This document shows, piece after piece, positions 1 to 64,000 of a DNA stretch of 64,000 nt. The DNA is from Chondrilla cf. caribensis. Lineage: Eukaryota > Porifera > Demospongiae > Chondrillida > Chondrillidae. The DNA lies in assembly GCA_964020155.1 (NCBI GenBank), contig OZ026554.1:1541747-1605746 (forward strand), written 5' to 3'. The number at the start of each line of letters is the position of its first letter. Positions within the stretch are counted from its first letter, which is position 1. The notes under the pieces were generated by a model. It ran no database searches and was not told where the DNA came from. It saw only the letters and a program-made list of their open reading frames with translations. Made by a program: the position numbers and the translations under genes.

Positions 1-36
1 TGTGTTACAAACAAACGTTTAATACCAGTATTATTT

Positions 37-240
37 TTATATAGGTGCGTTCCGATACAAAGGAGTAAGTCCGTACCTCCTTTGAAGAGAGTATAAACGG
101 TCGCCAATGGTTGAGATCCCCAATTTGAACTTGAATCTTGTTCGTCTAGACGAGGGTACATCATCTTCATTATCGCTATCGTCGTTGCTCATCAAGGGAA
201 CGTTGTCATATTCGCGTCCATTAGATGTATTTCTTCGCAT
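37..240 (-). CDS. Small basic hypothetical protein (67 aa), copy A
   Basis: A single-exon ORF of 67 residues that I do not recognise. The product starts MRRNTSNGREYDNVPLMS, continues with an acidic Asp/Glu/Ser stretch (about residues 20-29), and ends in a basic, Arg/Lys/Tyr-rich half. No signal peptide or membrane segment is visible. I chose the ATG at 240 because unit B keeps only that one; an extra in-frame ATG lies at 243. Unit B has the same ORF with five substitutions (L/M, T/S, N/S, A/T, I/L) and no frame break, so it may be constrained. An ATTAAA on the minus strand just after the stop (near 19-24) could serve polyadenylation. It could instead be the first or last exon of a larger gene. 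Confidence 0.4.
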   Translation of the reverse strand: MRRNTSNGREYDNVPLMSNDDSDNEDDVPSSRRTRFKFKLGISTIGDRLYSLQRRYGLTPLYRNAPI

Positions 241-280
241 CATAGTTCGCTGAAAGCTCGAACATCCGAGTGTAGAGAAA
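241..280. promoter_or_regulatory. Compact divergent promoter, copy A
   Basis: Only 40 bp separate the minus-strand ATG (240) from a plus-strand ATG at 281 in a fairly conserved, CpG-containing context. The same arrangement and spacing recur in unit B (7378-7417). No TATA box is visible. I infer a bidirectional promoter with overlapping 5'UTRs; transcription is not shown. Confidence 0.3.
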
Positions 281-313
281 ATGGCAGAAGAAGGGGAATT
301 CCGTACGCACGAG
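281..313 (+). other. Possible orphan first exon (MAEEGEFRTHE), copy A
   Basis: The ATG at 281 opens a reading frame MAEEGEFRTHE that is identical in unit B (7418). After this point A and B diverge in frame, so only the first 11 codons look conserved. B has a good donor (GA|GTACGT) here, while A has a weaker GTGTCA. I see no downstream exon. It may be the captured 5' end of an unrelated gene pair. The region 314-520 is unusually CpG-rich for this window. Confidence 0.2.
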
Positions 314-559
314 TGTCAATGGATCGCGCCACGCCGCGGCACGACGGTGAATGTCGCGATAGACACTGTACATTGCATCACTTTCTATACCGGCAGTAGT
401 TTATTTTTCCTTACAGTGCATATGTATTCTCTCATGTACGCATTCGAGAATCATCTGCATTTTCAGGTCTGTATACACGGGTAAGCCCAACCCCCGGGGT
501 TGTTAGGTGGGTATAAACCCTTTCCTCTTGTAGACTTCTCAGCCATTTTGCCAAGTACT

Positions 560-720
560 GGGTAATGGGAAAATTTCACATTTTGACTTTATTCACAAAA
601 TTTCAAGTCGCGCATAGCATTGCAACATGCCAAATACGAAAATTGCAAAACTAAAACCACAAAATGATTGGTTTCGAAGGAAATTGTGAATTTTTTCAAG
701 TAAATTTCCCACTATAATTA
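560..720. mobile_element. Degenerate MITE-like inverted repeat
   Basis: AATGGGAAAATTT near 567 faces AAATTTCCCACTATA near 705-720. These ends resemble those of the better preserved element at 53597-53786, so this looks like an older relative. The stretch from 721 to 1640 holds no gene that I can support. Confidence 0.35.
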
Positions 721-1651
721 TGATACAAACAAGTCTGACTATTGCATATACTGAATAAAAGTGAATTTTGTGAGGTGTGGGATTGAGGGAGATAGGTCAG
801 GAGAGAGGCCAGTGATGATTAGATTGACTGGTTAAGGGTATACATTACATCATGTTAAGATCTGCACATAGTGCAAAGTTGACTGTTACAGTACTACAGT
901 TGACACCCACTAGCTCTATTGCTAACCTCTGAATTGAGGAGAGCTCACTAATAAGAACACCCATTCTGTATACCTCTGTATGTTGTTATGTGGTGCATTA
1001 AATGACCTCTGAATTGAGGAAATTTAACCTTTGTAATTAGGACGTAAAATTGCAGTCCTATAGTGTCCTTAATGGAGAGGTCCCACTGCACACAACTCTC
1101 ATATACAGAAACTACATTGATTCCATGATGGAAGAGTAAAATTAGTTCATACAGTGAATACTCTCTAATCTGCCGCATTTCATTTTCAAAGAATAATATG
1201 GTGGATTAACGAGTTTGGCGGATTAACTGGATATTCATTGGTGTACTTGCACATACATTATATTGGTACTGAAAAATTGTGGTGGATTGAAAAGTTTGGC
1301 AGATAAAGCAGTGGTGGATTAACAAGAATTCATGTTATCTCAAACTACTCTTTAATCTGGAATTACGATTATAGTTCTAACGTTAGTTCTTACGTATAGT
1401 TCTAAAGTTCTTGGGTTAATGAGGAACTAACATTAATACCAGAGTAATACCACTAAGGGAAGTTTACAGATTGGAATGTTGACAGAAGACATATTATGCA
1501 GCACATACATCAACTTCCAAGGCAAACACTTAATACCCTGAGAGTGACCTTTCCTGACTGTATAAGGTAGTTTAGGAAATTGATCGCATCAACAGACGAA
1601 ATCAATTTATACAATAGGAAATACAGGACCGTAATCAATTCCAACGAGAAC

Positions 1652-1661
1652 CTATAAATAG
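1652..1661 (+). promoter_or_regulatory. TATA box of gene A
   Basis: CTATAAATAG lies 89 bp before the ATG at 1750. It sits in a block (about 1600-1750) conserved almost base for base in units B and C. The transcription start is expected about 30 bp downstream, near 1682-1690. Confidence 0.7.
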
Positions 1662-1749
1662 TGGCAGAGCTCAGCAATAACCAACTCAATTCAGATCGAG
1701 AGAAGCTTGCAAACAAACAGAGAAGAAAGAACCTTCTATTACGTTGAAT

Positions 1750-2561
1750 ATGAAGACTCAAAGCGTTGCAATCCTCGTGTTGCCTCTTTTGGCACTGATC
1801 TCAGCAGGTACGTACGTACGTACAATGCATACTCAACATCATACTGCCTGTGTACCTTGAATGCTATATCATTACTAACGATGCTACATATCTGCATGAC
1901 TGTTACTGTTACAATAGCTGACCCACTGTGTTCTTTCTTTTTCTTTTTAGCTGCAGCTGTTCCCACCCCACCACACTATGTTAGCGGGACGACAACAGTC
2001 TACCAGATTGGGAGGGTCTGTGCTTACCTGAACCCTTTTCGCTTCCTTACCCTGGTTGAGGATTACTGCCATTATTACTATGGTCCTACAGTAGTACTAA
2101 CAACTGAGAGACCAGTTGGCCAACACTGGGTGAAGGTATTCAATGCTGACTTGAAAAGCAAAAATCAGTTTTACATTGTCAGCTTTCCTACTTTGGAATA
2201 TGTGCTCAAAGTAACAACAAAGACACCTTTGGGATCGCCAGCAGGATCGTCATCTGTAGCACTTGCTGCTCAGAAGATTCCTCTATTTACTTATGTACAC
2301 GGTGGCGCATTTAAAGTTCTCTATGGGTCTGACTATCTTTTTGAAGACACGGTTTCCGTTACAGATGGGACAGTATTGGGAACATGGAACCATGTCAAGC
2401 ATGTTGGAACCGGCCGATACCTTGACTTCTTCAGAAACCACCCACCCCAGTGTGGGAAATCCTATGATCCTTGTGTTCTCAGCTATCCTACTGCTACCCC
2501 CATAGGAATTGGGAACTGTACCTGTACTTATGACAAGGTGCAGTGGAGATACTTTGATTAG
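1750..2561 (+). CDS. Secreted one-domain beta-trefoil-like protein, copy A
   Basis: Two exons, 1750-1807 and 1951-2561, joined in phase 1 (G|GTACGT donor, polypyrimidine tract then TTTTTAG acceptor), encode 222 residues. Residues 1-19 are a signal peptide (MKTQSVAILVLPLLALIS). A short Pro/Thr linker and one globular domain follow. A Q-H-W at 77-79, a following F-Y-I-V-S...V-L-K-V strand pair, a third block G-T-W-N-H...G-R-Y-L-D-F, and a final Q-W (217-218) recall the three repeats of R-type-lectin beta-trefoils. The fold is inference from the pattern only. There is one N-C-T glycosylation sequon (208-210). Cysteines are few (43, 59, then a C-terminal group). Exon 1 and the start are identical in form in B and C. 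No enzymatic motif is visible. The likely role is an extracellular binding protein. Confidence 0.8.
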
Positions 2562-2567
2562 TCCAAG

Positions 2568-2804
2568 GTAGGTTTGTGGTGATTGAGATGAATTCGTTTT
2601 GCATGGATTCGAAGTGCTGACAATGCACATCTTGTGACTTATCATGATCAGCACTTTTATTCCATGCATGTGTTCTACACACATACTTGGACACATATTA
2701 CGTGCAAACACACACACGCACACACACACACACACACAAACACCATACTTGCATACACATACATACCCAAACAGACACTGATATGTTCTCTTCTCTTTCC
2801 ACAG
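2568..2804 (+). other. 3'UTR intron with CA microsatellite, copy A
   Basis: Six bases after the stop codon comes a strong donor, AAG|GTAGGT. CTTTCCACAG ends at 2804, followed by exon-like AGCAGAAGG. The same donor and acceptor are kept in B and C. The intron carries a (CA)n tract (about 2707-2738). An AATAAA near 3064-3069 could end the transcript. A junction this close to the stop would not be expected to trigger nonsense-mediated decay. Confidence 0.55.
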
Positions 2805-2819
2805 AGCAGAAGGAATTAG

Positions 2820-5800
2820 TAGTCTAATACCTGCTCCTATATGGATAGCGAATTGAATGGACAAACTATTAATCTTAACAGTAGACATGAACAAGAGTTC
2901 ATTGTAATGTATTGTTAATTTAATTTAAGTTTGTACAATTTCTTGATTAATTACATGATTGAAGAGAGAAAGATATTGTGCAGATATAAACAGTGTAATA
3001 ATATATTATTATATCACGTTCAGATTGGTCTCAAAGCAACATTGTATGCTATGGCTATATAGTAAATAAAATGTAAAACTCAATGTGAGTCAGGTCCACA
3101 GGTTCCAATCAGGAACTATTGTAGAAGTACACAGGAGGAAAATGCTGTTTTCATTGAGTAGGAAACACTATTTAATAATTGTTCTAAGGCCCTACTTCAC
3201 AAGTGATACATTGAACCAGGGAAAGTCAACAATGCTTCAATACTGTTTCACCAGTAAGGAAACGTGTACTTTCCTCCTGTGGAAAGAGGTCACTGCTGTA
3301 CATAGGTAGGTAGGTCAGGGAATGGTGAATATCACCAGAACCCTATAAAATGATAATATAGGGAATTTCTAGTTTGGGATGTTTGTATAATATGAAACCT
3401 GTATGGGTGGTGATTGGGGACATCCTTTTGGTCACATGTCTAACATAACTTTGGTTTATTACCTTCATCGATTGTGTACATGATTCGATGAAATGCAATG
3501 CAATTAACACCTAGGACTTGGAGTGATATGTAGGGTTCACTGTAGTATTATTTTATTTGTGATTCAAATTTCAATGTTGCAGTAACATTGTTCAGTCACT
3601 ATGACGAGGGGATCAGGTGTGTCCCACACTGCCATCAAGTGAACAAAAGATTTTCAATAGAGCATTAAAGCCTACTAAAACTTTTGTAATCAATGACCAC
3701 CTGTTCTGAGTGACCACTGCTGAGTCACCCAGCGTGACATTTCAACCACATCACTACCAAGCTTAAGACCATCTGTGCACATAGACCATCTTATCAATGT
3801 CCTTTGGGCGGGCTTTATATTCAGGTTACACTAAATAGCTCAAGGTTTGAAAACTAATAGACAATGACTAGTAAGTGAAGTGAACAATGATTTGTTGAAT
3901 GTACATGTAATTGCAGGATGGATTTATCAACGGGAACTGTAATTAGCAGCAAATCATTTATAGTAAATAATGTCATAATATACAACTCAAAGGTTAAAAA
4001 CTATGTATACCTCAGACTCTGGAACAACCAAATGTTGTTTTGTCAAAATGTATGCTGTTACCATGGTAACACACATAATATGCTTGCATAGTATATATAT
4101 ATATATTATAGCGGGTATATACAAGCATGAGCACAGAGGCTCACATGGAATACTGAGTAGGGACATACGGTATAATATAGCTGACCTTTATTGACTGCAG
4201 ATCTTATATGTGATGTGCATGTCATGTGATGAACATGTGATGAGGGACAGTACTGGCAATATTACATATTATCACATGTGCATCTGTTGTGTATGTATTG
4301 TCATGATTGCCACCAGCAGCTAGTATGTGGAGCATACAGTGTGACGCATAGCATAGCGGTACATGTGCTTCACTATTGTGACAATAGACGTCGCAAGGCA
4401 AAACCATGCATATAATGCTTTTGATGATATTTTGACTGAACTTAAGTATGTCATTGCTACAAACTGAAGTTATAGGGCCTACAATATACGTATAGTCAAA
4501 ATATTACTTGACATGTAATCACAAACATAATTACGTAAACTTACACACTATAGTCACTACAAGAATCACAACAAGCAAAATGTTATAATACAATACCTAT
4601 ACATATAATTGTGCTATTATTGCTATAATAATTATGAACAAAAATGTAGTAGAGATGAAGTACGTCAACAGTCTTCTGTTTTCAAATACAAAGGGTTAAG
4701 GCAATAGGTCATCTTCCTGTGTCCATACAGAAGTCATACTAATGTTCCTAAACACTTGGCATATATAGGCAGCTGCTGGACTCCTCCACCCAAAACAGCA
4801 GGGTTCGTGTAACTGGTACTCCAAACACAGCACAGATGTAAAGTATTTGGAATCTAAAATATACATACATATTGTCACAGTATGTGAACAAACTTTGTAT
4901 GTACATACATGTGCACACACACACACACGTGTACATATATTGCTACATTATGTCATACATATGTTTACATACATAGTTGAAATTTTCGAGCCTACTTCCA
5001 TCCTGTTTGGATAGTTTGGTGTTAGTTCATGCATTAGGAAATGGGGAGAGGGTAACTCCATCTGGTAAGCAAACACTACATTTTTCATGCACAATTGATA
5101 TTGGGTGTGTGCAAACGAGGATAAGGTCATAAAACAGCTTGGCTTGTCACAACACATGGCAACTGTAACACTATGCAAATCTACTCACATCTTCTAATAT
5201 CGGGTGAACTTGGAGTGAAACAGTGAATATGTGTTGATCATCATACAATGTTTACTATTGTCATCATTAAAAGTGCTGGATTCTACCTGAGATTGTGTGT
5301 ATGAACTTATTATAGATACACAACATAAACATAATAAGATGATTAAATGATAGTCTTGTTAAAACTAGTGCATACCACTTATATACAATATACACTGTAT
5401 CATCATCTCTGCAATACACAAGAATTACGCATGTATATACAATATACATACAGTGCATGTTACTAAGCCTCATCACTGCCACACTCACGGAACTGTGCAT
5501 ATCATATTTTTCAGATCGTATTGCTACCAGTTATTCTATAAAAGGTTCCCTCAATTGTCACAACAGTGCTGATGCTGCATGTTCTCTGCATTGATAAATT
5601 CTCAATCCTGAATACTTCCAACTGGATGACTACATATATAAGAAGATTGTGATTGACATAAATACGCTAATATTATCCCCAATACTAGGTCTTTGTGGCA
5701 TGACATGTTCGAAAACAATTAGTCGAGACATAGTACAGTCACTGTATAGATTGTGGTGACATAAAAACATGACATAAAATGATATGAAATGACGAGTTGA

Positions 5801-7140
5801 CAAAAAATTACTATATCAAATTACTTGGGTGAACGTCATGAAATACATCAAATGGTAACCATAACTCTCAAGAGATCTTCCCCACATACTTTGCATATCC
5901 TGGTTCACACTAATGAGGGAATTGAGTCCAAAAAATGCTGTGACTTGAGACAACCACTGCTTGTACTCAACTTTGAGGATTCCCGATACTATAACAATTT
6001 TAGTTACTCCTATGTGAACTCTACTGCTTCAGCAGTGACCCCATGACATCATCTTCAATATACCAAGTACACTAGTTCTGAGAGGTTCAGCATGATGTCA
6101 CTGATGAAGCAGTAGAGTCTGCTCAGTGGGAAATAGTAGTATCAACTGTCAAAGAAATCTGAGCTGTTAGTAATCAACTGGAAGTCATGCACACAACGTA
6201 AGACAAAGGTGAGAAAAGTCCCTCTTCGTAGCAATACACAAATTTCAGATAACCATTGCACACCACACTACAGTAGGCAGGTACTTTCCTACATTTCTCA
6301 GACCCTAGTTCATACTATAGCTAATGAATGAAGTGATTCCAAGAACATTATAACTAGAACCAACAACTAGATGTTACTGGACAACATCTTGAAATCAATT
6401 TCATTCATTGAGTTTACCATATCAGCTGCATGAGAGGATTAGCATGATGTCACTGCTGAAGTAGTATGGCTCAAACAACCTCTAACAACAGCAGAAAAGG
6501 ACATCTTCATAATATTGTAGACTTATACAACACATTCTGTGACCAAAATTGGGAAATACATCAACGGTCACCAATCAAAGTCAACGGACTAGACCAATCC
6601 CGTTTACATACATTCCGTGTTACATGGATCGGTAAACCTAGCTCAGAATGCACATCTCATCTGCCTAACAATGCTGTCCGTATGTGTACGTGCATAATGC
6701 TTGAATGCATGAGCATGTGTTATGATAGTTATGTCTTGTGTTAACTTGTAGGGCTTCTGTTTCATAATAATATTATTATATCATTTAACCTTTCTTATCA
6801 CTCCATTTTTTTATCAGTGATAATGGTATATATAGCTACCATCACATATAACCATCCTTTGATTTGAGCTCATTTGAGCAGAGCCTCATTGCTGTTTTGG
6901 GTCTCACAGATATTTTTTATATACACACAGCAACAAACAACAAAATATGGCTGACAGAAAATGAATCGTATGTACATGTACATCAATGTTATAGTTAACT
7001 GTTCTTTCTCGGCAAGTTTCTTTATAAAAATCGTCTTCTCCATCCAAGCCCAGGAACTGGATGAAGGATGAGGTGGAAATTAGGCAAAACATGAGAATGT
7101 CTTTTAATCCATCCAAACGTCCCAAGCACTATACTAAAAG
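2820..7140. other. Noncoding part of unit A
   Basis: No supportable gene. It contains short AT-rich tracts, a repeat related to the dispersed GTCATCAAAATACATC family (about 5820-6050) and an inverted-repeat element at 6017-6120. About 5800-6480 matches 22580-23260 and 35940-36640, so the units of the two clusters share this material. Unit C carries a gene at the position equivalent to about 5170. Confidence 0.6.
6017..6120. repeat. Inverted-repeat element with CTACTGCTTCA ends
   Basis: GAACTCTACTGCTTCAGCAG at the left is mirrored by TGATGAAGCAGTAGAGTC at the right, about 100 bp in all. Further copies lie near 13120, 22790-22900 and 36160-36260. It looks like a small foldback (MITE-like) element. 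I could not define a target-site duplication. Confidence 0.5.
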
Positions 7141-7173
7141 ACATGTGTTACAAACAAACGTTTAATAATACTT

Positions 7174-7377
7174 TCATAGAGGTGTGCTCCGATACAAAGG
7201 AGTAAGTCCGTACCTCCTTTGAAGAGAGTATAAACGGTCGCCAATGGATGAGATACCCATTTTGAACTTGAATCTTGTTCGTCTAGACGAGGGTACATCA
7301 TCTTCACTATGGCTATCGTCGTTGCTCATCAAGGGAACATTGTCATATTCGCGTCCATTAGATGTGTTTCTTCGCAT
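7174..7377 (-). CDS. Small basic hypothetical protein (67 aa), copy B
   Basis: An intact 67-residue ORF with the same acidic-then-basic layout as copy A. The five differences from A are all conservative, the stop is at the same place (TGA here, TAA in A) and there are no indels. The function is unknown. Intact reading frames in two copies and decay in the third (14193-14367) leave open whether it is a real gene or a young duplicate of a fragment. Confidence 0.4.
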   Translation of the reverse strand: MRRNTSNGREYDNVPLMSNDDSHSEDDVPSSRRTRFKFKMGISSIGDRLYSLQRRYGLTPLYRSTPL

Positions 7378-7417
7378 CGTGGTTCACTGAAAGTTCGAAC
7401 ATCCGAGTGTGGAGAAA
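7378..7417. promoter_or_regulatory. Compact divergent promoter, copy B
   Basis: 40 bp between the minus-strand ATG (7377) and the plus-strand ATG (7418), the same spacing as in unit A. The plus-strand frame starts MAEEGEFRTHE and reaches a good donor, GA|GTACGT, at about 7450. Confidence 0.3.
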
Positions 7418-8520
7418 ATGGCAGAAGAAGGGGAATTCCGTACGCACGAGTACGTTAATGGTTCGCGCGACGCTGCGGCACGTTGGTGAATGTCGCGATT
7501 GATACATCGTACATTATTGCATCACTTTCTACCCACAGTAGTTTTTCCTTACAGTGCAATGTATTCTCCCATGTACGCATTCGAGAATCATTTGCATTTT
7601 CAGGTCTGTCTAAACATATAAACACGCATGGCATTGCAACATGCCAAATACGAAAATTGCAAAACTAAAACCACAAAATGATTGGTTTTGAAGGAAATTG
7701 TGAATTTTTTCAAGTAAATTTCTCGCTATGATTATAATATGATATAAACAGGTCTGACTATTGCATATATTGAACAGAAGTGAATTTTATTCAGTACTGC
7801 AGTTGACACCCACTAGCTCTATTACAGACCTCTGAATGGAGGAAAGATCGGTAATAAAAAACCCATTCTGTATCCCTCTGTACGTTGTTATGTGGTGCAC
7901 TAAATGACCTCTGAATTGAGGAAATTTAACCTTTGTAATAAGAAAAATTGTGGTCCTAAAGTGTCCCTAAGGGAGAGGTCCCACTGCACATAACTCTTAT
8001 AACCAGTAACTACATCGATTCCATGATGGAAGAGTAAAATTTGTTGATACATGCAGTGAATACTCGCTAGTCTGCCACAATTCGTTTGCAAAGAATATGG
8101 TGGATTGACAAGTTTGGCGGATAACTGGATATTCATTGGTACTTGTACATTACATTGGTACTGAAAATAGTGGCGGATTGAAGGGTTTGGTAGATAAAGC
8201 AGTGGAGGGTTAATGAGAATTCCCTGTTACAGTATCTCAAACTACTCTTGAATCTGGAACTACAATAGTTCTAAAACACTTTTATGGGTTAATGAGGAAC
8301 TCGCATTGATACCAGAGAAATAACACTAAGGGGGTTTTTAGATTGCAATGTTGACAGAACACATAATATTATGCAGCACATTCTTCGACTTCCAAGGCAA
8401 ACACTTAATACCCCGAGAGTGACCTTTCTGACAGTATAAGTAGCTTAGGAAATTGATTACATCAAAGGATAAAACCAATTTATACAATAGGAAATACAGG
8501 TAATCAATTCCAACGAGAAC

Positions 8521-8530
8521 CTATAAATAG
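8521..8530 (+). promoter_or_regulatory. TATA box of gene B
   Basis: CTATAAATAG, 90 bp before the ATG at 8620, in the same conserved block as in A and C. Confidence 0.7.
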
Positions 8531-8619
8531 TGGCAGAGTTCAGCAATAACCAACTCAATTCAGATCGAGAGAAGCTTGCAAACAAACAGAGAAGAAAAGA
8601 ACCTTCTATTACGTTGAAG

Positions 8620-9566
8620 ATGAAGACTCAAAGCGTTGCAATCCTCATGTTGCCTCTATTGGGACTGATCTCAGCAGGTACGTACGTACGTACAATGCAT
8701 ACCCAACATCATACTGCCTGTGTACCTTAAAATTAATGTTAAATGAACAGTAAGTGTGTAGACAGTGTCAAGATATCGAAAGAATCTGACCATAAGGATT
8801 AGCACAGACCTAGGAACTGCCAGACTGTACTAAAATAGTAGTATAAGCCTGTGACTCCTGTGTTTTTTATATTATTATTACTGATGATGCTACATATCTG
8901 CATGACGGTTACAATAGCTGACCCACTGTGTTCTTTCGTTTCTTAATAGGTGTAGTTGTTCTCACCCCAACCACCCCACCACACTATGTTAGCGGGACGA
9001 CAACAGTCTACCAGATTGGGAGGGTCTGTGCTTACCTGAACCCTTTTCGCTACCTTACCGTGGTTGAGGATTACTGCCCTTCTTCCTATGGACCTACAGT
9101 AGTACTAACAACTGAGAGACCAGTTGGCCAACACTGGGTGAAGGTATTCAATGCTGACTTGAGAAGCAGAAATCAGTTTTACATTGTCAGCTTTCCTACT
9201 TTGGAATATGTGCTCAAAGTAACAACAACGACACCTTTGGGATCGCCGGCAGGATCGTCATCTGTGGCAATTGCTGCTCAGAAGATTCCTCTATTTACCT
9301 ACGTACATGGTGGCCCATTTAAAGTTCTCCCCTCTGACTATCTTTTTGAAGACGCAGTTTCCGTTACAGATGGGACAGTATTGGGAACATGGAACCATAT
9401 CAAGCACGTTGGAACTGGCCGATACCTTGACTTCTTCAGAAACCACCCACCCCAGTGTGGGAAATCCTATGATCCTTGTGTTCTCAGCTATCCTACTGCT
9501 ACCCCCATAGGAATTGGGAACTGTACCTGTACTTATGACAAGGTGCAGTGGAGATACTTTGATTAG
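8620..9566 (+). CDS. Secreted one-domain beta-trefoil-like protein, copy B
   Basis: Exons 8620-8677 and 8950-9566 (phase 1) encode 224 residues. The signal peptide is as in A apart from V/M and A/G changes. The linker is two residues longer (GVVVLTPTTPP). The intron is longer than in A and C-like in sequence. In the domain the Q-H-W and terminal Q-W-R-Y-F are kept. Changes fall in loops: C-P-S-S-Y for C-H-Y-Y-Y, R-S-R for K-S-K, and P-F-K-V-L-P for A-F-K-V-L-Y-G. The last 230 bp differ from copy C at only two sites, far fewer than the first half, which suggests gene conversion or strong constraint. A secreted binding role is inferred, as for copy A. Confidence 0.8.
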
Positions 9567-9572
9567 TCCAAG

Positions 9573-9880
<308 letters not shown>

Positions 9881-9899
9881 AGCAGAAGGAATCAGTAGT

Positions 9900-12800
9900 C
9901 TAATACCTGCTCCTATATGGATAGTGAATTGAATGGACAAACTATTAATCTTAATTGCTTTCAACACTATGCAGTAGACATGAACAAGAGTTCATTGTAA
10001 TGTATTGTTAATTTAATTTAAGTTTGTACAATTTCTTGATTAATTATGTGATTGAAGAGAGAAAGATATTGTACAGATATAAACAGTGTAATAATATATT
10101 ATTATATCACGTTCAGATTGGTCTCAAAGCAACATTGTATGCTATGGCTATATAGTAAATTAAATGTAAAACTCAATGTGAGTCTCCAATCAGGAACTAT
10201 TGTAGAAGTACACAGGAGGAAAATGCTGTTTTCATTGAGTAGGAAACACTATTTAATAATTGTTCAAAGGCCCTACACAAGTGATACATTGAAACAGGAA
10301 AGTCAACAATGCTTCTGAATCAATACTGTTTCACCAGTAAAGAAACAGGTACTTTTTCCTCCTGTGGGAAGAGGTCACTGCTGTACGTAGGTAGGTAGGT
10401 CAGGGAGGGGTGACCATATCACCAGAACCCTATGAAATGATAGTATAGGGAATTTCTAGCTCAGGATGTTTGTATAATATGAAACTTTTGTGGGTGGTGA
10501 TTGGGGACATCCTTTTGGTCACATGTCTATCATAACTTTGGTTTATTGCCTTCATCGATTGTGTACATCAATGAAATGCAATGCAATTAACACCTAGGAC
10601 TTGGAGTGATATGTAGGGTTCACTGTAGTATTATTTTATTTGTGATTCAAATTTCAATGTTACAGTAATAATATTATTGTTTAGTCACTATGACAAAGGG
10701 AATCAGGTGTGTTCCACACTGCCATCAAGTGAACAAAAGATTTTCAATAGAGCATTAAAGCCTACTAAAACTCTTGTAATCAAAGACCACCTGTTCTGAG
10801 TGACCACTGCTGAGTCATCCAGCGTGACATTTCAACCTTATCTCTACAACGCTTAAGACCATCTGTGCACATAGACCATCTTATCAATGTCCTTTGGGCG
10901 GGCTTTATATTCAGGTTACACTAAATAGCTCAAGGTTTGAAAACTAATAGACAATGACTAGTAAGTGAAGTGAACAATGATTTGTTGAATGTACATGTAA
11001 TTGCAGGATGGATTTATCAACGGGAACTGTAATTAGCAGCAAATCATTTATAGTAAATAATGTCATAATATACAACTCAAAGGTTAAAAACTATGTCTAG
11101 TTCAGACTCTGGAATAGTCGAATGTTGTTTTGCCAAAATGTATGCTGTTACCATGGTAACACATATAGTATGCTTGCATAATATTATATATTTTATGTAT
11201 ACAAGCTTGAGCACAGAGGCTCACATGGAATACTGAGTAGGGACATATAATATAGCTGACCTTTATTGACTGCAGATCTTATATGTGATGTACATGTCAT
11301 GTGATGAGGGACAGTACTGGCAATATTACATATTATCACATGTGCATCTGTTGTGTATGTATTGTCATGATTGCCACCAGCAGCTAGTATGTGGAGCATA
11401 CAGTGTGACGCATAGCATAGTGGTGCATGTGCTTTGCTATTGTGACAATAGACGTCACAAGGCAAAACCATGCATATACTGCTTCTGATGATATTTTGAC
11501 TGAACTTAAGTATGTCATTGCTACAAACTGAAGTTATATGGCCTGCAATATACGTATAGTCAAAATATTACTTGACATGTAATCACAAACATAATTACGT
11601 AAACTTACACACTATAGTCACTACAAGAATCACAACAAGCAAAATGTTATAATACAATACCTATACATATAATTGTGCTATTATTGCTATAATTATGAAC
11701 AAAAATGTAGTAGAAATGAAGTACGTCAACAGTCTTCTGTTTTCAAATACAAAGGGTTAAGGCAATAGGTCATCTTGCTGTGTCCATACAGAAGTCATAC
11801 TAATGTTCCTAAACACTTGGGATATATAGGCAGCTACTGGACTCCTCCACCCAAAACAGCAGGGTTCGTGTAACTGGTACTCCAAACACAGCACAGATGT
11901 AAAGTATTTGGAATCTAAAACATACATACAAATTGTTGCAGTATGTGTACAAACTTTGTATGTACACATATGTGCACACACACACGTGTACATATATTGC
12001 TACATTATGTCATACATATGTTTACATAGGACAAATCAGCACATAGTTGAAAATTTTCGAGCCTACTTCCGTCCTGTTTGGATAGTTTGGTGGTAATTCA
12101 TAGTTCATGCAATAGGAAATGGGGAGAGAGTAATTCCATCTGGTAAGCAAACACTACATTTTTCATGCACAATTGATATTGGGTGTGTACAAACAAATGA
12201 GGATAAGGTCATGAAACAGCTTGGCTTGTCACAACACATGGCAACTGTAACACTATGCGAATCTACTCACATCTTCTAATATCGGGTGAACTTGGAGTGA
12301 AACAGTGAATATGTGTTGATCATCATACAATGTTCATTATTGTCATCATTCAAAGTGCTGGATTCTATATACCTGCATGAGATTGTGTGTATGAACTTAT
12401 TATAGATACACAACATAACATAATAAGATGATTGAATGAGAGTCTTGTAAACACTAGTGCATGCGTGTACTCTACCACTTATATAAAATATACACTGTAT
12501 CATCATCTCTGCAATACACAAGAATTATGTATATACAATATACACACAGTGCATGTTACTAAGCCTTATCACTGCCACACTCACGGAACTGTGCATGTCA
12601 TATTTTCCAGATCGCATTGCTACCAGTTATTCTATAAAAGGTTCCCTCAATTGTTACAACAGTGCTGATGCTTCATGTTCTCTGCATTGTTAAAATCTTA
12701 ACCCTGAATACTTCCAACTGGATGACTACATATTATATAAGAAGATTATGATTGACATAAATACGTTAATAGTACCCCTACTACTAGGTCTTTGTGGCAT

Positions 12801-14158
12801 GACAGGTTGGAAATCAATTAGTCAAGACATAGTACAGTCACTGTATAGATTGTGGTGACATAAAAACATGACATAAGATGATATGAAATGACGAGTTGAC
12901 AAAAAATTACTATATCAAATTACTTGGGTAAACGTCATGAAATACATCAAATGATAACCATAACAATTCTCAAGAGATCTTCCCCACATACTTTGCAGAT
13001 CCTGGTTCACGCTAATGAGGGAATTGAGTCCAAGAAATGCTGTAACTTGAGACAACCACTGCTTGTACTCAACTTTGAGGATTCCCGATACTATAACAAT
13101 TTTAGTTACCCCTACGTGAACTCTACTGCTTCAGCAGTGACCCCATGACATCATCAACAATATACCAAGTACACAAGTTCTGAGAGGTTCATCTGCTTAT
13201 GGTAAATAGTAGTATCAACCATCAAAGAGAAGAAATCTGAGCTGCTAGTAATCAACTGGAAGTCATGCACACATCATAAGACAAAGGTGAGAGAAGGCCC
13301 TCTTCGTAGTAATACACATAATATCAGATAACCATTGCACACCACACTACAGTAGGCAGGTACTTTCCTACATTTCTTAGACCCTAGTCTATATATTATA
13401 GCTAATGAATGAAGTGATTCCAAGAACATTATAACTTGAACCAACAACTTGATGTTACTGGACAACATCTTGAAATCAATTTCATTCATTGAGTTTACCA
13501 TATCAGCTGAGAGGATTAGCATGATGTCACTGCTGAAGTAGTATGGCTCAAACAACCTCCAACAACAGCAGGAAAAGGACATCTTCATAATATTGTAGAC
13601 TTATACAACACATGTTGGCACATTCTGTCACCAAAATTGGGAAATACATCAACGGTCACCAATCAAAGTCAACGGACTAGCCCAATCCCGTTTACATGCA
13701 TTCCGTGTTACATGGATCGGTAAACCTAGCTCAGAATGCACATCTCATCTGCCTAACAATGCTGTCCATATGTGTACGTGCATAATGCTCAAATGCATGA
13801 GCATGTGTTATGATAGTTATGTCTTGTGTTAACTTGTAGGGCTTCTGTTTCATAATAATATTATTTTATCATTTAACCTTTCTTATCACTCCATTTTTTT
13901 TTTCAGTGATGATGGTATATATAGCTACCATCACATATAACCATCCTTTGATTTGAGCTCATTTGAGCAGAGCCTCATTGCTGTTTTGGGTCTCGCAGAT
14001 ATTTTTATATGATATACACAGCAAGAAAGGGCAGGTTTCTTTTTAAAAATCGTCTTCTCCATCCAAGCCCATTAACTGGATGAAAGATGAGGTGGAAATT
14101 TGGCAAAACATGAGAACGTCTTTTAATCCATCCAAACGTCCCAAGCACTATACTAAAA
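9900..14158. other. Noncoding part of unit B
   Basis: Colinear with 2820-7140. I see no supportable gene. It includes a copy of the dispersed GTCATCAAAATACATC element at about 12920-13150. Confidence 0.6.
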
Positions 14159-14192
14159 GACATGTGTTACAAACAAATGTTTAATACTACTT

Positions 14193-14367
14193 TCATAGAG
14201 GTGTGCTCCGATGCGAAGGAGTAAGTCCGTACCTCCTTTGAAGAGAGTATAAACGGTCGCCAATTATTGAAATGCCCAATTTGAACTTGAATCTTGCCCG
14301 TCTAGACGAGGGTACATCGTCTTCACTATCGCTATCGTCGTTGCTCATCAAGGGAACGTTGTCATAT
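14193..14367 (-). pseudogene. Truncated copy of the 67-aa ORF
   Basis: The 3' part of the small basic-protein ORF, with its stop, is recognisable. The start and first dozen codons are gone: sequence equivalent to A 215 onwards is replaced by sequence equivalent to A about 1115. The divergent promoter and the facing orphan exon were removed by the same deletion. Confidence 0.65.
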
Positions 14368-14791
14368 ATATCATGTTCATCAATTCCATGATGGAAGAGT
14401 AAAATTAGTTAATGCAGTGAATACTCTCTAATCTGACGCAATTTGTTTTCAAAGAATAATGGTGGATTGACAAGTTTGGCGGATAACTGGATATTCATTG
14501 GTACTTGTACATTATATTGGTACTGAAAATAGTGGCGGATTGAAGGGTTTGGTAGATAAAGCAGTGGAGGGTTAATGAGAATTCCCTGTTACAGTATCTC
14601 AAACTACTCTTGAATCTGGAACTACAATAGTTCTAAAACACTTTTATGGGTTAATGAGGAACTCGCATTGATACCAGAGAAATACCAAGTGACCTTTCCT
14701 GACAATATATGTATCTTAGGGTATTGATTACATCAAAGGATAAAATCAATTTATACAATAGGAAATACAGGTAATTAATTCCAACGAGAAC

Positions 14792-14801
14792 CTATAAATA
14801 G
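14792..14801 (+). promoter_or_regulatory. TATA box of gene C
   Basis: CTATAAATAG, 90 bp before the ATG at 14891. The leader from TATA to ATG is nearly identical to that of B. Confidence 0.7.
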
Positions 14802-14890
14802 TGGCAGAGTTCAGCAATAACCAACTCAATTCAGATCGAAAGAAGCTTGCAAACAAACAGAGAAGAAAAGAACCTTCTATTACGTTGAAG

Positions 14891-15805
14891 ATGAAGACTC
14901 AAAGCGTTGCAATCCTCATGTTGCCTCTATTGGGACTGATCTCAGCAGGTACGTACGTACAATGCATACCCAACATCATACTGCCTGTGTACCGTGAATG
15001 CTAAATGAACAGTAAGAGTGTAGACAGTGTCAAGATATCAAAAGAATCTGACCATAAGGACTGGCATGGTCCTAGGAACTATCAGACTCTACTAAAATAG
15101 TAGTATAAGCCTGTGACTCCTGTGTTTTATAATATTATTACTAATGATGCTGCATGTACATATCTGCACGACTGTTACAATAGCTGACCCACTGCTTTCT
15201 TTCTTTACTTAATAACCCCACCAGTTAGCGGGACGACAACAGTCTACCTGATTGGGAGGGTCTGTGCTTACATGAACCCTTATCGCTACCTTACCCTGGT
15301 TGAGGATTACTGCCCTTCTTACTATGGTCCTACAGTAGTACTAACAACTGAGAGACCAGTTGGCCAACACTGGGTGAAGGTATTCAATGCTGACTTGAAT
15401 AGCAATAATCAGTTTTACATTGTCAGCTATCCTAATTTGGATTATGTGCTCAAAGTAACAACAAAGACACCTTTGGGATCACCGGCAGGATCGTCATCTG
15501 TAGCAATTGCTGCTCAGAAGATTCCTCTATTTACCTTTGTAAACGGTGGCCCATTTCCAGTTCTCCAAGGGACTGACTATCTTTTTGAAGACGCAGTTTC
15601 CGTTACAGATGGGACAGTATTGGGAACATGGAACCATATCAAGCACGTTGGAACTGGCCGATACCTTGACTTCTTCAGAAACCACCCACCCCAGTGTGGG
15701 AAATCCTATGATCCTTGTGTTCTCAGCTATCCTACTGCTAGCCCCATAGGAATTGGGAACTGTACCTGTACTTATGACAAGGTGCAGTGGAGATATTTTG
15801 ATTAG
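14891..15805 (+). CDS. Secreted one-domain beta-trefoil-like protein, copy C (shifted acceptor)
   Basis: Exons 14891-14948 and 15225-15805 (phase 1) encode about 212 residues. The acceptor used in A and B is missing. A 6-bp loss within the old coding sequence has created CCCCACCAG at 15216-15224, and splicing there returns to the ancestral frame at V-S-G-T-T-T. The product would lose the 10-12-residue Pro/Thr linker after the signal peptide but keep the whole domain. Q-H-W and the terminal Q-W-R-Y-F are present. The loop variants are N-S-N (K-S-K in A, R-S-R in B) and P-F-P-V-L-Q-G-T. If the new acceptor is not used, this copy is inactive. I think use is likely because the frame works. Confidence 0.7.
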
Positions 15806-15811
15806 TCCAAG

Positions 15812-15938
15812 GTAGGTTTGTGGTGATTGAGATGAATTCGTTTTGCATGGATTTGAAGTGCTGGCAATTCACATCTTGTAACTTATTCGCACTTTTATTC
15901 CATGTATGTGTTCCACACACATACTTGGACACATACGT

Positions 15939-16028
<90 letters not shown>

Positions 16029-16090
16029 CCATACTTGCATACACATACATACCCAAACAGACACTGATATGTTCTTTTCTCTTTCCACAG
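15812..16090 (+). other. 3'UTR intron with CA microsatellite, copy C
   Basis: Donor AAG|GTAGGT and acceptor TTTCCACAG are conserved with A and B. The (CA)n tract covers about 15943-16024. Confidence 0.55.
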
Positions 16091-16109
16091 AGCAGAAGGA
16101 ATTAGTAGT

Positions 16110-18760
16110 CTAATAACTTCTCCTATATGGATAGCGAATTGAATGGACAAACTATTAATCTTAATTGCTTTCAACACTATGCAGTAGACATGAACAAGAG
16201 TTCATTGTATTGTATTATTAATTTACAAGTTTGTACAACTTCTTGATTTAATTCAATTACATGATTGAAGAAAGATATTGTGCAGATATAAACAGTGGAA
16301 TAATATATTATTATATCACGTTCAGATTGGCCTTAAAGCAACATTGTATGCTATGGCAATATAGTAAATTAAATGTAAAACTCAATGTGAGTCTCCAATC
16401 AGGAACTATTGTAGAAGTACACAGGAGGAAATGCTGTTTTCATTGAGTAGGAAACACTATTGAATAATTGTTCAAAGGCCCTGCTCCACAAGTGATACAT
16501 TGAAACAGGGAAAGTCGACAATGCTTCAATACTGTTTCACCAGTAAGGAAACGGGTACTTTCCTCCTGTGGGAAAAGGTCACTGTTGTACGTAGGTAGGT
16601 AGGTCAGGGAGGGGTGGCCATATCACCACGTGCAATACTAAAAATGATAGTATAGGGAATTTCTAGTTCGAGATGTTTGTATATGAAACCTGTGTGGGTG
16701 GTGATCGGATACATTCTTTTTGTCACAAATCTAACATAATTTTGGTTTATTGCCTTCATCGATTGTGCACATCAACGAAATGCAATGTAATTAACACCTA
16801 GGACTTAAAATATGGAGTGATATGGGTTCACTGTAGTATTATTTTATTCATGATTCACTGAATTTCAATGTTACAGTAATAATATGATTATTCAGTCACT
16901 ATGACAAAGGGAATCAAGTATGTTTGACACTGTCATCAATGGAATAAAAGATTTTTGATAAAGTATTAAAACCTACTAAAACTAAATAATTCAAAGTTTG
17001 AAATCTAATTGAACATGTTTAGTAAATGAAGTGAGCAAAAGATGTGCTGGATGTACATGTAATTGCAGGATGGATTTATCAATGGGAACTAATTAGCAGC
17101 AAATGATTTATAGTGAATAACGTCATAATGTACAACTCAAAGTTTAAAAACTATGTCTAGTTCAGACTCAGCTGGAATAATCAAATGTTGTTTTTTGCCA
17201 AATTTGGTAATGTATTCTGTTACCATGGTAACACACAATATGCTTGCATAATTATATATACACAAGCTTGAGCACAGAAGCTCACATATAATACTGAGTA
17301 TAGGGATGTATACTATAGCTGACCTTCATTGACTGTAGATCTTATATATGATGTGCATGTCATGTGATGAACATGTGATGAGGGACAGTACTGGTGATAT
17401 TACATATTATCACATGTGCATCTGTTGTGTATGTATTGTCATGATTACCACCAGCAGCTAGTATTGCCACCAGCAGCTAGTATGTGGAGCTTACAGTGTG
17501 ATGCATAGCATAGCAGTACATGTGCTTTGCTATTGTGACAATAGACGTCACAAGGCAAAACCATGCATATACTGCTTCTGATGATATTTTGACTGAACTT
17601 AAGTATGTAATGCTACAAACTGAAGTTATAAGGCCTGCACTATATGTACAGTCAAAATATTAATTGTCTGTAATCACAAACATAATTACGTATACTTACA
17701 CACTATAGCCACTACAAGAATTGTAACAAGCATAATGTTATTATACAATATATATGATTGTGTTATGTATACAGTATGAAACCGTCAGCCAATATTAATT
17801 GCTATATAGTTATGAACAAAAACTTAGTATTTCCTGTCTCTGAAAAATGCATGGATTTCATTAGAATATAACAATGATATAAATGTTATAAAAATTATTA
17901 AAAAGTCAAACAAACTAGGCATTACTTTAAGCATAGAATGATGAAACATGAATGCCGCTGAAAGTTGTGTACAAATGTATTTTATGTACATACTTCTTGA
18001 TTGGTGCTGCTAGTAGAGATGAAGTATATTAATTAAGAATACATCACTGGATATTACGCCAACCAGCTGATAAGACCAAAGCCTGTATCAGCTGGGAGAC
18101 CGAAGTCCTATTGAGAGGGCAACCAGTGATGACCTCCCAGTCATCCAAATCCTCAAATATAGGAACCACAGACAGCTGTTTCGCTCTCATTTGAGCTCAT
18201 CAGTGTGGTATACCCCATGCATAAGTTGGATGACTGTCCTAAGTATATTAGCAGTCTTCTGTTTTCAAACACTAAGGGTTAAGATAAGAGATCATCTTGC
18301 TGTGTCCATACAGAAGTCATACTAATGTTCCTAAACACTTGACATATATACCGCCTGCTGGACTCCTCCACTCAAAACAGCAGGGTTCGTGTAACTGGTG
18401 CTCCAAACACAGCACAGATGTGAAATATGGTTGGAATCTAAAACATACATACTAATTGTCACAGTATGTGTACAAACTTTGTATGTACACACATGTACAC
18501 ACACACATATGTGTACATATATACATACATATGTTTACATACATGTAGGACAAATCAGCACATAGTTGACATTTTCGAGCCTACTTCCGTCCTGTGTAGA
18601 TAGTTTGGTGTTAGTTCATGCATTAGGACATGGGGAGAGGGTAACTCCATCTGGTAAGCAAACACTACATTTTTCGTGCACAATCGATACTGGGCGTGTA
18701 CAAACAAATGAGGATATGGTCATAACACACCTTGGTTTGTCACAACACATGGCAGCTGTA
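16110..18760. other. Noncoding part of unit C before the extra gene
   Basis: Similar to 2830-5165 of unit A with several indels, including an insertion at about 17760-18230 not seen in A or B. There is a short local duplication of GCCACCAGCAGCTAGTAT near 17450-17480. No supportable gene. Confidence 0.55.
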
Positions 18761-18779
18761 AAAATGCTCTGCAGATTGT

Positions 18780-18787
18780 TATAAAAG
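18780..18787 (+). promoter_or_regulatory. TATA box of the extra unit-C gene
   Basis: TATAAAAG lies 97 bp before the ATG at 18877, the spacing seen in the other cluster genes. The surrounding sequence is not related to the A-C promoter. Confidence 0.6.
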
Positions 18788-18876
18788 AGCAGAGAGTACC
18801 ATACAGGCCAGCTAACATTTGGAAAGAGTTTGAAAGAGACGTTCAAGACGAAAGACGTTCAAAGTAGAGTGAAGAG

Positions 18877-19869
18877 ATGACCATGCACTACGGACCTTTC
18901 CTTGCTCTTCTCTCCTTGGTAGCACTCCTGCAAACTGGTGAGTATGTATGTACTGTATGTTGGATGCATTATACTACAGTCACTCATGATCATTTGTGAA
19001 AATTAATATATTATGCTTACATAGGATGATTATGAGTATGTACATATAGCATAAGGTATCCATATCATCATGATATTTCAGAAGCTTACTGTAAAGTGAA
19101 AAAAATTTGAAATGTACGATGCTTCACCTGAAAATCTCTTCCAGTTACAACAATTTCAAATTTGTCTAACATGTGAATTCTGTTGAAATTAATATCATAA
19201 TACATACATTATCAAGCATATAATTTTGTGAGATTGTTTTCAACTATAAGGTTTCATATGTAATATTCCTTGTATGTTGTAGGATTCGCAAATGTAACCT
19301 ATAAGCCCTATACACCCGCTAGCTATGGAGGAAAGACCCTGATTGATGTGGTAGGGAGAATACAACCAGCCAGTGCTCCTAACCAATTCCTCACAATCCT
19401 CAAGAAGTACCACTACGACTACTACGGGGTCACTGTGGGTGTTGCCGGTCCACTGCCTTCTCTACAGCACTGGGCATTCGTCACTGATGACTATCTTGGG
19501 AAGTATGGCAAATTCCTCATTTTGAGTTACCCCAGACTAGACTACGCCCTCACCGTCAATACTATCTATCCCAAGGACTACACAGAGGGGGGGCCCATTA
19601 GGACAATAAAAGTGGTACCAGTGAAGCACAGATTTGTTAATGGTGCTCGCTTTTATCACCTTGGAGATGAATTTCTCTGGTCAGCTGAGTTCGTCAAGTC
19701 GTACGGTCCCAAGGAGTATCCCTATTCCACTGACAGGTTCTTCCTGAAGCACTGCCAAACTGGGCTGGTTCTCACCCATTTCTACTACAACTACTACAAT
19801 CTTGTTGTTGCTGACCAACAGGGAGACCCCAATAAGGAGAATGTTGACAACCAAGCCTGGAAGCTGTGA
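18877..19869 (+). CDS. Secreted one-domain beta-trefoil-like protein, divergent paralogue
   Basis: Exons 18877-18937 and 19283-19869, with the same phase-1 intron straight after the signal peptide (G|GTGAGT donor, TTGTAG acceptor), encode 215 residues. Residues 1-20 (MTMHYGPFLALLSLVALLQT) are a signal peptide. The domain aligns by eye with copies A-C: V-V-G-R-I, F-L-T-I-L, D-Y-Y-G-V-T-V, Q-H-W (82-84), F-L-I-L-S-Y-P-R-L-D-Y-A-L-T-V, and a closing Q-A-W (211-213). There is one N-V-T sequon at 24-26. It has far fewer cysteines than its relatives (only one clear, near the C-terminus) and is rich in Tyr. There is no counterpart in units A and B, where the flanks meet directly. The likely role is an extracellular binding protein; the ligand is unknown. 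Confidence 0.75.
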
Positions 19870-20550
19870 TTAGAAGGTAAATAGTATGCAAGCCTGTCAC
19901 ACAAACAGTATACACAGTATGTACACCACAGAGTGTGTGAGCATGCACGGTAGTTCATGTCAAGAATAGCAGATTATTGTGCAAATCTATTCGCATATTC
20001 TAATATTGGGTAAAATTTGACTGGAACAGTGGATATGTGTTAACCATCATACAGTGTTCTAAATGTGTGTCAATTTGTATAGCATCCCCTATATACTATA
20101 TGTATATTATATGTATGTACTGAAGTATATACACATGTCCAAAATATGGTCTGTTATGATCTTTGCACAGAATACACAAATAATTATTTATGGATAGACT
20201 CTGATATCATGCCTACATCTACATTCAACTGTGGCTGTGTGCTGAATCGAAATATTGTACACTGTTACCAATGCAGGTTACCAACCGTGGAGCTAAAAAC
20301 AGAACAGTTTTATAATTATTAAGAGCAGTGAATACACGAGTATAATAATAATCATTAAAACTATAGTTATTCATTTACTTTAATTTATTATTGTTTCAGA
20401 CATTATCCAATTATTATATTATTGTCATCATTCAAAAGGCTGGATTCTACTTGAGATTGTGTGTATAAACTTGATATATAGTTACACAGCATAACACAAT
20501 TAATAACATTATGATTTAACGATAATCTTGTTAAAACTAGTGCATGTGTG

Positions 20551-20615
20551 TACTCTACCACTTACTCATGATGTGAGATCGATCTCACATCAATTCATGA
20601 GTAAGTGGTAGAGTA
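20551..20615. repeat. Imperfect 30-bp-arm palindrome
   Basis: The arms TACTCTACCACTTACTCATG and their complement meet at GATC with a five-base bulge on the right side. The left arm continues unit-C sequence and the right arm has no match in A or B. It marks the point where similarity to units A and B ends. Confidence 0.7.
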
Positions 20616-20949
20616 TTATATAGAGATTATAAATTCCTATTATGAGCCAACAAACAAAACAAGAAGCTGCTGATATAAATAATGGAAATCTACATAACAG
20701 ATGAACTGGGGCTGCACTTATAATTGATCTACACTACTGGTATAATAATATCCAATTACGGCCTACCATACTTCTAGTCCAAGATGTTGATAGTGTAATA
20801 GCATGACACTGTGCATGTAATGTACTGTTTCATAATATAAAACAGACACTGATCCAAATTAAAGATACAGGGATTGTCCAGCCCTAACAATCAGGCATGT
20901 CCTTACAACACATCTTTAAATTATGCTTATTTTAGTTCAAAATACCTGC

Positions 20950-21480
20950 CAGTGGGTAAAGGTCATCAAAATACATCAAATGGTAACCATAACAACCCTC
21001 AAGAGGAATGAAGCCTTTGGAAGGTTCTTCCCCACATACCATGCAGATCCTGGTTTATGCTAATGAGGGAAGTGCAGGAATCCAAGAAATGCTGTAACCT
21101 GAGCCAACCACTGTTGCTCAGCTTTGATGATTCCTAATAATACATTTTCAATTACCACCATGTGAACTCTATACTGCTTTTTACAAAACACACTGTATCA
21201 TCATCTCTGGTATACACGCGAATTATGTATATACAATATACATACAGTACATGTTATCATTCCTCATCACAGTCACTCTCACGGAACTGTGCATGTCACA
21301 TTTTCCAAATCGTATTGCTACCAGATATTTACAAAAGTTACCATTATTACAACAGTGCTGATGCTGTGTGTGTAATTCTCTGTATGATCAAATTCTCATC
21401 CTAAATACTTCCAACTGGATTACTACATGTATAAGATCTGGAAAATTGTGATTGACATGAAAATGTTAAATACCCCTAAT
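20950..21480 (+). repeat. Dispersed element (GTCATCAAAATACATC family), first tandem copy
   Basis: A block of about 500 bp starting GGTAAAGGTCATCAAAATAC and running to CAACTGGATTACTACATG. It is followed 650 bp later by a second copy (21600-22110). The same two-copy arrangement recurs at 32835 and 33485. Other whole or partial copies are at 5820, 12920, 22590, 35950 and 45160. No coding capacity is seen. Confidence 0.75.
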
Positions 21481-21599
21481 ACTACATGTGTCATAATATA
21501 AAACAGACACTGATCCAAAGCTACAGAAATCATATACCCCAGGTCATTATAACAATCAGGAATGTCCTTACAACACATCTTTATATTGGTTTAAAATAC

Positions 21600-22110
21600 C
21601 TGGGTAAAGGTCATCAAAATACATCAAATGGTAACCATAACAACCCTCATAAAAGAATGAAGCCTTTGGAAGGTTCTTCCCCACATACCATGCCTATCCT
21701 GGTTCATGCTATTAAGGAAAGTGCAGGAATCCAACAAATGCTGTAACCTGAGCCAACCACTGTTACTCAGCTTTGATGATTCCTAATAATATAATTTCAA
21801 TCACCTCCGTGTGAACTCTATACTGCTTCTTACAATACACACTATATCATCATCTCAGTCTGCAATACACCAGAAGTATGTATATATATATATATATAAT
21901 ATACAGTGTATGTTACTAAGCCTCCTCATTGCCACACTTATGGAGCTGTGCATGTCTTATTGTTCAAATCGTATTGCTACCAACTACGTATTTTATATAA
22001 ATTACATCTGTTACAACGGTGTTGATGCTCTCTGCATTGTTAAACTCTCAATCCTGAACACTTCCAACTGGATGACTACATATATAAGAAGATTGTGATT
22101 GACATAAAAA
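21600..22110 (+). repeat. Dispersed element, second tandem copy
   Basis: The same element as at 20950, with a period of about 650 bp. Its end, CAACTGGATGACTACATATA, also occurs in units A and B near 5620 and 12720. Confidence 0.75.
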
Positions 22111-24590
22111 TGTTAATAATACCCCTAATACTAGGTCTTTGTGGCATGACATGTTTGAAATCAATTAGAAATAAGGCTTTAGTCAAGAGTTCACATAGTG
22201 GTAAAATAGTGCTTGAACTATCGATTGGAAGTCATGCACACAAACTTTAACAACAGTCAAATATTTTTGCCACTTCAGCCTTAGCAGAACATGCACAGTC
22301 TTGTTAAAACTATAGGGCATGTGTGTACACTACCACATACCTTGTATATGTACATGATTATGAGCCAATCAACAAAACAAGACACTAATAGTAAATAATA
22401 CTAATCTATGCACATGAATAACAGATGAACATGGGGCAGGTCTCATATTTGATTAACAATACTAGTACATGGATAATAAGCCAAAGTTTTCCAAAACAAA
22501 TTGTGACCTATTAATTATTAGTGGGTGGTACTGTATATAGTCCCAAATAAGACTATCATAGTTCCAGCCTAACATGTTGACAGTGTATCAAATTACTTGG
22601 GTAAACGTCATGAACTACATCAAATGGTAACCATAACAACTCTCAAGAGATCTTCCCCACATACTTCGCAGCTCCTGGTTCACAATAATGAAGGAATTGA
22701 GTCCAAGAAATGCTGTAACGTGAGACAACCACTGCTTGTACTCAACTTTGAGGATTCATAATACTACAACAATTTTTAGTTACCCCTTCATGAATTCTAC
22801 TGCTTCAGCAGTGAACCCATGACATCATCATCAATATACCAAGTACACTAGTTCTGAGAGGTTCAGCATGATGTCACTGATGAAGCAGTAGAGTCTGCTT
22901 AGTGGGAAATAGTAGTATCAACCATCAAAGAGAAGAAATCTGAGCTGCTAGCAATCAACTGGAAGTCATGCACACATCATAAGACAAAGGTGAGAGAAGG
23001 CCCTCTTTGTAGCAATACACAAAATATCAGATAACCATCGCATACCACACTACAGTAGGCAGGTACTTTTCTACAATTTTCAGACCCTAGTTCATACTAA
23101 AGCTAATGAATGAAGTGATTCCAAGGATTAACTTGAACCAACAACTAGATGTTACTGGAACATCTAGTTGTTACATCTTGAAATCAATTTCATTCATTGA
23201 GTTTACCATATCAGCTGCATGAGAGGATTAGTATGTCACTGCCCAAGTAGTATAGCTCAAACTAGTTGTAAAATTATCATGATAAACCATTAATAAAAGT
23301 CAAAGATATCAGAGCTGTCAGTAATCAATTGGAAGTCAAATGTAGATCAATACCGTTGATGTAAATCACATGACTATAGTTACTGTTCATTATCAATTTG
23401 AGATTATATTAAGTACATACAGCAACCAGGGTTTGCAAAACCAAATTACAACTATATCATCCTGTTTCTAATGTTTGCCTCCCAAGTGGTATATTGTGAA
23501 TCAGATTAATACATGGATTGTGTACAGCACAGAGTTCTGCTATTCCATAACATTTGGTGCTATGTGCTCAGCAGGATGTCAATTATGGGTGTTATACTTT
23601 AACCGCGATAGGAATCAGTTTTGAACATAGATACCATGGTTCATAGTTTAACCATGTTGTACTATCCATGGTTAAGCGAACAGATCACTATGGTTACTAT
23701 ACACTGTACTATAATATGTTCAACTCACAATTCAGAATACTGGGTTGATAAGTTCCGTTCATAAATTATTGTTAGGTCCACACAGAATCCTCATAAGTGA
23801 AATCAACAGTACCATACTGCAACCATTGCTGATAGATAGGGAGATTTTCCTACATTCTCTGAGAAGCCAGTCCACTCTAACGAGGAAAGTTATTTTAGAG
23901 TCAGATGTTCAGTAGTCTTGATAACAGGATGTGGTATTGCATACGTAAGGGCTATGGGGTACTTTCAGACCCCACAAAAATTCATTAAAGAAATACTGCT
24001 TATTATGATAATTCCCAAATGACTCAACACATCTGACATACATACTAATTTTCACATTATTTTATAATTATAATATTCTGTATGTGGGTGGTCTTTGACA
24101 ATGATAGCTGTAACAGTAGTACACACTTATGATATCATCATATCTTTTGTAAACAAGAATTATGTACAATATACACACAATACATGTTAATAAGCCTCAT
24201 CTCATCACTGCCACACTCATGGAACTGTCATGTCTTATTGTTCAAATCGAACTGGTACCTGCTATTCTATAAAGGCTACAAACTGCAATTGTCACAACAG
24301 TGCCAATGCTACATGTTCTTCGCATAGTTAAATTCTCAAACCTGATTAACTCCAACTGGGTGATCATGCATGTAAGAAGATAGAGCTGAGATGAAAACAT
24401 TAACCCCTGATAGTATATATGCTCAGATGTTCGAAATCAATTAGAAATCAGGCTTTAGTGAAGCCATAGTAAAGTCTCTGTGGCAGCTGCTTACTACACA
24501 ATTTGTACTGCTTCTGCTCTCTGCAATCATTGAATATAGCAGTATTAATTTCTATAGTATCACTAGATACAAATATACTTGTGTGAGGGT
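22110..24590. other. Noncoding stretch of unit D
   Basis: Dispersed-repeat fragments only. It includes a partial copy of the hairpin (TTTGCCACTTCA) element near 22270 and the block shared with units A, B and E from 22580. No gene can be supported. Confidence 0.55.
23140..23172. repeat. Perfect 14-bp hairpin unique to unit D
   Basis: AACAACTAGATGTT, five bases, then AACATCTAGTTGTT. Units A, B and E have only the left arm followed by ACTGGACAACATC, so the right arm is a new insertion complementary to its neighbour. Confidence 0.75.
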
Positions 24591-24920
24591 CATAGCCAAC
24601 TAGTACCTGTTAAGGTGTATGTATGAATAATACATGCACCTTAACAGGCATTTAGGGAGGGAAAGTTTAGCAGTACTGGTAACTACGTCACATGTACTTT
24701 TTCGACCAATCAGATCGCTTGCATGGAATCGTTTCAAATTCACATTTTCAACATATGCAACATATTGTACGTGATAGGTTTACAGCCAGTGAGAAGGTGG
24801 GACTTGATTACTAGTGCCACCAGAGGCTACCTCCTTTACTGCACTTCCTGTATATTACGTTTGTCGGGTAGTCAATCAAGGCAGGTTAACACAAGGACTT
24901 TGGCGTTAGGGACACATTAA
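24590..24920 (+). mobile_element. Foldback-type dispersed element in unit D
   Basis: It starts with a near-palindrome (CCAACTAGTACCTGTTAAGG ... CCTTAACAGGCATTTAG). About 250 bp follow that are shared with other copies (ACCAATCAGATCGCTTG ... CAATCAAGGCAGGTTAACAC). Relatives are at 32280-32760 (inverted), 34110, 37983, 43858 and 45780. It is nonautonomous, and no transposase is seen. Confidence 0.6.
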
Positions 24921-25222
24921 TTTTATCAATCGAAAGTACAAAATCCTACTAATTTGGAATATAATAGTACGTTGTAGCATCCCAATTGGTCTCTCAAATC
25001 ATAAAGTGGAGTCCACTACACTACTACTTGTTTCTCTGAGTAGGTTTGTCCCAGGAATTTGCTTACCTGGACTCTACTGAACATGATGTATTCACTCCCT
25101 TATTTATCTCTTCTAATGGTACTGACTTGTCTATTCTCTGGCTACTTTCATTATACAATTGCATGCATACCTAAAACTATCAAATAACTGTACGCATTTG
25201 CCAAGGAAGTGCTAACCACCAA

Positions 25223-25313
25223 TTGATTGATGCATGGGACCTGACAGAAAGTAATGTTTAAAAATGAATATTTTCTTAAAACCACTTCCTGTCAGATCAC
25301 ATGCACCAATCAA
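25223..25313. promoter_or_regulatory. Promoter-proximal inverted repeat with CCAAT box (D)
   Basis: Two 25-bp arms (25223-25247 and 25289-25313), matching with a few mismatches. The right arm contains ACCAATCAAA about 45 bp before the TATA box. In unit E the arms are perfect. Confidence 0.5.
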
Positions 25314-25348
25314 ATGGCAGATAGTAGTTCTTTACTAAATGACAGAGA

Positions 25349-25358
25349 CTATAAAAGG
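25349..25358 (+). promoter_or_regulatory. TATA box of gene D
   Basis: CTATAAAAGG, 134 bp before the ATG at 25483. The block GACAGAGACTATAAAAG is shared with genes E and F. Confidence 0.75.
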
Positions 25359-25482
25359 ACTGGAAAGCTATGCATACAGCAGCAGAATCGGTTCTTGACT
25401 AAGAGAATCTTGAAACCTAAAGACATCAAGACTTCAATTCCACCAAAGAAGACAAGAATATTATTCCTATCAGCCTACCAAT

Positions 25483-27659
25483 ATGAAGGGAGCATTCTTA
25501 TTCCTACTAGCCCTGGTGCCATTCATTCTGCTGAGTACCGCAGGTATAAAGTTGATGATGTATATAATATTATAATAATTATTATTTTATTCTCTTGAGG
25601 GGACAGGGTACTGTTTTGTACATGCATGTACAGTGATATTGAAATAACATAATATATTGTTAATTTATACCTAACTGCAGATGCTAGTGGTATAGCACAA
25701 CTTGTTCCAGCAGGCAGAATCAAGTTTGGATCCTATTGCCAATGGTACTTGGGTTATGACGACTGCAATTTATGCTTTGTTGGACCCAGCCCATTACATC
25801 AGCATTGGTACTTTGTCTATGTCTCCTCAAAGCCTGGAAAATTTCTGATCGTCAGCCATCCAGTTCCTAACAAGGCGCTCAAAGTTGAATGCAATCCTTC
25901 CGGTTGCAATCTGAAAATAGTACCAATTCCTCAATTGTACAATGGCTGGGCACTTCCAGCTGGAATAGGAGATGAATATTTCTTTTGTAAAGAAGAAATA
26001 AAAGAGCTTTGTTCCATCAAAAGTGCTATCAAACCAAACCTTGCAATCACTGTCTTAAGTAATGGATCTGTAAATGTGACACAGTTTGTCAGGTCATATA
26101 ACCAGCTCTTCTGCTGTCCGGTAAGTGACATATACAACACAGCATGAAGGATTTGGTTATGTATTTGATTTGTGGTACAGTGCACCGCAAATAATCTCAG
26201 CAAATTGAATTGAAATGCAAAATATAACACTATAGTATTTGTTATATTGCAACTGACAGGCTAATACACTTCTATATACAATGTCTACACAGCACTGTGA
26301 TTCCTCATGTAAATATAATTAATAATTAGTACTGTCAATACTTAATATTATATGACATGTACAATAATATTTTATAATGCATGTACAGAAGTTTTAGTAT
26401 TCAAGATTGGTTATAATTCAAATTATTTAAGGGACGCCAGAAAAAAAAAACATATTGCATGCAACATTTGATACTGTATACGTATTTCATTTCATCTCAT
26501 TCACAGGGTGGTCCAACAGCCACACCAACACCACTTAAGGTCTGTGAAAGGCCTCTTGGATTGACACAACATGAGGTTGTGGGGAGAATCAAGAAAGCAC
26601 CTGACTGCCACCAATTCCTCGGCTACAACAACGACACTTGGGCACTGTCCCTTCAAGGACCAAGTCCTGTACATCAACACTGGTCTTTCTTTAGTGGCTC
26701 TGCATCTACTGATGGGTCATTCATGATAGCTACCTACCCAGCTCCAAACAAAGTCTTAAAAGTGGAATGTTCGGTTCCCTCCAGAAAGATTGCTTTGAGA
26801 GGAGCCGCTTCTACATCCTGTTCTCTGAAGCTAGTGAATGCGCCTTGCCCACTGGTGTATGAGACAGAATTCTGCTTTCCAGGAGAAGAGTACATGTTCA
26901 CTAAAGTCAAACCGGATGATCAAACATTCGTGATCAAGAGCGTTCTCAGACCTGATTTGGCTATCACCATTAATGCAGCTAATAATGTTCTTCTTGGCAC
27001 ATCAGGGCAGACTTTCTGCTGTCCTCCAATACAGGTTAGCATTCTGTGACTTTTATTACAATAATATTGCATTGTCTTTTTGATATTGATGTGACATATA
27101 GGATTCATACATGTCTTACACTCACTATTATGTGATAACTAGTAGATTAAGTGTAAATTTGTCTAAAAACATAACAAATTAGTTGTGATATATATGTGCA
27201 AGCTGCAGCAGGACATTATCCAAAGAAACAACCACACATCTCTCAGTGCTGTTACGGTAGTACACACAAGTACAGCTAACAGGCTACAGAAAGGCAGTAA
27301 CTGTTGCCATACTGTATCACCTTTACACAGTATAATATAATACGCTTGTGTATTAGTCTAAGTCTAAGTAATAATACACTTACCCTGCTTTATATTGTAA
27401 CAGTTCACTTAGTACTAAATTAATTCTTGGAAATGAATCAATTACCTGAATTTTTCTGAATCAGACAACATGGCATACTGTAACTTTACAATGCAATAAT
27501 GAATTATCACTGCCATAAGTATTTACATGTAAATATGCATACCATATGTTGTATAATATTACATATACTCCATTTTTATGCATACAGCCAACACCAACAG
27601 TCACTGTGGTCATTCCTACTGAAACACCCACAGTAGAGAAATACAGTGGATATCGTTGA
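25483..27659 (+). CDS. Secreted two-domain beta-trefoil-like protein, gene D
   Basis: Four exons, 25483-25543, 25681-26120, 26507-27034 and 27588-27659, with intron phases 1, 0 and 0, encode 366 residues. Residues 1-20 are a signal peptide (MKGAFLFLLALVPFILLSTA). Exon 2 encodes domain 1 (21-167): G-R-I-K-F, Q-H-W at 61-63, F-L-I-V-S-H-P...A-L-K-V and a closing L-F-C-C-P. Exon 3 encodes domain 2 (168-343), which has a Thr/Pro linker, then V-V-G-R-I, another Q-H-W, F-M-I-A-T-Y-P...V-L-K-V and Q-T-F-C-C-P. Exon 4 is a 23-residue Thr/Pro-rich tail ending YSGYR. The cysteines suggest disulfides, and domain 1 has one N-V-T sequon. Each domain fits a beta-trefoil length. The link to the A-C family rests on the shared pattern and intron position. 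A polyadenylation signal (AATAAA) is at about 28268. Confidence 0.8.
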
Positions 27660-29200
27660 AAGGGTAAAATTTACGGTATGTTAATTGTGTGACATATAAT
27701 TATGTATAGATGACCTGGCACATAGCTATCATGTGAAATGTATATTTATATCTACATGGTCCTTAGTAATTCAGAAGTTAGCCCTACATGTGGCTCATAT
27801 AATATTGTATAGTGATTCCACTGATTTCTGATAGCAGAGTGCAATACTACGTACACGATGAAGGACAATTTGATGTCATTCTGCATTAATGAACCATTTT
27901 GGTCCAGCAATTAACATCTTGCACGCATGTTGCTGGGTCACTTTAAATTCTGAACCATAATTATATGTATTGTTACAGTATTACAATCATGTATATTTTA
28001 TATGTTTTATAGATACTGGATGAAAGAAAATTCAATACTTTACTCAAGGAATAGAGCTACTACAAACTTGATCTAAATTCACGCAAATTACATGAACATT
28101 GCATCATAGGCACAGAAGTTTGTAGTCCAATAATAATATGAATCGTTACAATTCACGCCAAGTGTTAACCATTCGAAAGGTTAATTGCTTGTCTAAGACC
28201 ATCTTCATATTATAAACCTCCACTTGTAAACAAAAATTAATGTACAATGTCATAGAAATTTTAATACAATAAAATGATAATGTGGGAGTGGACCAAGTGA
28301 ACGAAACTGAATTAATTCTAATAAAACCTAACTGTTGGATGCATATGCCTGAAATGCAGAGGCCAAAACCCCACGTTGAGGCAAGGTGGAATACAGGTTA
28401 TTCTGATGTCTTACAAGTTACTACACTTGGTCCAGTAGCATTTACTTGGGCTGAGTGATTGGTACTTGGCATACGTAGCATGATGGTGAATATAATAAGT
28501 CACACAATAGGATCTCATCAGAAAACCTATAATAATTTCATATAGAGTCAATGAACACAATATGGGGGATGCCTTTTATGATTTACACTCATTATTTAAA
28601 TTCAAACTTAAATGACAAACTTAATACATTGTATTTCCTATCTATAAATTATAGTAGTTATCATCCAATGAGAGGAAGGTAGTCGTAATAGAATATGAGA
28701 CCAAAGTTGAGCCGAGATTGGCTGCCATCCGAGTAATTGGGTGATAACTATTTTGTCTTCTGTACAAAATCATGCTTACAGGATCAAACTATTGACAGCA
28801 GAGAGAAGTAAGTCAGCGACAAATGCATATCAATTATAAATAATAATAATAATAATCATATATTATATGATTTAGTTCTATTACAGGTCAACAAACAAAA
28901 CAAAGCACTAATATTAAATAATGCACTTCTATAGTATAACAGATGAACTGGGGCCGTTCTCATGCTTGATCAACACGATTTGCATGTCCAATTAAAGATA
29001 ATGATACTCCCAGTCTAATGTGATGATAGCAGATTAGCATGTCAATCATGCAACAGTGCATAATACAGATTTTGACAATTCAATCAGAAATGTTTGCAAT
29101 AAACATCTTCAGTTCTAATTATATCCTTAGGTAAAGGTTATCAAAAATAAGGGTAACCACAACAACCCTTAAGAGAAAAGTGTACAAGTGACATGTGTGA
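27660..29200. other. Noncoding stretch after gene D
   Basis: The 3'UTR, possibly with an intron (GGGTAAAATT after the stop, TTTTATAG near 28012), then AT-rich sequence with an (AAT)n run near 28840-28860. It is colinear with 40916-42550. Confidence 0.5.
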
Positions 29201-29214
29201 CTGTACAGATACTG

Positions 29215-29840
29215 CCGGAGTGCCTTACTGACCAAACAACGTCAAGCGCAAGCGCCTCAAGTTCCTAAACCCCTTGTGCTTCCACTTGCAGTGCGTCGGG
29301 CTGTATCCCCGCTGGAAATACCACCATTGGGTGTCTTCGCACTCTTCTGTTCCCTGTTAGCACGTCGTTGTAAGCATTCCAACTCCCATACCAACCTGGC
29401 CTCGCGTTCCTCCCATTTATGACACTCCTGTTCCAACACACGATACTTCTCGAGCTTGAACTCGCTCCTCTTTCCATCCTAACTCTTCTGTCGTTATTGT
29501 CTTGTTCCTGTATTCGTACGATCGTCCCTTTCTCTCTCAGCATTTCGACCTTCAACTTGCATATTCTAGCCTCCTGGCTTGTTTACAATTCCACCTGGCT
29601 ATTAGACATTGACTCTTCCCCCTCCTCGATCTCCTCTTGCTTGGCCTGGAGATCCTGTAGGGCTTGCTCATACAGCTCTCATAGCTGAGACACCTCGCCA
29701 TGGAGCTCCTGCTGTCCATTGCTGCTCGCGCCCGCTGTCTCTGCCGTCTGGCCATGGAGCCTAGCATTTTCAGGCTTTAGCCGCTCTAACTCCAACTTTG
29801 CAGTGTCCAGCGCTAGTACTAACGATTCACCCCTTGACAT
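29215..29840 (-). pseudogene. Decayed coiled-coil ORF, probably of mobile origin (unit D)
   Basis: Reading leftwards from an ATG at 29838-29840, the protein begins MSRGESLVLALDTAKLELERL. It is rich in Leu, Glu, Gln and Arg (coiled-coil-like), as in the intact ORF at 43421-43681. A TGA at 29679-29681 stands where unit E has CGA (Arg). Frameshifts follow, and conserved pieces such as KWEEREARLVWELECLQRR continue to about 29257. The segment is clearly more GC-rich than its surroundings. It could be the 5' part of a retroelement gag-like or other transposon ORF. I cannot name a family. Confidence 0.55.
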
Positions 29841-29849
29841 GCTAATTGA

Positions 29850-30420
29850 ATATAGTAGTGTTTTATAGTGTCATGACTTCTAACTGGCTGGTTTTGGCTT
29901 AATCCCTGTCCATAGGTGATATTTGGCAAAACAGTAATGTATGTGTGGTATAGGGCAGCCATTTTGTTTTTGCATCATCCCTACACATAGTACACGGTAT
30001 TATATATACACAGAGTGAGAAAACCATTATTGATTTGACACTGATGTATAGAAGACAAAAGAAGGAAAAAAACAGAAAAAACAAACAAATAAACAAATAA
30101 ACAAGAAGATTTAATCAATTTTAATGTGCATGGGTGAAATCTCAGACACATGTAGCACATTATGACATGGAGCACGTTGAAAGTGCTACACTGGCAGGAT
30201 GAAAAAAAAGAAAAATTGAGATAAAGTATAAAACAGTGAACAAAATACACATAAATAACAAATACAAGCAACAACGAATAAATGGAATTGACTACTAATA
30301 GTTACGACAACAATAACTTGCTGGGGTCCCAGCTCAGGCAATCTTTAGCCCAGAAGATGACTTGCGAAGCAGAGATGGCAATTTTTTCCTGCATCATCCA
30401 GAGTTGATAATATTGGACAG
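29850..30420. other. Noncoding stretch between unit D and the inverted block
   Basis: It begins with sequence shared with 43682-43800 (end of the duplication), followed by an A-rich tract near 30055-30110. No gene is supported. Confidence 0.5.
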
Positions 30421-32760
30421 GTAATATAGATGTACATTGCAACATGTATGCCAAGGACATATGAAATGTAGCTCGGGGGCTACATTAATCGTCACACTTT
30501 AATACTTTGTCACAAAAATCAAAATCCAGTGCTTGGATGATATACATGATAGTTGGAAATGGTGTTGTTGGGCTAGGTGACATATTGTGGACAACTTCAA
30601 TAGAAATGACTAGTCATGGAAACCTCCCTGTGGCTAATGATTTCCACTTAACCTATCCAAATATTGCGACAATCCCGATATATTATTGTGCTTTTGGTCA
30701 CTTGCAAAACAGTGTTTACATTATTATTCCATATACATGGTATTGTTCATCCATCAAAAGTAACAAATTTGCTACATGTCTTGTGGGTGTAACCATGGCT
30801 ACCATATTATATTATGATTGAATATAACATGCAAGCAGCTACTTTGTCTATGACATCCATGCATGGTGGATTTGGATCAACTGAAAAATATTATAGGGCC
30901 AAGATGAATAAATATATTGGGCCAAATTTTAAGAAAACCAATTGATACCTATCAAGGTAGAACACTCAAATCGAAGAATGGTATCTAGATGAAGGTGCGT
31001 AGTGCTTCAGCAACACTGATGAGATGAGTACGTTTAATGAATTTCTCTATAGCCACAGATTCTGAAATTTATTGCACTAAACATTTCGGCATCTGGCTGC
31101 TACCTTCACCAGTGATGCGACTACAAGAATGTATGTACATTGCATTGCAAGTGCAAGTGTGTGATAGTATGCGATGAGTGGGTGATTCATATATGAATGA
31201 TATTAAGTGTATGTCTGTTTTTGTGTTAACTTATATAGATCCAAGGGTTTTCTGTTGAAATATTGTTCTGTAAGTTGTGGGAAGTGTTCCTCTGTCTGAA
31301 TTGTCCATGACTCCAGCAGACATCACTTGGCCGAAGAATTAATATAATGTGTATAGTACTTCCATAAACCTGGGTCCATCCTATGGGTGTCCTGTCTTCT
31401 GTACATGTTCTGCTAAAGCTAAAGTGGCAAAAATTTTTGCCACTTCAGCACTGTTGATAAAGGCTGTGTGCATAACTTCCAGTAGATACTGACAGCTCAG
31501 ATTTCTGTCACTTTCATATTTACACATGCACTATCTTACCACTGTGAGAACTCTACTGCTTCAATAGTGACATCATGCCGGACCACTAAGCTGACACATG
31601 CACTAAATTCAAAAATGTAATTGATTTTACATCATGCATGTGCACATGTTGCTATTCAGTAACTGTTACAGTGGTTGGCTCTGGTTACAATGCTTTTGGA
31701 ATCACTATACTCGCAGCTCGGATTTCTGTCAGTTTGATATAGTTCATGCACATCCTACCACTGGTGAACTCTACTGCTTCAATAGTGACATCATTCTGAC
31801 CACTTAGCTGACACATGCACTAAATTCAAAAATGTGATTGATTTTACATCTTATACACATATTGTTATTCAGTAACTGTGGTTGGCTTGGGTTACAGGGT
31901 TTTGGAATCACTGTGAATACTTCAACTGCTGATTTGTCAGGTTATGTGACAGCTCAGATTTCTAAAACTATTTATCACCATGTGAACTATACAGCTTCAG
32001 CAATGACATCATGCTCAAGTAACCTCTCAGCTGATATGCTAATTGAATAATTCTGATTGATTGCACAACATGCCATTCTGATATCCAGTAACAGTTGTTT
32101 GCTCAAATTACAATGCTTTATTTATCTGATTGTACTGGATATGTCTGTTTTCTTGATGTTAACAAGTTCATACATGCAACTCACTATCCATGCATGCACA
32201 ATCCAATTCTTCATTTTTTCCCACCCTGCAGGTTGTAAAGCTTAATAATAAATTAATAATAATTTTAATAGATCTATATGTAATTAGCCAGTATTTTCAG
32301 ACAAAAGGGCTAATAATTATATATGTATTTTGTCTGGACAACGATCAATGACTATTTTTGGGCAATGTAGTAATACTGTAGATATCACTGAAGTCCTTGT
32401 GTTGACCTGTCTTGATGGGTTGCCAGAAAGTGCAGTAATTATCTAAAGGAACGTCTAGTGGCATTAGTAATCGGGTCCCACCTGTCTCATTGGCACTAAA
32501 CCTGCTGTATTGTACTGCGTTGAAAATGTAAATTTGACACTATTCCCTTCAAACAATCTGATTAGTTGAGAAGCTGAATGTGAAGTATTGCCAGTTCTTC
32601 TAAACTATCCCTCCTAAATTTTTCTCCATTGTGTTGTTTAGTGGGATGCTCATAGCCAACTAATGCCTGTTAAGGTGCATTACATGTAATGCCCATAATA
32701 CATACTCACATATTGTACATACACCTCAACAGGTACTATTTGGATATAGCTATCACATTA
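30420..32760 (-). repeat. Inverted duplicate of parts of 43.86-48.66 kb
   Basis: Read on the minus strand, 30420-30830 matches 48280-48660, 31000-31330 matches 47980-48240, 31375-32030 matches 44.8-45.1 and 47.6-47.95 kb, and 32280-32760 matches 43858-44345. The order is roughly inverted with deletions. It holds two copies of the hairpin element and one foldback element, and no gene. Confidence 0.7.
31422..31445. repeat. Perfect 24-bp self-palindrome of the hairpin element
   Basis: AAGTGGCAAAAA followed at once by its exact complement. The same hairpin, with small loops, is at 45015-45046 and 47871-47902, and in decayed form near 22270 and 35600. It lies inside a dispersed element that runs from the CATGATGTCAC motif to the ACATGTACAGAAGAC motif. 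Confidence 0.75.
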
Positions 32761-32834
32761 TATTATGTTTCTATAATCATAGGACCTTGTTCTCTCTTCT
32801 TTAGGAAGATACCAACTGAGTACATTGTCGTCTA

Positions 32835-33970
32835 CCTGGGTAAAGGTCATCAAAATACATCAAATGGTAACCATAACAACCCTCAAGAGGAATGAAGCCT
32901 TTGAAGGTTCTTCCCACATACCATGCAGATCCTGGTTCATGCTAACGAGGAACGTGCATGAATCCAAGAAATGCTGTAACCTGAGCCAACCACTGTTGCT
33001 CAGCTTTGATGATTCCTAATAATACATTTTCAATTATTACCACCATGTGAACTCTATACTGCTTCTTACAAAACACACTGTATCATCATCTCTGGTATAC
33101 ACGTGAATTATGTACTATATACAATATACATACAGTGCATGTTACTTATCCTCATCACTGCCACACTCATGGAACTGTGCATGTCACATTTTTTCAAATC
33201 GTATTGCTATCAGATATTCTACAAAAGTTACCAATGTTACAACAGTGCTGATGCTGCGTGTTCTCTGTATGATCAAATTCTCAATCCTGACTACTTCCAA
33301 CTGGATTACTACATGTATAAAATCTGGAAAATTGTGATAGACATGAAAATGTTAAATACCCCTAATACATGTGTCATAATAGAACAGACACTGATCCAAA
33401 GCTACAGGAATCATCTACCCCAGGCTTATATAACAATCAGGAATGTCCTTACAACACAACTTTATAATATTTTAAAATACCTGGTTAAAGGTCATCAAAA
33501 TACATCAAATGGTAACCATAACAACCCTCAAAAAGAATGAAGCCTTTGGAAGGTTCTTCCCCACATACCATGCAGATCCTGGTTCATACTAATGAGGAAA
33601 GTGCATGAATCCAAGAAATGCTGTAACCTGAACCAACCACTGTTGCTCAGCTTTGATGATTCCTAATAATACATTTTCAATTACCACCATGTGAACTCTA
33701 TAATGCTTCTTACAATATACTCTGTATCATCATCTCTGCAATACACAAGAATTATGTATACACAATATACAAACAGTGCATGTTACTAAGCCTCCTCACT
33801 GCCACATTCACGGAACTGTGCATGTCTTATTGTAATTGTATTGCTATCAGCTATTTTATATATTAAGTTACCTCTGTTACAACAGCGCTGATGTTTCATG
33901 CTCTCTGCATTGTTACATTCTCTATCCCTGGATATCATACATAAGAAGATTGTGATCATGACATAAAACG
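32835..33970 (+). repeat. Two tandem copies of the dispersed element in unit E
   Basis: Copies begin at about 32838 and 33487, a period of 649 bp, mirroring 20953 and 21604 in unit D. Short open frames here (for example 33103-33540) are not conserved between copies. Confidence 0.75.
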
Positions 33971-34109
33971 TTAATAAAGAATGATTGCGCAATCATAGGA
34001 CTTTTAGTATGGGACAGGTGGTTCTGTATTAGCTATAATGTCCTCCTCAAAAATATTGACCTACAATGATTCGCCCACCCATATGTCATATTTTATAAAG
34101 GATGATGGA

Positions 34110-35400
34110 CACCAATCAAAACTGGTGCATGTATGATACATGCATGAGCATGTATTAGGGGCATTCCATGTATAGCATGTATAACACATACATGCACCTT
34201 AACAGGTATTTGTTAGCTATGATCATCCATCTATGCAACACAATTGTGATAAGTATAGGGAGAGGCGGTTTAGCAGGACTTCACATGCACCTTTCAACCA
34301 ATCAGGTTGTTTGAAGGGGATTGTGTCAAATTTACATTTTCAACCTTTACAATATGAACACAGGACTTCTAGGGATATATATAACAGCATTACTGCAGTG
34401 CACAAAATAATAATTAGACATAGGTCATTGTCCAGACATAATATTATGATCGGCCATTTTGTCTGAAAATACTGGATGATTTTAGATCTATTGTAATTAT
34501 TACCATTTATTATTTAGTTTCACAATGATATGGAGAGAAATAAGAAAACATGTGGGTTTTGGTTACTGAGCTGGAAGTAATAGCTTGTTAACATCAAGAA
34601 AAACGACAATGCAGTACAGTCAGATAAATAAAGAGATTTAAACAACAAATTATCAACAATTCTACTGTCCTATAAAGTTCAATGTACGTAGCTTAAAAAC
34701 AGATTATGATGCCAAAAACTACAATACAACATAATAGAAAATGTCCTTACAATTGAATAAGTATTGTGATTCTTCAATAAAATACAGGGAATGGTAGCCA
34801 TAACAACCCTGAAGAGGAGTGATGCCTTTGACAGGACTTTCCCACATTCTTCCATCCCCTGGTTCCTACTAATCAGCACAGCGATTCCATAAAACATTGT
34901 AATTTGAGCAAACCACTGTCAGGACTTGTGGTGCAACCCAAAAATTTATTGAATTCAGTGTACATGTCAGCTGAGAGGTTGATTGAGCATGATGTCACTG
35001 CTGAAGCTGTAGGGTTCACATAGTGGTAAGATTGTGTTATGAACAACATCAAAGTGATGGAATCTGAGCTGTCTGAAATCAATTCTGAGTCATGTGTACA
35101 ACCTTTAACAACAGCAGGAGGTCATCTTCATAATAATGTAAACTTATACAACATATTATGTTGGCACATTTTGTGACCAAAATTAGGAAATGCATGAACG
35201 ATAATCAGGATTAGCCCAATCCCATTTACATGCATTCAGTGTTACATGGAGTGATAAATCTAGCTCAGCATGCCCATTTTATCTGCCTAACAATGTTGTC
35301 CATATTCGTACGTCCATAATATTTGCATACGTGAGCATGTGTTGTGGGAGTTACATTTTGTGTTAACTTGTAGGGTTCCTGTTTCATGAATATATATCAT
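34110..35400 (+). repeat. Repeat block shared with 45780-47100
   Basis: It starts in a foldback element (ACCTTAACAGGTATTTGTTAG), then about 1.2 kb colinear with 45.8-47.1 kb, including TTTGTCTGAAAATACTGG and the CAGCTGAGAGGTT/GATGTCACTGCTGAAG inverted-repeat material. It is absent from unit D, so it was inserted into E or lost from D. No gene. Confidence 0.65.
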
Positions 35401-37980
35401 TTAACCTTCAAACTAAAAATCAATCACATTTTTGAATGTAGTGCATGTGTCAGCTAAGTGGTCAGTATGATTACACTATGGAAGCAGTAGAGTTCACAGA
35501 GGTAAAATAGTGCATGAACTATATCGAAGTGACAGAAATCTGAGAGCTGTCGGCATTGATTGGAAGTCATGGAACACAAACTTTAACAACAGTGCTGAAG
35601 TGTAAACATGTTTGCCACTTCAGCCTTAGCAGAACATGTACAGTCTCTCAGTTTTACATATATACATAATACGCATATATTATGACTGTATATATATATA
35701 TGTTGTATATAAATAATATTATATTATAGTACATGATTATGAGCCAATCAACAAAACAAAACACCAATAATAAATAATACAAATTTATATACATGCATAA
35801 CAGATGAACATGGGGCAGGTCTCATATACTAGTACAAGGATAATAGGCCAAAGTTTTCCAAAACAAATTTTGGCCTATTAAGTGGGTGGTACTGTATATA
35901 TGTCCGATTAAGGCTATCATACTTCCAGCCTAAAATGTTGACAGTGTATCAAATTACTTGGGTAAACGTCATGAAATACATCAAATGGTAACCATAACAA
36001 CTCTCAAGAGATCTTCCCCACATACTTTGCATATCCTGGTTCACACTAATGAAGGAATTGAGTCCACGAAATGCTGTAACTTGAGACAACCACTGCTTAT
36101 ACTCAACATTGAGGATTCATAACACTACAACAATTATTAGCTACCCCTATGTGAACTCTATTGCTTCAGCAGTGACCCCATGACATCATCAACAATATAC
36201 CAAGTACACATGTTCTGAGAGGTTCAGCATGATGTCACTGATGAAGCAGTAGAGTCTGCTTAGTGGGAAATAGTAGTATCAATCATCAAAGAGAAGAAAT
36301 CTGAGCTGCTAGTAATCAACTGGAAGTCATGCACACATCATAAGACAAAGGTGAGAGAAGGCCCTCTTCGTAGCAATACACAAAATATCTGATAACCATT
36401 GCATACCACACTACAGTATAGGCAGGTACTTTCCTACATTTTTTCAGACCCTAGTTCATACTATAGCTAATGGAGGGAGTGATTCCAAGAACTTTATAAC
36501 TTGAACCAACAACTAGATGTTACTGGACAACATCTTGAAATCAATTTCATTCATTGAGTTTACCATATCAGCTGCATGAGAGGATTAGCATGATGTCACT
36601 GCCAAAGTACTATAGCTCAAACTAGTTGTAAAATTATCATAAACCAAAGTCAAAGGTAAGCAATTGGAAGTCAAACGCAGATCAATACCATCAATGTAAA
36701 TCACATGACTATAGCTACTGTTCATTATCAATTTGAGATAATATTAAATTATTGTACATACAGCAACCAGGGTTGGCAAAACCAAATCACATAACAACTG
36801 CGTCATCCTGCTTATAATGTTTGCCTCCCAAATGGTATATTATACAGCACAGAGTTCTGCTATTCCATAAGATTTGGTGCTATGTGTTCAGCAGGATGTC
36901 AATTATGGGTGTTATACTTTAACCGCAATAGAAATCAGTTTGACCATAGATACCATGGTTCATAGTTCAACCATGTTGTAGTATACATGGTTTAACGAAC
37001 AGATTGCAATGAAGTGAATTGGTTACCTCTGATGGCACAATGAATGCATGTATAATAGTACATAAAAAATACTGAAAACAATGTAAAAGTTTGGTTATGG
37101 TTACTGTACATTGTACTATAATATGTCCAACTCACAATTCAGAATACTGGGTTGATAAGTTCCGTTCATAAATTATTGTTAGGTCCACACAGAATCCTCA
37201 TAAGTGAAATCAACAGTATCATACTGCAACCATTGCTGATAGATGGGGAGATTTTCCTACATTCTCTGAGGAGCCAGTCCACTCTAATGAGGAACGTTAT
37301 TTTAGAGTCAGCTGTTCAGTAGTCTTGATAACAGGATGTGGTATTGCATACGTAAGGGCTATGGGGTACTTTCAGACCACACAAAAATTCATTGAAGAAA
37401 TACTGCTTATTATGATGATTCCCAAATGACTCAACACGTCTGACATACATACTAATTTTCACATTATTTTATAATTATAATATTCTGTATGTGGGAGGTC
37501 TTTGACAATGATAGCTGTTACAGTAGTACACACTTACTACATCATCATCTCTTTTATAAACAAGAATTATGTACAATATACACACAATACATGTTAATAA
37601 GCCTCATCTCATCACTGTCACACTCATGGAACTGTCATGTCTTATTGTTCAAATTGAACTGGCACCTACATGCTATTCTATAAAGGCTACAAACTGCAAT
37701 TGTCACAACAGTGCCAATGCTACATATTCTTCGCATAGTTAAATTTTCAAACCTGATTAACTCCTACTGGGTGATCATGCATGTAAGAAGATAGAGCTGA
37801 GATGAAAACATTAACCCCTGATAGTATATATGCTCAGATGTTCGAAATCAATTAGAAATCAGGCTTTAGTGAAGCCATAGTAAAGTCTCTGTGCCAGCTG
37901 CTTACTACACAATTTGTATTGCTTCTGCTCTCTGCACTATAGCAGTATTAATTTTTATAGTATTACTAGATACAAATATA
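35400..37980. other. Noncoding stretch of unit E
   Basis: A hairpin-element fragment at 35420-35660, then sequence colinear with 22330-24590. About 60 bp near 37005-37080 are extra relative to D. No gene is supported. Confidence 0.55.
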
Positions 37981-37982
37981 AT

Positions 37983-38330
37983 TGTGTGAGGGTCATAGCC
38001 AACTAGTACCTGTTAAGGTGTTTATGTATGAATAATACATGTACCTTAACAGACATTTAGGGAGGACAAGTTTAGCAGTACTGGTAACTACGTCACATGT
38101 ACTTTTTCGACCAATCAGATCGCTTGCATGGAATCGTTTCAAATTCACATTTTCAACATATGCAACAATATTGTACGTGATAGGTTTACAGCCAGTGAGA
38201 AGGTGGGACTTGATTACTAGTGCCACCAGAGGCTACCTCCTTTACTGCACTTCCTGTACAGTATATTACATTCGTCGGGTAGTCAATCAAGGCAGGTTAA
38301 CACAAGGACTTTGGCGTTAGGGACACATTT
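37983..38330 (+). mobile_element. Foldback-type dispersed element in unit E
   Basis: The orthologous position and sequence to 24590-24920, so it was present before the D/E duplication. Confidence 0.6.
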
Positions 38331-38632
38331 ATCAATCGAAAGTACAAAATCCTACTAATTTGGATTATAATAGTACGTTGTAGCATCCCAATTGGTCTCT
38401 CAAATCATAAAGTGGAGTCCACTACACTACAACTTGTTTCTCTGAGTGGATTTGTCCCAGGAATTTGCTTACCTGCATGGACTCTACTGAACATGACATA
38501 TTCACTCCCTTATTTATCTCTTCTAATGGTACTGACTTGTCTATTCTCTGGCTGCTTTCATTATACAATTGCATGTATACCTAAAACTATCAAATAACTG
38601 TACACATTTGCCAAGGAAGTGCTAACCACCAA

Positions 38633-38715
38633 TTGATTGGTGCATGTGACCTGACAGAAAGTAATGTTTAAAAATGAATAAAACCACTTCCTGTCAGGTC
38701 ACATGCACCAATCAA
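38633..38715. promoter_or_regulatory. Promoter-proximal perfect inverted repeat with CCAAT box (E)
   Basis: Two exactly complementary 25-bp arms (38633-38657 and 38691-38715) around a 33-bp loop. The right arm ends in ACCAATCAA, 36 bp before the TATA box. Gene F keeps only the right-arm sequence (about 49051-49075). Confidence 0.65.
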
Positions 38716-38750
38716 ATGGCAGGTAGTAGTTCTTTACTAAATGACAGAGA

Positions 38751-38760
38751 CTATAAAAGG
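38751..38760 (+). promoter_or_regulatory. TATA box of gene E
   Basis: CTATAAAAGG, 134 bp before the ATG at 38885, the same spacing as in gene D. Confidence 0.75.
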
Positions 38761-38884
38761 ACTGGAAAGCTATGCATACAGCAGCAGAATTGGTTCTTGA
38801 CTAAGAGAATCTTGAAATCTAAAGACATCAAGACTTCAATTCCATCAAAGAAGACAAGAATTTCATTTCTATCAGCCTACCAAT

Positions 38885-40915
38885 ATGAAGGGAGCATTCT
38901 TATTCCTACTAGCCCTGGTGCCATTCATTCTGCTGAGTACCGCAGGTATAAAGTTGATGATGTATGTATAATAATTATTGTTTTAATATTCTCTTGAGGG
39001 GACAGGGTACTGTTTTGTACATGCATGTATGTATACAGTGATATTGAAATAACATATATAATATCATTAATTTTATACCTAACTGTAGATGCCAGTTGTA
39101 TAACAACACTTGTTCCAGCAGGCAGAATCAAGTTTGGATCCAATTGCCAATGGTTCTTGGGTTATGACAACAGTGATTTATGCTTTGTTGGACCCAGCCC
39201 ATTACATCAGAACTGGTACTTCGTCTATTTCTCCTCAAAGCCTGGACAATTTATGATCGTCAGTCATCCAATTCCTAATAAGGCACTCATAGTTGAATGC
39301 ACACCTTCCTGCATTTGCAAACTGAAAATAGTACCAATTCCTCAATTGTACCCTGGCTGGGCATGTCCAGCTGGAATAGGATGTGAATATTTCTTCACTA
39401 AAGAAGTCAAAGGAGCACTTATTGCCATCAAAAGTGTTATCAAACCTTGCAAGCATTCAATCACTGTCTTAAGTAATGGATTTGTTAATGTGACACAGTT
39501 TGTCGGCTCATATAACCAGCTCTTCTGTGAATGTCCGGTAAGTGACATATACAACACAGCATGAAGGATTTGGTTATGTATTCGATTTGTGGTACAGTGC
39601 ACTGCAAATAATGTCAGCAAATTGAATTGAAAATGCAAAATATAACATTAAGTTTACTTTCAAGATTGTTTATAATTCAAACTATTAAGGGTTGTCAGAA
39701 AAAAACCATCATATTTCATCATTTGATACTGTATACATATTTCATTTCATCTCATTCACAGAATGATCCAATAGTCACACCAACACCTAAGGTCTGTGAC
39801 AGGCCTCTTGGATTGACACAACATGAAGTTGTTGGGAGAATCAAGAAAGCACCTGACTGCCACCAATTCCTCGGCTACAGCAACTACACTTGGGCACTGT
39901 CCCTTCAAGGACCAAGTCCTGTACATCAACACTGGTCTTTCTTTAGTGGCTCTGCATCTACTGATGGGTCATTCATGATAGCTACCTACCCAGCTCCAAA
40001 CAAAGTCTTAAAAGTTGAATGTTCGGTTCCCTCCAGAAAGATTGCTTTGAGAGGAGCCGCTTCTACATCCTGTTCTCTGAAGCTAGTGAATGCGCCTTGC
40101 CCACTGGTGTATGAGACAGAATTCTGCTTTCCAGGAGAAGAGTACATGTTCACTAAAGTCAAACCGGATGGTCAAACATTCGTGATCAAGAGCGTTCTCA
40201 GACCTGATTTGGCTATCACCATTGATGCAGCTAATAATGTTCTTCTTGGCACATCAGGGCAGACTTTCTGCTGTCCTCCAATACAGGTTAGCATTCTGTG
40301 ACTTTTATTACAATAATATTGCATTGTCTTTTTGATATTGATGTGACATATAGGATTCATACATGTCTTACACTCACTATTATGTGATAACTAGTAGATT
40401 AAGTGTAAATTTGTCTAAAAACATAACAAATTAGTTGTGATATATATGTGCAAGCTGCAGCAGGACATTATCCAAAGAAACAACCACACATTGTACTCTC
40501 AGTGCTGTTACGGTAGTACACACAAGTACAGCTAACAGGCTACAGAAAGGCAGTAACTGTTGCCATACTGTATCACCTTTACACAGTATAATATAATATG
40601 CTTGTGTATTAGTCTAAGTCTAAGTAATAATACACTTACCCTGCTTTATATTGTAACAGTTCACTTGGTACTAAATTAATTCTTGGAAATGAATCAATTG
40701 CCTGAATTTTTCTGAATCAGACAATATGGCATACTGCAACTTTACAATGTAATAGTGAATTATCACTGCTATATGTATTTACATGTAAATATGCATACCA
40801 TATGCTGTATAATATTACATATACTCTATTTTTATGCATACAGCCAACACCAACAGTCACTGTGACCATTCCTACTGAAACACCCACAGTAGAGAAATAC
40901 AGTGGATATCGTTGA
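38885..40915 (+). CDS. Secreted two-domain beta-trefoil-like protein, gene E
   Basis: Exons 38885-38945, 39089-39537, 39762-40286 and 40844-40915 (phases 1, 0, 0) encode 368 residues. The signal peptide is identical to that of gene D. Domain 1 (21-170) keeps the frame G-R-I-K-F...F.I-V-S-H-P...A-L but has Q-N-W instead of Q-H-W at 61-63. It also has different cysteines: A-S-C-I, W-A-C-P, G-C-E-Y and K-P-C-K are new, while D's D-D-C, F-F-C and E-L-C are absent. Domain 2 (171-345) and the Thr/Pro tail (346-368, ending YSGYR) differ from D at only a few residues. Intron 2 is about 160 bp shorter than in D. The role is inferred as extracellular binding. Confidence 0.8.
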
Positions 40916-42600
40916 AAGGGTAAATTTAAGGTATGTTAATTGTGTGACATATAATTATGTATAGATGACCTGGCACATATAGCTATCATGTGAAATGTAT
41001 ATTTATATCTACATGGTCCTTAGTTAGTCCTACATGTGGCTCATAGTATCATAGTGATTCCACTGATTTCTGATAGCAGAGTGCAATACTACACCATGAA
41101 GGACAATTTGATGTCATTCTACATTAGTGAACCATTTTGGTCAAGCAATTAACATAATATCTTGCACGCATGTTGCTGGGTCACTTTAAATTCTGAACCA
41201 TAATTATATGTATTGTATTACAATCATGTATATTTTATATGTTTTATAGATACTGCATGAATGAAAGAAAATTCAATACTTTACTAAAGGAATATATAGA
41301 GCTACTACAAACTTGATCAAATTCACGCAAATTACATGAACATTGCATCATAGGCACAGAATTTTGTAGCTGTACTGTTATCATAATCCAATAATAATAT
41401 GAATCGGTGCAATTCACGCCAAGTGTTAACCATTCGAAAGGTTAATTGCTTGTCTAAGATCATCTTCATATTATAAACCTCCATTTGTAAACAGAAATTT
41501 ATGCACAATGTTATAGAAAATTTATTACAATAAAATGATAATGTGGGAGTGGACCAAGTGAACAAAACTGAATTAATTCTAATAAAACGTAAATGCTGGA
41601 TGCATATGCCTGAAATTCAGAGGCCAAAACCCCACGTTGAGGCAAGGTGGAATACAGGTTATTCTGATGTCTTACAAGTTACTACACCTGGTGCAGTAGC
41701 ATTTACTAGGGCTGAGTGATTGGTACTTTGCAGATGTAGCATGATGGTGAATATAATAAGTCACACAATAGGATTACATCGGAAAGCCTAATATATTAAT
41801 TTCATATATAGTCAATGAACACAATATGTGGATGCCTTTTATGATTTACACTCATGATATAAATTAAATGTGAAATATTAAACCACTTAATACATTGTAT
41901 TCCCTATCTATAAATTATAGTAGTTATAATCCAACGAGAGGATGGTAGCTGTAATAGAATATAACACCAAAGCAGAGCTAAGATTGAGTAATTCTATTAG
42001 GCTACCATCCGAGTAATTGGGTGATAACTATTTTGTCTTCTGTACAAAATCATTCTTACAGGATCAAACTACTGACAGCAGAGAGAAGTAAGTCAGCGAC
42101 AAAATAATCTATCTATCTATCTATCTATCAATCTAGTATCTAGTATCTATCTAATAGTATCTATCTATCTATCTATCTATCTATATATATATACAGTATA
42201 TATATTAATAGAGAGATACCTAGATAAATATCAACTATACATAATAATAAAAATAATATATAATTTAGAACCTGTTCTATTACAGGCCAACAAACAAAAC
42301 AAAACACTAATATAAAATTAATATAAATATTAAATAAATTCACTTCTATAGTAGATGAGCTGGGGCTGTTCTTATGCATGCTTGATCAATTTGCATGTTC
42401 AATTAAAGATAGCTATACTTCCAGTCTAATGTGTTGATAGCAGATTAGCATGTCCATCATGCAACAGTGCATAATACAGATTTTGACTACTCAATCGGAA
42501 ATGTCTTTACAATTATAAACATCTTCAGTTCTTATTACATTCTTAGGTAAAGGTTATCAAAAATAAGGGTAATCATAACAACCCTTAAGAGAAGAGTGAT
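40916..42600. other. Noncoding stretch after gene E
   Basis: The 3'UTR (AATAAA near 41530) and AT-rich sequence colinear with unit D. It contains the (TATC)n tract listed separately. Confidence 0.5.
42104..42190. repeat. (TATC)n microsatellite
   Basis: An interrupted CTAT/ATCT tetranucleotide tract running into a TA-rich run. Unit D has an (AAT)n stretch instead at the equivalent place. Confidence 0.85.
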
Positions 42601-42782
42601 TTCAGAGCCTTGTGGTCTGTGTACACGTGACATGTGTGACTGTACAGATACTGCCGGAAGTGCTTTACTGACCAAACAACGGCAAGCGCCTCAAGTTCCT
42701 ATACCCCTTGTGCTTCCGCTTGCAATACGTCGGGCCGTATCCCCGCCGGAAATACCATCATCGGGTGTCTCCGAATACTTCT

Positions 42783-43471
42783 GTCCCTGTCAGCAGGTCG
42801 TTGTAAGCCTTCCAACTCCCGTACCAACCTGGCATCGCCTTCCTCCCATTTAAGACGCTCCTGTTCCAACGTACGATACTTCTCGAGCTTGAACTCGCTC
42901 CTCTTTCTATCTCAACTCTTCTGTCGTTTTTCGTGTTGTTCCTGTATTTGTACGATCGTCCCTTTCTCTCTCTACACTTCGACCTCCAACTCGCATATTC
43001 TAGTCTCCTGGCTCGTTTAGAATTCCACCTGCCTATTGGCCTGGAGATCTGTCACTTGCTCATACAGCTTTCGCAGCTGAGCCACCTCGCTATGGAGCTC
43101 CTTATGGTGGCCCCTAAGGACACTTTCCGCCGCGACCGAATCGCCCTATTCGCTCGCTTCGGTCAATTCGCTAACATCTTCGGATGAATCGGCAATACCA
43201 TCTCCGCACGTTTCTGTCCCCTGTCAGCAGGTCGTTGTAAGCCTTCCAACTCCCGTACCAACCTGGCCTCGCGTTCCTCCCATTTACGACGCTCCTATTC
43301 CAACGCACGATACTTCTCGAACTCAAACTCGCTCCTCTTTTTATCCCAACTCTTCTGTCGTTCTTCGTGTTGTTTCTGTATTTGTACGATCGTCCCTTTC
43401 TCTCTCTACACTTCGACCTCCTACTCGCATATTCTATAGCCTCCTGGCTTATTTACAATTCCACCTAACCG
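42783..43471 (-). repeat. Tandem duplication within the coiled-coil remnant (period about 431 bp)
   Basis: CTGTCCCTGTCAGCAGGTCG at 42781 recurs at 43212, and the following roughly 250 bp match closely in both copies. Unit D has one copy only. Between the copies are about 100 bp of GC-rich sequence (43110-43200) with no match in D. Confidence 0.75.
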
Positions 43472-43681
43472 CTCGGTCTCCTCTTGCTTGGCCTGGAGAT
43501 CCCGTAGGGCTTGCTCATACAGTTCTCGTAGCTGAGCCACCTCGCCACGGAGCTCCTTCTGTCCATTGCTGCACGCGCCCGCTGTCTTCGCCGCCCGGAG
43601 CTTGGCATTCTTGGCCTTTAGCCGCTCTAACTCCAACTCCGCAGTGTCCAGCGCTAGTACTAACGATTCCACCCATGACAT
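43421..43681 (-). CDS. Coiled-coil ORF, probably mobile-element derived (unit E)
   Basis: 86 residues from the ATG at 43679-43681. The start, MSWVESLVLALDTAELELER, is followed by heptad-like Leu spacing with Lys/Glu/Arg/Gln, ending GGYRICE. It is better preserved than the unit-D copy but cut short compared with the coding similarity that continues further left. GC content is much higher than in neighbouring DNA. There is no membrane segment and no zinc finger. It is probably the N-terminal fragment of a multi-copy element protein (gag-like or otherwise); that origin is inference. Expression is doubtful. Confidence 0.4.
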   Translation of the reverse strand: MSWVESLVLALDTAELELERLKAKNAKLRAAKTAGACSNGQKELRGEVAQLRELYEQALRDLQAKQEETERLGGIVNKPGGYRICE

Positions 43682-43857
43682 GCTAATTGAATATATTAGT
43701 GTTTAAGAGTGTCATGACTTATAACGGGCTGGCTTGGGCTTAATGCCTGTTCATAGGTGATATTTTGCAAAACATTAGTATGTGTGGTATAGGCCGCCAT
43801 TTTTTGCGTCATCCCTATACACAGAGTGCTATTGTCATCTATGATTAGAAACATTCT

Positions 43858-44345
43858 AATGTGATAGTCATAGCCAAATAGTACCTGTTGAGGTGCATGT
43901 ACAATACATGAGTATGTATTATGGGCATTACATGTAATACACCTTAACAGGCATTAGTTGGCTATGAGCATCCCACTATACAACACAATGGAGAAATAAT
44001 ATATGAGGGATAGTTTAGCAAAACTGGTAATACTTCACAGTTAGCTTCTCAACCAATCAGATTGTTTGAAGGGAATAATGTTAAATTTACATTTTCAACG
44101 TAGTACAATACAGCAGGTTTGGCGTCAGTGAGACAGGTGGGACCTAATTACTAATACCACTAGATGTTCCTTCAGATAATTACTTCACTTCCTGGTAGTC
44201 CATCAAGACAGGTCAACACAAGGACCTCAGTGATATCTACAGTATTACTACAGTGCCCAAAAATAGTCATTGATCATTGTCCATACAAAATACATATATT
44301 ATAATTAGCCCGTTTGTCTGAAAATACTGGCTAATTACACACACA
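43858..44345 (+). mobile_element. Foldback-type dispersed element
   Basis: The left end AGTCATAGCCAAATAGTACC is mirrored about 120 bp later by ATTAGTTGGCTATGAGCATC. About 370 bp of family sequence follow, ending TGTCTGAAAATACTGG. An inverted copy is at 32280-32760. It is nonautonomous. Confidence 0.6.
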
Positions 44346-44514
44346 TATTATAGATCTATTATAATCAGTATTATGAATTTATTATTAAGTTTTACAATCA
44401 GGGTGAGATAAAATGAAGAATTGGATCGTGCATGGTTAGTGAGTTACATGTATGGACTTTTAACATCTAGAAAACAGACATAGCCAGTACAGACAGATAA
44501 ATAAAGGAGCATTG

Positions 44515-45115
44515 TAATTTGAGCAAACAACTGTTACTGGATAACAGAATGGCATGTTGTGCAATCAATCAGAATTATTAAATTAGCGTATCAGCTGAGA
44601 GGTTACTTGAACATGATGTCATTGCTGAAGCTGTATAGTTCACATGGTGGTAAAATTGTTTTATGAACTATATCAAAGTGGTAGAAATCCAAGCTGTCTG
44701 AAATCAATTGGAAGTTATAATTAAGCGCACAACCTTTACCATCAGCAGGGAAGGCATTCACAGTGATTCCACAAAGCATTGTAACCCAAGCCAACCACTG
44801 TGACAGTTACTGAATAACAACACGTGAACATGATGTACAATCAATCACATTATTGAATTTAGTGCATATGTTGGTTAAGTGGTTACGCATGATGTCACAA
44901 TTGAAGCAGTAGAGTGCACCAGTGGTAGGATAGTGCTATGAACTATATCAAAGTGACAGAAATCTGAGCTGTCAGTATTAACTGGAAGTTATGCACACAG
45001 CCTTTATCGACAGTGCTGAAGTGGCAAAAGTGTTTGCCACTTCAGCCTTAGCAGAACATGGGAAGAACACAGAAGACAGGACACACCATAGGATGGATCC
45101 AGATATTTATATACA
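44515..45115 (+). repeat. Two copies of the hairpin-containing dispersed element
   Basis: Partial copies (44515-44740, 44770-45115) with the GATGTCAC...GAAGCAGTAGAG motif. The second includes the perfect 14-bp-arm hairpin at 45015-45046 (GCTGAAGTGGCAAA, loop AGTG). Confidence 0.65.
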
Positions 45116-45159
45116 CATTACAGTTATTCATCATACTATCATGCATATTATCTGCTGTT

Positions 45160-45560
45160 GCTCAGCTTTGATGATTCTTAATAACTATATTTTCAATTAC
45201 CACTATGTGAACTCTATACTGCTTCTCACCATACACACTGTATCATCATCTCAGTCTGCAATGCACAGAATTAGGTACTATATACAATATACACACAGTG
45301 CATGTTACTAAGCCTCCTCACTGTCTCACTCACGGATCCCGGAACTGTGTATGTCTTATTGTTCATATCTTATTGCTACCAGTTATTCGATATAAGTTAC
45401 CATTGTTACAACAGTGCTGATGCTGCATGTTCTCTGCGCATTGTCAAATTCTCAATCCTGAATACTTCCAACTGGATGACTACATGTACAAGAAGATGGT
45501 GATTGAGTCAGACATAAAACATTAATAATACCTCTAATACTAGGTCTTTGTGGCATGACA
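45160..45560 (+). repeat. Dispersed element (GTCATCAAAATACATC family), 5'-truncated copy
   Basis: It matches the second half of the element at 20950 onward, from TTGCTCAGCTTTGATGATTC to CAACTGGATGACTACATG. Confidence 0.65.
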
Positions 45561-45779
45561 TGCTGGATATCAATTAGAAATAAGGCTTTAGTCAAGACAT
45601 AGTACAGTGACTGTATAAGAAGATTGTGGTTGACATATACACATTAATAATAACCCCTAATCCTATGCTCTTTGTAACACAAGATTTTGGCTACTCCTTA
45701 CTACAACACCTACTAGCTGTTACTTCACAGTGCTCAGTAAACATAGCAGTGTTTTATGGTGTTATTAGATAGTATCTGT

Positions 45780-47100
45780 GGGATCATTGAGGCCAATAGA
45801 ACCTGTCAAGGTGCATGTATGATACATGCATGTGCATGTATTAGGGGTATTTCATGTATAGCATGTACAACACGTATATGCACCTTAACAGGTATTTGTT
45901 AGCTATGATCACCCCACTATGCAACACAATTGAGGTAAGTATAGGGAGAGGCGGTTTAGCAGGAGTGGTGATTATTTCACATACACCTTTCAACCAATCA
46001 GATTGTTTGAAGGGGATTGTGTCAAATTTATAAATTTTCAACCTTTACAATATGAACACAGGACTTCTAGTGATATATACAGCATTACTGCAGTGCACAA
46101 AATAATAATTAGTCATTATAGGTTATTGTCCAGACATATTATCAGCCATTTTGTCTGAAAATACTGGATGATTATAGATCTATTGTACTTATTATTAAGT
46201 TTCACAATGATATGGAGAGAAAAAAAATTAAGAATATGGGTTTTGCAATTGGTTAGTGAGTTAGAGGTAATAGCTTGTTAACATCAAGAAAATTGACATT
46301 GCAGTACAGTCAGTTAAATAGAGATTTAAACAACAAATTATCAACAATTCTACTGTCCTATGAAGTTCAATGTAGCTTAAAAACAAATTATGATACCAAA
46401 AACTACAATACAACATAATAGAAAATGTCCTTACAATTGAATAAATATTGCGAATCTTCAATTAAATACAGGAAATGGAAGCCATAACAACCCTTAGAGG
46501 AGTGATGCCTTTGACAGGACTTTCCCACATTCTTCCATCCCTGGTTCCTACTAATCAGCACAGCGATTCCATAAAACATTGTAATTTGAGCAAACCACTG
46601 TCAGGACTTGTGGTGCAACCCATCAGATTTAGTGAATTCAGTGAGTCAGCTGAGAGGTTAATTGGGCATGATGTCACTGCTAAAGCAGTAGGGTTCACAT
46701 GGTGGTAAGATTGTGTTGTGAACTACATCAAAGTGATGAAAACCTGAGCTGTCTGAAATCAATTCTAAGTCATGTGTACAACCCCTAACAACAGCAGGAG
46801 AAGGTCGTCCTCATAATAATAACGTAATATGTTGGTACATTTCATGATCAAAATTGGGAAACACATCAACGATCACCAATCAAAGTCACAGGTTTAGCCC
46901 AATCCTGTCCACACATATCCAGTGTCACATGGAGTGGTAAACCTAGCTCAGCATGCCCATCTTATCTGCCTAATAATATTGTCCATATGCGTATCTCCAT
47001 AATGTTTGCATGGACGAGCATGTGTTGTGAGTGATACGTCTTGTGTCAACTTGTAGGGTTTCTGTCTTAAGCATAATATATCATTTAACCTTCCTATCAC
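45780..47100 (+). repeat. Repeat block shared with 34110-35400
   Basis: A foldback element at its left end, then sequence colinear with the unit-E block. No gene is supported; short open frames are not conserved. Confidence 0.65.
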
Positions 47101-48940
47101 TTTATTATGTTGTCATAATAATGGTATAATAAAGTTACCACAACATATAATCATCCTTTGAATAAACATCGTCCATAACATAATATTATGAAGATGGCCA
47201 GGTTTAATGTTAATTATCACTCAGCTTTTGATCTTGTTTCTCTCTTATTTGTGTGTGTAAGCTTGATTATTTGAGCAGCTTCACTGCCGTTTTGCTTGAG
47301 TCTTGTAGGCAATTATTTCAGTCAAGTCACATCAAATCACTTCTGAATCAGTTACTTGTTGAATGCATGTAGCTGCGATGTGAGTTATCCCTCTTCAGGT
47401 CACAGTTACACAAGCACAAACATCCATGTCATTTGTGTAATAGATGTATATCCCTGTGGATAGGCCAAAGGCTGGATGGAAATACTTACAGATGAGGCAA
47501 CACACATGTACTATACTACAAACATTGTATACATACCACACTGGAGTAATGTCTCTTGCAGGTACTTCCCTATACATTCCTTTGAACTTTGTCTCCCATA
47601 CTAATGAGTACAGTGATTCCAAAAAGCATTGTAAGCCAAGCCAACCACTGTGACAGTTACTGAATAACAACATGTGTACAAGATGTAAAATCAATTACAT
47701 TATTAATTGAATTTAGTGCATGTGTGGGCTAAGTTGTACAGCATGATGTCACTATTGAAGCAGTATAGCTCACCAGTGGTTAGATGTGCACGAACTATTA
47801 TCAAGCTGACAGAAATCTGAGCTGTCTGTATCAACTGGAAGTTATGCACACAGCCTTTAACAACAGTGCTGAAGTGGCAAAAAAGTTTGGCCCTTCAGCC
47901 TTAGCAGAACATGTACAGAAGATAGGACACCCATAGGTTGGACCAGATAGAAGTACTACACACCTATAGGGACAAGAGATGTCTGCTGGAGTCATGGACA
48001 ATTCAAAGAGAGGAACACTCCTCGTGCACAATTCACATGATAACAATATTTCAACAGAAAACCCCTTGATTTACGTAATATTATAACTTAATATAAATTA
48101 TTCTTACATTACCCACTCATCACAAACTCGCACACACTTGTACTCAACAATGCACATACACTCTTGTAGTCACACCACTGGTGAAGGTATACAGCAGTCA
48201 GATGCCAAAATGTTTAGTGCAATACATTTCTGTGGCTATAGGACACATGTTACACATAAATTTGTTACTTTTGCTGGGTTAACAATACCATGTATATGCA
48301 ATAATAATGTAAACACTGATTCACAATTAAGTGACCAAAAGCACAATAATATGATTGGGATCATTGCCATTTTTGGATAGGTTCAGTGGAAATCACTAGC
48401 CACAGGGAGGTTTCCATGGCTAGTGATTTCCATTGAAGATATCCATAGTAAGTCACCTAGCCCAGCAACCCTATTTCCAACTATCATGTATATCATCCAA
48501 GCACTGAGTGTTCATTTCACCTTACTTTTAGAGTGTGAGGATGCAGTGATCAGGGATGATGTCAGTACACATTCATCTTAATGTAGCCCCTGAGCATTAG
48601 CTGTATTACATATGTCCTTGGCAAATTAATATTGTTGCAATGTACATCTATATTATCAATATATTATATACATACATATAATATATATACCGCGTGTACT
48701 ATGTAAATATAAGTGCACTGGGTTGGTAGCTTCCTTTCATTAACTATTATATCATGTTCAGTACATTGTGTTTGGCTCCTCCAGAATCCCCATATGTTGA
48801 ACCATCCATAATATCATATTGCAACCACCACTGATAGATGTGAAGACTTGCTTTCATGTTTCCTTTATTCTCTGAGAACCTGGTCCACTCTAATGAGGAA
48901 GGTTATTCCAGAGTCAGCTGAGGAGCAGTCCCAATAACAG
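47100..48940. repeat. Repeat-rich stretch with inverted partner at 30.4-32.0 kb
   Basis: A hairpin-element copy at 47615-47960, then 47980-48660 matching 30420-31330 on the other strand. From about 48750 it resembles the sequence upstream of genes D and E (23760-23950). No gene. Confidence 0.6.
48387..48432. repeat. Perfect 16-bp inverted repeat
   Basis: TGGAAATCACTAGCCA, 14 bases, then TGGCTAGTGATTTCCA. The partner at about 30595-30655 has a degenerate form of the same hairpin. Confidence 0.8.
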
Positions 48941-49110
48941 GATGTGGTATTGTAGAAGTGCTATGTGGTACTTTAGTTTACATAGTTTCCATATAAATGA
49001 GTATAATATACACTGTAGTAGTGGAAGATTCAAATTGAATTCCCCACTTACTGTCAGGTCACATGTACCAATCAAACAGCAGATAGTAGGTCTCCAGCAA
49101 ATGACAGAGA

Positions 49111-49120
49111 CTATAAAAGA
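49111..49120 (+). promoter_or_regulatory. TATA box of gene F
   Basis: CTATAAAAGA, 130 bp before the ATG at 49241, preceded by ACCAATCAAA (about 49068), as in D and E. Confidence 0.75.
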
Positions 49121-49240
49121 ACTGAAACGCTACTCAAACAGCAACAGAATTGGTTCGAAGAGAACCTTGAGAACTAAAGACATCAAGAATTTGAATCCGT
49201 CATAGAAGAGAAGAAATTTCAAATCGTACAGCCTACCAAT

Positions 49241-52188
49241 ATGAAGGGAGCATTCCTATTCGTAGTGGCCTTGGTGTCATTTACTCTGCTGCGTACCACA
49301 GGTATACTTGAAGTTGTGGTGTATACGTTCAAATTCTTTGAGGGGACTGGGTACCATGCATATTTTGCACCATATGCATGTACAATGATAATGATTCAGA
49401 ATTACTTTCTTTCTATCACCTAACTGTAGATGCTGGTACAACAACGCTGATTCCTGAAGGCAGAATTAAGTTTGGACCAGGTTGTAGACTGTTCTTGACT
49501 TACGACAGGTGGAATCGCCTGTCCTTTGCTGGACCTAGTCCAACGATGCAGCACTGGTACCGTGCCTATGACTCCTCAAGGCCTGGCAAATTTATGCTTG
49601 TCAGTCATCCAGTTCCTGTCAAGGCACTCAGAGTTGGGTGCAGCTCCTTTGGTTGTAGCCTGTACCTGGTGTCTCTTACTCAGTTGCACAATGGTGGAAC
49701 ATTCCCAGCTGGGCTGGGAAATGAATATTTCTTCACTAAAGAGGTGAAAGGGAGTATGTTTGCACTCAAAAGTGTTCTCAAACCAACTCTTGCAATGACT
49801 GTCATGGGCTCTGGATCGGTTGGTGTTTCAAATTATGTATACTCACCTAACCAGTTCTTCTGTGGTCCTAAAGTAAGTGACTGCACGTTTCACATTGTAC
49901 TTCACACATATACATGCATACATGCAATGTCATAGACTGAGTATTGTTTTTGCCATTCAGCAGTGAAAGTATTGGGAATAATGTCCCTCAACTGGGTACA
50001 TAATATTAATTATAAGTTTATATTTTGTTACAGTATCTGAATGCCTGAATATATAATATGATTCTTAATACTCAGTGTATGCCACACAATGCTTTCTAGT
50101 AGACATGTACATGCATGAGTTAGCACATATAGTAGTGTTTACATACATAATTTTAAAAAGGTACCCTGCATTTAGTTTTAACACGTCTTAGAGTGTACTG
50201 CAGCTATAATAATTATTATTATGAATGTACACATCAGGTAACTGTATTATCTGCACACGTATGAACACATTATAGTGATATACCCTCCATGATTCACTCA
50301 TGATTGCAATTGAATGTAAAATATTTCCAAGACAACTTACATTGAATTCCCCATACATGCAATGCACAATCAAGGTTTGGAGTAAATGAAGTGTCCATCA
50401 TGTGTATAGGATGATCGTTATGATGAATCATGTTTTGATCATTCCTTATTACAATGTTGTATGCATTGATCGGAACAAGTTCAGTATTATAATCAAGTGT
50501 ATAACAATGTAGCACAATCATACAGATTGTAGTTAGGGTGTTGGGTGGATCCCTCATGATAACAGCACTAATCATGATGAAGGTTCCATGTTGCCTGCCA
50601 GATTACACCAACTAATGCTTGTATACAGCTGATATAATTCTAATATTACATTGATTACATATAATATTATGCATACAATATGCCATCTTAGGTATACAAT
50701 GTTACAACTACATCAGGTGGATCATGCTCCGGAGTGTCTCTCGGGTTGACTCGACAAGAGGTTGTGGGGAGAATCAAGAAAGCACCTGACTGCAACAAAT
50801 TTCTTGGCTATGATGATGATACTTGTGATCATGAGATATCACTTCAAGGACCAAGTCCTGTACGTCAACACTGGTCTTTCTTCAGTGGTTCTACATCTAC
50901 TGATGGGTCATTCATGATAGCTACCTACCCAGCTCCAAATAAAGTCTTAAAAGTTGAATGCATTACACGAGGGATTGTTTTGAAAGGTAAAACTGAATCT
51001 ACTACAATCTGTTTTCTGAAGTTGGTGAACGCACCATGTTCTCTGATGTACAACACACCATTCTACCATCCCGGGAATGCATACTTGTTCACCAAGGTCA
51101 AATACGCCAGCGGTACATTTGCCATTAAGAGTGTTCTCAGACCGGACTTAGCCATCACAGTGAACGTAGACAACAGCATCGACATCCTCACCCAGCTCAT
51201 CCCCAAAGCAGAACAGCTCTTTTGTGAGCATGAGGTTAGTATGTATGTCTCTTTAACTTACATTAATCAGACTGAGTCTCAAAGGCATGCAAATATAATT
51301 ATGAATATAACAAAAGTATAGAATTATTCAGAGATATCTGATAGTGTATAGATGAATGCCTCTACACGATATAGCTCACTTGTCAATTGTACCATCCACA
51401 CAGTATACAGTCGCTTATAAAAGTATTATAATATCTATACTAACAATAGATATACAATAACACAAATTTGATAATTATAATTGTTATAATTTTTATTCTT
51501 CTTTGCATGTGTCTCTCAGAGCAATTGTACCTGCAAGAAATTGCCAGGACGGGTGATTTTCAAAGCTGATCTTACAACTGGGAGTACTTCGATACCATCA
51601 TATACTGGAACTGGAGTCAGAGTGTCTTGGGTGTCACCACTATCTGGACACAGTGCACCGTCCAGCAAACAAGGAGTGATAAAGTTAACCTTCCCAAATC
51701 CTGTTGGTGGAAAACAGAGGTACTGCCTCGTGTTCGACCTATACCTGCAAAAAGATCCCAGGAGGTGGGCCTTCAACATTGGTGACTCGACCAATAATGG
51801 ATATGGAGGAGATGCAGGGACAACCTCCAATGCCGCAGAGGTTCACAATATAGGCAATTCCTGGTTTGTGTACTCCAACAATCTTCCTGGTTATGGAAGC
51901 TATGCAGGCAGTAGTACACTACTTGTGGAGAGTCTGTCGAATGTCATAACAGACCACGTCACACTGACCATTGGTGACGAGTATGTTGAATTTGACAACA
52001 ACCAAGGGGTGCAGAAATGCTACAGCAGCAAGTATCTGTTCACACTCAGTGGACAAACCCCTACATATGGAGTGGTGAACTACGACATATTTTTCGCCTT
52101 GAATCGTGTCATCAGGTACCGTTCTGATAGAACTGGACCAGGGCTGTCCAGAGCTATCATCAGAGAAGTCGAGTGCTGTGCCAAGTAG
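49241..52188 (+). CDS. Secreted two-domain beta-trefoil-like protein with extra C-terminal domain, gene F
   Basis: Exons 49241-49301, 49430-49872, 50692-51234 and 51520-52188 (phases 1, 0, 0) encode 571 residues. Residues 1-20 are a signal peptide. Domain 1 (21-168) has G-R-I-K-F, Q-H-W and A-L-R-V. Domain 2 (169-349) has V-V-G-R-I-K-K, Q-H-W, V-L-K-V-E and I-K-S-V-L-R-P. Exon 4 encodes 222 residues unlike the 23-residue tail of D and E. This part begins S-N-C-T-C-K, contains G-D-S-T-N-N-G-Y-G-G-D and many Ser/Thr/Gly/Val/Tyr, and ends E-C-C-A-K. It is probably a beta-sandwich, which I do not recognise. Sequons include N-V-T in the linker and N-C-T at the start of exon 4. It is the most complete architecture in the cluster. 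Confidence 0.8.
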
Positions 52189-54340
52189 ATTGCAAACAAA
52201 CAATAATAGTAAAACAAAAGTATCCACTAGTTATATAGGCATATAGTTGCATTTGTTACTGTAGTACATTAATAGGTATCTTTGATCACGTGCATTGTTC
52301 ATCAACATGGTGCAGAAATATACAGTAATTATACTGAATTAAATTGATTGTTGACTCCAATTATACATAGCGGGCAAAACACTGAATAGTACAGCAGAGT
52401 TGTGTCCATGCATAATACTAAGATGTGCAGCAAGCATACTACTACAGTTACAAAAGGCAGATATTATAACTACATACTACATATAGTATAGTGTAATAGT
52501 AATATCAAGTAGTATTATATTATACAATATGCTTCATACACCAAAAGTTTAGTTAGACAGTCTACTATATATTATATGGAATGTATGGGACTGTGTAAAA
52601 AACATCTCTCCTGCAAGGTGGCAACTGTTATAGCACACACCAAAGCGCAAACAGCCTAACCTGGTATATAGGCCCTTATAATATTATAATGACAGAACAA
52701 AGACTACTTGACTAAGTCTATACATGCTATGTACATGATGTTTGGTTGGTTTATCAATAAATTATATAGCAGTGATATAATGACATCAGTTATGGTAAGG
52801 ATTTGAGGTCACTTGTAGAATTGACTTTTGTCATACACTATTTGTCAATGAGCTGATCATGCAATTTCCCTTGTACAAAGACGAATCACTACTCTGTGAA
52901 ATGCATGCATGATGACTGATAACTACATTCGTCACATGGGGAGACAGCTCAAAACTACACAATGAGAGGGAAAAACACAGTCCGAACTATCGTGCAAGCA
53001 TACAAATGCATATAAGAAACATATCAGCGTATTCAATGGGCTATGCTCTGAGAGGACTTAAGTACTTGCAGAAGAAAGAGTTCAAGAATCTAGTTGGGAA
53101 GTGAAGATACCAACATACACAAATGCCCCGAATGTGTATTCATTGACAAGAAGTTCTTTTCTGCTGTTCATATTGCATGTGTCATGGTTTGCTGGCATCC
53201 TAGCTTGCACACATCAATACTCCTGAGGAGAGAAAGAAAATCTTTACTGATGTAAATGATATTAATCACAATTAAGATTCAATTTATAATCATTAGTAAT
53301 ATTATTCAAACTCTATAAAAATGAAGCATGACAAAATGACAACTAGGTGGATAGAGTTGTAGTATGAATGATTAAAGAGCACAGAAAGTTGCTGAAAATG
53401 CATGTACATAATACAAATATGGATATGTTACCAATATCAAATGAGACAGTCAAACACACATTATGCAGCTGCCTACATGCATCAGTGTTACGGGCCAATG
53501 GCCCATGCATGCATCCATTAGTTGAGTGATCAATTAAGATCTCAATAACTTTATGTAGCCTACACCATTACAACTACAACTTGATATTGATTCATACCGT
53601 ATAGTGGGAAATTTTTGCAGGACAAAATTTTCACGGATAGCTCCAAAAATGAAAATTCACAGATAAAATTCTCGCGAATGCTGGCCACAGTCACGTGACA
53701 GAACAACGAGAATGCCAAAATTTGCAGATTATATTTTTGCGGATGTTAGGCTGACCGCAAATCCACGAAAATTTCCCACTATACGGTATATCCTGATTCC
53801 TAACAATATCAAAGAGACTGACGGGGATACATAACCTGTGTATCCCTGAGATTCCCAAATGTGACAATTGTTTAATCAACCAGCTACCAATAGGTCAGTA
53901 AGTTAGTGCCTAATCAGAAGACATGTTATTTATACCACCTTTAGGAAGAAACACAGGATAGGCCCCTAGCTAATAGTGATACACATACATGTAACAAGGT
54001 ATATAGCTATGCAAATGGGTGTACAAATGAACAATATTTTTCACCACATTCATTGGTAGCCACATACCTATTTACTAACAAACGTACAAAGACGTTCTCC
54101 TTCCTCACGTTCTGTAGTCCTGGGCTCAAGGGTCACTTTCGTGAAGATTTCTTATGACAAACGAGAAGTATGGGATGATACTGGTACTATTATCAAAGAT
54201 GCGTGTGTGTGTGTCCGAAAATTAAACAAAATCATTCATACACAACACATAAATGGTCAATATCCCACTTGCATCATAGATCATCCACAAAGCGAGTCTG
54301 ATCAGAAATACATCAACCATAGACTCTGACTACTGCACAG
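52189..54340. other. Intergenic stretch between gene F and COMMD4
   Basis: AT-rich, with no supportable gene. It contains the TA-flanked MITE at 53597-53786. Similarity to the clusters on the left stops here. Confidence 0.5.
53597..53786. mobile_element. 190-bp MITE with 19-bp terminal inverted repeats and TA target site
   Basis: CCGTATAGTGGGAAATTTT at the left is matched exactly by AAAATTTCCCACTATACGG at the right, with TA on both sides. The TA duplication and size suggest a nonautonomous Tc1/mariner-type element. No coding capacity. Confidence 0.8.
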
Positions 54341-54343
54341 CCA

Positions 54344-54366
54344 TTTTCCCGCGCATTACGTCATTA
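54344..54366 (+). promoter_or_regulatory. TATA-less promoter motifs of COMMD4
   Basis: TTTTCCCGCGC (E2F-like) followed by ATTACGTCATTA (CRE/ATF-like), about 57-79 bp before the ATG. No TATA box is seen, as is usual for a housekeeping gene. Factor identity is inferred from the consensus only. Confidence 0.35.
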
Positions 54367-54422
54367 CTCACGAGACGTGTTCTCCAGTCCAGTTTCTAGT
54401 TCAATTTTCCGAAAGAAAGAAA

Positions 54423-56212
54423 ATGGTGAGTTATGCTTGCATAGTAAATCGAGTAAGTACTCTGAAGGACACATTTTATCAGAGGTACTTCATATCAGTA
54501 CTGATTGGCACATTGCATACATGAGCTAGAAATTGAGTAATGTGTATGTATACTAACCAAGGTACTCACCAGGCGAGTTGCACTGTATACAGTAGACTTA
54601 GTCTACGGTACTTTAATAGCAGCCGTGTCTGCTTATATTTTAGAATAGTAAGTGGAGGTTGTACTTGGAGAATAAGTGTACTTATTTCATATCTTCGTAT
54701 CGTAGTTCCATTTGTATCTGCGTACTGTACTTCACTGGGTGCCTTGTAGGGCAGCCACTGTAGTTAAATGGCCTTCTCGGCATAAAACTTATAAATGGAT
54801 GAATAAATGGATATATCTTCATCGTTCTCAGAGATTTCGTTTTTGCGGCGACCTGGACTGCCCCGACTGGGTGTTGGCAGAGATTAGCATTCTCTCTAAA
54901 CTGGTGAGTTCGCCACCTTCACGTCACGTTCTCCACATACGTAGCATTGTGTGCATTTGGGTAAAGTGGGATGGGTAATTCAATCACTAGTGGATAACCA
55001 AACGGGAAACGAGAGGCTAGCTTCGCCATCGGGTATGTTGTAGCTAAAGCTTGGGATCCCTGGGCCATTTCAACCCTGAAACAGTGTCTGAGGTACATTC
55101 CATCCTACCTTCGAAATCAAACCCGTTATAAGAAAGGATCTGCTCGACCTTAGCAAAGTCGCCATCACCTGCTCAAAGATCATCTTCGAAGCCAGACTAC
55201 ATTCCGACTGGAACACTCATTTAGATTTAATTTGAAGCAATCTCCACTCATCATTTGTTTTTCTTTTCCTCTTTCGTTTTTCTTTTTTTTTTCTCATCTT
55301 GTTTTCTTTTCCTTCTTTTCTTCACAAAACCATTAAATTTTGTAACCACCTTCCAATCCCTATTGCTTGCCAGGTAAATCATTCATTGATTTGTACCCCT
55401 GTGTCCGAGCTTTTGCCTCACAAAGTCACTCAATTATTCATCATATTGTGTGCTCTGTAAGGTATATCTGGTTTGTCATGATTAATAATGACGTTTTCCC
55501 CCCCTTACCATTACCAGGGGAGCGCTGTTTTCTTCAAAGGCCTAGCATTTCGAAGTAAAAACTGTTTTAAACTGAATTTTACTGTAATCAGAATTACCCT
55601 TTTTTACATGACTTAATCTGTTATGTCCTCTAGACCAGTATTAAGATGAGACAGTTATGTGGTCAGGTCATGAAGGATCTAGTTGGAGGAGAAATAGATG
55701 TACGTTTATAAGTTTCCGAGCAGTTATCATGTGTATGTCATGTGATATTTAATTCTTTATCCTCTGGTTACAGTATGATAAAGTGTTCAAGATAACTTCG
55801 GATGCTAAATTTGGTAGGTTTGTATGCTTTTTAACTAGTTAGTAGTTCCCTGAGGTTGGAACTGTTTTGTCACATCACACGAACCACCTTCACATCTCTC
55901 CACAATGCATGGACTTGTAACATGCATGTCTGCTTTTATGTCATGCGTCTTCTCTGTATTTGCTGGGTGCCTTGTAAAGTAGCCTTTTGACTAAAGGCCT
56001 CTTTACCCAGGATAAATAAGATTATGCAATACAATTCAGTGTCTGCTTTTATGTCAATGTATCTTCTTCACATTCATTTTCTCCATTGTACAGAGGAGTC
56101 GGATGTGAAAGCATCTGTGGCTGTCCTCTCCTTCATATTCAGTAGTGCTGCGAAATATGATGTTGACGAAGCATCACTAGCCAATGAGCTACAACAACTC
56201 GGACTGCCTAAT

Positions 56213-56254
<42 letters not shown>

Positions 56255-56283
56255 TACATATGTACACCGTGTGTGTGGTTGTG

Positions 56284-56337
<54 letters not shown>

Positions 56338-56370
56338 TACATACGTATGTACACCGTGTGTGTGGTTGTG

Positions 56371-56435
<65 letters not shown>

Positions 56436-57396
56436 TTGTCATATGTACACCGTGTGTGTGGTTGTGTACATGTGTGTGTGTGTATGTGTGTGTGTGTGTG
56501 TGTGTGTGTTTGTACATATGTACACCGTGTGTGTGGTTGTGTACATGTGTGTGGTTGTGTACATGTGTGTGTGTGTGTGTATGTTTGTTTGTGTGTGCGT
56601 GCGTGCGTGCGTGTGCATCTTTTAATTCAGCTACACTCTGCAAATGTTATGTGCTGTGTATGTTCGTAATGTTATTTATTATGGACATCCTATAATTGAA
56701 ACACTCGGACTAATATTCCTCTGTAGAGAATGTTAGCTCACTGTGTAAGGTGTATGCTAGTGAACTAGTGAACCTTCGTGGTGTCCTCAAAGAGAAGAGT
56801 CTAAGAGGTATGTCATACATTATATGTACAGTGTATGTGCGTATGTTTTTTCATATCACATTACCTGTTACATGGATTTTAAATTCACATGTATCAATGT
56901 TGCTTGTTGAAGTGTACGTATGTTGTCTAATCGGTCTTGTTTGCTCTACCTAGTATCAAGGTTTGGAGGAGTGGAATGGAGAGTGGACTATGTTCTCAGC
57001 TCCAGTTATGTAAAGGTGGGGCTGCAACGTTACCATGTGTATGATCTCGGAGATATTAGTATGTGTGTGTGCGTGTGTGTGGGTGTGGGTGTGGGTGTGT
57101 GGGTGTGGGTGTGGGTGTGGATGTGAAACTGCTATATAGTAAGACTTACCTGAAGAAGTTTATGCCAATTAACGCCAGTGAGATTTCATCATAGTCCTCC
57201 ACTACAACACTCTGCAGCCACCATTAATGCTGCATGATTCACTGACTGTAAATGGTATGACTTCAGCTGTGTGTCTGTGCTAGGTTGTGGAGGAACCACT
57301 GATCCACATGAAACTCACGGTTGATGGAACTGACAAGAAGGAAAGAGATTCTGTAGCTTTCACAATGACTGGAAAGAAGTTTCAGACTCTGTTGGC

Positions 57397-57460
<64 letters not shown>

Positions 57461-57890
57461 ACGTGGTGTGTGTTCAAGCGTATGACATACATACCTAGAT
57501 GTGTGTGTGTGCGTGCTTTCGTGCGTACGTGTGTTTGTGTTAGTGTGTGTTAGTGTGTGTGTGTGTGTGTGAACAATTCTATATACGTATGTATACGTGC
57601 ATGTTTAGGTATGTACATGTGGTACATTTGTGTACATGTACTTGTGTGCATATGTGTGCCTGAATGTGTATTAATAATAATATTATCCTCATGATCACCA
57701 ATACTACTATCTTATTTGTGAATCACATACACACACTCACTTGTGTGATCACAGATCAACATCACATGGTAGAGGATTACAAGTGTACATAATTGTTACT
57801 GTTATTATTGGTATTTTAACATTTAGTGTGAGATGCTGTATTTCTGTAGATCTAAAGCAAATTAGAAGCACAATGGACAGCTTGGCCTAA
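54423..57890 (+). CDS. COMMD4: COMM domain-containing protein 4
   Basis: Nine exons: 54423-54425 (the ATG alone), 54832-54903, 55634-55699, 55774-55813, 56094-56213, 56727-56807, 56954-57015, 57284-57398 and 57850-57890. Together they give 199 residues, the length of vertebrate COMMD4. The start [18 protein letters not shown] and the segments [19 protein letters not shown] and [10 protein letters not shown] are typical of COMMD4. Residues 1 to about 125 form the helical N-terminal domain and about 128-199 the COMM domain. COMMD proteins form the heterodecameric COMMD ring of the Commander complex with CCDC22/CCDC93, acting in endosomal cargo recycling (established for the family). Introns 5 and 8 open directly with (GT)n microsatellites. 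The gene lies tail to tail with the oxidase gene. Confidence 0.95.
56214..56605 (+). repeat. Higher-order TG minisatellite in COMMD4 intron 5
   Basis: (TG)n tracts alternate with a roughly 40-bp core (TTTGTACATATGTACACC, then GTGTGTGTGGTTGTGTACATG). Cores are near 56251, 56334, 56437 and 56509, with a partial one at 56551. The tract starts at the splice donor. Confidence 0.9.
57399..57458 (+). repeat. (GT)30 microsatellite at the donor of COMMD4 intron 8
   Basis: An uninterrupted (GT)n tract whose first GT is the splice donor (GCA G|GTGTGT). More TG-rich sequence follows to about 57570. A GGGTGT-rich variant lies in intron 7 (57062-57125). Confidence 0.9.
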
Positions 57891-58388
57891 TGCCATCACT
57901 GCCAGATTGGCTCTGTAATCCTTAAGCATAAACTGTGGATTTTTCCTTTATATTATATGTACTGTATGTATATTTATGTACTTGCATGTACGTATTATAA
58001 TTATCATTATACATTTTAATGTCATACAACTTCATAATAATATAGTATATTTAGTATAATTTGCAATACAGTATGTATATTATAACATATTAACCACCTG
58101 CATACGTACATTGAAATTATAATGCATGCATGGCAAAAATGTTTGTAACAGGTCCATTGAATAGTTTATAAGAATTGGTTATATTCAAGTTCATAGAATG
58201 TATGTTGTTGCAATAGTTACGTATAGTACATTCATAAATTTGATTTGTATGATAGTATACATAATGTATAAGCATGCATGCAAGCTACGTGCATTGTAAG
58301 TTAGATAACCTCAGTTATGGATGAGTTGTAATCTTAATATCTTGGTTACTGTAATATCGATCATTTCTGCATTATTGATGCACTACAA
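57891..58388. other. Convergent intergenic spacer
   Basis: About 500 bp of AT-rich sequence between the COMMD4 stop and the oxidase stop. It must hold both 3'UTRs; I see no clear AATAAA on the plus strand. A TTTAAT-type signal for the minus strand may lie near 58014. Confidence 0.4.
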
Positions 58389-59595
58389 TCAATTATCACG
58401 GCCCTCTTCAAACTGAAAAGTCTTCTTGAGGAACTCATTCAAAAATATGCCTTTGGGATCCATCTCCTCCCTATGCTTGACAAATTCATCAAAAGTCTCC
58501 TTGAACAACCCCTGGATCTGTTGGAGGTCATGATTGAAGTGTTTTCCCCAATGGAAACGGGCCTGTAGATCTTTGGTGGCTTCGTACACTTTGTTGAAAT
58601 AGTCCAGGGCCACCTCACCGGGTTGGTAGATGGTCAAGGTGATAGCGCATACCCCGGGATCATAACCATGATGGGGGCTTAGGTGTATGTCATCCCCCTG
58701 TACAAACCTCACCTACAAACATAAAGTTAACTTGAATATACCATATGCAACAAATTCACACTATTCAAGGGTAAAAAAACCCAAAGAATCCCTCCCATAG
58801 AGTACTATGGTACAGGAACTAATACCCTATCACATGCAAATACCTGCTGGATACAAAGAAAAGTTTACATGGCTTTGCATGACATTGTGCTAAATGTTAA
58901 AATCTCATTCTCGTCAGCCTTTAATACAAATTCTATATACATGTACATTTGTGGTGTACGTTTGGATAATCACTAACCTCAGTCATGTAGTTCACCGGAA
59001 GGTTATGATCAAAGACCAACTGTTGAATTCTCCTCACTGCCGTCACGGTGTCGTTGTAGTGGACAACAATCTCTCCTTCCTGGTGTATTGGGAGGTCGAA
59101 ATAATCATTGAAAATTTTATAACTTTTGTCCACTCGTTTCTCTTCTCCGTGGAAACCTACATTGGTTACCAGCCACATTACATATCTGGTGAGACTGGGG
59201 AAGAGGCGCCCATGGGTTAGGCGTGTTGCGATAGCAAAGGAGTAGTACTACATGAGGAAAGAGGACGATGTTGGATGATAATGATGGCCACAGCATGATA
59301 TCAGCTGATAAAATATTAATTGTGATAGCATATTTTATCGGCTAATATCATGCTTTATACAATTTTCCCAGCTAATTATCACAACTATGATCTGCATGTT
59401 TACAAATGTATGTATAATTGCCCAGCACTAGACAACAGAGCATTATGCGTTGGTAACAGTGTAAACTATGAAATGTTATATTGTAACTATGTGATCATTA
59501 TTTAACAGGTGCATACATCCATACACACACAATACACCCACCCACACCCACAACACATGCACACAACACCCAAACACCCACACCCACACACACTT

Positions 59596-59671
<76 letters not shown>

Positions 59672-61865
59672 CCAGCCAACTTAATGTACGCACCTTGTAA
59701 TATATTATTATGCAAATGACCGGAACGGTATAGGTACTTTGTAAGTAGTGGACACTCAGATTACTATATTTGTGGTGGTGGTGTTGGTTTTCCATATAAT
59801 TTCATACTTGCATGGTACAGACTTACTGTAAAGAAAGCTTCCCATTTAGGGACAGGTGTGATAGGTTCGTCTGGATCAGTCTCGTGTGTTTGAAAGAGTA
59901 CACAGTAATTGTTGTAGAACTCCACCCACATCTTCACATACTTGTGGGAGCCTTGTACCAATCCATCCAGGTTGTCCATGCAGTAGTCAAGCGAGTGTAG
60001 AGTACGATACTCTTTCAGTTTGAACTTCTTCTGCACCTTCAGTGTTACCTCGGTAATAACTCCAAACATCCCAATGCTAACTTGAGCTGCCCTGAATAGG
60101 CTTGGGTTGTCCTTTACAGATGCAGTCACAATCTATAATAGTGGAGCATGTTCATAGGGTAAGTATGTACCTATTACATGACTCATGAATACATGTCTGC
60201 CATAATATCGATCCACAACATGTATGGTTATAGGACACACTTTATAGCGAATCAGTACACACCTCTCCGTCTTTCCCCGATACAAACCGCAGTCCTACTA
60301 CAAGAGACGCCAAATTGCCAACGGTGAGCCCTGTTCCATGTGTTCCTGCACGATGACGTCAAAAATTTAACAAGTAATTTGTGTTCAATTACTTGGGCAT
60401 CTTTGGTGCAGGTGTTTCTCATTAATTTAAGCATAGGAATTGTAATGGGCAAGGAAATGTTCCCTACACTAGGAGGTGTATCAGAAATCAAGCTAACTAC
60501 GACCTAGAACAAAATTCTCCAAGCATGAAGAGTGGACTGTAGACATGTACCTAAGTGACTGTCTTACCAGTTGAAATGGCTCCTGCAATGGACTGACCGG
60601 CTACGGATCCTAGATTGATCATGGCGAGTCCTATTCCATCAAGGAACTCACTGATCTCATTCAACGGAGTACCAGCCTTCACAGTCACATGCACAGCACC
60701 CGTGTGGTCTATGTCCCGAGGCATTCTCACAACCCCCGTATAGTTCGCCAGTGATATCATGATATCTTCGGTCTGGGCAATCTCAGACCATGAATGCCCA
60801 TCACCTAACACCCGAATCTTCCTTTCATTTTTACAAGCATCTTTAACAATATCGACAATTTCTTCTTCTGTACATGGTGTGCGAAGGTTTTCTAAATTAA
60901 ACTTGATTACTCCGTCTGTTGTGAATCGAACAGAATATTGTGAATTTATATACAATAATATATACATAATTAGGCAAAGTTGAAAATAATATGATATGCA
61001 TTTGATTGTATATGCATGTTGTATGCATGTTACATGGTTTATCAATCATCTTTAACAGGTGTTGAGTTAATCATGACAGGGACACATGTAAATATGTACA
61101 CACGTATGTAAATGCATGCACACGCGCATACACACAAAATACGTATACACGTACACACACATGCATGCGCTCATAGGTAGTTTGGATCTACAGCAGAATC
61201 CGGCTGGGAACCACTAGTGGCATAGTTGAAACTAACAGATTTCACGGAGGTAGAAAGATAGATATTTGCAGTCAAAGTAACGATAACTATTTGTATACAA
61301 ATGCCCTGCTTGGAGTGAAGAGGAACACCACAAAGATTGAAGAGGGTGCGACTGACAAAAATATATGTTGCCCAAATGAACAAAATAATAGGAGGAACTG
61401 CAGACTGGAGCAGGATTGGCAGTTCCATCGTTACTGAAAATCTGGGCAAATGCCTACCAGGAGGTCATATCTACTTTGCTGGTCCACAGAATCATCATTA
61501 ATCATACAGTTAATTTGGCATGGTGTACACCATTCAAACAACATATGTGTTCAAGTTCAATTGGGAAGTTGGCACGAGAAAAATGAAGGTTTGTAGGATA
61601 TATGAAGTATTCTACTGAGATGGGGTAGTGTATAGGATTGTGTTACTGTTCCCCATGGCAAACAAGTATTCACATAATTATACATGCAATGTGGCCAAGT
61701 AAACATACCATAACTGACAGGAGGTACGGGTGCCTTCCTCTTCTCCCACATCCACGGATACACCTGGAAAAGCCATGCTATCAGACAAACACAGACGGAA
61801 ATTACTAGCAGCAATGAGCAGAGGCTCTTCGAAATCTTTGTACATTTTGAACAACTGCCAGCCAT
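58389..61865 (-). CDS. Membrane-anchored FAD-linked aldonolactone oxidase (GULO/ALO-like)
   Basis: Six minus-strand exons, 61865-61709, 60915-60568, 60345-60263, 60132-59827, 59247-58978 and 58712-58389, with consistent phases (1, 1, 0, 0, 0), encode 495 residues. Residues of about 13-33 form one hydrophobic segment, probably a membrane anchor. The FAD-binding (PCMH-type) domain carries G-D-G-H-S-W, with His93 where related enzymes attach flavin, and G-A-I-S-T-G-T-H-G-T-G at about 163-173. The C-terminal ALO domain has V-R-F...D-D-I-H-L-S-P and H-W-G-K-H (442-446). The family oxidises L-gulono- or related aldono-1,4-lactones with O2 to form ascorbate or its analogues. The substrate cannot be read from sequence. 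A CAG just before the ATG suggests a 5'UTR intron. Intron 4 contains a (CA)n tract at 59597-59667. Confidence 0.88.
59597..59667. repeat. (CA)n microsatellite in oxidase intron 4
   Basis: About 70 bp of CA preceded by CACCCACAC-type variants from about 59520. Confidence 0.9.
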
Positions 61866-63329
61866 CTTGATTTTAATCACCTGTAGCAATTAAAATGACG
61901 AATAAAAATAATCAAGCAATAATCACTGTTAACTCAATTATTTATTAAATTAATGTTATGTGTTGGTCATGACCAATCACAATATTATGTACTTGTGAAC
62001 AGTATACAAATCTGTACATGTAAAGGTATATGTACTATAATATACAAATGGTAACTAAAAGATTAACGAAAACACACATCAGACAACCATAATATCATAT
62101 TGAATGTCATGAAGAAGAAAGTACATGCCGATCATTGATAACTTGAAAGTTTAACAGTTATACAATAGTGCTGTTACATGCAATCTTTAAGGAAAGTTGA
62201 CACTACCGATACATTCCTAGCCGCAATTAGCTAGCTATTATGTACACAAATTCACAAACCATACAGGGAGATCCAAAGTTAATATGAAAATACTTGTACG
62301 TCGATAATGATAAAAATGAAACGCCTTCTCATTTATTTTAGTCCAAGGCTCAGTCTATAGCTAGATAACGAGTGCATGATAGCTATACACGCAGATGGTC
62401 AGAATTACCAGGTTATTGTTGTATTTACCGATCGATCTGGGTTATTGATGGGTTTATTGGATACAGATCACTGGATTCCTTTCGAAGAGACGATGCCGGG
62501 CTCAGCCGCGTTCGATTTCTATGAAATTCTCACAAACTGATTCCTCTGCGGGTAGTCTCAGCGCAATAATAATGGATTGTGTACTTCCTATTCGAGGACA
62601 GTTTCCGTGTATGTGCAAATTGATTGTAGACGCGTGTACGGACCTGCATAATCTAGTATACCATAGAATCCATGCATATACGTACTACAGGTGGTCAGGA
62701 AGGACATTAGCTCTAGGCCGATGCAGGTTTTACCTATAGACACACAACCCGGTGCCAAAGGGGATACAGTATCCCTGTGAATGCCACTCACTAAGTCATC
62801 ACTGTGGCCTACCCTGTAAATTGAATTATAGCTGCAGTACACATGCATACGCATGCTCACAGAGGCACCACCTGCCTTGCAGTGACCAGGGATATATTAC
62901 TCCATACCCTGCCACCATGACCTCCCTAGTGACTGACTGGATTATATAAAATTCAACACACTGTCACGTACATGGTCACATACTTCTATCCCCATGGAGG
63001 TGCTACACACCACACATGCATGTACATATGGAAACAAGTGGCTCAAATGGAAATGTTGCACCATAGATGGTTGCACCTTGTCACCAAGACGGCCTCATTG
63101 TCTAAAAGAATACTTTTCATAAGTCCTTGTATTAATATATACCAGCTGAGTGTTAAAGTTGTTGCTTTAGATAATGACAATTGCGCAATAGGTTGATTGC
63201 AACACAAATGCTGTGTATAGTCTAGTCCCTGAGAGACGCCGAGGGGCGGAAAAGGGAAGGTACGTCCCTTCAGCAGCCCTCTAATGCATTGTAACACCAT
63301 AGATCTATGGTAACACAGTGCCTGAAATG
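61866..63329. other. Upstream region of the oxidase gene
   Basis: It should hold the oxidase promoter and first noncoding exon, but no TATA box is evident near the ATG. A less AT-rich part (62420-62720) has some CpG. Open frames here (for example 62752-62949) show no recognisable features. No other gene can be supported. Confidence 0.4.
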
Positions 63330-63989
63330 CAGTGCTGCCAACCATGTCCTGGCCATTTCAGTATAGATATTTGCTCATATCAGTATTTTTCAAGTAATTT
63401 CCGTATTTTATGGAAGACTGATGACATAATAGCACATGCAAAAAAGTGCCATAACACAAGTACTGTACCATAGTTATGAGCTATGACTCCATTCCTCGCT
63501 CCCTTCATTACATTGCAAGTGTCTGAAGTGAAGCTGAGCACATTTCTAACTAATCTCATACTTATCGAGAATCGATTTTACAGCAGTAAAGATATCCAAC
63601 CCAGTAAAATCAGTAGTGGTTTTCTCGACCTACTTCAACCGTTTCTTGTGAACTGCTCCTTAAACTTATCGCTTAACATCGTTCAACCCTCCACGAGAAA
63701 CGCTAAAATCGCTAAGGCTCGATATGCCACGACGACTTAACTCAAGCTACGATTGAATCGTCCTGTAGGATGGACTTTTACCTTCTTAGGTGGATTAGCA
63801 ACAGCAGATGCACAAACGAGGGTGTTATCTACACTTTAATTTCGTCGTTCCTTTCTTGCTTGTGTTGGCCATTTTGACCCCAAGAAAAGGCATAGACAAT
63901 TTCCGTATTTATTGATCTATTTCCGTATTGCGTACAAACCTTGTAATTTCCGTATTTTTACGGATAAAACCGTATGGTTGGCAGCACTG
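63330..63989 (-). mobile_element. 660-bp hAT-like element with perfect 16-bp TIRs
   Basis: CAGTGCTGCCAACCAT (63330-63345) is matched exactly by ATGGTTGGCAGCACTG (63974-63989). The CAGTG end and subterminal ATTTCCGTATTT repeats fit hAT-type termini. On the minus strand, pieces of a transposase-like protein survive: TTTDFTGLDIFTAVKSILD (to about 63550), a stop, and then in another frame SDTCNVMKGARNGVIA (about 63481-63528). A possible start, MANTSKKGTTK, lies near 63870. It is an internally deleted, frame-broken derivative. An 8-bp target duplication is not clear; both flanks share only AAATG. Confidence 0.65.
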
Positions 63990-64000
63990 AAATGGGTGCC

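Follow-up and report, generated by a model that had tools for sequence, protein, structure and literature searches.

The window, a stretch of 64,000 nucleotides from contig OZ026554.1 of Chondrilla cf. caribensis, contains the tandem paralogues D and E, carried on units of approximately 13.4 kb (the 13-kb units). Both genes are intact and each encodes a secreted protein (366 aa for D, 368 aa for E) comprised of two homologous domains, one specified by exon 2 and one by exon 3. The coordinates are given in Table 1 together with the segments into which the D/E comparison was divided.

Table 1. Genes D, E and F and the segments of the D/E comparison (positions in the window; percentages are D/E divergence by change-point analysis).
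Feature	Position	Strand	Remark
Outer left flank, D unit	20953..23723		7.7% from E unit
Left arm, putatively homogenised	23724..25558		3.0%
D exon 1	25483..25543	+	Signal peptide MKGAFLFLLALVPFILLSTA, assignment read from sequence; E copy identical
Divergent block in D	25559..26585		11.7%; E partner ~38961-39837, read off alignment
D exon 2	25681..26120	+	First domain, predicted beta-trefoil; divergent exon
D intron 2	26121..26506	+	Three stretches: little diverged, D-only 152 bp, diverged 3' part
D exon 3	26507..27034	+	Second domain; sequence homology to exon 2
Right arm, putatively homogenised	26586..28198		1.9%
D exon 4	27588..27659	+	Short C-terminal tail and stop
Outer right flank, D unit	28199..29987		9.9% from E unit
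E exon 1	38885..38945	+	Signal peptide (read from sequence)
E exon 2	39089..39537	+	First domain; confident AlphaFold model, strands resemble those of D; diverged from D
E exon 3	39762..40286	+	
E exon 4 and stop	40844..40915	+	
Gene F	49241..51234	+	Older paralogue, serves as outgroup
F exons worked out	Exon 1 49241-49301; exon 2 49430-49872; exon 3 50692-51234	+	

The domain encoded by exon 2 of D is predicted to adopt a beta-trefoil fold. The R-type (ricin B) beta-trefoil lectins are defined by three QxW repeats per domain. Inspection of the D and E translations revealed one QxW per domain (QHW or QNW), and three repeats per domain were not found in them. No Pfam family was assigned to the D and E proteins at its cut-off, and the identity to beta-trefoil structures (R-type, HA33, CBM42) and to the IL-1 fold was 8-16% among the matches listed. 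D and E are putative lectin-like proteins. No paper title on this gene family was present among the literature matches listed. A search for cysteine-peptidase homologues, intended as a sponge marker, yielded ordinary peptidases, along with three inspected frames bearing serine at or close to the position normally occupied by cysteine; these may point to sponge silicateins and were set aside as evidence.

The DNA comparisons were made within one assembly. Columns near gaps were dropped from the profiles (5 either side, or 4 in the change-point analysis and the A-C and B-C comparisons), and the substitution counts are alignment-dependent, with 55 (DNA) or 56 (protein-guided) for exon 2 and 12 to 14 for exon 3. 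Between D and E, exon 2 shows 55 substitutions over 439 aligned bases together with three 3-base indels, in agreement with the dozens of differences noted in the sequence-only reading, and the changes quoted there (DCN to NSD, QHW to QNW, ALP to ACP and GDE to GCE) are all present. That nearly all of the changes alter amino acids was an overstatement, since 9 of the 42 differing codons are silent; 33 of the 146 aligned amino acids differ. Exon 3 (12/524 from 26508, the first base at 26507 also differing) and intron 3 (11/553, ~2% like exon 3) are little diverged, as that reading had indicated. Intron 1, described there as differing mainly by indels, carries substitutions as well (7 of 94 sites away from gaps).

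The differences are clustered. Among windows of 430 sites in the core (23689-28200; 4,047 sites), the densest contains 56 of them, and the maximum obtained in 2,000 permutations was 38. The profile proposed in the sequence-only reading does peak at exon 2, with a contrast to the flanks far above chance; however, the peak is not confined to that exon and the expectation of undiverged flanking introns did not fully hold. Intron 2, which the sequence-only reading did not single out, differs at 16 of 94 sites in its 3' part (26389-26506), and exon 3 differs at 10 of 120 over its initial 133 nt, compared to 3/395 in the remainder of the exon. The outer flanks are also diverged (Table 1), with 305 of 3,443 sites (8.9%) differing outside 23689-28500. 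That the block extends into intron 1, into the 3' part of intron 2 and over the beginning of exon 3 counts against selective sparing. Intron 2 is low over its first 116 bp (3/99), both in comparison to the adjoining exon 2 (51/410, P = 0.0055), a contrast in favour of selection, and to the outer flanks (P = 0.044), and this stretch is followed by 152 bp of D (26237-26388) absent from E. A mobile element was rejected as the source of this length difference, the sole match in the genome being the sequence itself.

Intron sequence within the block (26/287) is diverged to a similar depth as the outer flanks (P = 0.91). Divergence in the block as a whole (90/770) somewhat exceeds that of the outer flanks (P = 0.017), and the same holds for exon 2 alone (P = 0.024); to explain the block purely as a relic of that age would thus also require faster amino-acid change. 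The arms on either side are far more alike than the block (Table 1), and the outer flanks indicate that the duplication predates the similarity of the arms, in agreement with a protein comparison involving another contig. The right arm is itself uneven, with 4 differences in 750 sites from 26640 to 27399 and 23 in 663 elsewhere (P = 5e-5). Since there are tiers inside the arm, several events are indicated.

The synonymous sites of exon 2 were informative on the age of the exon. By NG86 counting, the exon 2 comparison of D with E yielded a dS of 0.173, a dN of 0.13 and a dN/dS of 0.76, whereas the dS of exon 3 is ~fivefold lower (0.033) with the same ratio. Selection on amino acids alone would not raise synonymous sites to this extent. 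The synonymous differences of exon 2 (14/94) exceed those of the homogenised core (82/3207) sevenfold in odds (P = 3e-7), and the comparison with the outer flanks (305/3443) gave P = 0.064. The nine codons with only silent changes by themselves exceed the divergence of intron 3 (P = 0.0008). The dS between D and F is 0.75 for exon 2 and 1.06 for exon 3, a result indicating that the synonymous clock of exon 2 is not a fast one; an HKA-like 2x2 test gave P = 0.004. Raised synonymous sites in exon 2, diverged outer flanks and block introns, and a normal clock relative to F together indicate that exon 2 is old and that the remainder was homogenised later.

The suggestion in the sequence-only reading that exon 2 was replaced by conversion from another paralogue was not borne out by a search of the assembly. 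No closer donor of exon 2 of D or E was found among the best candidates scored, and the same was true of the stretch 26389-26640. The best non-self match to exon 2 is the partner copy at 86%, followed by F at 70-71% and by shorter matches to C4 genes at 68-72%. The D and E proteins differ at 22 of 92 positions in exon 2 and 2 of 122 in exon 3, while D compared with proteins on a 5.72-Mb contig of other assemblies differs at 29 of 92 and 20 of 121, respectively (P = 0.006 for the contrast with D-E). Counterparts of the 30-kb region appear to be present in other assemblies, on contigs of 1.33, 1.46, 2.12 and 5.72 Mb. Of the 15 proteins detected in other assemblies, 11 entered the protein comparison and trees; P0001, P0007, P0009 and P0014 were excluded as apparent copies of window or C4 sequences, and P0015 was too short for the C-half tree. 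The tree placed the first domains of D and E (D2 and E2) and P0012, a protein of another assembly, in a near-trichotomy with support of 44 and 57.

Of the diversifying selection proposed in the sequence-only reading, a selective role was upheld in part, though not as a simple effect on rate. A dN/dS significantly above 1 was not found for exon 2, by NG86 or by maximum likelihood, as an average over the exon. The maximum likelihood estimate was 0.78 and did not differ from 1 as an exon-wide average (2 delta lnL 0.5), and the separate calculation for each exon proposed in that reading set exon 2 apart from exon 3 in dS and not in the ratio. When exon 2 was scanned with overlapping windows, those in its second half gave nominal local ratios of 1.1-1.5, reaching a nominal 1.5 at codons 90-126. 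The ratio on the D and E branches was 0.855 compared to 0.387 for the background (2 delta lnL 5.3, P = 0.02). Exon 2 gained cysteines at different sites in the two copies: 3 in D, at C28, C102 and C110, and 5 in E, at C3, C74, C92, C98 and C120, one of the E residues lying in an inserted codon. In aligned codons there were 7 gains compared to 1.64 in simulations (P = 0.0008), in a test devised after the sequences were seen; a looser test of differences involving cysteine gave P = 0.033. P0006, the E domain of another assembly, carries 4 differences in 149 residues, and one of these falls on a cysteine of E. The amino-acid changes of exon 2 were polarised as 9 on the D branch, 12 on the E branch and 12 unassigned. 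Because the ratio is raised on the D and E branches and cysteines were gained at different sites, a modest selective component in the divergence of exon 2 is likely. The changes also clump within codons (14 multi-change codons, 6.4 expected, P = 0.0008), for which multi-base mutations or selection may be responsible. The raised branch ratio and the cysteine gains would fit an island of divergence centred on functionally selected sites; a dN/dS not above 1 and a block extending past the exon point the other way.

The neighbouring array A-B-C in the same window was used as a control. The A-B pair showed no exon peak, with 1.8-6.1% per 250-bp window from 1639 to 6888; upstream (889-1638) the divergence was 10-13%, and the last window (3/39) was left out. 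In the A-C and B-C pairs coding windows reached 8-9% in places, and the maxima of 15-19% lie further downstream. The dN/dS was 0.42 for A-B, 1.0 for A-C and 0.92 for B-C. Since ratios in this array reach ~1, a dN/dS near 1 is not special to D and E. The range in the array, together with a ratio in exon 2 that is not above 1, also counts against selective sparing.

The most likely history is that exon 2 retains approximately the divergence built up since the duplication, whereas the rest of the gene was homogenised later by gene conversion. A tandem duplication of the ~13.4-kb unit would have given rise to D and E, which then diverged to ~10%. Later interlocus conversion, in several tracts of differing age, would have lowered the divergence to 0.5-3% in two regions, one running from upstream of the gene to intron 1 and the other starting at exon 3 and including the 3' flank, while a block of ~1 kb with exon 2 escaped and kept its old divergence. 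Most likely, selection acted against conversions that overwrote exon 2, the first domain having presumably come to serve different functions in the two copies. In this history conversion would be the maker of the tiers and selection, rather than chance, the keeper of exon 2. We consider it probable that conversion homogenised the core of the gene pair and that selection most likely kept exon 2 apart. The same history without any requirement for selection on exon 2, the exon being spared by chance or by mechanics, is unlikely. At least two tracts would have ended either side of it, with the length difference in intron 2 and the divergence hindering heteroduplex formation. The 152-bp difference lies inside the block and could itself block conversion, which makes chance sparing possible, and an indel-driven case is discussed for the GOT1Sd/GOT1Sr pair in PMC3728101. 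The diverged non-coding DNA of introns 1 and 2, the diverged start of exon 3 and an exon 2 ratio not different from 1 are also as expected for such sparing, but intron 2 is low over the 116 bp between exon 2 and the length difference, and neither the raised ratio on the D and E branches nor the excess of cysteine gains is accounted for.

Import of one exon 2 block through conversion or recombination is quite improbable; the donor would be a third paralogue or a divergent haplotype that was lost or lies outside this assembly. Import predicts sharp edges with both synonymous and non-synonymous divergence raised; the near-trichotomy makes a third lineage conceivable, and the block is slightly above the outer flanks. 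However, the genome holds no closer copy among those scored, the changes in exon 2 fall on both branches, and an extra event is needed when the outer flanks are already nearly as deep. Diversifying selection alone, speeding exon 2 in copies of a single young age, is hardly credible. The many amino-acid differences, the local ratios above 1 and the raised branch ratio are consistent with it, but the exon-wide ratio is below 1 and the non-coding DNA of the block and the outer flanks are diverged too; the synonymous sites and the comparison with F rule out an acceleration of exon 2 alone. Returning to selective sparing from conversion, a more specific version is unlikely: the first trefoil domain would be a recognition surface kept apart between the copies by selection against ongoing conversion, diversifying through cysteine gains, that is, by disulphide rewiring.

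Selection keeping two duplicates apart despite conversion is reportedly the model advanced by Innan in 2003 for RHCE and RHD. The products of those genes are blood-group antigens, whereas D and E encode secreted, predicted trefoil-type proteins. In the human red and green opsin genes a divergence peak at exon 5 arises under gene conversion, as the work of Teshima and Innan is described in PMC3924837. According to this account the opsin pair consists of tandem duplicates kept similar by conversion, as D and E probably are, and shares with them low flanking introns and a divergence peak at a single exon. Unlike opsin exon 5, the D/E block also runs into intron sequence and the beginning of exon 3, and the functional difference between D and E is a putative one. 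Islands of divergence amid converted sequence are also described for the GOT1 paralogues of the copepod Tigriopus, with both indel-blocked and selected explanations discussed, although the GOT1p1 and GOT1p2 coding sequences lack introns, unlike D and E (PMC3728101).

The comparison carries the caution that an exon seemingly faster than its introns may reflect young introns rather than a fast exon, two situations that synonymous sites and outer flanks discriminate. If the proposed history is true, D and E would be a clear natural example of a tandem pair made alike by conversion over most of its length but not around one protein domain, such that a functionally important domain is legible from the divergence profile, and gaining cysteines would be an unusual way for a lectin-like domain to diversify.

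Alignment of D and E, neighbouring tandem paralogues encoding secreted lectin-like proteins, revealed differences at 55 of the 439 bases of exon 2, which encodes the first, predicted beta-trefoil domain, at 12 of 524 in exon 3, encoding a second, homologous domain, and at 11 of 553 in intron 3. Permutation of the D/E core gave a maximum of 38 differences in any 430-site window compared with the 56 observed, indicating that the exon 2 contrast reported in a sequence-only reading is real. That reading overlooked divergence in the 3' part of intron 2 (16/94) and in the outer flanks; intron 1 differs at 7/94. Exon 3 differs at 10/120 in its initial 133 nt, falling to 3/395 beyond. The initial part of intron 2, adjoining exon 2, is low (3/99 versus 51/410 in exon 2; P = 0.0055). 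Intron 2 of D contains 152 bp absent from E, for which the sole match in the genome is itself. Beyond the gene, the D and E units show 305/3443 differences. Change-point analysis yielded five segments with D/E divergence, in order, of 7.7, 3.0, 11.7, 1.9 and 9.9%. Introns within the block comprising exon 2 and its near surroundings (26/287) are at the outer-flank level (P = 0.91) and the entire block (90/770) is a little above it (P = 0.017). These levels indicate that the block is near the level of the unit's surroundings and that the gene arms are the unusual part. The right arm is uneven, with 4/750 adjoining 23/663 (P = 5e-5), which suggests several conversion tracts of different ages.

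Coordinates of the features discussed
Feature	Sequence	Position	Strand
D exon 2	window	25681-26120	
E exon 2	window	39089-39537	
E exon 2 domain compared with P0006	window	39091-39537	
Block in D	window	25559-26585	
Arms	window	23724-25558, 26586-28198	
Outer flanks	window	20953-23723, 28199-29987	
D intron 2 segment absent from E	window	26237-26388	
A, B, C	window	1900-2561, 8960-9566, 15215-15805	
Frame downstream of F exon 3	window	51490-52188	
Oxidase-like frames	window	59764-61045	-
L025, trefoil-type domain gene, tandem with L024	contig C4	5572-6087	-
L024, trefoil-type domain gene, tandem with L025	contig C4	6346-7026	-

Between D and E, dS was 0.173 in exon 2 versus 0.033 in exon 3, and dN 0.132 versus 0.025. 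This gives a dN/dS of 0.76 for each exon; neither maximum likelihood estimate (0.78 for exon 2, 0.97 for exon 3) differs from 1. The silent sites of exon 2 do not match the rest, and exon 2 is therefore not fast in amino acids alone; they exceed the core (P = 3e-7) without a clear excess over the outer flanks (P = 0.064). The dS between D and the older paralogue F was 0.75 for exon 2 and 1.06 for exon 3, indicating that exon 2 is no long-term synonymous hot spot. A two-by-two comparison of synonymous changes (D-E versus D-F by exon 2 versus exon 3) gave P = 0.004.

Homologous proteins encoded on contigs of other assemblies provided an independent check. At the protein level the common part of exon 2 shows 22/92 residue differences between D and E, and exon 3 shows 2/122, versus 29/92 and 20/121 for D against the homologous proteins P0011 and P0003 (Fisher P = 0.006). 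The latter two are each listed with a contig of 5.72 Mb, a shared length from which we infer that they represent one genome. Between genomes, protein change in exon 2 is about twice as rapid as in exon 3, versus about 15-fold in the D-E contrast; recent homogenisation accounts for the excess by having reduced the differences in exon 3. The exon 2 domains of D and E are about as distant from another homologue, P0012 (23/92 and 24/94), as they are from one another, and the order in which the three branch is poorly supported (44 and 57). P0006, the E exon 2 domain of another assembly, differs from that of E at 4/149 residues, with aspartate for cysteine 98 among them, indicating that the domain is variable between genomes.

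Another tandem array in the window consists of genes A, B and C, whose proteins likewise have a QHW motif; dN/dS was 1.0 for A-C, 0.92 for B-C and 0.42 for A-B, and no exon divergence peak was found between A and B. Long frames near L024 and L025 have a von Willebrand A-like appearance, and the trefoil-type domain may thus have become joined to other domains there. The three cysteine-peptidase-like frames inspected on contigs C3 and C6 (L027, L030, L031) have serine at or near the usual place of the catalytic cysteine, with motifs GQMGQSF and GQIGDSL. The 232-residue open frame directly downstream of F exon 3 had no Pfam match at E 1 and may be another F exon or a separate gene. The oxidase-like frames presumably resemble aldonolactone (gulonolactone-type) oxidase.

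Four points count against selection: the dN/dS in exon 2 is not above 1, values up to 1.0 are also reached in the A-B-C array, the diverged block extends past exon 2, and the difference in intron 2 length could act as a mechanical block to conversion. Selection on exon 2 is plausible from the low start of intron 2, a raised dN/dS on the D and E branches (0.855 versus 0.387 elsewhere; 2ΔlnL 5.3, 1 df, P = 0.02; five sequences on a fixed topology) and cysteine gains. The exon 2 domains of D and E contain 9 and 11 cysteines versus 4 to 5 in F and both C4 domains. Within aligned codons D has gained 3 cysteines and E has gained 4, seven altogether compared with 1.64 simulated (P = 0.0008, a post hoc test), and E has one further gain within an inserted codon; cysteine-involving differences gave post hoc P = 0.033, and 0.006 as a share of all differences. 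The sequence-only observation is thus partly confirmed, and its interpretation as diversifying selection or exon replacement partly supported: dN/dS and the raised silent sites speak against selection as the sole cause, and branch rates and cysteines favour a part for it.

Divergence peaks of this type are already known, and D/E is of the same kind as regards the divergence profile. High divergence of opsin exon 5 with low flanking introns is read as selection restricting conversion (PMC3924837), and divergence islands are discussed in copepod GOT1 paralogues, with indels explaining one pair (PMC3728101). The reason for the sparing of exon 2 is less certain than the conversion tiers. The most likely history, which we consider probable, with confidence lowered a little because the block is slightly above the outer flanks, is that an old tandem duplication gave rise to D and E and that later conversion would have homogenised all except exon 2 and the sequence close to it; selection acting on the first trefoil domain is a plausible, although unproven, reason why exon 2 would have been kept out of conversion.
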